45,176 nucleotides of DNA, from the NCBI GenBank assembly GCA_937910875.1, contig CALENA010000017.1, forward strand, positions 1 to 45,176. Reading direction: 5' to 3'. This document shows, piece after piece, positions 1 to 45,176 of the stretch (its first letter is position 1; every line of letters begins with the position of its first letter). The notes under the pieces were generated by a model. It saw only the letters and a program-made list of their open reading frames with translations. It was not told where the DNA came from and made no database searches. Position numbers and translations under genes: made by a program. Origin of the DNA: an uncultured Desulfobulbaceae bacterium. GTDB taxonomy: Bacteria > Desulfobacterota > Desulfobulbia > Desulfobulbales > Desulfocapsaceae.

Positions 1-17
1 CTCAGTTAATTATCATC

Positions 18-46
18 TTGTGCTTATTATAGCTAATTGCTATTAT
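18..46 (+). promoter_or_regulatory. Sigma-70-type promoter of the RelE-type toxin cassette
   Basis: A -35 box TTGTGC (18-23) and a -10 box TATTAT (41-46) are separated by 17 bases. The -10 box ends 6 bases before the toxin ATG at 53, so the transcript would begin at or next to the start codon (leaderless). The same arrangement is kept in the decayed copy at 1652-1689 (CTGTGC, 17 bases, TATAAT, 6 bases, ATG), which supports it as a real promoter. Confidence 0.55.
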
Positions 47-52
47 GTTAAT

Positions 53-307
53 ATGTTTAGGATAACTTTTAGCAAAAATGCCGACAAAGCTTTAAGGCGA
101 ATGCCCAGAAATAATGCGGTGCTTATTGCCAATAAAATTAAAGAATTAGCTTCTGGCCCCAAAAAAATGCGTAATATAAAAAAATTAACCAATCATCCAG
201 GCTATCGACTTCGAGTTGGTGACTGGCGAGTAGTTTACACTATCAATGAAAACGAGTTGCTAATCCATGTCATTAACATCAAGACTCGTGGGGAGGTATA
301 CAAATGA
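53..307 (+). CDS. RelE/ParE-superfamily toxin
   Basis: An 84-residue basic protein of the RelE fold, whose members usually cleave mRNA on the ribosome. It has an early Lys-Ala-Leu-Arg-Arg segment and the core RVGDWRVVYTI, the usual RelE beta-strand with conserved Arg and Tyr. The reading frame is open upstream, but ATG 53 is chosen because it begins the conserved MFRITFS strand and sits exactly 6 bases after a -10 box; no Shine-Dalgarno is visible, suggesting leaderless translation. Its stop overlaps the next ATG (ATGA at 304-307), so toxin and antitoxin are translationally coupled, with the toxin first as in higBA modules. A frameshifted partial duplicate lies at about 1633-1858. Base composition is much more AT-rich than the genome downstream of 3 kb, consistent with an acquired cassette. 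Confidence 0.85.
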   Translation: MFRITFSKNADKALRRMPRNNAVLIANKIKELASGPKKMRNIKKLTNHPGYRLRVGDWRVVYTINENELLIHVINIKTRGEVYK

Positions 308-675
308 ACATCCAAATTATCGAAAAAAACGGAAAACCAGAATGGGCTGTTATTCCCTTCAGTGAGTACGAAAAACTTCAAGAGGCTTTGGAGGACGCTG
401 AAGATATAAAAGATATTGAAAAGAACTTGAAAGCAATTCAAGACGGAACAGAAATAGCCATACCTGGCGAAGTTACTTTTGCAATTCTTGACGGAACAAA
501 CCCAATCCGTGCATGGAGAGAGTATAAGCATATCAAAATGAATGAGTTGGCAAAAAATGTCGGTATCAGTTCCGCCTATCTTTCACAAATCGAAAACAAT
601 AAAAGAAATCCTACTATTGACACTTTAAAGAATATTGCCAAAGAACTCGATATAGATATTGAGGCACTCATCTAG
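304..675 (+). CDS. Antitoxin with Phd-like N-terminus and XRE helix-turn-helix C-terminus
   Basis: A 123-residue antitoxin predicted to neutralise the RelE-type protein encoded just upstream (4-base ATGA overlap). Residues 1-45 resemble the C-terminal half of Phd/YefM antitoxins (VIPFSEYEKLQEALEDAEDI, an acidic helix that usually wraps the toxin). Residues about 66-120 form an XRE/Cro helix-turn-helix with MNELAKNVGISSAYLSQIEN and NPTIDTLKNIAKEL. The order is reversed relative to ordinary Phd proteins, where the DNA-binding part is N-terminal; here a separate HTH provides DNA binding. Autoregulation is expected but no operator is visible, because the window begins at the promoter. It is followed within 30 bases by an attC-like palindrome, as expected for the last gene of an integron cassette. 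Confidence 0.85.
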   Translation: MNIQIIEKNGKPEWAVIPFSEYEKLQEALEDAEDIKDIEKNLKAIQDGTEIAIPGEVTFAILDGTNPIRAWREYKHIKMNELAKNVGISSAYLSQIENNKRNPTIDTLKNIAKELDIDIEALI

Positions 676-703
676 CTTAATATATTGAAATAATAAAAAT
701 TAT

Positions 704-763
704 CACACAACAAAGGCATTAGGTCGGACGCCAAACGGCGCCGCTTATGCCCGACGTTGTGCG
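704..763 (+). other. attC-like recombination site (integron cassette end) 1
   Basis: A 60-base imperfect palindrome with outer arms CACACAAC (704-711) and GTTGTGCG (756-763), which fit the R''/R' layout ending in AAC and starting in GTT. Inside, GGCAT (715-719) pairs with ATGCC (747-751) and CGCC with GGCG around a short AAA loop. The length and layout match classical 59-base elements. R' departs from the GTTRRRY consensus at one position. A second related copy of its right half lies at 1862-1911. Orientation agrees with the upstream gene being the cassette content. No integrase gene is in the window. Confidence 0.55.
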
Positions 764-823
764 TATAAAAAATAAAGAAATCCTCATGGATCTGAGGAAT
801 GGGAGGAGGGAAGAAGAAAGAAA

Positions 824-1099
824 TTAGACCAAAGCTACATGGATATGCCGTCCGACGGCTTTGGCAAATTTCTCAAGAGTGGACAAACGAATATCCGTTG
901 CATGGTTCTCCATTCTCGAAATAACAGATTTTGTAGTTTGGAGCTCAGTGGCAATTTGCTCTTGGGTCATTCCTGCTTTCATGCGAGCTTCTTTCAGTAG
1001 AAGACCTAATTTAAAGGTTTCGAAACGCTCGTCATAGTTAGCCCAAGACTCAGGATCTTTGCTCATGCGTTTTGCTTTGTATTTTTGTAAATCACTCAT
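824..1099 (-). CDS. higA: HigA-type XRE antitoxin
   Basis: A 91-residue helix-turn-helix antitoxin. The C-terminal half carries an XRE domain (about residues 36-85) with MTQEQIATELQTTKSVISRMEN followed by LSTLEKFAKAVG. The N-terminal part is charged and contains the 'DPESWANYDERFETFKLG' segment typical of antitoxins paired with Gp49/DUF891 toxins. Translation begins at an ATG overlapping the toxin stop (4 bases, 1096-1099), so the pair is an operon with toxin first. The module points against the direction of the surrounding attC-like sites, so it needs its own promoter. Confidence 0.85.
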   Translation of the reverse strand: MSDLQKYKAKRMSKDPESWANYDERFETFKLGLLLKEARMKAGMTQEQIATELQTTKSVISRMENHATDIRLSTLEKFAKAVGRHIHVALV

Positions 1100-1449
1100 G
1101 CCAACCTCCTTCTTGCGAAATAGTCTTTCTTCCTTTGCTCGGCAATTTTAATCTCTTTTTGGGGAACCTTCTGGGTTTTCTTGGTGAAAGCATGGTTCAG
1201 AACAACCAATTCATTCCCATCAAGGAAACCGAACAAACGAAAAATATTATTCCCATGCTGGATGCGAACCTCCCAAATATCATCGGTAGCTTCCAGCTTT
1301 TTGAAAAATTTGCGAGGAACTATATCTATTGCCTCAATCAAGTCGAGAACGAAGAAAACCTTTTCAACTTGTTTATTGGAGAGATTCTCAAGGTAATCCT
1401 CCACTGGACATTTTCCATTCTCAAGACGGTAGAAACTTATTTCTCGCAT
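1096..1449 (-). CDS. higB: HigB-type toxin (phage Gp49-like, DUF891 family)
   Basis: A 117-residue RelE-superfamily toxin of the Gp49/HigB branch. Visible hallmarks are the N-terminal FYRLENGKCPVEDYLENL, the central KFFKKLEATDDIWEVRIQ, and FRLFGFLDGNELVVLNHAFTKKTQKVP with the basic tail typical of this family. These proteins act as ribosome-dependent mRNA interferases (family knowledge). The start ATG (1449) has no Shine-Dalgarno. On the minus strand a TTGCCA (1479-1484), 17 bases, TAACTT (1456-1461), 6 bases, ATG arrangement suggests a second leaderless toxin transcript. The antitoxin follows with a 4-base overlap. Confidence 0.87.
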   Translation of the reverse strand: MREISFYRLENGKCPVEDYLENLSNKQVEKVFFVLDLIEAIDIVPRKFFKKLEATDDIWEVRIQHGNNIFRLFGFLDGNELVVLNHAFTKKTQKVPQKEIKIAEQRKKDYFARRRLA

Positions 1450-1455
1450 ACGAAT

Positions 1456-1484
1456 AAGTTAGCATGTTTGCGAACAAATGGCAA
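1456..1484 (-). promoter_or_regulatory. Candidate promoter of higBA
   Basis: Reading on the minus strand, TTGCCA (1479-1484) is a 5/6 match to the -35 consensus and is followed by 17 bases and TAACTT (1456-1461), a weak 3/6 -10 box. The -10 ends 6 bases before the higB ATG, the same geometry as the relE-type promoter at 18-46. The spacer contains TTTGTTCGCAAA, a small imperfect palindrome that could be an operator. Confidence 0.35.
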
Positions 1485-1521
1485 ATTAATTTTTGTAGCC
1501 ATCTGAAAATATAAGAAAAAT

Positions 1522-1619
1522 CGCACAACCAAGGGTTCCAGGGGACGCGAAAAGGTTCTGGCTGTTAAAATCTGACAATCCGGGGCGCGCCACTGAACCC
1601 AGACGCGCCCCATTGTGTG
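1522..1619 (+). other. attC-like recombination site 2 (long form)
   Basis: The outer arms CGCACAAC (1522-1529) and ATTGTGTG (1612-1619) bracket an imperfect inverted repeat: AAGGGTTCCAGGGGACGCG on the left pairs loosely with CGCGCCACTGAACCC on the right. The bases following R' (TATAAAA) are shared with attC-like site 1, which is followed by GTATAAAA. Length, about 98 bases, is within the attC range. The R' box has A where cleavable sites have G, so this site may be inactive. Confidence 0.4.
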
Positions 1620-1632
1620 TATAAAAAGATAA

Positions 1633-1858
1633 CTCTCATTTAACTACCACCCTGTGCTTGCTGTAGCTAATTGCTATAATATGGTCATGTTTAAAATAAA
1701 TTTTAGCAAAATGCCGACAAAGCTTTAAGGCGAATGCCCAGAAATAATTCGGTGCTTATTGCCAATAAAATTAAATAATTAACTTCGGACCCCAAAAAAA
1801 TGCGTAATGTAAAAAAATAACTAATCATCCAGGATATCGACTTCGAGTTGGAGACTGG
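1633..1858 (+). pseudogene. Decayed, truncated duplicate of the RelE-type toxin gene and its promoter
   Basis: This stretch aligns by eye with bases 1 to about 230, including the promoter, the start (ATG at 1687) and the coding part up to the codons for GDW. One A is missing in the run after AGC near codon 7, which shifts the frame; further stops (for example AAATAA near 1777) and substitutions follow. Similarity ends abruptly inside GACTGGC at about 1858, where the sequence becomes the right half of an attC-like site. It records a duplication within the array followed by deletion into the neighbouring attC. Confidence 0.8.
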
Positions 1859-1861
1859 CAA

Positions 1862-1911
1862 TGGCATTGAGTCGGGCGCCAAAAGGCGCCGCTTATGCCA
1901 GACGTGGCACA
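1862..1911 (+). other. Partial attC-like site 3 (right half only)
   Basis: From GGCATT to the end, this segment matches attC-like site 1 (715-763) closely: both have GGCATT, a TCGG/GCGCC block, a short A-rich loop, GGCGCCGCTTATGCC and then GAC or CGAC before the R' position. Here R' reads GTGGCAC rather than GTTGTGC and the left arm is missing because the site is fused to the relE remnant. It is probably non-functional. Confidence 0.45.
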
Positions 1912-1946
1912 GCAAATACGCACTACCCTCATGTCCAATCGGCAAC

Positions 1947-1985
1947 TTGACAAAAAATACCACTGCAATTATAATTACAATTATA
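1947..1985 (+). promoter_or_regulatory. Consensus sigma-70 promoter with overlapping operator for vapBC
   Basis: TTGACA (1947-1952), 17 bases, TATAAT (1970-1975): both hexamers match the consensus perfectly with ideal spacing. The -10 box is the left part of a perfect inverted repeat, TATAATT-AC-AATTATA (1970-1985), placed where a bound VapBC complex would block RNA polymerase. The antitoxin ATG is at 2015. Confidence 0.85.
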
Positions 1986-2014
1986 TTGTAAACAAATCTC
2001 AGTGAGGTGCGATT

Positions 2015-2248
2015 ATGGGTCAAGTAACTATTTATCTCGACAATGCGACTGAAAACAAATTGAAAGAAGCTGCTAAATCTAGCCACATATCCGTTAGCAA
2101 ATGGGTTGCGGGGATTATAGAAGAAAAAGTAACAACTGAATGGCCTCAGGATGTCGTCAAGTTAGCAGGTAGCTGGAAAGATGATTTCCCATCCATCCAA
2201 GAGATAAGATCGAGCGCCGGCCATGACTCCCCAAGGGAGGATCTCTAA
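2015..2248 (+). CDS. vapB: Ribbon-helix-helix antitoxin (VapB-type)
   Basis: A 77-residue protein with an N-terminal ribbon-helix-helix (residues about 3-45): the strand GQVTIYLD is followed by helices NKLKEAAKSSHI and VSKWVAGIIEEKV. The C-terminal 30 residues, acidic and Trp-containing, would bind the VapC partner. GAGGTG lies 6 bases before the ATG. It is 2 bases from the toxin start, forming an operon. Expected to repress its own promoter through the 1970-1985 palindrome. Could equally be called FitA/CopG-like; the DNA-binding fold is clear, the exact subfamily is not. Confidence 0.85.
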   Translation: MGQVTIYLDNATENKLKEAAKSSHISVSKWVAGIIEEKVTTEWPQDVVKLAGSWKDDFPSIQEIRSSAGHDSPREDL

Positions 2249-2250
2249 AA

Positions 2251-2643
2251 TTGTATCTCCTTGACACAAACACACTTATTTACTTTTTTAAAGGTATGGG
2301 CAATGTCGCAGAGACCTTACTATCCAAGTCCCCAAAAGATATTTCTATACCGTCAATCGCTCTTTATGAGCTTGAAGTCGGAATAGCAAAATCAAACAGT
2401 CCGAAAAAAAGAAAGAAACAACTAGAATCGCTAATCTTACGCATTGCCGTCATGCCTTTCGCCTCAAAAGAGGCCGAGGTTGCTGCAATGATCAGAGCAG
2501 AACTGGAAAATATAGGCACACCAATAGGCCCCTATGACACTCTAATTGCAGGAATAGCCTTGAGTTCAAATTCTACATTAGTCACACACAACACAAAAGA
2601 ATTCAGTAGAGTCGAAGGCTTGATCCTTGAAGATTGGTTTTAA
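2251..2643 (+). CDS. vapC: VapC-type PIN-domain ribonuclease toxin
   Basis: A 130-residue PIN-domain endoribonuclease, expected to cut tRNA or rRNA with Mg2+ or Mn2+ (family knowledge). The acidic site is intact: Asp5 in LLDTNTLIYFFKG, Glu40 in ALYELEVG, and the Asp in PIGPYDTLIAGIAL, with THNTKEF closing the domain. It starts with TTG at 2251, two bases after the antitoxin stop, with GGGAGG about 10 bases upstream inside the antitoxin gene. The stop is followed by a truncated attC-like left arm and then by the MITE-like element. AT-rich like the rest of the array. Confidence 0.9.
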   Translation: MYLLDTNTLIYFFKGMGNVAETLLSKSPKDISIPSIALYELEVGIAKSNSPKKRKKQLESLILRIAVMPFASKEAEVAAMIRAELENIGTPIGPYDTLIAGIALSSNSTLVTHNTKEFSRVEGLILEDWF

Positions 2644-2653
2644 AAAAAACTCC

Positions 2654-2682
2654 ATATAACGAAGAAATCAAGAGGGACTGCC
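2654..2682 (+). other. Left part of an attC-like site cut off by the MITE-like element
   Basis: Immediately after vapC the sequence ATATAACGAAG...CAAGAGGGACTG resembles the left arm of Vibrio-type cassette sites, which I recall as TATAAC...CAAGAGGGACTG. The matching right arm is absent: the sequence turns into the 162-bp element at 2683 and unrelated sequence follows it. This is recognition by memory and short, so it is tentative. Confidence 0.3.
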
Positions 2683-2844
2683 AGTACCTCGTAAAACTTA
2701 AACTGTCGCATCTTACTTGTTATTTGACGAGCCAACTGCGTTACGGCTTCTGTGACATAGCGCTGCTATGCGCCGCTAGCCGTGCCTTGTTGTCCCGCCA
2801 AATCCCTTCGTAATCTTGCGATACTTTATGATTTACGAGGTACT
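2683..2844 (+). mobile_element. MITE-like 162-bp inverted-repeat element, copy 1
   Basis: Bounded by the perfect 13-base terminal inverted repeats AGTACCTCGTAAA (2683-2695) and TTTACGAGGTACT (2832-2844), with no coding potential. The reverse complement of 39990-40151 matches it almost throughout; I count about seven mismatches by eye. It contains a small internal palindrome around ATAGCGCTGCTAT. No clear target-site duplication is visible. It marks the boundary between the AT-rich toxin-antitoxin array and the GC-rich chromosome. Confidence 0.8.
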
Positions 2845-3126
2845 AGGCCCACCCCTCACCGCAGACGTCAAATCTGGTATTTGAGAATTATGTTCAAATA
2901 TTACAGCACAGTTGATTTCGCCTTCCTGTAACCTGAATTCCCGTATTATTGTAACGAGGGAGGTGGCCGACATAGGTATTGAAGATGACTGTATCTATAC
3001 CGATATCTTTCTTGGCTATGATTGAAGGGTGCCCTGAAAGTATGAAGGGGCGGATACCATCTTGCCTTCATCTGGAGAATGATTAGACTCTGTTGGTCGA
3101 TAATTATTCTCATTGCGGAGGGTCCA
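2845..3126. other. Intergenic stretch, no gene seen
   Basis: Between the repeat element and the DVU0298-like gene no reading frame looks coding. A weak promoter-like pair, TTGCCT near 3063 and TAGACT near 3084 (spacing 16), lies upstream of the gene, and GGAGGG precedes its GTG start. Nothing else is recognisable. Confidence 0.4.
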
Positions 3127-3852
3127 GTGAGTACGAGAAAAAGAAAAGCAGAAATTTTGGCTTTGCTGGCCGGTGATGATCTGGGGGCTATTTTGGCCGC
3201 CATTGATAATTTTTTGCCCACGGAGGTGCTTAACCCACTGTTTTTAGCTCTGTGTCGGAGTGATGAACGATTGCGCTGGCATGCGGTGAGTGTCTTTGGT
3301 CGGATCGTTGCCCGCCTGGCCGAAGAAGATCTGGAGGCGGGCAGAATTATCATGCGCCGCATGTTGTGGAGCCTCAACGATGAGTCGGGTGGCATTGGCT
3401 GGGGCGCCCCCGAGGCCATGGCTGAGATCATGGTCCATGAACCGCTCCTGTTTCAGGAGTATGTCCACATGCTGATCTCGTATATGCGTGAGGATGGGCC
3501 TCTGGATTTTCAGGATGGTAATTATCTTGAACTGCCAGCTTTGCAGCGGGGCCTTTTATGGGGTGTAGGTCGTCTGGCTGAGACGCAGCCTGGCGAATTG
3601 GTGAAGCGGGGAGTGGTCGCGGACCTGCTGCCTTATATAACCAGCGCCGACCATGTGGTCCGAGGGCTTGCCGTTCGCTGTCTCGGCTTGCTGGGGGCCT
3701 CGGAAGCCGGCGATTTGGTTTCTGAGTTGTTGGTGGATGAAACGCCGCTCAGGTTGTATGTTGAAGGTGATTTTGTTGAGACCACCGTGGCCGATCTGGC
3801 CATAGAGGCCTTGGAGCATTTGGAAGTATCTGCAGTATCCGGCAACGGCTGA
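3127..3852 (+). CDS. DVU0298-like HEAT-repeat protein
   Basis: A 241-residue, mostly helical protein built of HEAT-like repeats: LRWHAVSVFGRIV, GAPEAMAEIM, LQRGLLWGVGRLAE and VVRGLAVRCLGLLGA mark successive helix pairs. It resembles the DVU0298 family, conserved in sulfate-reducing Desulfobacterota and Desulfovibrionota, whose function is unknown; a scaffold role is plausible for HEAT repeats. GTG 3127 is chosen because GGAGGG lies 5 bases before it; the open frame upstream to 3079 is hydrophobic and unlike the family. It is followed after about 60 bases by the nitrilase/RfaE2 fusion on the same strand, possibly cotranscribed. Confidence 0.75.
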   Translation: MSTRKRKAEILALLAGDDLGAILAAIDNFLPTEVLNPLFLALCRSDERLRWHAVSVFGRIVARLAEEDLEAGRIIMRRMLWSLNDESGGIGWGAPEAMAEIMVHEPLLFQEYVHMLISYMREDGPLDFQDGNYLELPALQRGLLWGVGRLAETQPGELVKRGVVADLLPYITSADHVVRGLAVRCLGLLGASEAGDLVSELLVDETPLRLYVEGDFVETTVADLAIEALEHLEVSAVSGNG

Positions 3853-3913
3853 TGGATGACTGCCCGCCTTTGCAAGGATTTACGAACTGTTCAGAAGGGT
3901 AAGGAGGATTGGC

Positions 3914-5182
3914 GTGGCAGATGAGTTGTTTTCGGCATTGGGTTTTGTCCAGTTTGAAATTATCCCTAGTGACTGTCGGGCCAATCTGGAGCAGGTGGAG
4001 GCTGGGCTGTCCCGCCTTGCCGCTCCCGCCGGGAGCCTGATCCTCCTTCCAGAAGTCTGGTCCACTGGTTTTGTCTATGAGCAGTTGGCTGTCCTGGCCG
4101 CTGAAACGCCCAAGATTCTGACCCGTCTTACCGAGTTGGCGGCGGCCCAAGGGCTGACTCTGGCCGGTTCCCTGGTGGAGCAGGAGGCTGACCCCGCGGA
4201 AACTTCTCTGTACAATACCCTCTTCTTTGTCAATGGCCACGGCATCTGTGGCAAAATCCGCAAACAGCGGCTCTTTGCCTTCTGGCAGGAAGATCAGTGG
4301 CTGCGTCCGGGCGATTCCCCGGAGGTGGTTGAGACGGGCTACGGTCTGGTTGCGGGGCTGATCTGTTATGATCTCCGCTTTCCGGAGCTTGCCCGGGAGC
4401 AGTGTCGGCAGGCGGCCGATGTCCTGGCGGTCTCGGCCCAGTGGCCATTGGCCAGGCTGGCGCAATGGCGCATCCTTCAGCAGGCCCGGGCCATCGAGAA
4501 CCAGATTCATCTGGTGTCATGCAATGGCTGCGGACCCTGTGGCGATCTTGAGTTGGCCGGCCATTCGCTGCTGGTTGCCCCGGATGGGACAATCCTCCAT
4601 GAGGCAGGTGCTGGTCCGGAAGAGGTGGTGCTGCCGGTGGACTGGCGACGTCAGCATCAGCTGCGACAGCGTTTTAATACCGTGGCCCAGGACCCGGGCC
4701 ATGGGTCCAGCGGGCAGAAACTGCTGAGTCTGGACGAATGCCAACGACAGACGGCGCGACGGCAGCGGCTGGGTCAGCGCATTGTCTTTACCAACGGCTG
4801 TTTTGACATCCTCCACGCCGGCCATGTCCACTATCTTGAGCGGGCCAGGCATGAAGGAGATTATCTGATCCTGGGTCTGAACTCGGATGCTTCAATCCGC
4901 GGTTTGAAGGGTCCCGGGCGGCCGGTGAACAACCAGCAGGATCGGGCCCGGGTTCTGGCCGGGCTTGCCTGTGTCGATGCCCTGGTCATCTTTGATGAGT
5001 CCACCCCGCTGGAACTGATCACCACCCTCAGGCCCCAGGTCCTGGTCAAAGGGGCTGACTGGTCCGAGGAGCAGATCGTGGGGGCGGCTGAGGTCAAGGC
5101 CCTGGGTGGCCGGGTGGTCCGGATCGATTTTGCGCACGACCTGTCGACCACCGCACTCATCGGTCGCATCAAGGGGGCCTGA
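3914..5182 (+). CDS. Nitrilase-superfamily amidohydrolase fused to RfaE2/HldE-type D-glycero-beta-D-manno-heptose 1-phosphate adenylyltransferase
   Basis: A 422-residue two-domain protein. Residues 1 to about 265 are a carbon-nitrogen hydrolase with the complete Glu-Lys-Cys triad: Glu47 in LLPEVWS, Lys117 in IRKQRLF and Cys151 in LICYDLRFPE, closest to omega-amidase/YafV-like members. Residues about 285-422 are a complete nucleotidyltransferase with FTNGCFDILHAGH (HxGH motif), LNSDASIRGLKGPGRPVN, LVKGADW and the terminal DLSTTALI, all typical of RfaE domain II, which activates heptose-1-phosphate with ATP for lipopolysaccharide core synthesis. The GTG start has AAGGAGG 7 bases upstream. Both active sites look intact, so a bifunctional enzyme is likely. 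The junction (about 265-285) has no stop or frameshift. A hairpin terminator follows at 5201-5227. Confidence 0.88.
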   Translation: MADELFSALGFVQFEIIPSDCRANLEQVEAGLSRLAAPAGSLILLPEVWSTGFVYEQLAVLAAETPKILTRLTELAAAQGLTLAGSLVEQEADPAETSLYNTLFFVNGHGICGKIRKQRLFAFWQEDQWLRPGDSPEVVETGYGLVAGLICYDLRFPELAREQCRQAADVLAVSAQWPLARLAQWRILQQARAIENQIHLVSCNGCGPCGDLELAGHSLLVAPDGTILHEAGAGPEEVVLPVDWRRQHQLRQRFNTVAQDPGHGSSGQKLLSLDECQRQTARRQRLGQRIVFTNGCFDILHAGHVHYLERARHEGDYLILGLNSDASIRGLKGPGRPVNNQQDRARVLAGLACVDALVIFDESTPLELITTLRPQVLVKGADWSEEQIVGAAEVKALGGRVVRIDFAHDLSTTALIGRIKGA

Positions 5183-5200
5183 GCCCAGGTCGTCCGGTAC

Positions 5201-5227
5201 TGGCCGCCCTGGGCGGCCATGTTTTCT
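5201..5227 (+). terminator. Rho-independent terminator after the nitrilase-RfaE2 gene
   Basis: Stem TGGCCGCC (5201-5208) and GGCGGCCA (5212-5219) with a CTG loop, followed by TGTTTTCTT. It sits in the short gap between convergent genes and its T-rich tail runs into the recA stop codon. Confidence 0.7.
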
Positions 5228-6297
5228 TACTCCGCTTCCAGCCCGGTGTCCTCTGCCTCCTGAACCACGGCCTCCCCTACTCGGGGCAGTCCAAATCCCA
5301 TTCTCACCTTGTTTTCGATCTCCAGGACCATCTCCGGGTGTTCGCCCAGGAAGCGTTTGGCATTTTCGCGTCCCTGGCCGATGCGTTCGTCCAGATAGGA
5401 ATACCAGGAGCCGCTCTTGTCGACGATCTCCTGGTCCACGGCCAGATCAAGCAGATCGCCGGTGCGGGAAATCCCCTCCCCATAGATGATGTCGAATTCG
5501 CGCTCCTTGAAGGGGGGTGCAACCTTGTTTTTGACCACCTTGACCCGGGTCCTGTTGCCGATCACGTCCTGGCCCTCTTTGATTGCGCCGATGCGGCGGA
5601 TATCGAGGCGCAGGGAAGAGTAGAACTTGAGGGCGTTGCCGCCGGTGGTGGTCTCAGGGCTGCCGAACATGACGCCGATCTTCATGCGGATCTGGTTGAT
5701 AAAGATCAGGACGGTATTGCTGCGATTGAGGACACCGGTGAATTTCCGCATGGCCTGGGACATGAGCCGGGCCTGGAGGCCCACGTGTGAGTCACCGACA
5801 TTGCCGTCGATCTCGGCCCGGGGAACCAGGGCGGCCACCGAGTCGATGACGATCACGTCTATCCCGCCGGAGCGGATCAGGATTTCGGCAATTTCCAGGG
5901 CCTGCTCGCCAAAGTCTGGTTGGGAGACCAGGAGATTGTCGATATCCACCCCCAGCCGTCTGGCGTATTCGGTATCCAGGGCGTGTTCGGCGTCGATAAA
6001 GGCCGCGGTCCCCCCCAGTCTCTGGGCCTCGGCTGCAACATGCAGGGCCAGGGTGGTTTTGCCTGAGGACTCCGGTCCGTAGATCTCGGTGATTCGACCC
6101 TTGGGCAGACCGCCGACCCCGAGGGCGATGTCGAGTCCCAGGCAACTGGTGGAGATGACCGGAATCTGGAGCCGTTCCTGGCTGCCCAGACGCATGATCG
6201 AGCCTTTGCCGAACTGGCGTTGAATCTGGCTGATCGCGTTGTCGATGCTACCCAACTTGTCTGACTTGTTTTTGGCCGGATCTGTCTTTGCTGCCAT
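5227..6297 (-). CDS. recA: Recombinase RecA
   Basis: A full-length 356-residue RecA, the strand-exchange ATPase and LexA coprotease. Walker A is GPESSGKT at residues 74-81; Walker B is [12 protein letters not shown]; loop L2 with [20 protein letters not shown] is complete, as is the C-terminal domain. The ATG at 6297 has AGGAG about 7 bases upstream. It is the last gene of the run mnmA-mtaB-cinA-recA, 57 bases after cinA; the cinA-recA pairing is common in bacteria. I looked for a LexA box in the cinA-recA gap and saw none I could defend, so any SOS control must act further upstream or through an unfamiliar motif. Confidence 0.98.
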
Positions 6298-6354
6298 GGA
6301 GGTCTCCTGAACGATACGGGGATGAATGTGGGGCGATCTGGTCGATCGTAAGTG

Positions 6355-7599
6355 TTACGACACCGTTTTCAATTCTAGCAGATGACGACGTAGAAGGTCA
6401 AGGCCGGTCTGGGCCGTAATCGCCTGAATCTCCATACGATCCCCTGAAAAATCGAATTGGTGGAGATTCAGACCTGTCGGTCCCATAAGCCCCATGTGCA
6501 CGGTGCCCACCGGTTTTTCCAGGGTGCCGCCGCCAGGGCCTGCAATGCCGGTCACCGAGAGGGTCAGGTCGGCGCCGCTGATCCGCTGGATGTTCATGGC
6601 CATGGCCGCCGCTGTTTCCGGGCTGACCGCCCCGTGTCTGCTGAGCAGTTCCTTTTCAATCCCAAGGCAGTTCTCTTTCATGGAGTCGGCATAGGAGGTG
6701 ACCCCGCCCAAAAAATAGGTGGAGCTGCCCGCGACTGTGGTGATGCGTGAACTGATCAGGCCGCCGGTGCAGGATTCGGCCAGGGCCAGGGTCAAGCCCT
6801 GTCGGGTCAGCAAGTCGCCAACCACGGACTCCAGGGTCTCCAGGTCCCGACCATAGATCGCCTGGCCAAAATGGTGTTCGACCTGGGAGCAGGCCCGGTT
6901 GAAGAGCTGGAGAGTGAGATCCTGGTCATGGCCCCGGAGCGTCAGGCTCAGATGGACGTCATGGCCGACCGGGTAATAACCGACATCGATTTCAGGCGCC
7001 AGTTTGAGTTCCTGGATCTCCCTGTTAATTGTCATCTCGCTTGTTGCGAAGAATTTGTAGAGCCGCTGGCAGGAGTTCAGGCCCGGGTATGTGGCTTCAT
7101 GGGCAGCCAGCCAGGGCAAGACCCGTTTGTCCATCAGGTAGTGCATCTGGCTGGGGACTCCGGGCAGGAAAAAGATCGGGACCTGGTCGTGGATCAACAG
7201 GTGGCCTGCCATGGGGGTGTCCGGGTTCAGGAGTTCGGCACCCTGTGGGAGCCAGGCCAGTTTGTCCAGGGAGACGCAGCCCCTGCTCCCAAGTTTCTCC
7301 TGGATGCGGGTCAGGATTTCAGGATAGAGGGTGGCGGGCCGAGCCAGGGCCCGGCTCACCGCTTCGTTGGTCAGGTCATCGTCGGTGGCCCCGAGGCCGC
7401 CGGTGACCAGGATCACATCGACCCGTTTCAGGGCCTGAATCAGGAGCTCAGCGATCAGTTCCGGGGTGTCGCCGATGGTGTGCATGGCGTGAATCTCATG
7501 ACCGGCCTGAAACAGACAATGGGCGGCGTAGTTGCTGGTGGTGTTGAGGATACGGCCCGAGGTCAGCTCGTCGCCAATGGCAATGATCTCAGCGCGCAT
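6355..7599 (-). CDS. cinA: CinA family protein (nicotinamide-nucleotide amidohydrolase / competence-damage protein)
   Basis: A 414-residue two-domain CinA. The N-terminal MocF/MoaB-like domain starts MRAEIIAIGDELTSGRILN and carries VTGGLGATDDDLTNEA. The C-terminal domain has LALAESCTGGLISSRIT and LSVTGIAGPGGGTLEKPVGTVHMG, the signature of NMN deamidase (PncC-type) enzymes that recycle pyridine nucleotides. ATG 7599 is used because GGAGAC precedes it and the family begins there; the frame is open 12 codons further. It overlaps the end of mtaB by 11 bases, so translation is probably coupled. Confidence 0.93.
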   Translation of the reverse strand: MRAEIIAIGDELTSGRILNTTSNYAAHCLFQAGHEIHAMHTIGDTPELIAELLIQALKRVDVILVTGGLGATDDDLTNEAVSRALARPATLYPEILTRIQEKLGSRGCVSLDKLAWLPQGAELLNPDTPMAGHLLIHDQVPIFFLPGVPSQMHYLMDKRVLPWLAAHEATYPGLNSCQRLYKFFATSEMTINREIQELKLAPEIDVGYYPVGHDVHLSLTLRGHDQDLTLQLFNRACSQVEHHFGQAIYGRDLETLESVVGDLLTRQGLTLALAESCTGGLISSRITTVAGSSTYFLGGVTSYADSMKENCLGIEKELLSRHGAVSPETAAAMAMNIQRISGADLTLSVTGIAGPGGGTLEKPVGTVHMGLMGPTGLNLHQFDFSGDRMEIQAITAQTGLDLLRRHLLELKTVS

Positions 7600-8935
7600 G
7601 GCCTGTCTCCTGCCGGTTGTCATGGGTCCCCACAACCTCCTGGTCGCACAATCGCTCCAGCCGGACCGGCACCACGCAGTTGATCAGGGTGTCATCTCCG
7701 GTAAAGCTTATGGGGATGTAGTTGTCGGTAAAGCCCTTGAGCGGGCCGCCTGGCTTGTGCCGGCGCTCCACCAGGACCGGGCGGATGGTGCCCAGATGGC
7801 GCTGGTAAAAGGCCTGTTTCTGTTGTTCACTTAAATTCCGGAGGATGGCCACCCGTTCATCTTTGACGGGTCCGGGGATTTGATCTCTGAAATCGGCTGC
7901 CGGGGTTCCTGGCCGCCTGGAATAGGGGAAGACGTGCAGGTAGCTGCAGCCGCACTGCTCAAGGAGTTCCACGGTGTTACGAAACTGTTTTTCGCTCTCG
8001 CCGGGGAAACCGGTGAGGACATCAATGCCCAGGGCGGCATCGGGCAGGGCCTCCAGGCAGCGCCGGGTGACCGCAAGAAATTGGGTGCGATCGTAATGGC
8101 GGTTCATCCGTTTCAGAATCTGGTCATCACCGCTCTGCAAAGGGATGTGGAAATGGGGCATGAAGTTCCCCTCCTGGCTCATCACGGTCAGCAGCTCATC
8201 GCTGACCTCCAGGGGCTCAATGGAGCTGAGGCGGTAGCGAATTGCAGGTGTGGCCCGGCAGAGCTTACCCAGGAGCTGGGCGATGGTTGGCTTGCCTTCA
8301 AGATCACGGCCGTATTGGCCTACATGGATGCCGGTGACCACGATCTCGCGATGGCTCTGGTCGCGGAAGATACGGGCCTGGTCAAGGACCTTGGAGGAGG
8401 CCAGGCTGCGACTGGGCCCCCGGGTATACGGGACGATGCAGTAGGTGCAGAAATTGTCGCAGCCGTCCTGGACGCGCAGGTAGGCCCGGGTCCGTGTGCC
8501 GAAGCGTTGCACCGTAAGATCGCAGATGTCGGTCTTGTGGCGGATCTTGCCGGTGAGCATGGTCAACTCACAGGGGCTGGGATGGAGAGTGGCGGCCACC
8601 AGCTTGTCTTTGTTGCCGTTGCCGACGATACAGATGGGGCCGTCGCTGATCTCGATCAGCTCCTGGCCGGCCAGCTGGGCATAACAGCCGGTAATCACCA
8701 GACGGGCCTGGGGATGGCGGCGGAGCAGGCTGCGGATGGTTCGTCGTGATTGTGCCCCGGCCTTGGTGGTGACCGCGCAGGTGTTGACCACGATGATATC
8801 GGCCTCTTCGCCGCGTCCGCACATGCTGCAGCCGGCGGCCTCAAAGTCGCTCTGGAAGGCGGCCGATTCATACTGGTTGACCTTGCAGCCCAGGGTGGAG
8901 ATCAGGACTTTCTGGTCGTTGTGTTGGCTGGTCAT
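7589..8935 (-). CDS. mtaB: tRNA (N6-L-threonylcarbamoyladenosine(37)-C2)-methylthiotransferase MtaB
   Basis: A 448-residue radical-SAM methylthiotransferase that converts t6A37 to ms2t6A37 in ANN-decoding tRNAs. The N-terminal UPF0004 domain has the three auxiliary-cluster cysteines (Cys17 in STLGCKVNQ, Cys53 in VNTCAVT, Cys84 in ITGCYAQ); the radical-SAM cluster is CDNFCTYC (Cys159, 163, 166) followed by VPYTRGPSRS; a TRAM domain closes the protein. The GCKVNQ sequence and spacing favour MtaB over MiaB or RimO. Its ATG overlaps the mnmA stop by 4 bases, and its own end overlaps cinA. Confidence 0.93.
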   Translation of the reverse strand: MTSQHNDQKVLISTLGCKVNQYESAAFQSDFEAAGCSMCGRGEEADIIVVNTCAVTTKAGAQSRRTIRSLLRRHPQARLVITGCYAQLAGQELIEISDGPICIVGNGNKDKLVAATLHPSPCELTMLTGKIRHKTDICDLTVQRFGTRTRAYLRVQDGCDNFCTYCIVPYTRGPSRSLASSKVLDQARIFRDQSHREIVVTGIHVGQYGRDLEGKPTIAQLLGKLCRATPAIRYRLSSIEPLEVSDELLTVMSQEGNFMPHFHIPLQSGDDQILKRMNRHYDRTQFLAVTRRCLEALPDAALGIDVLTGFPGESEKQFRNTVELLEQCGCSYLHVFPYSRRPGTPAADFRDQIPGPVKDERVAILRNLSEQQKQAFYQRHLGTIRPVLVERRHKPGGPLKGFTDNYIPISFTGDDTLINCVVPVRLERLCDQEVVGTHDNRQETGHAR

Positions 8936-10041
8936 TGGATCACCCCGCTGCCCATGACCCGTTCGTGGTCATAGATCACCGCAAACTGGCCCGGAGTCAC
9001 GGCTCGCTGTGGTTCTGTAAAGTTGATGGTGGCCCGGTCAGGCGCCGTGATCGTCAGGGTGGCTTGTCCCCCCAGGCGGCAATGGCGGAGCTTGACCTCG
9101 AAGGTCTGATCGGCCGGGGGCAGGGGTGTATCGTGCCAGCGCAGGGTATGGATTTCGACCCGGTGTTGGAACAGTGCGTCCTGTTTGCCGACCACTACCC
9201 GGTTTTGTTTGGCATCCAGGCCGGTTACATACCAGGGGGTCTGGTCCGGGAGGCCCAGGCCCCGGCGTTGGCCAATGGTGTAGTGAAAGATGCCCCGGTG
9301 CTGCCCCAGGACCTGGCCCTGGGCGTTGACGATCTCGCCCGGCTGTTCCGCCAGACCCAGCCTCTGCTGCAGGTAATCCCCGGTTCTGCCCTGATCGAGA
9401 AAACAGATGTCCTGGCTCTCGCGGCCGCGAAAATCAGTAAATCCGGCCTCTTCCACCAGCTGGTAGGCCTCTTCCTTGGTCATCTGGCCCAGGGGGAACA
9501 CGACGCGCTGCAACTGGTTCTGGTCCAGGCGGGCCAGGAAATAGGACTGGTCCTTGTTCTGGTCCTGACCCCGGCAGAGTTGAACCTGCCCCTCCTGTTT
9601 ACGGATCTGGGCGTAATGGCCGGTGGCCATGGCCGTCATGCCCTGGGCGAGGATGTGCTCAAGGAATCGGCCAAACTTGATGGTCTCATTGCAGATAATG
9701 CAGGGATTGGGAGTCAGGCCACAGCCATAGCTGTGCGCGAAGGGGCGCAGGACCTGGGCCGTAAAGGCCTCATGCAGGTCGACGCAGTGGAGCGGGATGT
9801 CCAGCCGGGCGGCGATCTCCTGAACCCGCTGTCGGTCGGCGGCAAGATTCGACTGAGCCAGTTCCATGAAAAAACCCGTGACCCGGTGCTGTTGTTTGAG
9901 GAGCAGGGCCGTGGCCGTGGAATCAACTCCACCGCTCATGGCAACTCCTATACTGGTCTGCTTCACTGTATCACTTGCATTTCGAGGCGGCTTGCGGTAC
10001 CCCTGAGGTCTCTTGGTTTCCGCTTGCTTGTTCAGTTTCAT
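8932..10041 (-). CDS. mnmA: tRNA-specific 2-thiouridylase MnmA
   Basis: A 369-residue enzyme that thiolates U34 of Lys, Glu and Gln tRNAs. The ATP-pyrophosphatase P-loop SGGVDS is at 36-41; catalytic Cys114 lies in NPCIICN and the second Cys213 in SQDICF; QDQNKDQSYFLA and GQRRGLGL are also characteristic. There is an unusual basic N-terminal extension of about 30 residues before the P-loop strand. The ATG at 10041 has AAGGA 5 bases upstream and is used; a GTG near 9966 would give a family-typical length. First gene of the minus-strand operon; only 45 bases separate it from the divergent U32 gene, and no clear promoter is visible there. Confidence 0.95.
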   Translation of the reverse strand: MKLNKQAETKRPQGYRKPPRNASDTVKQTSIGVAMSGGVDSTATALLLKQQHRVTGFFMELAQSNLAADRQRVQEIAARLDIPLHCVDLHEAFTAQVLRPFAHSYGCGLTPNPCIICNETIKFGRFLEHILAQGMTAMATGHYAQIRKQEGQVQLCRGQDQNKDQSYFLARLDQNQLQRVVFPLGQMTKEEAYQLVEEAGFTDFRGRESQDICFLDQGRTGDYLQQRLGLAEQPGEIVNAQGQVLGQHRGIFHYTIGQRRGLGLPDQTPWYVTGLDAKQNRVVVGKQDALFQHRVEIHTLRWHDTPLPPADQTFEVKLRHCRLGGQATLTITAPDRATINFTEPQRAVTPGQFAVIYDHERVMGSGVIQ

Positions 10042-10086
10042 TCAGTCCTTGAAATGTACCTTACCATGGATAAAAAAGAAAGATCG

Positions 10087-11334
10087 ATGATCCGAATCCC
10101 GGAGCTTCTGGCCCCGGCCGGGACCTTTGCCAAACTGCAGACTGCCATTCATTACGGTGCCGATGCTGTCTATCTGGGCGGCAGCGGATTCAGCCTCCGG
10201 GCCAAAGCCGGAAATTTTGACCGGGCCGGGATGGAAGAGGCCGTGGTCTATGCCCATGAACACGGGGCCAGGGTCTATGTGACCGTGAATATCTTCGCCC
10301 ATAACCGTGATCTGGTGGGGCTTGATGAGTATCTTCTGGAACTTCAGACCATCGGAGTCGATGGCCTGATCATTGCCGATCCTGGAATCTTAAGTCGGGC
10401 CCGGAGGCTGGTGCCTGGTCTGCCCATCCATCTCTCGACCCAGGCCAATGTCACCAATGCGGCGGCGGCTACCTTCTGGCAGGAGCAGGGTGCCGTGCGT
10501 CTCAATCTGGCGCGGGAGCTGTCGCTGGAGGAGATTATTGAGGTGCGCGGCGCGGTCACGGCCGAACTTGAGATCTTTGTCCATGGGGCCCTGTGTATCT
10601 CCTATTCCGGCCGCTGCATGCTCTCCAATTACATGACGGGTCGCGATGCAAACCAGGGCCATTGCGCCCATCCCTGCCGTTACAGCTATGCGCTCATGGA
10701 GGAGAAGCGGCCAGATCAGTATTTCCCGGTGGAAGAGGACGAGCACGGGACCTACATCTTCAACTCCAAAGATCTTTGTCTGCTCGAGCGTCTACCTGAA
10801 CTGGTGGCGGCCGGAGTGGATTCCCTCAAGCTCGAGGGGCGGATGAAGTCGCTTTTTTACGTGGGAGGAGTGGTGCGGGTCTACCGGGCGGCCCTTGATT
10901 ACCTGGCAGGTCTTGCTCCTGCGGCCTGGGAGAACCCAGCGGGGATCCGTCTGCCAGACAGATTCATGGCCGAGGTTGCAGCCATCGGTACCCGGGGGGG
11001 GAGTGAGAATTTTTTTGATAGTCAGCCGGGCGCGGCTGATATGCTCTATCAGAGTTCACGGGCCCCGATCCGGGTTGAGCCGGTGGCCGTGGTCCTGGCC
11101 GTGGATGGTTGTTTGCTGGTGGAGGCCCGCAATCCTCTGGGGATCGGCGATGAGATCGAGTACCTGGGGCGCTCGATTGAGCCTCAGTCCGTGAGAGTCT
11201 GTGGGATGCTGAATGAACAGGGGCAGGAACAGTGCCGGGCCAATCCGGGCAACCGCGTCTGTCTGCAGACCGAACCAGCCATCAACGGAGCGGTGGTGCA
11301 TGGGATGTTGCGGCGGATGGTCGTGAAAAACTGA
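10087..11334 (+). CDS. Peptidase U32 family protein, TrhP/YegQ-like (tRNA U34 hydroxylation)
   Basis: A 415-residue U32 protein. It starts with the family's IPELLAPAGTFAKLQTAIHYGADAVYLGG and has the signature ELEIFVHGALCISYSGRCMLS near residues 160-180, then GRDANQGHCAHPCRYSY with more conserved cysteines, and the SLKLEGRMKS block. Members TrhP/YegQ work in prephenate-dependent 5-hydroxylation of U34 in tRNA; others (RlhA, UbiU/V) differ, so the assignment rests on family and on the neighbouring tRNA-modification genes. ATG 10087 is preferred since it begins the conserved strand and has AGAAAG upstream; ATG 10066 is possible. The frame stays open far upstream only because it lies opposite mnmA. 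Confidence 0.85.
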   Translation: MIRIPELLAPAGTFAKLQTAIHYGADAVYLGGSGFSLRAKAGNFDRAGMEEAVVYAHEHGARVYVTVNIFAHNRDLVGLDEYLLELQTIGVDGLIIADPGILSRARRLVPGLPIHLSTQANVTNAAAATFWQEQGAVRLNLARELSLEEIIEVRGAVTAELEIFVHGALCISYSGRCMLSNYMTGRDANQGHCAHPCRYSYALMEEKRPDQYFPVEEDEHGTYIFNSKDLCLLERLPELVAAGVDSLKLEGRMKSLFYVGGVVRVYRAALDYLAGLAPAAWENPAGIRLPDRFMAEVAAIGTRGGSENFFDSQPGAADMLYQSSRAPIRVEPVAVVLAVDGCLLVEARNPLGIGDEIEYLGRSIEPQSVRVCGMLNEQGQEQCRANPGNRVCLQTEPAINGAVVHGMLRRMVVKN

Positions 11335-11356
11335 TCCGGCCAGGCTGGTCTGTGGT

Positions 11357-12049
11357 TCAGGGAAGATTGGTGTCCAGGTCCGATTGCAGTGGCTTGGTTG
11401 GAGTGTTCGGGGCCACGGGTCTGTTCTGGCTCGGGCGCTGGCCAAAGACGTACCAGAGGATCAGGCTCATGGCCAGGAGTTCGCCGCCGTCCTCGATCAG
11501 GTCCCAGAGGGGGCGGCCCCAGACGAACATGATCTCCACCATGTCAAAAATCACGCCGCAGATGGCCAGCAGCACCATAAGCGGAAAGAGCCGGTTGGAA
11601 AAACGTCTGACCTCTTTGTCGCCGCTGAAATAGGTGGAGGCGATGGCCAGGAACAGGACCGTTCCCGCGACTGCTGTAACCAGCAACTCCCCCAGGTCAA
11701 CGGCGCGCAGGTTGAAGGCTGGCTGCAGATCCAGAGTCTGGGCCAGGTATGCCCCCACCTGTTCGTGGATCTGCAGAGAATCATCGGCCAGGAAGTAGAA
11801 AAAGAGGCAGGCCCAGGCCAGATAGCAGCCCTTTCGGCGGACCACATAGAGCAGGACCAGCAGGGAAGCGATCCAGAACTCTTTGACATATTGAAAGATT
11901 TCGGCGTAGCCGCCATCCACGTCCAGGTCAACCAGGGTGGTGGCCAAAATATCAGTTTTGCCCAGGACGTGGAGGAAGACCAGGACCACATCGGTCAGCA
12001 GGAGCAGGTAGAGGAGACGGCTGGTCTCGCTTTCCAGTTTGAGGCGCAT
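11357..12049 (-). CDS. Polytopic membrane protein of unknown function
   Basis: A 230-residue protein not recognised. Hydrophobic segments at about residues 10-28, 58-75, 76-92, 118-138, 150-172 and 182-200 suggest six membrane helices. The C-terminal 25 residues are polar (QRPSQNRPVAPNTPTKP). The loops contain acidic patches, for example DLDVDGGYAEI and LADDSLQIHEQ. It begins 22 bases after the small gene at 12072-12287 on the same strand and probably shares its transcript. Its end faces the U32 gene with a 22-base gap and no obvious terminator. Confidence 0.6.
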   Translation of the reverse strand: MRLKLESETSRLLYLLLLTDVVLVFLHVLGKTDILATTLVDLDVDGGYAEIFQYVKEFWIASLLVLLYVVRRKGCYLAWACLFFYFLADDSLQIHEQVGAYLAQTLDLQPAFNLRAVDLGELLVTAVAGTVLFLAIASTYFSGDKEVRRFSNRLFPLMVLLAICGVIFDMVEIMFVWGRPLWDLIEDGGELLAMSLILWYVFGQRPSQNRPVAPNTPTKPLQSDLDTNLP

Positions 12050-12071
12050 GGTCTACTTGTCGGCTGGGGTT

Positions 12072-12287
12072 TCAGTCTTCGTCGTGGATGGTTTCATCCT
12101 GGATCAGGAACCAGATGGCGGCTGCCTTGCAGCACCAGACCTTTCCCTTCTCCTCGATCACACAGTCACCGTATTCCCAGCCGTATTTTTCCAGAAATTT
12201 CCCGATGGTCTTTTTGGCCGATTCGTATTTTTCCTGGCTGAACCCTTTTTGATCAGAGACACAGATCATTTCCACTTCTTTTTTCAT
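12072..12287 (-). CDS. Small cysteine-containing hypothetical protein
   Basis: A 71-residue protein, not recognised, beginning MKKEVEMICVSDQKGFS. It has an amphipathic helical middle (YESAKKTIGKFLEKYGWEYG) and a beta-like end with two adjacent cysteines (GKVWCCKAAAIWFLIQ) followed by an acidic tail. The start at 12287 is chosen because AGGAG lies about 8 bases upstream; a longer frame to 12329 would begin inside a stable hairpin. It has a well-formed promoter (12383-12411) and a leader hairpin (12323-12354), so expression is probably regulated. The membrane protein follows. Confidence 0.6.
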   Translation of the reverse strand: MKKEVEMICVSDQKGFSQEKYESAKKTIGKFLEKYGWEYGDCVIEEKGKVWCCKAAAIWFLIQDETIHDED

Positions 12288-12322
12288 GATGTTTGCTCCT
12301 GTGGATGTGAAGTTGGTGGTGA

Positions 12323-12354
12323 CATCCATCCAGCAGAGGTCTGTTGGATGGATG
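12323..12354 (-). ncRNA. Stable leader hairpin upstream of the small gene
   Basis: CATCCATCCA (12323-12332) and TGGATGGATG (12345-12354) form a perfect 10-bp stem that extends through a G-T wobble and CAG/CTG to an AGGT loop, about 14 bp in all. It lies between the predicted transcription start (about 12376) and the small-gene start at 12287. No T-tract follows on the minus strand, so it is not an ordinary terminator; a leader control element, a protein-binding site or RNA stabiliser are possible. Confidence 0.55.
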
Positions 12355-12382
12355 GGCTGCTACTGGATAATCACCTTTTTGC

Positions 12383-12411
12383 AGTATAGGTTTTTTGCAG
12401 CCCGGTTGCAA
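12383..12411 (-). promoter_or_regulatory. Sigma-70-type promoter of the small gene
   Basis: On the minus strand, TTGCAA (12406-12411), 17 bases, TATACT (12383-12388). The -10 box matches 5 of 6 consensus bases and the spacing is ideal. It lies between the fumarase stop and the small gene, so the small gene and membrane protein can be expressed independently of fumarase. Confidence 0.6.
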
Positions 12412-12455
12412 GGAAACCGAAACACTCTTGTGGGGCAATCGATAAAAAAAATGGT

Positions 12456-13970
12456 TCAGGCCCGTCTGAGATCACGAATCTTCTGCTGCCAGAGGGCCGG
12501 TCCGCTCTGGTGCACGGCCTGACCGCGTACGTCCACGGCCACAGTCACCGGCATGTCTTCGACCGTGAATTCGTAGATAGCCTCCATGCCCAGATCGGCA
12601 AAGGCCACGACCCGTGATTTTTTGATGGCCTTGGAGACCAGATAGGCGGCCCCACCCACGGCCATGAGGTAGACGGATCTGCTGGCCTTGAGGGCGTCAA
12701 TGGTCGCCTGGCCGCGCTCGGATTTGCCGATCATGCCCATGAGCCCGAGACCCAGCATCATGTCGGTGTACTTGTCCATCCGGGTCGAGGTGGTGGGGCC
12801 GGCCGGGCCCACGGCCTCATCACCCACCGGGTCCACCGGGCCCACATAATAGATAAATTTGCCCTTGAAATCCACCCCCTCAGGGAGACCTTTGCCCTGG
12901 GCCAGCAGGTTCTGAATCCTGCTGTGTGCCGCATCCCGGCCGGTGAGAATGGTGCCGCTGAGGAGCAGGGTCTCGCCCGGCTGCCAGCGGTCGATCTCGG
13001 ACCGGCTGATCCCGTCCAGTTGTACCCGTTTGACCGAATCGCTCACCTCCCACGTGATCGTGGGCCAGTCTTCAAGGTGGACCGGCTCAAAGTGGGCCGG
13101 GCCACTGCCGTCGAGCTGGAAGTGGATATGGCGGGAGGCGGCGCAGTTAGGGATCATGGCCACGGGCAGGGAGGCGGCGTGGGTCGGGCAATCGAGAATC
13201 TTGACGTCCAGGGCGGTGGTCAGACCGCCCAGCCCCTGGGCCCCGATGCCCAGTGCGTTGACCGCTGCATGAATCTCAAGGCGCAACTCCTCGATCCGGT
13301 TTTGTGCCCCTCTGGCCTGCAACTCCTGCATGTCGACTGGTGCCATAAGTGACTGCTTGGCCAGGACCATGGCCTTGTCAACCGTGCCACCGATCCCCAG
13401 GCCAAGGATGCCCGGCGGACACCAGCCGGCCCCCATGGTCGGCACGGTTTTGACCACCCAGTCGACGATGGAGTCGCCGGGGTTGAGGCAGACAAATTTT
13501 GATTTGTTTTCGGAGCCTGCGCCCTTGGCGGCCAGAGCGATTTCGACGGTGTTGCCCGGGATTAGTTCGGTGTAGATCACGGCCGGGGTGTTGTCGCGGG
13601 TGTTCTGCCGTTTCCCGGCCGGGTCGCTGACCACCGAGGCCCGCAATGGGTTGGCACGGTCGGTGTAGGCCTGGCGGACCCCCTCGTCTACCAGTTCCTG
13701 AATGCTCTGTTTGGTGTCAAAGCGGCAGTTCAGCCCGATCTTGAGAAAGCAGGTGACAATGCCGGTATCCTGGCAGATGGGGCGCTGGCCCATGGCCGCC
13801 ATCCGCGAGTTGACCAGGATCTGGGCCATGGCATCTCTGGCTGCCGGGTTCTGCTCCAGTTCATAGGCCCGGGCCATGGCCTGGATAAAGTCGCGCGGAT
13901 GGGCGTAGGAAATGCGCTGCAGGGCATCGGCAATGGAGGCAATGAAATCTTCGCTGGTGATTGTGATCAT
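12456..13970 (-). CDS. Class I (iron-sulfur) fumarate hydratase
   Basis: A 504-residue single-chain class I fumarase, combining the alpha and beta parts that are separate in some anaerobes. It interconverts fumarate and malate using a [4Fe-4S] cluster. Features: QRPICQDTGIVTCFLKIG (cluster Cys), AKGAGSENKSKFVCLNPGDS, GWCPPGILGLGIGG (third Cys), and in the beta part LLSGTILTGRDAAHSRI, FIYYVGPVDP and AVGPAGPTTSTRMD. ATG 13970 begins the conserved part; a GTG 12 bases upstream is an alternative and neither has a strong ribosome-binding site. It is monocistronic here. Such enzymes serve the reductive or oxidative TCA segment in anaerobes and are oxygen-sensitive. Confidence 0.95.
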   Translation of the reverse strand: MITITSEDFIASIADALQRISYAHPRDFIQAMARAYELEQNPAARDAMAQILVNSRMAAMGQRPICQDTGIVTCFLKIGLNCRFDTKQSIQELVDEGVRQAYTDRANPLRASVVSDPAGKRQNTRDNTPAVIYTELIPGNTVEIALAAKGAGSENKSKFVCLNPGDSIVDWVVKTVPTMGAGWCPPGILGLGIGGTVDKAMVLAKQSLMAPVDMQELQARGAQNRIEELRLEIHAAVNALGIGAQGLGGLTTALDVKILDCPTHAASLPVAMIPNCAASRHIHFQLDGSGPAHFEPVHLEDWPTITWEVSDSVKRVQLDGISRSEIDRWQPGETLLLSGTILTGRDAAHSRIQNLLAQGKGLPEGVDFKGKFIYYVGPVDPVGDEAVGPAGPTTSTRMDKYTDMMLGLGLMGMIGKSERGQATIDALKASRSVYLMAVGGAAYLVSKAIKKSRVVAFADLGMEAIYEFTVEDMPVTVAVDVRGQAVHQSGPALWQQKIRDLRRA

Positions 13971-14297
13971 AGGTCTTGGCACATGGCTCAGGGTTGATGA
14001 TGAATGGACATATAAAAAGAGACCCGGCGGCTGCAGAACAGCTCCTGGACCAGGGTCTGCAACAGGTGAGGTTGGTTGGACCGGCTCATCCTGGAGGGCA
14101 GATTGTCTTTGCTCCTGGCGACAAGTGATTGTATCCGAAAGGAGTCGGCCCGGTCAAGGAGGTGTTCCGGTTTGTTCCGGTTCATCTTCTGTCTGGAAAA
14201 ATGAGGTCAGCTGCTTGAGTATTTTGCGGTGCTTTGCTATGAAGAAGAGGAAGATTTGGCAATGTTGCAGTTAATTGGTTGGGGGAGGATGTTCTGT
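13971..14297. other. Intergenic region with a tandem 10-base repeat
   Basis: No gene is seen between the divergent fumarase and sensor kinase. A perfect tandem direct repeat of TGTTCCGGTT (14163-14172 and 14173-14182) lies about 115 bases before the kinase start and could be a binding site on one face of the helix. GGGGGAGG at 14281 serves the kinase. Confidence 0.4.
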
Positions 14298-17255
14298 ATG
14301 ACTGATAAGACAAAGGCCCTGCTTTTTGTGGGCCTGGGGTTTCTGTTGTTCTCCGTGGTGACCCTGGGGCTTGAGGTGCATCAGTATAATCAGGCCATTG
14401 AGCAGACTATCCTTGAGGCCGAGACCCATATTGACAGTCATGTCGATCTGATTAAGGAATTGAGTCTCCATCCGTATGAGGCGCGCTTGCGATCTCTTAC
14501 GACCCTGCGCGCTGATTATATTGAGGCCTTTGTCAAGGGTGATCGCGAGGGCCTTTTGCGTCTGACCCTTCCCCGTTTCAAGATCCTCCAGAGGGAAAAT
14601 CCCTACATTAAAGAGATGGCGTTTCACTTGGCCGACGGCACCACTTTTCTCCGGATTCATCAGCCTGATCTCTTTGGTGATCAGGTGGCCGGGACCCGAC
14701 CGATGATCAGGCGGGTCCATGCCAGCCATCAATCTCTGGCCGGTTTTGAGGTCGGGCCGACCGGTGTCTATTACCGGATTATTGAGCCGCTCTTTGCTGG
14801 TGAGCAGTATCTTGGGGCCGTTGAGTTGGGTGTAGATCTCCATCTTTTTGTTGAGAAACTGGGGAAGATCCATGATGTGCAGGTCACCACCTTTATCCGG
14901 GAAGAATTCTGGTCGGGTGACTCGCAGAATCCCCATTATCGGATGCGGTCCGTGGGGGAGGGGTATCTGATCAATACCCATGGTCAGCCGCCCTTTGTCA
15001 ACTTGCCTGAGTATCTTGATCTCAAGAGTGCCGAGCATACTCTGCGGGTCACGGTCAACGGCCGTGATTATATCGTCCATGTCCACTCGGAGTTTCAGGA
15101 TGATGTGGGGCGCGATATCGGTGGGATCTTGATCCTCCAGGATGTCACGACTCTGCAGCAGGAAAAAGTGGCTTTTGTCGTCCGTTTTCTGGCCTTTTCT
15201 CTAATCCTTTTCCTGGCCATCTTCCTGATCCTGTATCTGACCTTTGGTCGGATGATCGGGGCCATGACCCGGGAGGTCCAGGAGCGTCAGCGGGCCGAGC
15301 AGGAGGCGGGCGCCGCGCGGGAGTTGCTGGTGAGCCTGATTGATTCCATCCCCGACCTGATTTTTTACAAGGATCAGGAGGGGGTCTATCTTGGTTGCAA
15401 CCAGGCCTTTGCTCAGTATCTGCAATTGCGCCGGGAGGAGATCATCGGGCGTACGGACTTTGATCTCTTCCCTCAAAAGCAGGCTGAACGCTACCGGGAA
15501 AAGGACCGGCTGGCCCATGACAAGGGTGGCTTCCGCTCTGAGCAGCGCTGGATTACCACCCCTGCCGGGACCAGGCGGGCCATGGACACCATCAAGATCC
15601 CCTATTACTCGCCCGAGGGTGAGGTGATCGGGGTGATCGGCGTCAGCCGTGATGTCACCACCATGAAGGAGGCCCAGGAGGCCCTGGCCAAGGCCGCACG
15701 GGAGTGGACCGCGGCCATGAACATCTCAGAGGATGCCATCTATCTCCTTGATGTCGACCGTCACATCCTTCAGGCCAACAGGGCTTTTTATCGGATGACC
15801 AGGAGCACGCCTGAGCAGGCCATCGGTGCCCATATCGAGTCCATTGTCCATCCTGAGGGGGAGGTGGTGCCCTGTCCGGTCTGCCAGGCCCAGGAGGAAA
15901 AGCGGGATCAGGTGCTGATCCTGGAAGCGGATCATCCCGATAACCCCGCCGGGGCGCCGATTCTGGTTACGGTCCGTGTCATTCGGGATGAGCAGGGTGA
16001 GCCGCTCAGTATTTTCATGACCCTGCATGACCTGAGCCAGGAGCGGCAGATCGAGGATGAACTGCGGCGCAGCCAGGATAAGTGGGAGCGCACCTTCCGC
16101 TCGTTTACCGATGTGGTCACCCTTCAGGACCCGGAGATGCACATTGTCCAGGCCAATGCGGCCTCAGAAGAGATTCTTGGCCTGAGTCATGAGGAGATCA
16201 TCGGTCGTCACTGTTATGAGATCTTTCATGGAAGTCCTGAACCCTGTGAGAATTGTCCGGTTCTGAGGGCAACGAATGGTGATGTCTCCTATTCACATGA
16301 GATTACTCATGAAAAACTGGGTCGGACCTTTCTGGTCTCGGCCTCGCCGGTCCATGACAGTGAAGGAAAAGTTGAGTTTATTGCCCATGTGGCCAAGGAT
16401 ATCAGTAATCGCAAACGGATGGAGGGGCAACTGCTCCTCTCTGAAAAGATGACCACCATTGCCGGGTTGGCCGCGGGTGTGGCCCATGAGATCAATACCC
16501 CCTTGAGCGCCATTCTGCAGTCGGTACAGAGTGTGGAGCGCGGGTTGTCCGATGAGTTTCCGCGAAACCTGGAGGTGGCCAGGGACTGTGGTCTGGAACT
16601 GGCCCGGGTGCGAGACTATTTTCAACAAAAAGGGCTGGATTTCTTTTTAAGCGGTATCCGTTCTTCAGCCGAGAATGCCGGCCGGATCATTAAGAGTCTG
16701 CTTGAGTTCAGTCGGCCGCATCAGGGTAATTTCCTTCAGACCGATCTGCGCCAGATGCTTGACAGCGCCCTGATTCTGGCCTGGGCCGACTATGATCTGA
16801 AAAAGAATTACGGGATTATTGATGTCGATGTGGTGGAGGAATACGCAGACAATCTGCCCGAGATCGTCTGCGTGCCCATGGAGATCGAGCAGGTCCTGCT
16901 CAACCTGATCAAAAATGCGGCCCAGGCCATGGCAGGTCAGGAGGGGACCCGGCGTCTGGTCCTGCGGGCGGCCCCACTGGAAGGGGACTGGGTGCGCATC
17001 GAGGTGAGCGACAATGGTCCGGGGATGGGCGAAGAGGTACGCAAGCGGATCTTTGATCCTTTCTACACCACCAAGGATGTGGGCAAGGGGACTGGTCTTG
17101 GCTTATCGGTCTCCTATGCCATTGTCCATGAGCGTCACCGTGGCCGGCTTCTGGTGGAGAGTGAGCCGGGCCTGGGGACAACCTTTATCATTGAACTGCC
17201 GATTCAGGGGGAGTGTAAGTCATCCCCGGCCCGGGAGATACTCGCTCCCGAGTGA
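14298..17255 (+). CDS. Membrane sensor histidine kinase with dCache_3-like sensor and three PAS domains
   Basis: A 985-residue sensor kinase. A membrane helix (about 8-25) is followed by a periplasmic region with the dCache_3-like blocks FLRIHQPDLFGDQ, RPMIRRVHASHQSLAGFEVG and YRIIEPLFAGEQYLGAVELG; a second helix lies near residues 295-318. Then come PAS domains at about 345-455, 470-590 and 595-700, a DHp domain with [13 protein letters not shown] (His about 729) and an HATPase with NLIKNAAQAM and DNGPGMG...[15 protein letters not shown]. Two of the PAS domains contain C-x2-C pairs (CPVCQ; EPCENCP), hinting at redox or metal sensing. Start: ATG 14298 after GGGGGAGG (14281-14288). No response regulator is adjacent; the NtrC-type regulator at 26843 or one elsewhere may be its partner. 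Confidence 0.88.
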   Translation: MTDKTKALLFVGLGFLLFSVVTLGLEVHQYNQAIEQTILEAETHIDSHVDLIKELSLHPYEARLRSLTTLRADYIEAFVKGDREGLLRLTLPRFKILQRENPYIKEMAFHLADGTTFLRIHQPDLFGDQVAGTRPMIRRVHASHQSLAGFEVGPTGVYYRIIEPLFAGEQYLGAVELGVDLHLFVEKLGKIHDVQVTTFIREEFWSGDSQNPHYRMRSVGEGYLINTHGQPPFVNLPEYLDLKSAEHTLRVTVNGRDYIVHVHSEFQDDVGRDIGGILILQDVTTLQQEKVAFVVRFLAFSLILFLAIFLILYLTFGRMIGAMTREVQERQRAEQEAGAARELLVSLIDSIPDLIFYKDQEGVYLGCNQAFAQYLQLRREEIIGRTDFDLFPQKQAERYREKDRLAHDKGGFRSEQRWITTPAGTRRAMDTIKIPYYSPEGEVIGVIGVSRDVTTMKEAQEALAKAAREWTAAMNISEDAIYLLDVDRHILQANRAFYRMTRSTPEQAIGAHIESIVHPEGEVVPCPVCQAQEEKRDQVLILEADHPDNPAGAPILVTVRVIRDEQGEPLSIFMTLHDLSQERQIEDELRRSQDKWERTFRSFTDVVTLQDPEMHIVQANAASEEILGLSHEEIIGRHCYEIFHGSPEPCENCPVLRATNGDVSYSHEITHEKLGRTFLVSASPVHDSEGKVEFIAHVAKDISNRKRMEGQLLLSEKMTTIAGLAAGVAHEINTPLSAILQSVQSVERGLSDEFPRNLEVARDCGLELARVRDYFQQKGLDFFLSGIRSSAENAGRIIKSLLEFSRPHQGNFLQTDLRQMLDSALILAWADYDLKKNYGIIDVDVVEEYADNLPEIVCVPMEIEQVLLNLIKNAAQAMAGQEGTRRLVLRAAPLEGDWVRIEVSDNGPGMGEEVRKRIFDPFYTTKDVGKGTGLGLSVSYAIVHERHRGRLLVESEPGLGTTFIIELPIQGECKSSPAREILAPE

Positions 17256-17291
17256 GCCGGGTCGGCGGAACCCAGATCCCCTGTCGGCTGG

Positions 17292-18092
17292 TCAGCGGAG
17301 AATGGAGTTGGGGGGATGAAAGCCTGAGGGGGCCGTGGTGTTGGGCATCAACAGGCAGCCGCGTCCCATGATCGTCCCTGGATTGGTGACTGAATTGCAG
17401 CCGGTCTGGCTCAAATCACCGAGGATGGCGCCGAGTTTGCGGCGGCCCGAGTCCACGGGGCCGTCCGGGGTGCGGACCGAGACCGTGCCGCTGAGGAAGC
17501 GGAGGTTGGCGAACTTGGTCCCGGCCCCGAGGTTGACCTCCCGGCCCAGGATTGAGTCGCCGAGATAGGCAAAGTGGCCGGCCTTGGCCCCGTTCAGAAA
17601 GATCGAATGCTTGACCTCAGTGGTGTGGCCAATGACGCAGCCCTGGCCGGTCAGGCAGTAACCGCGCAGGTAGGCGCCCTGCCGCACCTCTGTCCAGTCA
17701 CCGATGATGGTCGGTCCTTTGATCAGGGCCCCGCTTTCGACAAGCACCCCCTGGCCCAGCTGGATCTGGCCGCCCATGAGCACTGTCCCGGCCATGACCA
17801 CCGAGGCGCCGGTCAAGGCCTTTTCTCCGTCCCAGACCCGCAAGGTGCCCTTGGTGGCATCGTTGTATTCAATCCGTAATCTGTCAGCATTCAGCCATTG
17901 CCCCTGATGCAGGACCACGGTTCTGGGCAGTGGCACGCACTCCGGAACCAGCGTTGGGTTGAGTTGCGGATAGGAAAAATCATTCATGTATTCTTTGAGC
18001 CGTTCCAGGGCGGCCCAGGCGGGCTGTGCGGCCTGGAACAGATCTGGATGGGCAAAGGTGCTGAGGTCGAACAGTGAACGGGCGCTGAGCAT
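17292..18092 (-). CDS. Left-handed beta-helix (hexapeptide-repeat) transferase-like protein
   Basis: A 266-residue protein. The N-terminal 70 residues are helical; from about residue 75 it shows hexapeptide repeats of a left-handed beta-helix (ASVVMAGTVLMGGQIQLGQGVLVESGALIKGPTII and onward, written here only in part), ending GTIMGRGCLLMPNTTAP. It resembles the C-terminal acyltransferase half of GlmU and glucose-1-phosphate thymidylyltransferase-like proteins, but there is no nucleotidyltransferase domain. The catalytic His-like position GHTTEVKHSIFLNGAKAGHFAYLGDSILG is typical of GlmU acetyltransferase relatives. ATG 18092 follows AGGAGG. The acceptor is unknown; a sugar-nucleotide or cell-envelope role is likely. 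Confidence 0.75.
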   Translation of the reverse strand: MLSARSLFDLSTFAHPDLFQAAQPAWAALERLKEYMNDFSYPQLNPTLVPECVPLPRTVVLHQGQWLNADRLRIEYNDATKGTLRVWDGEKALTGASVVMAGTVLMGGQIQLGQGVLVESGALIKGPTIIGDWTEVRQGAYLRGYCLTGQGCVIGHTTEVKHSIFLNGAKAGHFAYLGDSILGREVNLGAGTKFANLRFLSGTVSVRTPDGPVDSGRRKLGAILGDLSQTGCNSVTNPGTIMGRGCLLMPNTTAPSGFHPPNSILR

Positions 18093-18607
18093 GGGGGCCT
18101 CCTGGAGTTTGAACCACTCTCTTTTGGCACAGTATGGAGGAAACCGGTTCATTTTTCAAGGAATAATCGGGCCTGTCCTGGTCATGACAATTTCTCTTAT
18201 GCGCCCCTTAGACATGATTCGTTGTCCAGGTTCTGGCCCTGTGATTGTGTTTCTCATGGATCCCTGGCTGGAAAAACAGGGCAGGGGGGTACGATCGTGC
18301 TTGACAGCTTGACTTTGTTCGAGTCCATGTTTAGTTTTTTCAAGCTGCAACTGAGAGCAGTCGATCTGCGGGGAGCACATTTCTCCGCGCGCCCTGTTTC
18401 TCCTTATAATTGATCCGAAAGTCCATCGGAGACCATGACTGACCATGCCGCAGGAACGAACGTTCATGTTTGTTTGTGACTGGCCATTTTGGTCCAGCCA
18501 TGCTGGTTATTGCCTAATTGCCCGTCGTCCCTTTTGGGGTGATGGGTGTACTCAAATATGGGCCGTTGTTGTTGAATGAAGCTGCGGTCTGCTTGCGGGA
18601 GGTTTGT
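18093..18607. other. Long intergenic region upstream of lon
   Basis: No convincing gene is present in this divergent gap. It holds a TTGACA (18301-18306) without a good -10 at the right distance, and a TATAAT (18405-18410) without a good -35. GAACGAACGTTC (18454-18465) fits the GAAC-N4-GTTC form of Gram-positive SOS boxes, probably by chance. GGGAGG (18597-18602) precedes the lon GTG. I see no sigma-32 heat-shock promoter. Confidence 0.35.
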
Positions 18608-21133
18608 GTGAACTTTGATGATTCCCTGTCCATTGGTATGGACGATTTTTCAGATAGTGAGAATGTAAATATTCCGGATGTCCTGCCGATGATGGCGGTT
18701 CGGGATGTGGTGGTCTTTAACTACATGATTATCCCGCTCTTTGTCGGTCGCAGCGGTTCAGTGGATGCGGTCAACGAGGCCCTGGCCGGTGACAAGCTGC
18801 TGATGCTGGTGACCCAGAAGGACGCCACCCGTGATAATCCAAGGCCCGAAGACCTGTATGATGTGGGCATGGCCTGTATGGTCATGCGGACCCTGAAGCT
18901 GCCCGATGGGCGGCTCAAGGTACTGGTCCAGGCGGTGTCCAAGGCCAGAATCCTTGAATATGAGCAGGTGGAACCTGGCTTTCGGGTCAAGGTCGAGGTT
19001 TTGGAAGAGGCTGAGGTCCCCGAAATCACCGTTGATATTGAGGCCCTGATGCGCACGGTGCGTGAGCAGGCCGAGAAGATCATGAGTCTGCGCGGGGTCT
19101 TGTCCGCTGATCTGATGATGATCATCAACAATATTGAGGAACCGGGCCGGTTGGCCGATCTGATCGGCTCAAACCTCAGGCTTAAGATCAGTGAGTCCCA
19201 GGCCATTCTTGAAGAGACCGATGCTGTGGCCCGTCTCAAACTGGTCCGTGAACTGCTGGCCAAGGAACTGGAGGTGACCACGGTCCAGGCCAAGATCCAG
19301 TCCGATGCCAAGGATGAGATGAGCAAGAGCCAGCGTGAGTATTTCCTGCGTGAGCAGCTCCATGCTTTGCAGAAGGAACTGGGAGAGGTGGACGAGCGCA
19401 GTCAGGAGATTGATGACCTGCTCAAAAAACTCAAGCGCAAAAAGATGCCCAAAGAGGTGCGCAAGGAGGCCAAGAAACAGGTCAGCCGCATGGAGATGAT
19501 GCATCCGGATTCCTCCGAGGCCACCATCATCCGCACCTATATCGACTGGATTCTGGATGTGCCCTGGCTGGAGTCGACCGTGGACCAGCTGGATCTGGTG
19601 GAGGCGCGCAAGATCCTGGATGAAGACCATCATGGTCTGAACAAGGTCAAGGAGCGGATTCTCGAGTACCTGGCGGTGCGCAAGCTCAATCCCACCACCA
19701 AGGGGCCGATCCTTTGTTTTGTGGGCCCTCCAGGGGTGGGCAAGACCTCTCTTGGCCAGTCCATTGCCCGAGCCATGGGGCGCAAGTTCTTCCGCCTGTC
19801 TCTGGGCGGGATGCGCGATGAGGCCGAGATTCGTGGCCATCGCCGCACCTATATCGGGGCCATGCCCGGTCGTATTGTCCAGGGGCTCAAGACCTGCAAG
19901 TCCAACAATCCGATCTTTATGATGGATGAGATCGACAAGATCGGTTCCGACTATCGGGGCGATCCCTCATCGGCCCTGCTTGAGGTCCTGGATCCGGAGC
20001 AGAACTTTGAGTTTTCCGATCATTACCTCAACATGCCGGTAGACCTGAGCCGGGTCATGTTCATTACCACCGCCAATATGAGCGACACCATTCCCGGGCC
20101 GCTCATGGACCGGATGGAGGTGATTCGTCTCTCCGGTTATACCCAGGAGGAAAAGGGTGTTATCGCCCGGCAGTACCTGCTGCCCCGGCAGATCAAGGAG
20201 AACGGGATCAAGGCCACACATCTGAAGCTGGACGATGAGACTCTTGAATATATCATCACCCATTACACCCATGAGGCCGGGCTGCGGAACCTGGAGCGGG
20301 AGATCGGAAAGGTCTGCCGCAAGGTGGCCCGCAAGGTGGCCGAGGGGCGACGGGGGCCTTTTGTCATCTCGGCCTCAACCCTGGATCGGTATCTGGGGCC
20401 GCCCAAACTCATTCCGGAGTCCGAGATCGAGCGTCTTAATCAGCCCGGCCTGGTGACCGGGCTTGCCTGGACTGAGGTTGGGGGTGAGATCCTCCAGATC
20501 GAGGTCAACCTGATGCCGGGCAAGGGCAAGCTGACCCTGACCGGTCAACTGGGTGATGTGATGAAGGAATCGGTGCAGGCGGCGCTCACCTATTGCCGGA
20601 GTCGTTCGGCTGAAATGGGGGTTGAGGCCAACTATTTTGAGACCGTGGATATCCATGTCCATGTCCCGGCCGGTGCCATTCCCAAGGATGGACCTTCGGC
20701 CGGAATCACCATGGCCACGGCCATCTTCTCGGCCGTGACCGGCAGAAAGGTCGGCAAAAAAGTGGCCATGACCGGCGAGGTGACCCTGCGCGGTCGGGTG
20801 CTGCCCATTGGCGGCCTCAAGGAAAAGGCCCTGGCGGCACTGCGGGCCGGGATCAATCGGATTATTATCCCGGACCAGAATAAGAAGGATCTGGTGGAGA
20901 TTCCTAAAGAGATCCGTGAGAAGATGAAGTTCTTCCCGGTCAAGGACATGGATGAGGTGGTAGCGATTGCCCTGGGTGCAGGAGCAGGTGTTGGTTCCAA
21001 TGGGCATCTCAAGGTTGATGCCAAGGTTGACCCGGCCGGTGCCAAGACGAAAGTCAAGGCCAAGGTCAAGGCCAAGGTCAAACCCCGGGCCGGTGCCGGT
21101 GGTGCTGCCACCCGGGCCGTGAAGAAGAAGTAG
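18608..21133 (+). CDS. lon: ATP-dependent protease Lon with a lysine/alanine-rich C-terminal tail
   Basis: An 841-residue Lon, the cytoplasmic AAA+ protease for damaged and regulatory proteins. The N-terminal LonN domain starts [23 protein letters not shown]; Walker [10 protein letters not shown] lies near residue 372, Walker [11 protein letters not shown] follows; the protease domain has the Ser-Lys dyad, Ser near 697 in KDGPSAG and Lys near 740 in [17 protein letters not shown] 18608 is chosen since GGGAGG precedes it by 5 bases; ATG 18638 is an alternative. After the normal end (about residue 800) there is a repetitive basic tail: [18 protein letters not shown]...RAVKKK, encoded by 12-base near-tandem repeats around 21050-21082. 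Such tails resemble histone-like or nucleic-acid-binding tails. mltG follows after 9 bases. Confidence 0.96.
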
Positions 21134-21142
21134 CCGCGGGCC

Positions 21143-22213
21143 ATGGCCGTTTGTTTCCGCTGTCTGAGGCAGCAGACCGGTTCTCTCTTGCTTCGGGTCC
21201 TGTTGAGTACGGCCCTGCTGGCCCTGCTGGTGCCGGCCCTGGCCGCTGGCTGGTTGTATCTCTATGCTCTCCAGCCAGGTCCCCTGGACGAGGAGGTTGA
21301 AGCGGCAGAAGTGGCAGAAGCGGCTGAGGTGGTGATTGTGATTCCGCACGGCAGCGGTCTTGGCCAGATTGAACAGATCCTGGCCGAGGGTGGCTTGATT
21401 CATGCCGATCCCCGTTTTGGGCTGCTGGCCAGGGTCCTGGGGCTGGCTGGTCGCATCCCGGCTGGTGAGTTTTCTCTCCGCCTGGGTCAGCGTCCCCACG
21501 TGCTGCTCCAGGGCCTGATCGCGGCTCGACCCATCCAGTATAGCCTGACCATTCCCGAAGGACTGTGTCTGACCCAGATCGCCGCCCGTTTTGCCGCAGG
21601 TGGCTGGTGTACGGTAGAGGATTTTGTCAGGCGGGCCCGGGACCCTGGTCTGATCCGTTCCCTGGGCCTGGATGAGATGGAGAGTCTTGAGGGGTATCTC
21701 TATCCTGACACCTATCATCTGACCCGGGGCGGTCAGGATGTGGATGGGCTGATCACCATGATGGTCCGCCGATTCCTGGTGGTCTGGGCGGGGCTGGAGC
21801 AGGATGCGGATGAGCATCTGAGCCGTCATCAGGTGGTGACCCTGGCCTCAGTGGTGGAAAAAGAGACCGGACAGGCGGTTGAACGGCCCTTGATTGCCGG
21901 GGTTTTCCTGAATCGTCTGCAGAAAAAAATGCCCCTGCAGTCAGATCCCACCGTGATTTATGGGATCGAAGATTTTGACGGCAATATCACCCGCAAGCAT
22001 CTGCGTGAGTACTCCCCCTATAATACCTATATGATCCCTGGCCTGCCCGCAGGCCCCATCGCCAGTCCCGGACAGGCGGCCCTTCAGGCCGTGCTCCGGC
22101 CCACCCCCTCAGAGTACCTCTTCTTTGTCTCCAGAAATGATGGCTCCCATTCCTTTTCCAGGACCCTGGCTGAGCATAATCAGGCGGTTCAGAAGTACCA
22201 GAAGCAGAACTGA
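21143..22213 (+). CDS. mltG: Endolytic murein transglycosylase MltG
   Basis: A 356-residue YceG/MltG-family lytic transglycosylase, thought to cleave nascent glycan strands at the inner membrane. One membrane helix lies at residues 17-39, followed by a LysM-like region ([18 protein letters not shown]) and the catalytic domain: Glu near 240 in [37 protein letters not shown] and [15 protein letters not shown]. It starts 9 bases after lon, so the two are likely cotranscribed. Two hairpins follow before the convergent LysE gene. An odd Ala/Glu-rich run ([14 protein letters not shown]) joins the membrane helix to the periplasmic domain. Confidence 0.92.
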
Positions 22214-22227
22214 CCTCTTCTGTGACC

Positions 22228-22255
22228 AGGCAGCTTTTCCGCCTGCCTCTTTATT
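22228..22255 (+). terminator. Probable terminator after mltG
   Basis: Stem AGGCAG (22228-22233) and CTGCCT (22243-22248) with a 9-base loop, followed by CTTTATT. It starts 15 bases after the mltG stop. Confidence 0.5.
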
Positions 22256-22306
22256 GCATAGCCTGGGTTCAATAGCCCGTCCCTTGGGGCGTTCGTTGCT
22301 TTTAAA

Positions 22307-22334
22307 GATACCCCGCTGTTTGCGGTGGGGTAAT
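22307..22334. terminator. Bidirectional terminator between mltG and the LysE-type gene
   Basis: TACCCC (22309-22314) pairs with GGGGTA (22327-22332), with a partly paired GC-rich interior; a T/A-rich flank lies on each side (TTTTAAAG before, ATTTATT after), so it can act for both convergent genes. Confidence 0.5.
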
Positions 22335-22961
22335 TTATTGGCGGGTTAAAAACAATTTAACGGCCAGTCCCGCAAAAATCATCCCGGCCAGACGGTTGAT
22401 GATCTGCTGGACCTTGGGGGACTGGCGGGCCCGGTTGCCAACGAGACCGGCGCTTATGCTGATGCCGCCGAAGACCAGGACGGTGGCGAGCAGGAACAGT
22501 CCGCCCAGAGACAGGAATTGAAGGCTGACCGGGCCTCGGGCCGGGTCGACAAACTGTGGCAGAAAGGCCAGGAAAAAGATCGAGACTTTGGGATTACAGA
22601 TGTTCATGATGACCCCGCGCCGATACAGGCGGCCCAGGGACGGAGTATCCATGATCTGGGTGGACGGTCGGCTGGCTCCGGCCCGGAAGGCTTGCCAGGC
22701 CAGGTAGCAGAGGTAGATGCCACCCATGGTCTTGAGCAGGGTAAAGGCCAGGGTTGAGGTCTGGAGCAGGGCTGCCACGCCCAGGGTGACGGCCGCGGTG
22801 TGTCCGAAAAGGCCGGTGCACAGGCCGCAGGTCACAGCCAGGCCCGCCCGGCTGCCGTTCTGGATGGCCTGGGCCAGGACAAAGAGGTTGTCCGGGCCGG
22901 GGGCCAGGGCCAGGAGGAGGGCCGCGCTGAAGAAGAGGAGAGTGGTGTTGGCGTCGAGCAT
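22335..22961 (-). CDS. LysE/RhtB-family amino-acid exporter
   Basis: A 208-residue inner-membrane exporter of the LysE superfamily. The N-terminal FFSAALLLALAPGPDNLFVLAQAIQNG contains the family's APGPD motif; further helices are at about 40-60, 66-88, 110-130, 143-165 and 180-205; the loop GVIMNICNPKVSIFFLAFLPQF is the conserved NPK block. Family members export basic or other amino acids or act on homoserine lactones; the substrate cannot be told. ATG 22961 gives the family length; the frame is open upstream but the extra residues are polar and unlike the family. No strong ribosome-binding site is seen. Confidence 0.85.
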   Translation of the reverse strand: MLDANTTLLFFSAALLLALAPGPDNLFVLAQAIQNGSRAGLAVTCGLCTGLFGHTAAVTLGVAALLQTSTLAFTLLKTMGGIYLCYLAWQAFRAGASRPSTQIMDTPSLGRLYRRGVIMNICNPKVSIFFLAFLPQFVDPARGPVSLQFLSLGGLFLLATVLVFGGISISAGLVGNRARQSPKVQQIINRLAGMIFAGLAVKLFLTRQ

Positions 22962-23187
22962 GGTGGCCAGCCCTGGCTGAAGCATGGGGCTCTGGATTGA
23001 TTTTCGGGATGACCGACCCGTCTTCCGGGCGGTATATCTCGCTGGAGATTCAGGAAATGTGTCACGGCATGACAGGCCATGCCTTCCTGTGACAGTGTCC
23101 TTTCTGCTATTCGATCTCCTGGGGAATGTCAATTGAAAACAGGGGATGCGTCATGCGACTGGCCCCGGGGTCTGTTGAAGAATCCGG

Positions 23188-23216
23188 TTGACTTCAAAGG
23201 AGTGGTGACTGATAAT
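23188..23216 (+). promoter_or_regulatory. Sigma-70-type promoter of the PEP-synthase-like/phosphatase/NtrC operon
   Basis: TTGACT (23188-23193), 17 bases, GATAAT (23211-23216): each hexamer matches 5 of 6 consensus bases with ideal spacing. It lies within the otherwise empty 330-base gap between the divergent LysE-type gene and the operon. A nearby TGGCAC (23234-23239) has no proper -12 partner, so I do not call a sigma-54 site. Confidence 0.6.
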
Positions 23217-23293
23217 AAAAAAATGTGTCATGCCTGGCACCTGGTATGAGTGACAGCCAGCCAGGTTGCCGGATCTCTTGAAACCCTGCCTTT

Positions 23294-25801
23294 TTGGAGT
23301 TGATCAATCATCCCCTGATGTTTGCCACCAATCTCTTCACCTACTGGACGTATCGGGTCTTTGCCCCGGGCACGGTTCTGCGTGCCACCTATGAGGCCTT
23401 TCAGGAACTGCTGGCCCATGACGGGCGCAGCCATGAGTTGATGGCCGAGCTTGAGTCCCTTTATTATCAGGGCCATAAGGAAGACTTCTGCCGGATTACG
23501 ATCCGCTACCAGGATTTTTCGGCCAGTGTCGGGAATATGGTCTCCTGTCTCGAGCGGATGGCGCCGGGGTCTTTTGTTGACCTGCGTGATTATTACCGGA
23601 AATTTGATTTTTACTCCCGTTTTCTCCTTGCTCCGCCGCAGGTCGTGACCGCCCCGCCTTTTGTGGTGGCCTTGAAAGAGGCCAACCCGGGACTTGTGGG
23701 GGGGAAGGCGGCCAATCTGATTCGTCTGCATCAGGAGATCGCCCTGCCCGTACCCGCAGGATTTGTGATCACCACCAATGGCTTCCAGTACCTGATTGAG
23801 TACAATGATCTGCGGAAGACCATTAATGGCCTGCTGGCCGAACTCGATCCAGGGGACTCTGCTGAATTGACCCGTATCTCGGCTGATCTGGTTGCCCTGA
23901 TCCGCTCGGCCGACCTGCCCCCGGAGATTGAAGAGGAAATGGCCACGGCTCTGGCTGATCTGCGTTCCAGACGGGGAGGTCATTCTCTGCTGGCCGTCCG
24001 CAGCAGTGCCGTGAGTGAGGATGGGGAATGTTCCTTTGCCGGTCAGTATCTGACCCTGCTTGAGGTCGAGGGCAAGGATCTGACCGAGGCCTATCTGACG
24101 GTCCTGGCCGGTAAGTACTCACCTGAGGCTCTGGCCTATCGGATTCACAGCGGTCTCAGTGACGAAGAGACACCCATGGCCGTCCTGGTTCTGGAGATGG
24201 TTCCGGCCGTGGTCAGTGGCGTGGTCTATACGGCTGATCCGGGCGGGAAAGAAGAGGATGTCATCTTTGTCCATGCCACCCGGGGATTGGGTGAGGATCT
24301 GGTCAGTGGCCGGGTCTTGCCCGAGGTCTATACCCTGGGCCGGGACGATGGCCGGGTGCTTGCCCGGGAACAGATTCAGGGGAAGCGGGCTCTGCTCAGT
24401 GATCTGCAGTTGGCGCGGATGGCAGGGCTGGTGCGTCTGGTGGTCAGTTATTTTGGTGTGCCCCAGGATATTGAGTGGGCCTATTCCGAAAATGGTGAAC
24501 TGGTCTTTCTGCAGGCGAGACCTCTGGAGGTCCAGACTCGGCCAGAACGCGATCCGGCGATGCTTCAGCCGGTCGAACTGACCCGGGAACCTTTGATTCA
24601 GGGGGGAACCATGGCAGCCCCTGGTCTTGCCTGTGGGCCGGTCTGGGTGGTGGATGCGGATCATCTTCCGGAACAGGTCCCGTCTGGTGCGATCCTGGTG
24701 GTCAGGGAGACCCTGCCCAGTCTGGTCAGGGTCCTGGACCGGGTCTCCGGTGTTCTGGCCGAGTTGGGCAGTTCTGCCGGCCATTTTGCCACGGTCTGCC
24801 GTGAGTTTGGTGTGCCCCTGTTGCTGGGGCTGGAATCTCGGCTGCAGGGGCTTGAGCAGGGACAGACACTCACCCTTGATGCCGATGCCAGGCGGGTCTA
24901 TGACGGCGATGTCCGGGCGCAATTGCCAGCGCAGGCACGCTCGGTTCGGGGGCAGGATCTGCCCTATTATCGCAAGCTTCGCTCCCTGCTCGATTTTGTC
25001 ACTCCCCTGCGGCTGGTCGATCCCCAGGCCGATGATTTTGTGGCCGGGTCGTGTCGCTCTCTCCATGATGTCATCCGGTTTTCCCATGAGTGGGCGGTTC
25101 GTCTGATGTTTACGGCCGGTGATCGGATTGGAGGACGCTCGCGGGGGCGCAAGAAGCTGCGCTCAGACCTGCCTCTGGATGTCTTTCTGGTTGATGTCGG
25201 TGGTGGTCTGGACGAGAAGGCCCGGACCCGGGCAGAGATTGGAATTGAGCAGGTCTTTTCTCTGCCCTTTCTGGCGCTCTGGCAGGGCCTGAATGATCCT
25301 GCAATCCGCTGGCAGAATCGCAGCCATTTTGACTGGAAGACCTATGACGAGGTGGCCCTGGCCGGCGGGGTCGGCGGCGGCAGTTCAGCCCAGCTGGCCA
25401 GTTATGCGGTTCTGGGTGCTGAGTATGTCAATCTGAACATGCGCTTTGGCTACCACTTCACCCTGGTTGACGCCATGTGTGGTGAGCGGCCCGGGGCCAA
25501 TTACTGTCAGTTCCGTTTTGCCGGGGGGGGCGGTGATTTTTCCGGTCGGGCCCTGCGTATTCTGTTTGTCACTGAAATCCTGCAACGGTCTGGTTTTCAG
25601 GTCGAAGCCCTGGGTGATCTTCTGGATGCCCGGCTTTCCGGTTTGAATCGTCTGGACACCGAGGCGGCCCTGGTCCTGATCGGCCGCCTGCTCGGGGCCA
25701 CCAAGCTGATGGACATGGCCCTGGATTCTGAAGAGACGGTTGTGGCCTATGTGGAGGCCTTTCTCGCGGGCAGGAGCCATTTTCTGGGGAGCGAAGACTG
25801 A
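23294..25801 (+). CDS. PEP-synthase-like protein: ATP-grasp and phosphohistidine domains with a novel C-terminal region
   Basis: An 835-residue protein. After about 115 residues of unknown type comes the PPDK_N ATP-grasp domain (VGGKAANLIRLHQEI, AVRSSAVSEDGECSFAGQY, EMVPAVVSGVVYTADP, DIEWAYSENGELVFLQARPL). Next is the swivelling PEP-utilisers domain with the phosphate-carrying His near residue 497 (ELGSSAGHFATVCREFGVPLLLG). The last 300 residues are not the TIM-barrel that binds PEP or pyruvate in PpsA and PPDK, so the final phosphoryl acceptor is unknown. Start is uncertain: TTG 23294 is the frame limit, ATG 23318 the next choice; GGAG lies at 23295. Its stop overlaps the next ATG (TGATG), and an NtrC regulator follows, suggesting a signalling rather than gluconeogenic role. 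Confidence 0.75.
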   Translation: MELINHPLMFATNLFTYWTYRVFAPGTVLRATYEAFQELLAHDGRSHELMAELESLYYQGHKEDFCRITIRYQDFSASVGNMVSCLERMAPGSFVDLRDYYRKFDFYSRFLLAPPQVVTAPPFVVALKEANPGLVGGKAANLIRLHQEIALPVPAGFVITTNGFQYLIEYNDLRKTINGLLAELDPGDSAELTRISADLVALIRSADLPPEIEEEMATALADLRSRRGGHSLLAVRSSAVSEDGECSFAGQYLTLLEVEGKDLTEAYLTVLAGKYSPEALAYRIHSGLSDEETPMAVLVLEMVPAVVSGVVYTADPGGKEEDVIFVHATRGLGEDLVSGRVLPEVYTLGRDDGRVLAREQIQGKRALLSDLQLARMAGLVRLVVSYFGVPQDIEWAYSENGELVFLQARPLEVQTRPERDPAMLQPVELTREPLIQGGTMAAPGLACGPVWVVDADHLPEQVPSGAILVVRETLPSLVRVLDRVSGVLAELGSSAGHFATVCREFGVPLLLGLESRLQGLEQGQTLTLDADARRVYDGDVRAQLPAQARSVRGQDLPYYRKLRSLLDFVTPLRLVDPQADDFVAGSCRSLHDVIRFSHEWAVRLMFTAGDRIGGRSRGRKKLRSDLPLDVFLVDVGGGLDEKARTRAEIGIEQVFSLPFLALWQGLNDPAIRWQNRSHFDWKTYDEVALAGGVGGGSSAQLASYAVLGAEYVNLNMRFGYHFTLVDAMCGERPGANYCQFRFAGGGGDFSGRALRILFVTEILQRSGFQVEALGDLLDARLSGLNRLDTEAALVLIGRLLGATKLMDMALDSEETVVAYVEAFLAGRSHFLGSED

Positions 25802-26838
25802 TGACCTATCAGATGACCTGGATCACGCCGCAGCTGGCCGTGGGCTATGCGCCCATGTCCTACGCCGAGCTGGATACCATTCGTGAGCAGGATATCAGCG
25901 GGATTGTCAATCTCTGTGGTGAGTTTTGTGACCTGCATGAGCTGGAGGAGCAGTCCGGCTTTGAGGTCTATTATCTGCCGGTGCCTGATGAGTGTGCCCC
26001 GGATATGGCGGCCATGGAACAGGCCCTTGAGTGGTTGGATGAGGCCCTGTACCTGAAGAAAAAGATTCTGGTCCACTGTCGGCACGGTCATGGCCGGACC
26101 GGGACCTTTGTCTCGGCCTATCTTCTCCGGCGCGGTCTTGGCCTCAAGCGGGCCGAAAAGACCTTGAAGAAGACCCGGGCCAATCCCACCAATTACAGTC
26201 AGTGGAAACTGCTGCGCCGGTACGGAAAGGAACAGGGCCAGCTCGACCTGCGTGAGGCCACCATTGAAGACAAGCAGACCGTGGATCTCCTGCCTTTTCT
26301 TCAGGAGTACCGTGGCCTGCTGGCCGAGGCCGAGAGGCTCCGTGATCCTGGCGGCAAGGGCCTGCCGCTGGAGGTCGAACGCTGCTGTCACAATTATTTT
26401 GAGCTGGGGCTGATTGAGGCGGTCTTTGTCAGTTTTACCATCAATCGGACCCACAACCGTGTCCGGCGGACAGAGATCGTGGAGCGGGCCCTGGCCCTGG
26501 CTGCGGAGATGAAGGAGCTGCGGCAGGAATATGGCCAGGAGCACTGGCGGGCGGTGCAGGAAGTCATTGCCCGGCCGGGCTACGCCTGCCCGCTGCTGGA
26601 AGGCGGTGCCTGTCTGATCCACGAGAGTCGTCCCCTGCGCTGTCGCTGTCTGGATGATCAGAATCAGAACCGGCGTTTGAGCGAGCTGACCAGTGAAATC
26701 TCCCGCAATGTATTCCTGGTTTTGACCGGTGAGTTCCCGCCTGCCGGGCCCTTGCGTTTTTCGCTGTTCGATACGATTTCGGGTCGCTTTGTACAGCAAT
26801 ACTTTCAGGCCATGCTTGGTCGTGGTGGAGAGGGGTGA
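25801..26838 (+). CDS. Dual-specificity/tyrosine phosphatase fused to a YkgJ-like cysteine domain
   Basis: A 345-residue protein. The N-terminal 150 residues are a cysteine-dependent phosphatase: the P-loop HCRHGHGRTG (about residues 91-100) matches HCxxGxxRT and the general-acid Asp lies in PVPDECAPD. The C-terminal half has CPLLEGGACLIHESRPLRCRC, the signature of YkgJ/UPF0153 zinc- or iron-binding proteins, although the first cysteine pair of that family is not obvious. It overlaps the PEP-synthase-like gene and ends 4 bases before the NtrC-family gene. A phosphatase acting on a phosphoprotein made by its neighbour is an attractive inference, not shown. Confidence 0.8.
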   Translation: MTYQMTWITPQLAVGYAPMSYAELDTIREQDISGIVNLCGEFCDLHELEEQSGFEVYYLPVPDECAPDMAAMEQALEWLDEALYLKKKILVHCRHGHGRTGTFVSAYLLRRGLGLKRAEKTLKKTRANPTNYSQWKLLRRYGKEQGQLDLREATIEDKQTVDLLPFLQEYRGLLAEAERLRDPGGKGLPLEVERCCHNYFELGLIEAVFVSFTINRTHNRVRRTEIVERALALAAEMKELRQEYGQEHWRAVQEVIARPGYACPLLEGGACLIHESRPLRCRCLDDQNQNRRLSELTSEISRNVFLVLTGEFPPAGPLRFSLFDTISGRFVQQYFQAMLGRGGEG

Positions 26839-26842
26839 GCCA

Positions 26843-28261
26843 GTGAGTGACCGGATGAAAAAGATGATCATCGTTGATGATGAACCGGATCTCCTGATCC
26901 TGTTGCAAAAGGTCCTGGAGAAGAAGTGCAACTGTCGGGTCGATATTGCCCGTTCCGGGGCGGAGGCCCTGGCTCTGGCCGCTGAAGAACTGCCGGACGT
27001 GGTTCTGACCGATGTCAAGATGCCGCACATGGATGGCTTTCAGCTCCTTGAGGAGTTGAAGAAGCTGGATGAGACCATAACCATCCTGGTCATGAGCGCC
27101 TTCGGGACCATTGAGGTGGCGGTTCAGGCCCTGAAGCAGGGGGCCTATGATTTCTTTGAAAAGCCCTTTGATAATGCGGAAATCATCCGGGTGGTCCGGC
27201 GGGCCATGGAGCGCACCCAACTCCTGCGGGAGAATCAGGCCCTCCAGCGGTATCTGACCCGGGTTGATCAGCCGTCCGAGTTTGTCGGTAGCAGCCCGGC
27301 CCTGATGCAGACCGTTGATCTTCTTCACCGACTGGGGCAGGGTGATGCCACGGTCCTGATCCGGGGGGAGTCCGGGACCGGCAAGGAGGTGGCGGCCCGG
27401 ACCATACACGCCAGGAGTTCCCGGGCAGGCCGCCATATGGTGACCGTCAACTGTCCGGCTCTGCCTGAACAGATTCTCGAGAGTGAGCTGTTCGGCTACA
27501 GCAAGGGGGCCTTTACCGGTGCAGATCGCAAGAAGGACGGTCTCTTTCTCGAGGCCGACGGCTCAACCATTCTCCTGGATGAGATCGCAGATATCCCCAT
27601 CGGTCTGCAGACCAAGCTTCTCCGGGTTCTCCAGGAGAAGGAGATCCAGCCCCTGGGCCAGACCCGGACCTTTAAGGTTGATGTCCGGGTCCTGGCCTCC
27701 ACCAACCAGAACCTTGAGGCCAAGATTGCCCAAGGTGAGTTCCGGGAGGATCTGTACTATCGGTTGAACGTGATGAGTGTGGTCATGCCCAGTCTGACCC
27801 GGATGCGGGAAGATATCCCGTTACTGGCCCAACATTTTCTGGCTCGGTATGGGGCTGAATATCAGCGTCCCAATCTGGAGCTGAGTCCGGATGCCGTCCA
27901 GGTCCTCATGGCCCGGGAGTGGAAGGGCAATGTGCGTGAGTTGCAGAATGTCATCAACCGGACCGTGTTCCTGGCCCCCGGGCCCCGGATCAGCGCGGCT
28001 GATCTCCTCTGCGCCGAGGGGCAGGGGGCAAATCCTGTGGAGAGCCCTGAATGCGTCTTTGATGGACTGCGGAGCCTGAGTTATAAAGAGGCCAAGGCCC
28101 AGGTGGTGGATCGTTTTACCATGGCCTATCTCGGTCATTCCCTGGAAGAGAGCCAAGGCAATGTCTCGGCCGCAGCCCGGACCAGCGGCATGGAGCGTCA
28201 GGCCTTTCAACGCCTGATGCGTCGTCACGGGCTCAGTGGAAGTGACTATAAGTCTTCGTGA
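26843..28261 (+). CDS. NtrC-family sigma-54-dependent response regulator
   Basis: A 472-residue activator. REC domain with acidic pocket VDDEPD, phosphoacceptor Asp about 57 in VLTDVKMPHMD and Lys in FFEKPFDNAE; AAA+ domain with Walker A GESGTGKE, the sigma-54 contact ELFGYSKGAFTGA (about 215-227), Walker B ILLDEIADI and an intact arginine-finger region; C-terminal Fis-type HTH (GNVSAAARTSGMERQAFQRLM). GTG 26843 has AGGGG 7 bases upstream; ATG 26855 is an alternative. Third gene of the operon. A good -24/-12 promoter lies 200 bases downstream at 28459, so the operon beginning at 28636 is a likely target. Its kinase could be the one encoded at 29133 or at 14298. Confidence 0.93.
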   Translation: MSDRMKKMIIVDDEPDLLILLQKVLEKKCNCRVDIARSGAEALALAAEELPDVVLTDVKMPHMDGFQLLEELKKLDETITILVMSAFGTIEVAVQALKQGAYDFFEKPFDNAEIIRVVRRAMERTQLLRENQALQRYLTRVDQPSEFVGSSPALMQTVDLLHRLGQGDATVLIRGESGTGKEVAARTIHARSSRAGRHMVTVNCPALPEQILESELFGYSKGAFTGADRKKDGLFLEADGSTILLDEIADIPIGLQTKLLRVLQEKEIQPLGQTRTFKVDVRVLASTNQNLEAKIAQGEFREDLYYRLNVMSVVMPSLTRMREDIPLLAQHFLARYGAEYQRPNLELSPDAVQVLMAREWKGNVRELQNVINRTVFLAPGPRISAADLLCAEGQGANPVESPECVFDGLRSLSYKEAKAQVVDRFTMAYLGHSLEESQGNVSAAARTSGMERQAFQRLMRRHGLSGSDYKSS

Positions 28262-28635
28262 TGGCGTTGATTTAAATTTCTGCAAGTGCTGTTCCGTTCG
28301 GAATCGCATCTTTTTTGTTTCCCTGCATCTTTTTTGTTTCACTTCTCTGTCCGGTTTTTCCCCGCTTTCTGGCACTGACTCTTGTGTCTGATCCCCCTCT
28401 TCTTTTTTAATCCCCTCTTTTGACAGTGCATTTTTAATTGTGAGCCAGAAAGCGATTTTTGGCACTGAAAATGCAATGTATTCACCAGTAACTGCAGGTG
28501 TTAGCCAGAACTCAAGAGTTGAGAGAGTGGCTGTGTTCTTACTTTCAAAGTTCTGTGGAACCGGGCTGACAGCGGAAAAGATGCAGACTTCTGGTTGGGG
28601 TGTGAACACGATTTGATCGGAAACAAGGACCGCCA
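28262..28635. other. Regulatory intergenic region with a long-range inverted repeat
   Basis: No gene. CGCTTTCTGGC (28363-28373) and GCCAGAAAGCG (28444-28454) are perfect 11-base inverted copies 70 bases apart, the second adjoining the sigma-54 promoter; GCCAGAA recurs near 28504. A short direct repeat of GCATCTTTTTTGTTTC occurs at about 28305-28340. AACTCAAGAGTT is a further palindrome near 28509. Such sites are where an enhancer-binding activator would bind. Confidence 0.5.
28459..28475 (+). promoter_or_regulatory. Sigma-54 (-24/-12) promoter
   Basis: TTGGCACTGAAAATGCA: the -24 GG (28461-28462) and -12 GC (28473-28474) are exactly 10 bases apart and TTGGCAC matches the -24 consensus; the -12 box reads ATGCA rather than TTGCA. 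It lies 160 bases before the gene at 28636 and directly downstream of an NtrC-family activator gene. Confidence 0.65.
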
Positions 28636-29136
28636 ATGACGTGCTTCAAAAAAGTTGCACCTGGTTTATGCTGGTTAAAATCCATGATTTCTCTGGTGAT
28701 TTTGTTGCCAGGGCTTGTGATGTTGTTCCCGGTCCAGGCCTGGGCCCTGCAGACCCACGGTCCGCCTGAGGCGATTATTGTCCACCAGATGGCCCATGTC
28801 TTCTACCTGGGTGCCCTGGTCTACCTGTTCTGGGACCTGCGCCGCACTGCTACTCGAGGCCGTGGCTGGCGGATGCTTCAGATTTTCTGCGTCCTGATGA
28901 TGGCCTGGAACGTCCTGGCCTTTATTGGCCATCTATCGACCCTGGCCATGCAGAGCACGGATTTCTCGCATGAATTCGGCTATCTCTCCTCAATGATGCT
29001 GGGGCCGTTTTCGGCAATCAAGCTGGTTCATTATTTTACCCGGCTTGATCATCTGATCCTGGTTCCGGCCCTGCTTATCCTCTTCCTCAGCCTTCGCTCG
29101 CTCTATCGCAGCTCTGAAGAGGGGGAAGAGTTATGA
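28636..29136 (+). CDS. Small membrane protein of a signalling operon
   Basis: A 166-residue protein, not recognised. A hydrophobic segment at about residues 18-38 may be a signal peptide or helix (…VILLPGLVMLFPVQAWA, possible cleavage after AWA), followed by helices near 50-66, 82-102 and 138-156. Several His residues lie at membrane borders (HGPPEAIIVHQMAH, GHLSTLAM, VHYFTRLDH), which could bind haem or metal. ATG 28636 has AAGGA 7 bases upstream. It overlaps the sensor kinase gene by 4 bases (ATGA), so it may be the input subunit of that kinase. Confidence 0.65.
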   Translation: MTCFKKVAPGLCWLKSMISLVILLPGLVMLFPVQAWALQTHGPPEAIIVHQMAHVFYLGALVYLFWDLRRTATRGRGWRMLQIFCVLMMAWNVLAFIGHLSTLAMQSTDFSHEFGYLSSMMLGPFSAIKLVHYFTRLDHLILVPALLILFLSLRSLYRSSEEGEEL

Positions 29137-30704
29137 CCAGTTTGCCGCTCTTTCCAGCCATTTTTACCGATATGGCCGGCTCGGGGCTCATTATTATCCT
29201 GTCCGCCCTGTCTCTGCGTTACGCCTATCTCCTGACCCGTCGAGATCCTGATAATTTCCTCTGGGGATTTCTCTTTTATTTTTGTATCACCCTGACCATT
29301 TTCTCCATTTCCCGGGCCGTGGGCCATCTGGTCAAGCAGATGCTTCTCATCGGTGGTCAGGGAGAGCTGTGGAACGAGCTGTCGCCCTTTTCCGGGGGCC
29401 TCAATACCCTGCTCATGATTTCACTCTCGGCCGTGATTGTCTTTTATCATAAGGGGGTCGAGGGGTATCAGGCCATACGACGCAAGGCCCTGAGTCTCAA
29501 GGAGGCCAATGAGCGGCTCAATGAGGCTGCAGATCAGTTGCGCAAGATGAATCTCCATCTGGAAGAGCGGGTGGAGGCCCGGACCGCCGAGCTGTCGGCC
29601 TCTGAACAGAAATTTCGTCATTTCTTCAGTAATTCAAAGGATATGGTCTATTTCTGTAATGCCGAGAATCGTCTGGTGAACATGAACAGGTCTGGTCTTG
29701 AGATGCTGGGCTATTCAGTGGACAATCCGCCGACCCTGGGGCTGGTCGATCTTTTCTTGCACGAGGAAGACCTGGAACAGTATTTCAATTCGATTCTGAG
29801 AGATGGTTTTGTCCGCGATCAGGAGGTGGAATTTGTCAAGAAGGATGGTTCGGTGCTCTATGTCCATCTTTCGGCCAACGGGGTCTTTGATGAGGATGGT
29901 GAGTTCACGGGGTGTGAGGGGATTGCCAAAGACCTGACCCGGGTCAAGCTGATGATGGGCCAGCTGGCAGGCAGTGAAAAGATGGCCTCGGTCGGGCAGA
30001 TGGCCGCCGGTGTGGCCCATGAAATTAATACCCCCCTGGGCGTGATTCTGGGCTATGCCCAGCTGATGATGGATGATTTCGGTCCTGAGACCGAGGAGCG
30101 TCAGAACCTGGAGATCATCGAGCGTCAGACCAAAGCCTGCCGCAAGATTGTGGCCGATCTCCTCAAGTTCTCCCGCCAGTCCGAGAGCGCCCGGGAGCAA
30201 CTCTCCCTCAATGAGGTGATCAGGGACGTGCTGGCCGTGACCGAGCATACCCTGAACATGAATCATATTACGGTCCATCGCCATTTGACCCCGGATCTGC
30301 CCCTGGTGATCGGAGACTCGGAAAAGTTGCGTCAGGTCTTTGTCAACTTTATCAATAACGCCCATCATGCCATGGAAGAGAAGGGGGGCGGAGATCTTTT
30401 TCTGGAAACCCGTTCGTTGCCCGAATCAGGTGAGGTAGAGGTCATGGTTCGGGATACCGGCCATGGCATTCCGGAGAAGATCAGGGCCCAGATCTTTGAT
30501 CCCTTTTTTACCACCAAGTCGGTGGGCAAGGGAACCGGTCTGGGGCTCTCGGTCTCCTATGGGATTATTCAGGAGCAGGGGGGGCGAATCGAGGTGGAGA
30601 GTCTGGCTGCCAGCGAAGCGCAGGGCCCAGAGTTACCGGGTACTGCTTTTCACGTCTACCTGCCGGTCCTGCCTGCTGATCTCACTTCGGAACTCACTCT
30701 ATAG
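29133..30704 (+). CDS. Membrane PAS sensor histidine kinase
   Basis: A 523-residue kinase. Membrane helices at about residues 10-30, 44-66 and 88-106 form a short N-terminal sensor with no large periplasmic domain. A coiled coil (about 115-150) leads to a PAS domain (about 155-270, [24 protein letters not shown]), then DHp with [16 protein letters not shown] (His about 296) and a complete HATPase with [19 protein letters not shown] and [15 protein letters not shown]. It overlaps the upstream membrane-protein gene; the response-regulator gene starts 42 bases after it. Probably under the sigma-54 promoter at 28459. Confidence 0.92.
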
Positions 30705-30746
30705 GGCCGTTGGCTGGAGCATTCAATTGATACACGGAGAGGTCGT

Positions 30747-31124
30747 ATGGCTGAGATAATGGCTTTGGATGATGTGCAGGACGCCACGATTCTGATTGGC
30801 AAGATACTGCGTAAAAAGGGCCATGCGGTTCACACCTTTACAGAAGAAGATGAGGCCGTGGCCCATGCCCGCAAGAATCATGTGGACCTGGCCATACTCG
30901 ATATCAAACTTAAAAAAATGAGTGGGCTTGAGGTGCTGGCCCTCTTGAAAGAGGTGCAGCCCGAGATCCAGGCACTCATGTTGACGGGGTATCCGACCAT
31001 TGAGACGGCCCGTGAGGCAATTTCTCTGGGTGCTGTCGAGTACTGTGTCAAGCCCATTGATCGGGATGAACTGGAAGACAAGGTTGAAAAGATCCTGGCC
31101 AGCATCGGCAAGGGGAAGAAATGA
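30747..31124 (+). CDS. Single-domain response regulator
   Basis: A 125-residue CheY-like receiver with no output domain. Phosphoacceptor Asp52 lies in LAILDIKL, the Thr/Ser position is MLTGYPT and the conserved Lys is in YCVKPIDRDEL. The N-terminal acidic pair normally in VDDE is replaced by LDDVQD, still acidic. GGAGAGG precedes the ATG. Placed between two kinase-like genes, it probably relays phosphate to another protein rather than to DNA. Confidence 0.9.
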   Translation: MAEIMALDDVQDATILIGKILRKKGHAVHTFTEEDEAVAHARKNHVDLAILDIKLKKMSGLEVLALLKEVQPEIQALMLTGYPTIETAREAISLGAVEYCVKPIDRDELEDKVEKILASIGKGKK

Positions 31125-31187
31125 ACTCAGGGTGGAGCAGGGGTTGAGCAACATGGGCAGATCCGAAGTCCGGGACAAGGAGGCGCA

Positions 31188-32837
31188 GTGAAGGAGCGGC
31201 AGTATCTGCAGGTCTACCAGAAGGTGACCCGTCTGATCAGCATGGTCCTTGATCATCAGCAGGTCATGGATGCCGTGGTCCGTGAACTGCCGGAGCTTCT
31301 GGCCATCGATGCCGCGACCATCCGTCTGGTTGATGCCTCGACCAACACCTTTGTCCTGGGGGCGGCCCATGGCCTGTCCCTGGAATATCTCTCCCGGAGC
31401 CAGATTGACTCCGAAGAGACCATGGAAATGATCCGCTCCGGCCGGCCCGTGGCCCGGACCGACATTGGAGAGGATCAGGAATTTGCTGACCGGGATGCGG
31501 CGGTCCGGGAGGGGGTCAGGAGTGTGCTCACCCTGCCCATTCTGTTTCAGGACGCCCTGATCGGTATCCTCCGCCTCCTGACCCGCAGTGAGCGGGTCTT
31601 CAGTGAGGAGGAGATTTCGTTTTCCATGGCCCTGGCAGAACAGCTGGGAATCGCCATTGCCAACGGTCGAATGTTCAAAGACATGGAGAGTCGAGTCGAT
31701 TTCCTGCGTGAGGTCCAGGAGATTTCGGCCCTGGTGAATTCGAGCCTGGATCTGGATCTGATTCTCAACAGTATGGTTGAAAAACTGCCCAATTCCATGG
31801 GGGCCAAGGGCTGTACCATTCGCCTGCTCCAGCCGCAGACGAATCAGCTGGAACTGGTCGCGGCCCATGGTCTTTCGCAGGGCTACCTGGAACGGGGCCA
31901 GGTCGGGGGTGAGAAAAATATCAGGCGGGCCCTGAGCGGAGAGACGGTCTCGGTCTATGACGTGGCCCATGATCACCGGATTGATTACGGGGAAGAGATG
32001 GCCGCCGAGGGCATCTGCTCATTGTTGTCCGTCCCGCTCAAGGTCGGTGGCGAGGTGATTGGAATTATCCGTATCCTCAGTGGTGAACACCACAGTTTCA
32101 CCAGCAGTGAGATCAACTTTGCCGAGACTGTGGCTGAGATCAGCGGGACCGCGATCCAGAATGCCAGGACCTATCGGAAGATTACCCTGCTCTTTAACCA
32201 GATTGAGGAAAGTGAGCGTTTTGTTGCCAATATCCTCAACTGCATTCGCCCCCAGTTGCTGGTGGTGGACCGGGACAAGCATTTGGTTCTGGCCAATCAT
32301 GCCCTGCTTGAGGCCGTTGGCCGCACCGAGGCCGAGGTCCTGGGGATGGATTATCGGGGTCTGTGGGATCATGAGGAGTGTCAGGAGGCACTCTGTCCCG
32401 TGGATCAGGTCCTGGCCGATGGTGAGTCGTCCACCTCTATCCATCAGACCCTGCAGGACGACGGTGTGCACTGGGTGGAGCGGACGGCATCACCCATGCG
32501 TGATGAGCAGGGTCAGGTGGAGTATGTGATTGAGATTATCCGTGATATTACGGCAAAACATCGCTTCGAGGAGGAACAGCTGGAGCGGGTGAAGCTCCAG
32601 GGCGTGGTTGAACTGGCCGGGACCGTGGCCCATGAGATCAACTCCCCCTTGTTTGCGGCACTGGGGACGGCCCAGCTCCTGGAGGAGGATATCGCAGACG
32701 AGCAGGCCCGTGTGGACGTGGCGACGATTGTCCGTAATTTGAAGATGATCGGTGAGTTGACCGCCAAGATGACCAGAATGACCGGTTATGAAAGTCGGGA
32801 GTACGTCGGCAACACCAAGATTGTCGATCTGAAATAA
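31188..32837 (+). CDS. GAF-GAF-PAS protein ending in a DHp domain, without an ATPase domain
   Basis: A 549-residue soluble protein. Two GAF domains lie at about residues 18-165 and 180-330 (LLAIDAATIRLVD and NSMGAKGCTIRLLQ mark their first strands), a PAS domain at about 345-460, then a DHp-like helix pair with AGTVAHEINSPLFAALGTAQLL (His about 482). It ends 67 residues later with no N, G1 or G2 boxes, so it cannot bind ATP as a histidine kinase; there is no frameshifted remnant downstream. It may be a phosphotransfer or dimerisation partner. GTG 31188 has AAGGAGG 5 bases upstream. Same operon direction as the kinase and receiver genes before it. Confidence 0.85.
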   Translation: MKERQYLQVYQKVTRLISMVLDHQQVMDAVVRELPELLAIDAATIRLVDASTNTFVLGAAHGLSLEYLSRSQIDSEETMEMIRSGRPVARTDIGEDQEFADRDAAVREGVRSVLTLPILFQDALIGILRLLTRSERVFSEEEISFSMALAEQLGIAIANGRMFKDMESRVDFLREVQEISALVNSSLDLDLILNSMVEKLPNSMGAKGCTIRLLQPQTNQLELVAAHGLSQGYLERGQVGGEKNIRRALSGETVSVYDVAHDHRIDYGEEMAAEGICSLLSVPLKVGGEVIGIIRILSGEHHSFTSSEINFAETVAEISGTAIQNARTYRKITLLFNQIEESERFVANILNCIRPQLLVVDRDKHLVLANHALLEAVGRTEAEVLGMDYRGLWDHEECQEALCPVDQVLADGESSTSIHQTLQDDGVHWVERTASPMRDEQGQVEYVIEIIRDITAKHRFEEEQLERVKLQGVVELAGTVAHEINSPLFAALGTAQLLEEDIADEQARVDVATIVRNLKMIGELTAKMTRMTGYESREYVGNTKIVDLK

Positions 32838-32954
32838 AGGATACCCGGAAGCCATCAGCCGCCCCCTGAAATGCGCGGTTGTATCAGTCCAGTTGAGCAA
32901 AGGAGGAACGAGCCTATGGCTGCACTGTATTAGCATGATTTTGAAGGAAATTTT

Positions 32955-32972
32955 CCGGTCGGACAGGACCGG
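32955..32972. repeat. Inverted repeat upstream of the TauE-type exporter
   Basis: CCGGTC (32955-32960) and GACCGG (32967-32972) around a 6-base centre, in the 220-base gap before the exporter gene. A possible operator or short hairpin; no T-tract follows. No promoter is evident in the gap. Confidence 0.35.
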
Positions 32973-33057
32973 GGAAGGAGTCAGCTGTTTGTGGTCAGTG
33001 GCTGGTCATATTGAGATGAAATGACCAGTCTGTACAACCAATTCAAGGGAGGACGGC

Positions 33058-34749
33058 ATGAAAAGAATTACCTTGCTGTGCGGTATTGTCCTTGCAAGCA
33101 TCATGCTTGTGAGTTCTGGGGCCTGGGCCGTGGATGCCACGGTGAGCGCCAAAACGATTAAAGCGGGGGGCGCCATTTCGGTGAGCGGTACCATTGATCC
33201 GGGCCAGGATCTGTATGTGGTTGTGAGTACCGACAAGATGTTTACTCCGGCAGATGCGCCGGGACCCAAGGAGCAGAAACGGCTGCTTAAAGGGAAAAAT
33301 GGCAAGAACGCCTTTGGTTCGACCGCCATTCCGGCCACCTATTATGTGGTGACCTCAAATCCGGACAGTCTGGCTACCTCGAAAGAGGCTTGGAAGGGTC
33401 AGACCAAGGGCCTCTTTGCCTTTCAGCCCTTCAAGTACAAGGTTCGAGTCAACAAGATCAATCAATGGGGTGAGATCGATTCCGCAGTCAAGGGGATGCT
33501 CGGTCCGGTCAATTCCGAAGATCAGTGGAAGTTCCTGGCCTTTACCCATGAAGACAAGTTCGGTATCAATACCATTGCCAAGGAAAGCCCTGTCGGCGGC
33601 GGTAATGCCCGGATGATCATGACCGATTATACTCAGAAATCCGAGGCCTGGAACAAGGGTGTGTCCATGCAGCTTGACAAGGCCACCGGCAAGTTCTCGG
33701 TCTCCATGCCCCCCTACAAAAACCTGGCCCCGGGCACCATCCTTGGTGTCTATGTCAATGGGCAGAAGGTTGATACCGTGAGCATTGAAGCCTCTACCTT
33801 TTTCTTCAAGACGGCCAATGTCTACATGAACCCGATCATCGTCTTTGGCGGTGCCTTTGTCATCGGCGTTCTTTTTGTCATCATGGGCGCGGCCGGTGGT
33901 CTGTTCACCGCGGCCTTCCAGATTACGGTCATCGGCACCAAGGGTCCTATCGGTATCAATGCCGGTAACACCATCAAGCCCACCAACCTCTTCCTGACCA
34001 TGTGTTCACCGATCACCGGTCTTGCCAACTACTTCAAGGAAAAACGTTTTGCCTATCCGGTGGCCATCTTCTTTGCCATTGGTATCGTCCTTGGCGCCTT
34101 CTTTATTGGCCCCCCGCTGTCAGCCAAGTACTTGAATCTGGCGGCCTTTAAATTTTATCTGGGCGTGATCTGCTTTATTATCGGTGTGAAGCTGTTCATT
34201 GAATCCCTGCCCTCGTCCATCGAGAAGAAAAAGGCCATGAAGGCCATTGTCCAGAAGTTCAACGCCGCAGTCAAAGAGGCCAAGTCTTCGGGCAAGGCCA
34301 TGGAGATGGGCAAGGTCGAGTTTGACAAGTTTAACTTCATTCAGTTTGATATGCGTTTCTGGGGTGAGACCTTTGTCGCCCGGCCCCTGATGATGCTGGT
34401 CGGTGGTGTTCTGATGGGTATCATTGCCTCGGCCTTTGGTGTTGGTGGTGGTTTCATGTTTATGCCCTTTATGACCACCCTGGTTGGGTATCCCATGTAT
34501 CTGGCCGTGCCCATTGCCCTGGCCGGAACCTTTGCCACCTCAATTGGCGCTGTGGCCAAGTATGCCCTGCTCGGCTATCAGCCTGACTGGATCATGGCGG
34601 CCCTGATAGCGGCCGGTGCCATGTGTGGTGGTGCAGTTGGTCCCAAGATTCAGAAGAAGCTGCCTGAGATCTTTCTCAAACGTCTCCTGGCCGGTGCCCT
34701 GATTCTGACCTGTCTGAACTACACTGGTCTGCTCTGGTTCCTGCGTTAA
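33058..34749 (+). CDS. TauE/SafE-family exporter with a large periplasmic N-terminal domain
   Basis: A 563-residue membrane protein. A signal peptide (residues 1-24, cleavage after AWA) is followed by a roughly 230-residue periplasmic beta-rich domain (VSAKTIKAGGAISVSGTIDPGQDLYVVVS), then the TauE/SafE transporter: helices from about residue 258, with GAAGGLFTAAFQITVIGTKGPIGINAGNTIKPTN and the second half-repeat GIIASAFGVGGGFMFMPFMTTLVGYP. A cytoplasmic linker rich in Lys (about 385-435) separates the two halves. The family exports sulfite, sulfoacetate or similar anions; here sulfite or another sulfur oxyanion is a reasonable guess because of the molybdoenzyme next door. GGGAGG precedes the ATG. 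A hairpin terminator follows. Confidence 0.87.
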   Translation: MKRITLLCGIVLASIMLVSSGAWAVDATVSAKTIKAGGAISVSGTIDPGQDLYVVVSTDKMFTPADAPGPKEQKRLLKGKNGKNAFGSTAIPATYYVVTSNPDSLATSKEAWKGQTKGLFAFQPFKYKVRVNKINQWGEIDSAVKGMLGPVNSEDQWKFLAFTHEDKFGINTIAKESPVGGGNARMIMTDYTQKSEAWNKGVSMQLDKATGKFSVSMPPYKNLAPGTILGVYVNGQKVDTVSIEASTFFFKTANVYMNPIIVFGGAFVIGVLFVIMGAAGGLFTAAFQITVIGTKGPIGINAGNTIKPTNLFLTMCSPITGLANYFKEKRFAYPVAIFFAIGIVLGAFFIGPPLSAKYLNLAAFKFYLGVICFIIGVKLFIESLPSSIEKKKAMKAIVQKFNAAVKEAKSSGKAMEMGKVEFDKFNFIQFDMRFWGETFVARPLMMLVGGVLMGIIASAFGVGGGFMFMPFMTTLVGYPMYLAVPIALAGTFATSIGAVAKYALLGYQPDWIMAALIAAGAMCGGAVGPKIQKKLPEIFLKRLLAGALILTCLNYTGLLWFLR

Positions 34750-34774
34750 GCCTTTATTGGTACGGGGAGGCCAG

Positions 34775-34832
34775 AAAAAACCAGGTCTTCCCGGTTTTTT
34801 TCAGCCCCGGTCGGATCACCCGGCCGGGGCTG
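34775..34832 (+). terminator. Terminator after the TauE-type gene (two hairpins)
   Basis: AAAAAACC (34775-34782) pairs with GGTTTTTT (34793-34800), ending in a T run, and is followed by a strong GC stem CAGCCCCGG (34802-34810) and CCGGGGCTG (34824-34832). The first resembles an intrinsic terminator; the second could block read-through into the molybdoenzyme operon. Confidence 0.6.
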
Positions 34833-34898
34833 AATGCTCCTTGCTGGTGACAGGGTGGTGGATGGTCTTGTGAGTTTGAAGAATTTGGAGGAATATCA

Positions 34899-37010
34899 AT
34901 GAAGAAAACAGTATTCAGCATGTGCGGCATGTGCACCGTACGCTGCCCGATCCGAGTCGAGGTCGAGGACGGTGAGGTGACCTGGATCGAGGGGAATCCG
35001 CACCTGCTCAAAGGAGCTCTCTGTGCCAAAGGATCGGCGGGAACGGCTCTGCTCAAAGATACGGAGCGCCCGCAGCAGCCCCTGATCCGGGTCGGCGGTC
35101 GCGGAGCCGGGCGCTGGCGGAAGGCCAGTTGGCCCGAGGCTCTTGATTATGTGGCCGAAAAACTTAAAACAATTAAAACTGAGCATGGGCCGGAGTCTGT
35201 GGTCCTCTCCTCGCGCGGCGGTCCCTGGCAGGGCATGTACAAGACCTTTATCCATGCCTTTGGTTCGCCCAACTATACCAATCATGACTGCACCTGCGGT
35301 CGCAATACCCATCACGCCAGCCTCTCCATCAATGGGGTCGGGCGCAAGGGTTTTGTCTATGATATTGCCAATTCCAAGCATCTGGTCCTCTTTGGCCGCA
35401 ATATGTTTGCCTCCATGCGGGTGGCCGAAAATCTCCAGATCATGGACATGCTGGACAGTGGCGGCAGGATGACCTATGTGGATGTCCGTCAGTCCATGAC
35501 CGGGCTCAAGGCCAGCCGTTTCTTTCAGGTCCGGCCCGGGACTGATTATGCCCTGGCCCTGGGGTTTATTAACGAGATCATCAAACGCGGGATCTATAAC
35601 AAGGCCTTTGTGGAACGCTATGTCAGTGGCTTTGGTGAACTCTGTCAGTTCATTGAACCCTATACCACGGCCTGGGCGGCCAAGGAATGCGGGGTCAAGG
35701 AAAAGTCGATCATCCAGTTCATTGATGAAGTGGCCGAGGATATGCCCAAGGTCATCTTCCATCCGGGCTGGAATCTCTCCCGTTACAAGGATTCCTTTTA
35801 CGCCAGCCGGGCCCTGCACATCCTCAACGTCCTGATGGGCAATATCGAACAGAAAGGGGCCCTGATTATTCCCAAGGGTGCCGGTGACTGCGGAGCCAAG
35901 GGCATTCGTAATCTTGACTGCCCCAAACCGGATATCAAACGAGCCGATGGGGTGGGTTGGAAATACAAGCATTTTGACAAGGGTCCGGGGCTGTCCCATC
36001 TCTTTTTCGATGCCATGAAGACCGGTGAGCCCTATCCGGTCAAGGCCTGGATCGCCATGCGGCATGATCCGTTCACGGCCATGCCCGATCCCCAGGCCCA
36101 GAAGGAGGCCTATGACAACTGCGATCTGCTGGTGGCCATTGATACTCATTACAGTGAGTTCGCCTGGTACGCCGATGTCATCCTGCCCGAGTCCACCTAT
36201 CTGGAGCGCGACAACCCCATCTGCCTGCAGAAGGGACCCAAGCCGCGTCTGGCCGTACGCCGTCAGGTGGTGGAGCCGGTTTTCGACACCAAGGCGGGTT
36301 GGGAGATTTTTAAACAGCTGGCCGACCGGCTCGATATCGGCGAGCATTTCCCCTATACCACCATCAATGATCTCTATGCCTGGCAGCTTGAGGGCACCGG
36401 TCATACCATTGAGGATTTTGCCGAGAAGGGCTTTATCCCGCTCACCGACAAGCCGGTGATGTATGATCCCGAGAAACTGGACGGTCAGTTCAAGACCCCG
36501 TCCGGCAAGATCGAGATCATCAGTGAGAAGTTGACCAAGGCCGGGTTTGAATCACTTAAACCCTATGTGAGTCCGGATAAACCGGCCAAGGGTCAGTTCC
36601 GTCTGGTCTATGGTCGTTCAGCGGTCCATACCCATGGACACACCATCAACAACCCCCTGCTCCATGAGCTGATGCCGGAAAACAGTCTCTGGATCAATAC
36701 CAAAGTGGCGGCACGGATGAATGTCAACGAGGGTGACCTGGTGGATGTGATTGCCTCCAACGGGGTCACTGAGACCGGTCAGGCCCATGTCACAGACTTT
36801 ATCCATCCTGAATGTGTCTATACCGTGCATGGTTTCGGTCGGCAGGTACCTTTGCAGACCAAGGCCTATCATGCCGGATTCAGTGATCAGAAGCTGATGA
36901 TCGGCCTGCTGGACAACTGGGACCAGGTCGGTGGAGCCATCAATCTCTGTGAGGTTTTTGTCACGGTGCGGCGCAGCAGCAGGAATCCCAAGAGGAGGGT
37001 TGAGTTATGA
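34899..37010 (+). CDS. Molybdopterin oxidoreductase catalytic subunit (DMSO reductase superfamily), no Tat signal
   Basis: A 703-residue bis-MGD enzyme. The N-terminal [4Fe-4S] motif is C9-x2-C12-x3-C16-x25-C42. The region expected to ligate the metal reads TNHDCTCGRNTHHAS, with Cys131 and Cys133 as candidates. The MGD-binding blocks VLFGRNMFAS and YADVILPESTYLERDN, and the C-terminal domain with GRSAVHTHGHTINN, are recognisable. It begins MKKTVFSMCGMC directly, with no twin-arginine signal, so it should stay in the cytoplasm, unlike PsrA or PhsA. Nearest by memory are the polysulfide/thiosulfate reductase and SoeA-type sulfite dehydrogenase groups; the substrate is unproven. GGAGG precedes the ATG. 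It overlaps the ferredoxin subunit by 4 bases. Confidence 0.85.
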   Translation: MKKTVFSMCGMCTVRCPIRVEVEDGEVTWIEGNPHLLKGALCAKGSAGTALLKDTERPQQPLIRVGGRGAGRWRKASWPEALDYVAEKLKTIKTEHGPESVVLSSRGGPWQGMYKTFIHAFGSPNYTNHDCTCGRNTHHASLSINGVGRKGFVYDIANSKHLVLFGRNMFASMRVAENLQIMDMLDSGGRMTYVDVRQSMTGLKASRFFQVRPGTDYALALGFINEIIKRGIYNKAFVERYVSGFGELCQFIEPYTTAWAAKECGVKEKSIIQFIDEVAEDMPKVIFHPGWNLSRYKDSFYASRALHILNVLMGNIEQKGALIIPKGAGDCGAKGIRNLDCPKPDIKRADGVGWKYKHFDKGPGLSHLFFDAMKTGEPYPVKAWIAMRHDPFTAMPDPQAQKEAYDNCDLLVAIDTHYSEFAWYADVILPESTYLERDNPICLQKGPKPRLAVRRQVVEPVFDTKAGWEIFKQLADRLDIGEHFPYTTINDLYAWQLEGTGHTIEDFAEKGFIPLTDKPVMYDPEKLDGQFKTPSGKIEIISEKLTKAGFESLKPYVSPDKPAKGQFRLVYGRSAVHTHGHTINNPLLHELMPENSLWINTKVAARMNVNEGDLVDVIASNGVTETGQAHVTDFIHPECVYTVHGFGRQVPLQTKAYHAGFSDQKLMIGLLDNWDQVGGAINLCEVFVTVRRSSRNPKRRVEL

Positions 37011-37459
37011 ACAAATACAGAATCCACCTCAATACAAGACGATGCATCGGCTGCCACGGCTGCGAGGTGCATTGTAAGACCAACAAAAATCTGCCTCCCG
37101 GACCGATCCTGTGCGAGATCGATCATCAGCCGGTGGTGATGCTCAAAGGAGTTCCCAGGACCGAGTTCTCGTTCCGCTCCTGTTATCACTGTGAGGACCC
37201 CTTCTGCGTGCCGATCTGCCCCACCGGGGCCATGATCAAACGCGGAGACGGGATTGTTTATGTGGACCAGGAAAAATGTATCGGCTGTATGGCCTGTGCC
37301 GGGGCCTGCCCCTGGGGCGTGCCTCAGCACAACCCTGAGACCAATAAGGCGGTCAAGTGCGATTACTGCATGGACCGGGTTGATGCAGGTCTGAAGCCGG
37401 CCTGTGTCACCAAGTGCACCACCCTGGCCCTCAAGTTTGTCATCATGACCGAGGTGTGA
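37007..37459 (+). CDS. Four-cluster [4Fe-4S] ferredoxin subunit of the molybdoenzyme
   Basis: A 150-residue DmsB/PsrB/NrfC-type electron-transfer subunit. Sixteen cysteines form four groups: CIGCHGCEVHC, CYHCEDPFCVPIC, CIGCMACAGAC and CDYCMDRVDAGLKPACVTKC, enough for four clusters. There is no signal peptide and no membrane anchor gene follows, so the pair appears to be a soluble cytoplasmic enzyme that passes electrons to or from an unknown partner, perhaps ferredoxin, a disulfide reductase or a membrane complex coded elsewhere. Its ATG overlaps the catalytic subunit's stop, and GAGGAGGG precedes it. Confidence 0.93.
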   Translation: MNKYRIHLNTRRCIGCHGCEVHCKTNKNLPPGPILCEIDHQPVVMLKGVPRTEFSFRSCYHCEDPFCVPICPTGAMIKRGDGIVYVDQEKCIGCMACAGACPWGVPQHNPETNKAVKCDYCMDRVDAGLKPACVTKCTTLALKFVIMTEV

Positions 37460-37626
37460 TTGCAGATCTTCCTGGCTGCAGGCACTGTTCCAGGCGAGGG
37501 GGGTCGACCAGGCAGATCTGTTGTTTTGTCCGGTTGATTCCCCTCGTGTTGTTTTCTGCTCTGTTGAATGGTCTGGGGCGCCTGCTGCCCCTGGCCCTTC
37601 TGGGAGGGGACGTTTTGAATAATTTG

Positions 37627-37655
37627 TTGACCTTTTGTTGTGTTTCCGTGATACT
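37627..37655 (+). promoter_or_regulatory. Sigma-70-type promoter of the hybrid kinase gene
   Basis: TTGACC (37627-37632), 17 bases, GATACT (37650-37655). It places the transcription start near 37662, just upstream of the repeated TGTAGG boxes. The rest of the 270-base gap after the ferredoxin gene shows nothing else. Confidence 0.5.
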
Positions 37656-37665
37656 TCCTGCAGGA

Positions 37666-37706
37666 TGTAGGTGAAAACCTTTTGCCTATGTAGGAAAAAT
37701 CCTACA
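37666..37706. promoter_or_regulatory. Operator-like TGTAGG repeats and perfect inverted repeat
   Basis: TGTAGGAAAAATCCTACA (37689-37706) is a perfect 7-base inverted repeat with a 4-base centre; an extra TGTAGG half-site lies 23 bases upstream (37666-37671). It sits between the predicted transcription start and the kinase start, fitting a repressor operator; a leader hairpin is the alternative. Confidence 0.55.
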
Positions 37707-37731
37707 ACATCATTTCATGCGGGGAATAATG

Positions 37732-40008
37732 ATGTTAGAAACGCGGCTGACAAAATTATTTATTTCTCTGGGGCTTGGTTTTACCATGATCCTCGGAGTG
37801 CTCTTTGCCATGGCCTGGTATTACGAGCAGGAGAGTGTTGTTGAAATGGCCATGGCAACGGCTCGCACCAGTGCCGGCAAGGATCTGTTGTATCGAGATT
37901 TTCTGGTTCGGCAGGGTGCGGTCTATATGGCGATGGACAAGATTGGTCCGGAGGAGAATCTTGTCCGTCCGGACCGGGATATTGCCAAACCCGATGGCAC
38001 GATGCTGACCATGGTGACCCCGAAACGATTTCTCAATCTGATCACCGCAGCAGACGCCGAAAGCTTTTCGTTCAAGGCCGCGATCAAGACCTTTATCCCG
38101 CTGGGGACGGAAGACATCCCTGATTCCTGGGAGGAGCGCTCCTTGCAGGCCCTGAGGGCCGGGGCGCTGGAGGTCGGGGAACTGAAGGTTGTCGCTGGTG
38201 AGTCGGTCCTGCGCTATATGCGTCCGGCCTATGCCACACCCACCTGTGTCCGTAACCGTCCAGGGACCGGTCTGCAGGAGGGTGATCTTTTGGGGGGGAT
38301 GAGTTTGCAGGTGCCCATGGCCCCTTATCAGGAGATCTTTGGCCGCCATATTCGCCTGATTGCCTTGATTATGTCCCTGTTCTGGCTGACCGGTCTGGTC
38401 TCTTTGTTGATTGTCCTGAGGTGTCTGTCAGGCCAGAACCAGAGTCTGCGGGCGGCCCTCATTGAGCAGCGGAATCAGGCCGAGCAGGCCCGGGTGGCTC
38501 AGGAGGAACTGGAAAAGACCTTTGATGCCATCACTGATATCATCACGGTCCAGGACGCGCAGATGCAGATCATCAAGGTGAACAGTGCGGCCTGTGAGCT
38601 CCTTGGTGCCACTTCGGAAGAGTTGATCGGTAAAAAATGTTATGAGGTCTTCCGCGGTACCCTCTTTCCCTGCGAGGGATGCCCGGAACTCCTGATCCAT
38701 GCCGGAGAGGAAAACCATCGGGCAATCATTGAACATCAGAATCTGGGCAAGATTTTTGATGTGTCGGCCGTCCCGATCCTTGATCGTGCGGGGCAGGTGA
38801 CGGCCATCGTCCATTGTGCCAAGGATATCAGCGAGACCAGGCGCCTTGAGCGACAGTTGTCCCAGGCCCAGAAGATGGAGGCCATCGGTATCCTGGCCGG
38901 GGGAATTGCCCATGATTTTAACAATATTTTGACGGTGGTCATGGGCTATGGTGATCTGGCCAAACTGGCCCTGGAGCGTGAGGGCAAGGGGTCTGTGCTG
39001 GCGGACGTGGAGGAGATCCTGCGGGCAACGCAGCGGGCCAAGGACCTGGTTCGCCAGATCCTGACCTTCAGCCGGACCAGGGAGCAGGCCCATGAGCCCC
39101 TCTATATCCAGGCCATTGTCAAAGAGGTCTTGAAGTTTATTCAGACGGTTAAACCCGCCTCAGTGAGTCTGCATCAGGAAATTGACGAGACCTGTGGGTT
39201 GATTGTTGGTGATCCCTCACAGATCCATCAGGTGGTGATGAATCTGTGCACCAATGGCTGTCAGGCCATGCAGGAGCGTGGTGGGCGACTGGAGGTTCTG
39301 CTGCAGCCCCTCGAGGTCAGTCACGAGGGCCAGATAGTGGAACTGGATCTGCCTGTGGGCCAATATGTCTGCCTCTCGGTCAGGGACAGCGGGTCTGGAA
39401 TCGAGGAATCCATTCTGGCCCGGATCTTTGAACCCTATTTTACCACCAAGGCCAAGACTGAAGGCACTGGGCTTGGTCTGTCGGTGGTCCATGGCATTGT
39501 TCAATCCATGGGTGGGGCGATCAGTGCCATGAATGTTCCCACCGGTGGTGCGCTGTTCAAGGTCTATTTCCCGGTTCATCTGGGCGCGCAGTTTATTCCT
39601 GAAACCGAAACCCTGGCCGGTCAGATTCCCAGGGGCAGCGAGTCGGTTCTGGTGGTTGACGACCAGGCGAATCTGGGGGCGGTGCTGGGCCGAATCCTGC
39701 GTGAACTCGGCTATCAGGTTGACAGTTGCGTCAGCTCTTCCCAGGCCCTGCAGGCCTTTTCGAAGCAGCCCGAAAAATATGATCTGCTGATCACTGATAT
39801 GGATATGCCGGAGCTTTCCGGGATGGATCTGGTCCGTTCTGTACGCTTGCTCCGGCAGGATATACCGGTTATCATCTATACGGGTATGAGCGGTGGCCTG
39901 TCTGAAGATGAGGCGGCGGAGTTGAGGGCGCAGGTCCTGTTTAAGCCCCTGCGGCTCAGCGAACTGGCCTGTACCATCCGTCAGGCCCTGGTACCTCGTA
40001 AATCCTAA
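37732..40008 (+). CDS. Hybrid sensor histidine kinase with DUF3365-like sensor and C-terminal receiver
   Basis: A 758-residue protein. A membrane helix (about 10-30) is followed by a periplasmic domain resembling the haem-binding Tll0287/DUF3365 group (RDFLVRQGAVYMAMDKIGP, LRYMRPAYATPTC, GLQEGDLLGGMSLQVPM). In place of the usual CxxCH it has CVRN (Cys about 171), so covalent haem attachment is not expected. A second helix lies near 208-230. Then a PAS domain with CYEVFRGTLFPCEGCP, DHp with GGIAHDFNNIL (His about 394), a complete HATPase, and a receiver with Asp about 689 in LLITDMDMPEL. ATG 37732 has GGGGAA 5 bases upstream. The last residues VPRKS and the stop are encoded by the MITE-like element, so the original C-terminus has been replaced. 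Confidence 0.88.
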   Translation: MLETRLTKLFISLGLGFTMILGVLFAMAWYYEQESVVEMAMATARTSAGKDLLYRDFLVRQGAVYMAMDKIGPEENLVRPDRDIAKPDGTMLTMVTPKRFLNLITAADAESFSFKAAIKTFIPLGTEDIPDSWEERSLQALRAGALEVGELKVVAGESVLRYMRPAYATPTCVRNRPGTGLQEGDLLGGMSLQVPMAPYQEIFGRHIRLIALIMSLFWLTGLVSLLIVLRCLSGQNQSLRAALIEQRNQAEQARVAQEELEKTFDAITDIITVQDAQMQIIKVNSAACELLGATSEELIGKKCYEVFRGTLFPCEGCPELLIHAGEENHRAIIEHQNLGKIFDVSAVPILDRAGQVTAIVHCAKDISETRRLERQLSQAQKMEAIGILAGGIAHDFNNILTVVMGYGDLAKLALEREGKGSVLADVEEILRATQRAKDLVRQILTFSRTREQAHEPLYIQAIVKEVLKFIQTVKPASVSLHQEIDETCGLIVGDPSQIHQVVMNLCTNGCQAMQERGGRLEVLLQPLEVSHEGQIVELDLPVGQYVCLSVRDSGSGIEESILARIFEPYFTTKAKTEGTGLGLSVVHGIVQSMGGAISAMNVPTGGALFKVYFPVHLGAQFIPETETLAGQIPRGSESVLVVDDQANLGAVLGRILRELGYQVDSCVSSSQALQAFSKQPEKYDLLITDMDMPELSGMDLVRSVRLLRQDIPVIIYTGMSGGLSEDEAAELRAQVLFKPLRLSELACTIRQALVPRKS

Positions 40009-40151
40009 AGTGACGCAAGATTACGAAGGGATTTGGCGGGACAACAAGGCACGGCTGGCGGCGCATAGCAGCGCTATGTAACAGAAGCCGTAACGCAGTT
40101 GGCTCGTCAAATAACAAGTAAGATGCGACAGTTTAAGCTTTACGCGGTACT
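39990..40151 (-). mobile_element. MITE-like 162-bp inverted-repeat element, copy 2
   Basis: Inverted copy of 2683-2844. Its ends are GTACCTCGTAAA (39991-40002) and, at the right, TTTACGCGGTACT (40139-40151), where one base of the terminal repeat has changed. The left end lies inside the hybrid-kinase reading frame and contributes its stop codon. It has no open reading frame of its own; mobilisation would need a transposase from elsewhere. Confidence 0.8.
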
Positions 40152-40249
40152 AGATGCTGTGACAAAAGAATGATTTTTTCGGGTTGTTTCCTGGGCTTGT
40201 CCCGGGTTTCTGGACCTGTGTGGCGTATCTGAATCGGGCATGAGGAATA

Positions 40250-40846
40250 ATGGAAGTCTTCAACAGTGTTCTTGACTGGCTGTATTATGATCTGATCGGG
40301 CCACTTTTCTCCCTGACGGCCAGGACCATGGATCTGCTCTTTCTCATGCCTATGGGGCGGTTCGGGGTGCCAGAATGGCTGCAGGTGGTGCTGGTGTCGG
40401 TATTGACCGTGTTGTTTGCCTTCTGGCTGCGGCGATTGTTCAAGGTTGAGGAGCGGATTGCAGCCTTCAGGGTCTCCTTTGTTGCCAAACGTGAGCAGCA
40501 GATGGAGTTGCAGATGATCACCGAAAAGCACAGTCGGGAGGCCCTCTACCGCTGTACTGATGAGGAGTTGAACCATGATTTTAACATCTATCTGGCCCAG
40601 CATTATGCCCGCTATGTCTCGATTTACCTCCTGCCCCTGTTTTTGACCCTGGCCTGGCTCAACCGTTCTTTGTCCGAGGAGTGGCTGACGACCCATTACG
40701 GTGTCCCCTTTGTCCTGCCGGCACCTGCCAATTCCATGGGTATAGAGGGTCTTTCTGTGACCTTTGTCTTTCTCGTGACCTATGTGATCGCCCTGATCAT
40801 CGGTTTTAACCTCCATCGGTTTCGCTCACTCCTGCCCGCCTCCTGA
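40250..40846 (+). CDS. Membrane protein with a cytoplasmic coiled-coil segment, function unknown
   Basis: A 198-residue protein, not recognised. Hydrophobic helices are at about residues 42-62, 120-142 and 166-188. Between the first two lies a charged helical stretch (LRRLFKVEERIAAFRVSFVAKREQQ) likely to be a coiled coil in the cytoplasm. The three-helix layout with a coiled coil after the first helix is loosely like DUF106/EMC3-type YidC-family proteins, but I cannot confirm this. GAGGAATA precedes the ATG. It stands alone, 100 bases after the MITE-like element. Confidence 0.6.
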   Translation: MEVFNSVLDWLYYDLIGPLFSLTARTMDLLFLMPMGRFGVPEWLQVVLVSVLTVLFAFWLRRLFKVEERIAAFRVSFVAKREQQMELQMITEKHSREALYRCTDEELNHDFNIYLAQHYARYVSIYLLPLFLTLAWLNRSLSEEWLTTHYGVPFVLPAPANSMGIEGLSVTFVFLVTYVIALIIGFNLHRFRSLLPAS

Positions 40847-41148
40847 TTGTCCGCTCTGGTCGTTTTTCCTGCCTCTTCCCGGGTGCCGGACGCATCTCCA
40901 GCCCCTTCCTGTCCATAAAGCGATTGAATTGTCCTGGGCCATGGGCTAAAAGAATGGCTGGCAGGAAGTGTCCTGCGGGTTTTTCAAGCTGACCTGCGGG
41001 GGGATGTGGTCTGCCCTTTGTATCGGCTGTGAGTTGTGGAGTGTAGGCTGTGGGATGCCGGGTGTCGGCTGAAAAATATGTCTGCCTGGTTGCCGCAGGA
41101 CCAAAAGGTCTGGCGGCGTGAGTGTTGGTTGCAGGAGAGGAGTGTCTG
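40847..41148. other. Intergenic region with degenerate short repeats
   Basis: No gene seen. Around 41017-41072 the motif GGCTGTG/GGGTGTCGG recurs in degenerate form (CGGCTGTGAG, TAGGCTGTGGG, CGGGTGTCGGCTG). AGGAGAGG at 41133-41140 is the nadE ribosome-binding site. No clear promoter or terminator. Confidence 0.4.
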
Positions 41149-42798
41149 GTGCAGATAGCCCTGATTCAGATGAACCCGGTGATTGGTGATTTTGCGGTCA
41201 ACAGTGGCAAGATCCTCGCCCGGGCCCGGGCGGCCGCTGAACTGGGCTGTGAGCTGGCCATCTTTCCGGAACTGGCCCTTTCCGGTTACCCGCCCCAGGA
41301 TCTGCTTGATCGGAACTCTTTTCTGGCCGATCATGATCTGGCCCTGCAGCGTCTGGCCGGAGATCTGCCCCCGGGGCTTGCGGTTCTGCTGGGCTGCGTT
41401 GAACAGCGCCCTGCGGCTCGAGGCCGGAGGCTCTATAATGCGGCTCTTCTGCTCAGGGATGGAGCCATTCAGTATCGGGTTCGCAAACAGCTGCTGCCCA
41501 GCTATGATGTCTTTGATGAACGGCGTTATTTTGAGCCTGGCCCTGCGGCCCAACTCCTGCAGCTGGGTGGCCTGACCCTGGCCGTGACGATCTGTGAGGA
41601 TATCTGGCAGGCCGAGATCGGACATTACGGAATCGATCCGGTCCGTGATCTCTTTGATCTGGCCGAGGAACGGGGTCAGCGGATCGACGCGGTGCTCAAC
41701 CTTTCGGCCTCGCCCTTTCAGCGGGACAAAGAGCGGGTCCGTCTGGGCTTGTTCCGGGGGATCTGCGCCAGCCATCAGGTGCCGCTGCTCTTTGTTAATC
41801 AGGTGGGTGGCCAGGATTCCCTGCTCTTTGGCGGGCGCAGTCTGGTCATGGACCGGCAGGGGCGGATCACGGCCAAGGCCCTGGAGTTTGCCGAAGACCT
41901 GCTGGTGGTGGACAGTGAGACCTGGCAGGGTGAGATTCGCTCCCCCGTCGAGGAGGACGAGCTGGCCGCGGTCCATGATGGACTGGTCATGGGGCTGGCC
42001 GATTATGTGCGTAAATGCGGTTTTCGTTCGGTGGTACTGGGGCTCTCCGGTGGAATCGACTCGGCCCTGACCGCTGCCCTGGCTGTTGCGGCCCTGGGGC
42101 CGGAGAACGTCCTGGGGGTGGCCCTGCCTTCGCCCTACAGTTCGGACGAGTCCCTGGCTGATGCCCGGGCCCTGGCGACAAATCTGGGCTGTTCCTTCGA
42201 GGTCATCCCGATTGCCCCGCTGTTCACGGCCTTTCGCGCAAGCCTGGCCCCACTCTTTGCGGATCGGCCCGAGGATCTGACCGAGCAGAATCTCCAGGCC
42301 AGAATCCGCGGCAATCTGCTCATGGCCCTGTCCAACAAGTTTGGTCATCTGCTGCTCTCCACCGGCAACAAGAGTGAGCTGGCCGTGGGCTATTGTACGC
42401 TCTATGGAGATATGAGCGGCGGCCTGGGAGTCATTGCCGATGTGCCCAAGCAACTGGTCTATGAGCTGGCCCGCTATGTGAACCGCAGGCAGGAGCTGAT
42501 CCCGGAGCGGACCATCACCCGGCCACCCACGGCCGAGCTCAAGCCCGGTCAATGCGATCAGGATGACCTGCCGCCCTATGAGATCCTTGATCGCATTCTC
42601 GAACTCTATCTGGAGCAGGGGCTGGGGGTGGCCGCGATCGCGGCACTGGGGTTTGACGAGGCAGTGGTTCGGGACGTGGTCCGGCGCATTCAGGTCAATG
42701 AGTACAAGCGGAAGCAGGCGCCTCTGGGACTCAAAGTGACCAGCAAGGCCTTTGGCTTTGGGCGGCGCTATCCCAATGTCCAGAATTATCATGAATAG
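41149..42798 (+). CDS. nadE: Glutamine-dependent NAD+ synthetase
   Basis: A 549-residue two-domain NadE making NAD+ from deamido-NAD+, ATP and glutamine. The N-terminal glutaminase (nitrilase fold) has Glu41 in IFPELALSGYPP, Lys113 in VRKQLLPSYDVFDE and Cys149 in VTICEDIW. The synthetase domain has the P-loop LGLSGGIDSALT (about 300-305), TGNKSELAVGYCTLYGDMSGG and RPPTAELKPGQ. GTG 41149 is used because AGGAGAGG lies 8 bases upstream and it begins the conserved strand QIALIQMNPVIGD; the frame opens at ATG 41122. The multihaem cytochrome follows after 13 bases. Together with CinA (NMN amidase) it gives two NAD-metabolism genes in this window, though far apart. Confidence 0.96.
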   Translation: MQIALIQMNPVIGDFAVNSGKILARARAAAELGCELAIFPELALSGYPPQDLLDRNSFLADHDLALQRLAGDLPPGLAVLLGCVEQRPAARGRRLYNAALLLRDGAIQYRVRKQLLPSYDVFDERRYFEPGPAAQLLQLGGLTLAVTICEDIWQAEIGHYGIDPVRDLFDLAEERGQRIDAVLNLSASPFQRDKERVRLGLFRGICASHQVPLLFVNQVGGQDSLLFGGRSLVMDRQGRITAKALEFAEDLLVVDSETWQGEIRSPVEEDELAAVHDGLVMGLADYVRKCGFRSVVLGLSGGIDSALTAALAVAALGPENVLGVALPSPYSSDESLADARALATNLGCSFEVIPIAPLFTAFRASLAPLFADRPEDLTEQNLQARIRGNLLMALSNKFGHLLLSTGNKSELAVGYCTLYGDMSGGLGVIADVPKQLVYELARYVNRRQELIPERTITRPPTAELKPGQCDQDDLPPYEILDRILELYLEQGLGVAAIAALGFDEAVVRDVVRRIQVNEYKRKQAPLGLKVTSKAFGFGRRYPNVQNYHE

Positions 42799-42811
42799 GT
42801 GAGAGACGCCC

Positions 42812-44596
42812 ATGGCTGGAAAGAAACGGAAAACAGGGATTGACTCACCACGCATCCGGCAATTGGCCGTGCTCCTGATCACAGTGGTGGTCCTGACGCT
42901 GGTGGTCCGGGAACTGTTCATTAAGCGGCCGGATCAGGTGTATATCACCACCAGTGGTCGCATTGATATGTGTCTTTCCTGTCATCGGGAGGAAAAACTT
43001 GATCCGGCCCATGATCCCAAGGTCATTGGTTGTGCCTCCTGTCACCTGGGCGATCCGCTGTCCATTGACAAGGATCTGGCCCATGCCGGGATGGTTATGA
43101 ATCCCGGTGACCTGCGGGTGGTGGAGAAGACCTGCGGGGTTGAGGGCTGTCATCCCACGGATGTGAAAAAGGTGAAAAATTCACTTATGGCCACCAACCG
43201 GGGTATCCTTGGCACCCTGCTCTATTACTGGGGGGAGACCGAGAGTCGCCACACCGATCTGACCGTGGAAAAGCTGCTTGCAAGCGGTGAGACCTCGCTG
43301 GCCCTGGATTATTACCGGAAACTCTGCGCCACCTGTCATCTGTGGAAACAGAAGAATGATCTGCCAGGAGCCCCTGATTTTTTTAATGAAAAAGGCGGGG
43401 GGTGTACGGCCTGTCATTATATCCTGCCACAAGGTGCAACCCGCAAGGGCGTGACCGAATTTGGGGATGCGGTTCGCAGTGAAGAGAAGAAACCGCATCC
43501 CCTGGTGATCAGAAAGGTCCAGGAGGAAAATTGCATCCGCTGTCATAACCGCTCGGGTCGGATCGGTATCTCCTACACCGGGGTTTTCGAGAGTGAAGGC
43601 TACGGGACGCCTTTTGAAAAGGGTGGAGTGACCTCAAAACAGTTACCCGGAGCCCGTTTTTATCTGGAGCTGGCCCCGGATATCCATCACACCAAAGAGA
43701 TGGCCTGTATTGACTGTCATACCCGCAACGAGATCATGGGCGATGGCACCAGTTACAGCCATTACGAGGAACAACTGGAGATCTCCTGTGAGATGTGTCA
43801 TGTGGCCGGTGGTCCCAGCGGCCTGACCCGCAAGAAGGAACCGGTGACCAATATCAGCCGGCAAGACGGGCAATGGCAGCTGACCGGCAAGGTCAATGAC
43901 AAGGTGTATCCACTCAATCCACCCAAGGCCGGGGTCTGTGATTTTCCGGCCCACAAACGGGTGAGCTGTGAGGCCTGCCATTCCACCTGGGTGCCGCAAT
44001 GCTATGGCTGTCATGCCAAGCGTGACGAGTCCGAGACCCATCTGGACAAATTGACCCTTAAAGAGACTGCGGGGATGTGGGAAGAGGGCCGCTCCTATAT
44101 CCGGTATGAAAAGCCGATGCTGGCCCTCTGGGCCGAAGAAGTGGTGGTGGTCACTCCGGGCTGCCAGGATATCGTGACCCTGATTGACAAGGACGGCAAG
44201 GTTGAGGGTGGTTTTAACCGCTTTACCATGGCCGCCATCAATCCCCATACCACCCAGGCCAAGGGGCGGGACTGTGTGGATTGCCATGCCTCCACCCGGA
44301 CCGTGGGTCTGGGTGAGGGCACGGTCAGCGTCAGGGACGGCAAGTGGTCGTTTCAGGGCGTGGACCAGGGCGTGGATACTGTGGTCGGGCAGACCGTGCC
44401 CTTTGACGCCTTTGTCGATATTGATGGAAAGGCCCTGCAGCACGCCTCCCGGCCGGATCTCAGACCCTTTAACGGCGAGGAACTGCGTAAGATCCTTCGG
44501 GTGGGGCTTTGCGTTGAGTGCCATAAGGAGTACAGCGACCCCATCTGGAAAGAGTACACCAATCAGACACCCTGTCGTCGTCTGCCGGGGCAGTGA
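42812..44596 (+). CDS. Membrane-anchored 12-haem cytochrome c
   Basis: A 594-residue multihaem cytochrome. A basic N-terminus and one hydrophobic helix (about residues 17-36) anchor it with the rest in the periplasm. I count eleven CxxCH motifs (CLSCH, CASCH, CATCH, CTACH, CIRCH, CIDCH, CEMCH, CEACH, CYGCH, CVDCH, CVECH) and one CX4CH (CGVEGCH), so up to twelve haems c. The spacing is irregular, with a long haem-free stretch between CYGCH and CVDCH that looks like a beta domain. I do not recognise it as NrfA, HAO, OmcA or Hmc type. GGTGAGAG precedes the ATG, and it follows nadE by 13 bases. Likely role: periplasmic electron transfer, partner unknown. Confidence 0.88.
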   Translation: MAGKKRKTGIDSPRIRQLAVLLITVVVLTLVVRELFIKRPDQVYITTSGRIDMCLSCHREEKLDPAHDPKVIGCASCHLGDPLSIDKDLAHAGMVMNPGDLRVVEKTCGVEGCHPTDVKKVKNSLMATNRGILGTLLYYWGETESRHTDLTVEKLLASGETSLALDYYRKLCATCHLWKQKNDLPGAPDFFNEKGGGCTACHYILPQGATRKGVTEFGDAVRSEEKKPHPLVIRKVQEENCIRCHNRSGRIGISYTGVFESEGYGTPFEKGGVTSKQLPGARFYLELAPDIHHTKEMACIDCHTRNEIMGDGTSYSHYEEQLEISCEMCHVAGGPSGLTRKKEPVTNISRQDGQWQLTGKVNDKVYPLNPPKAGVCDFPAHKRVSCEACHSTWVPQCYGCHAKRDESETHLDKLTLKETAGMWEEGRSYIRYEKPMLALWAEEVVVVTPGCQDIVTLIDKDGKVEGGFNRFTMAAINPHTTQAKGRDCVDCHASTRTVGLGEGTVSVRDGKWSFQGVDQGVDTVVGQTVPFDAFVDIDGKALQHASRPDLRPFNGEELRKILRVGLCVECHKEYSDPIWKEYTNQTPCRRLPGQ

Positions 44597-44608
44597 TCAG
44601 ATTTTTGC

Positions 44609-44637
44609 TTGCCAAAACGTACGCGATGACGTACTCT
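44609..44637 (+). promoter_or_regulatory. yefM-yoeB promoter with paired GTAC operator
   Basis: TTGCCA (44609-44614), 17 bases, TACTCT (44632-44637). Two GTAC cores, CGTACG (44618-44623) and CGTACT (44630-44635), lie in the spacer and -10 box, centred 12 bases apart. E. coli yefM-yoeB has paired palindromes with TGTACA cores, from memory also 12 bases apart, so this is a plausible autorepression site. Confidence 0.6.
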
Positions 44638-44664
44638 TTGGGCAGGTTATGAAAGGAGGGGGAA

Positions 44665-44907
44665 ATGGCAACAGTGACAATTACAGAGGCTCGGTCTAAC
44701 CTCTATGGTCTGGTTGATCAGGTGACGGCAGCGCACCGGCCGGTGACCATTAAGGGGAAGCGGGCAAGTGCAATCCTGGTAGCGGAAGAGGATTGGCAGG
44801 CGATTCAGGAGACCTTGTCTCTTCTTTCTGTGCCTGGAATGCGGGAGTCTATTCGTGAGGGCCTTCAGACCCCCGTGACAGAGTGTTCCAAGGAACTTGA
44901 TTGGTGA
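44665..44907 (+). CDS. yefM: YefM/Phd-family antitoxin
   Basis: An 80-residue antitoxin. The N-terminal Phd/YefM fold reads TVTITEARSNLYGLVDQVTAAHRPVTIKGK...AILVAEEDWQAIQETL, and the C-terminal part (about 56-80) is the disordered toxin-binding tail. AAAGGAGGGGGAA precedes the ATG. Its stop overlaps the toxin GTG (GTGA, 44904-44907). Predicted to bind the GTAC-paired operator upstream together with its toxin. Confidence 0.92.
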   Translation: MATVTITEARSNLYGLVDQVTAAHRPVTIKGKRASAILVAEEDWQAIQETLSLLSVPGMRESIREGLQTPVTECSKELDW

Positions 44908-45167
44908 GTTGGTCTCTGGTCTATACCAGGCAGGCCCAGAAGGACGCGGGGAAGATCAGTCGCTCAGGTTTGAAGGCACAGGTTGAAAAACTGCTGGTGA
45001 TTCTGGCAGAAAATCCTTTCCAGAATCCTCCCCCCTATGAGAAACTCGTTGGTGATTTGGGCGGTGCCTTCTCACGGCGGATTAATATCCACCATCGTCT
45101 GGTTTATCAGGTGCTGAAAGAGGAGCGGGTGGTCAAGGTGATCCGTCTGTGGACTCATTATCAATAA
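44904..45167 (+). CDS. yoeB: YoeB/Txe-family toxin
   Basis: An 87-residue RelE-superfamily mRNA interferase. It starts VSWSLVYTRQAQKDAGKI and has NPFQNPPPYEKLVGDLGGAFSRRINIHHRLVYQV and the terminal WTHYQ, matching the YoeB catalytic Glu/Arg/His/Tyr set: Glu in EKLVGDL, Arg in SRRIN, HHRLVY and the C-terminal His-Tyr. The GTG at 44904 overlaps the antitoxin stop and has AAGGAAC upstream; the frame also allows TTG 44901. Base composition is like its neighbours, unlike the AT-rich modules at the start of the window. Confidence 0.93.
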   Translation: MSWSLVYTRQAQKDAGKISRSGLKAQVEKLLVILAENPFQNPPPYEKLVGDLGGAFSRRINIHHRLVYQVLKEERVVKVIRLWTHYQ

Positions 45168-45176
45168 GCGTGGTAA

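Follow-up and report, generated by a model that had tools for sequence, protein, structure and literature searches.

A conserved, regulated gene module around a cytoplasmic branch of the PsrA/PhsA molybdoenzyme group in Desulfobulbales

The window analysed here, a 45,176-nucleotide stretch of DNA from an uncultured Desulfobulbaceae bacterium (source genome 2.36 Mb, 92% complete), holds a real, conserved and regulated gene module whose core enzyme belongs to a cytoplasmic, still uncharacterised branch within the PsrA/PhsA group. We read the two-gene pair at its centre (34899–37459) as a cytoplasmic, anchorless PhsAB-like enzyme on which a sulfur oxyanion most likely gains or loses two electrons, with a thiosulfate-type reaction as the best single guess; we put the probability of this reading at roughly 40%.

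Gene layout and regulation of the module

One strand carries an NtrC-type regulator, u1, HK1, a receiver, a GAF-GAF-PAS-HisKA protein, TauE, the molybdenum subunit, its Fe-S partner and a hybrid kinase. The sequence-only reading had placed a TauE-type exporter next to a two-subunit molybdoenzyme, with signalling genes on both sides; all three ORFs were found at these positions, and the Pfam domains of the flanking ORFs agree. The features are as follows.

25801–26838, + strand: u3, dual-specificity-phosphatase domain protein, a recurrent neighbour (Pfam; found close to the enzyme at 11 related loci)
26729–28261, + strand: u2, NtrC-type sigma-54 response regulator, a recurrent neighbour whose true start is internal to this ORF (Pfam PF00072 and PF00158; gene context)
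28459–28475, + strand: sigma-54-type promoter TTGGCACTGAAAATGCA upstream of u1 (score 27.5 of 30)
28636–29136, + strand: u1, small His-rich membrane protein (conserved in 36 loci)
29133–30704, + strand: HK1, membrane histidine kinase with PAS, HisKA and HATPase domains (Pfam; conserved in 36 loci)
30747–31124, + strand: stand-alone response-regulator receiver (Pfam PF00072; recurs in the neighbourhood comparison)
31188–32837, + strand: GAF-GAF-PAS-HisKA protein (Pfam; conserved in 13 loci and in 13 of the TauE loci)
33058–34749, + strand: TauE/SafE-type (TSUP) membrane protein with an N-terminal domain of ~230 residues (Pfam PF01925, alignment)
34762–34834, + strand: terminator-like stem with a U-run, then a 15-bp GC hairpin, in the gap between tauE and the molybdenum-subunit gene (RNA fold)
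34899–37010, + strand: cytoplasmic molybdopterin catalytic subunit, PhsA/PsrA relative, ligand Cys133 (family, structure, tree, alignment)
37007–37459, + strand: electron-transfer subunit, four 4Fe-4S motifs (overlaps the catalytic gene by 4 bp)

The upstream set of u1, HK1, receiver and GAF protein is conserved across related loci, with u1, which matched no Pfam family, kept directly 5' of HK1. The downstream signalling gene, the hybrid kinase at 37717–40008, did not emerge as a conserved neighbour when related loci were compared. Pfam recognised no ATPase domain in the GAF-GAF-PAS-HisKA protein; given its conserved length and its position beside a stand-alone receiver, it is possibly a sensor that acts as a phospho-acceptor only. 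The ORF at 42812–44596, with its many CxxCH motifs, encodes a multihaem cytochrome c.

A sigma-54 score of at least 20 was reached in 83% of the u1 upstream regions (n = 36) versus 28% of shuffles; sites directly 5' of the molybdenum-subunit gene or of tauE were equal to or only slightly above shuffles. The gap between these two genes measures 149 bases, and the terminator-like stem and the 15-bp hairpin within it (RNA fold z −4.3 and −7.2) make simple co-transcription across the gap uncertain. Strong hairpins occur at the same gap in two related loci (L036 and L018), and an Rfam search of 28000–40200 gave no match.

Catalytic subunit, clade and active site

The molybdenum subunit has the three expected domains (PF04879, PF00384 and PF01568), and its Fe-S partner holds 16 Cys in four cluster motifs. 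The earlier view that the enzyme lacks both a Tat signal and a membrane anchor holds: the Tat signal is absent from the window enzyme and from all 40 full-length close orthologues, and none of the conserved neighbours was recognised as an NrfD-type or PhsC quinone-binding anchor. Nor does a TorD gene lie beside the A/B pair of the window. The best family match was PhsA at 544 bits, which is below the curated cut-off of 694, followed by the next family at 218, and relatives gave the same ranking; the ArrA family scored 120 against a cut-off of 1600 bits. Thermus thermophilus PsrA was the best structure match by sequence and by fold, being closest to the AlphaFold model of the subunit (Foldseek E 1e-44, TM 0.80), a moderate model (pLDDT 67, ligand loop 129–152 below 50) that was used for the fold only.

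These results bear on whether the pair might instead oxidise sulfite in the cytoplasm in the manner of SoeAB, passing electrons to soluble carriers. SoeA is itself cytoplasmic with a Cys ligand (PMC10100899), TauE belongs to a sulfite-exporter family and disproportionators must oxidise sulfite; against this, there is no SoeC-type anchor, the best-scoring family is PhsA, and this group of organisms is thought to oxidise sulfite via Apr/Sat (PMC9751629, PMC7117923). We consider a SoeAB-like role hardly probable.

We searched a sample of 243 genomes from the order, 88 of which had a copy at ≥60% identity, and a further set of 297 from the phylum. Relatives fell into three identity tiers (60–86%, 43–55% and 31–37%), with Tat motifs in 17 of the 18 third-tier sequences fetched. 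A scan of named genomes gave 45 loci, all in MAGs and most labelled Desulfobulbaceae, Desulfocapsa or Deltaproteobacteria; orthologues occur in sulfur-cycling Desulfobulbales. In a quick-search maximum-likelihood tree with SH-aLRT support, the first two tiers and one long-branch Tat-less sequence formed a single clade (support 100) that spans Desulfobacterota, next to a Tat-bearing clade that includes T. thermophilus PsrA (support 97). Salmonella-type PhsA branched separately, while ArrA, on a long branch, and acetylene hydratase fell outside, the deep branching order being uncertain owing to long branches. Of the four families against which the sequence-only reading would have placed the enzyme, this tree covers PsrA, PhsA and ArrA: the enzyme sits in a Tat-less clade of its own beside PsrA and apart from PhsA and ArrA.

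The active site sets this clade apart. Cys133 is invariant (40/40 close orthologues and 77/77 members of the wider clade) and aligns with Cys173 of T. thermophilus PsrA and with the aligned Cys of acetylene hydratase. An unusual metal-ligand region with two nearby Cys had been proposed, but only Cys133 marks a conserved ligand position; position 131 is Ser in 35, Cys in 25 and Asn in 8 of the 77 sequences, with a few other residues, and we rejected a two-Cys metal site on this ground. Arg106, His129 and Trp291 are likewise invariant in the 77 clade members, while Asp130 and Arg295 hardly vary. Tat-clade sequences have Arg at the position of Trp291 in 18 of 18 cases (Arg332 of PsrA) and mostly His at position 106 (His145 of PsrA), so that throughout the Tat-less clade Arg106 and Trp291 take the place of these two PsrA residues. 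In ArrA, the residues aligned with Arg106 and His129 are likewise an Arg and a His. In published structures, PsrA His145 and Arg332 and the aligned Arg and His of ArrA line the substrate site. The pocket of the window enzyme differs from that of both PsrA and PhsA, and its match to ArrA at Arg106 and His129 is, at the level of aligned residues, consistent with an oxyanion pocket. The signature of the Tat-less clade (Arg106 / NHDxxCys133 / Trp291) appears to be new, as we found no description of it in the open literature searched.

Two further readings turn on this pocket. The enzyme could be a cytoplasmic reductase of polysulfide or zero-valent sulfur, or a sulfide-oxidising enzyme working in reverse, rather than an oxyanion enzyme. 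PsrA is its nearest characterised clade, sequence cannot separate Phs from Psr substrates (PMC13047784) and SreA of bacteria reduces sulfur in the cytoplasm (PMC10100899); however, the exchange of both PsrA pocket residues in all 77 clade members and the TauE-type neighbours, which suggest an anion, make this unlikely. Alternatively, the substrate might be a non-sulfur oxyanion, such as arsenate or selenite, or an organic compound. Such a reading would account for the ArrA-like Arg106 and His129, and the PsrA/PhsA clade includes the selenite reductase SrrA (PMC10100899), yet the ArrA score falls far short of its cut-off, ArrA lies outside the clade on its long branch and no known arsenic or selenium gene was identified among the conserved neighbours, all of which leaves it quite improbable.

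Possible electron partners and the TauE module

Some relatives point to possible electron partners. Among the eighteen second-tier loci, about half have nuo genes following phsAB, as does PhsA-1 of Desulfolithobacter dissulfuricans (L111), and where the gene order reads cleanly nuoD passes directly into nuoH, so that nuoEFG is missing from the operon. Cytoplasmic phsAB heads such nuoEFG-less operons in diverse Desulfobacterota (L111, L130, L132, L136–L139, L142, L144, L147 and L044). Other relatives have a GltD-like NAD(P) flavoprotein beside phsAB. Such neighbours, a NuoEFG-less Complex I in some relatives and an NAD(P)-type flavoprotein in others, make it likely that the enzyme works with soluble electrons of low potential. 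In Thermodesulfovibrio, a pair of A and B subunits of the Psr/Phs type has been described next to Nuo genes without NuoEFG, and coupling of PsrAB to Nuo was suggested (PMC5165239). No nuo gene adjoins the window pair; two nuo clusters lie elsewhere in the source genome, and nuoEFG was not recognised in the parts of them that were read. That the window pair serves these clusters is a conjecture.

The exporter's extra domain of ~230 residues, reported earlier, is borne out: PF01925 (98.3 bits versus a gathering cut-off of 32.6) spans only residues 263–554, and the N-terminus ahead of it comprises a signal-like segment and some 230 additional residues. The structure model of TauE (mean pLDDT 66) had no PDB match at E ≤ 0.001. 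Two TauE types could be told apart, the window type (≥58% identity) and a second one (38–45%). On the fragmented contigs of the order, at least 50 window-type copies were found, at least 17 of them no more than 10 kb from a listed cytoplasmic PhsA, and at least 38 copies of the second type, at least 30 of them within 10 kb of the enzyme. TauE also lies beside PhsAB outside the order (L120 and L124). The distance correlation with PhsA was r = 0.53 for TauE, a value lowered in part by the pooling of both types, against 0.80 for HK1, 0.76 for u1 and 0.83 for the Fe-S subunit. We rejected TauE and the enzyme as an obligate pair for the orthologue type.

Window-type TauE loci unlinked to the enzyme carried a fusion of TorD to a molybdoenzyme in 10 of the 20 fetched. 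This protein, of ~949 residues and 26% identical to the window enzyme, is mostly encoded within the same series u1-HK1-RR-...-GAF-TauE, and no Fe-S subunit gene was recognised alongside. At L182 (10983–13832, − strand), TorD is fused to a Tat-less molybdoenzyme with the ligand region GTPNKVTHRQMC; further fusions lie at L185, L186, L187, L188, L192, L193, L197, L198 and L201. Since most of the fusions sit inside this series, TauE plus the sensors make up one module that at least two molybdoenzymes share. Both this shared module and its TorD-fusion alternative appear to be new, being undescribed in the open literature searched.

The proposed coupling of the enzyme to export is weakened by these data, the TauE orthologue being mostly away from the enzyme and often beside a different molybdoenzyme. 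TauE may instead belong to a sensor and transport module (u1-HK1-RR-GAF-TauE), possibly as a ligand-binding sensor, an explanation compatible with any reading of the enzyme. The 17 of 50 orthologues near a listed clade enzyme, the fusions and the lower co-divergence of TauE all favour it, although the second type is near the enzyme in 30 of 38 cases, the TauE-PhsAB adjacency extends beyond the order and unlinked cases may be contig ends; on balance, we give it close to an even chance. Taking both lines together, it is a rather doubtful proposal that the PsrA-like subfamily with the Arg106 / NHDxxCys133 / Trp291 signature serves Desulfobacterota as an interchangeable soluble electron module, paired with a Complex I lacking the NADH module, a flavoprotein or free carriers, and placed under a dedicated sigma-54/TauE module shared with a second cytoplasmic molybdoenzyme.

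Proposed function and comparison with known systems

For substrate, direction, electron carrier and transport role, we infer the following scheme. The PhsAB-like pair would convert thiosulfate into sulfite and sulfide in the cytosol, or run in reverse. Its four-cluster subunit would exchange electrons with soluble low-potential carriers such as ferredoxin, with NAD(P)H by way of a flavoprotein or, among relatives, with a Complex I devoid of the NADH module. The cell's Dsr/Apr pathway would draw on the same sulfite (dsrA is present in the source genome), and TauE would most likely either carry sulfite, or a sulfur anion akin to it, through the inner membrane or act as its sensor. The upstream kinase, receiver and sigma-54 regulator would turn the module on after a membrane-sensed signal. 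The earlier idea of a regulated cytoplasmic sulfur-oxyanion conversion is thereby upheld as to location, regulation and membership of a sulfur-compound family, on the evidence of the tree, the missing Tat signal and anchor, the sigma-54 site and the sensors; the sulfur oxyanion is plausible only, since the pocket is unlike that of PsrA or PhsA.

If the subfamily does serve as an interchangeable electron module, it could provide an electron-donating oxidoreductase of the type sought beside the NuoEFG-less Complex I in sulfur disproportionators. The module bears on cytosolic handling of thiosulfate and sulfite, and on feeding Complex I without NuoEFG, in disproportionating and sulfate-reducing Desulfobacterota (PMC12142623, PMC9751629). 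As the enzyme branch is common, bears a signature that sets it apart from PhsABC and has a promoter and a set of sensors already defined, these proposals are genetically testable.

Anchorless PhsAB in Desulfobulbaceae (PMC13047784, PMC9751629) and the Nuo link are already published, and PMC9751629 states that PhsAB had received no functional analysis. D. dissulfuricans GF1 has two copies, matched by position to where GF1_10120 (PhsA-2) and GF1_30490 (PhsA-1) are expected. PhsA-2/PhsB-2 (GF1_10120/10130, 'thiosulfate reductase-type protein'; L110) is 80% identical to the window enzyme and, like it, lacks a C subunit and has the same sensor genes and tauE just upstream; unlike it, its tauE is split in two frames, and it is known from proteome abundance alone. 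These overlapping frames (C1:1150291-1151978) reflect either a real break or a sequence error. PhsA-2 was scarce during thiosulfate disproportionation, at 0.056% of protein, and sulfate reduction gave a higher abundance (PMC9751629); a disproportionation-only role is therefore not favoured. In Ca. D. rimicarensis, phsAB is highly transcribed, ranking after aprAB and sat (PMC7117923); its genome holds an 80% relative (L022) and has two phsAB sets, either of which may dominate these transcripts.

PsrABC of T. thermophilus (2vpw) and Salmonella-type PhsABC share the fold, the Cys ligand and the A/B subunits with the window enzyme at 31–34% identity, but are Tat-exported and have an NrfD/PhsC membrane subunit and other pocket residues. 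Of the features that define these systems, the window pair has the molybdopterin catalytic domains with a Cys ligand and the four-cluster B subunit; it has neither a PhsA score at the cut-off, nor Tat on A, a neighbouring NrfD/PhsC anchor or the PsrA His145/Arg332 pair. The enzyme would most plausibly work like a thiosulfate reductase, yet by these features it falls outside PhsABC and PsrABC.

PsrAB-Nuo of Thermodesulfovibrio sp. N1 (THER_0567-0582, PMC5165239) combines a two-subunit pair with a NuoEFG-less Complex I, as do relatives of the window enzyme, whereas the window pair has TauE and sensors as its neighbours in place of nuo. The MOLY cluster (PMC12998232) is likewise an A/B molybdoenzyme without a membrane anchor in sulfur disproportionators, but is predicted to be extracellular with a TorD chaperone, while the window enzyme is Tat-less and without TorD. 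The source genome has a MOLY-like set of its own (L176, 3235–6876, contig C42: TorD, a Tat-bearing molybdoenzyme and an Fe-S subunit, then rhodanese-like genes), and elsewhere a multihaem cytochrome, an Fe-S protein, a Tat-bearing molybdoenzyme and a TorD-like protein in a row (L175, 343–6062, contig C55), whose molybdoenzyme joins ArrA on long branches, so that its placement is unsure. Finally, the TSUP exporters TauE and CuyZ share PF01925 with the window TauE, which adds a periplasmic N-terminal domain and a two-component context.
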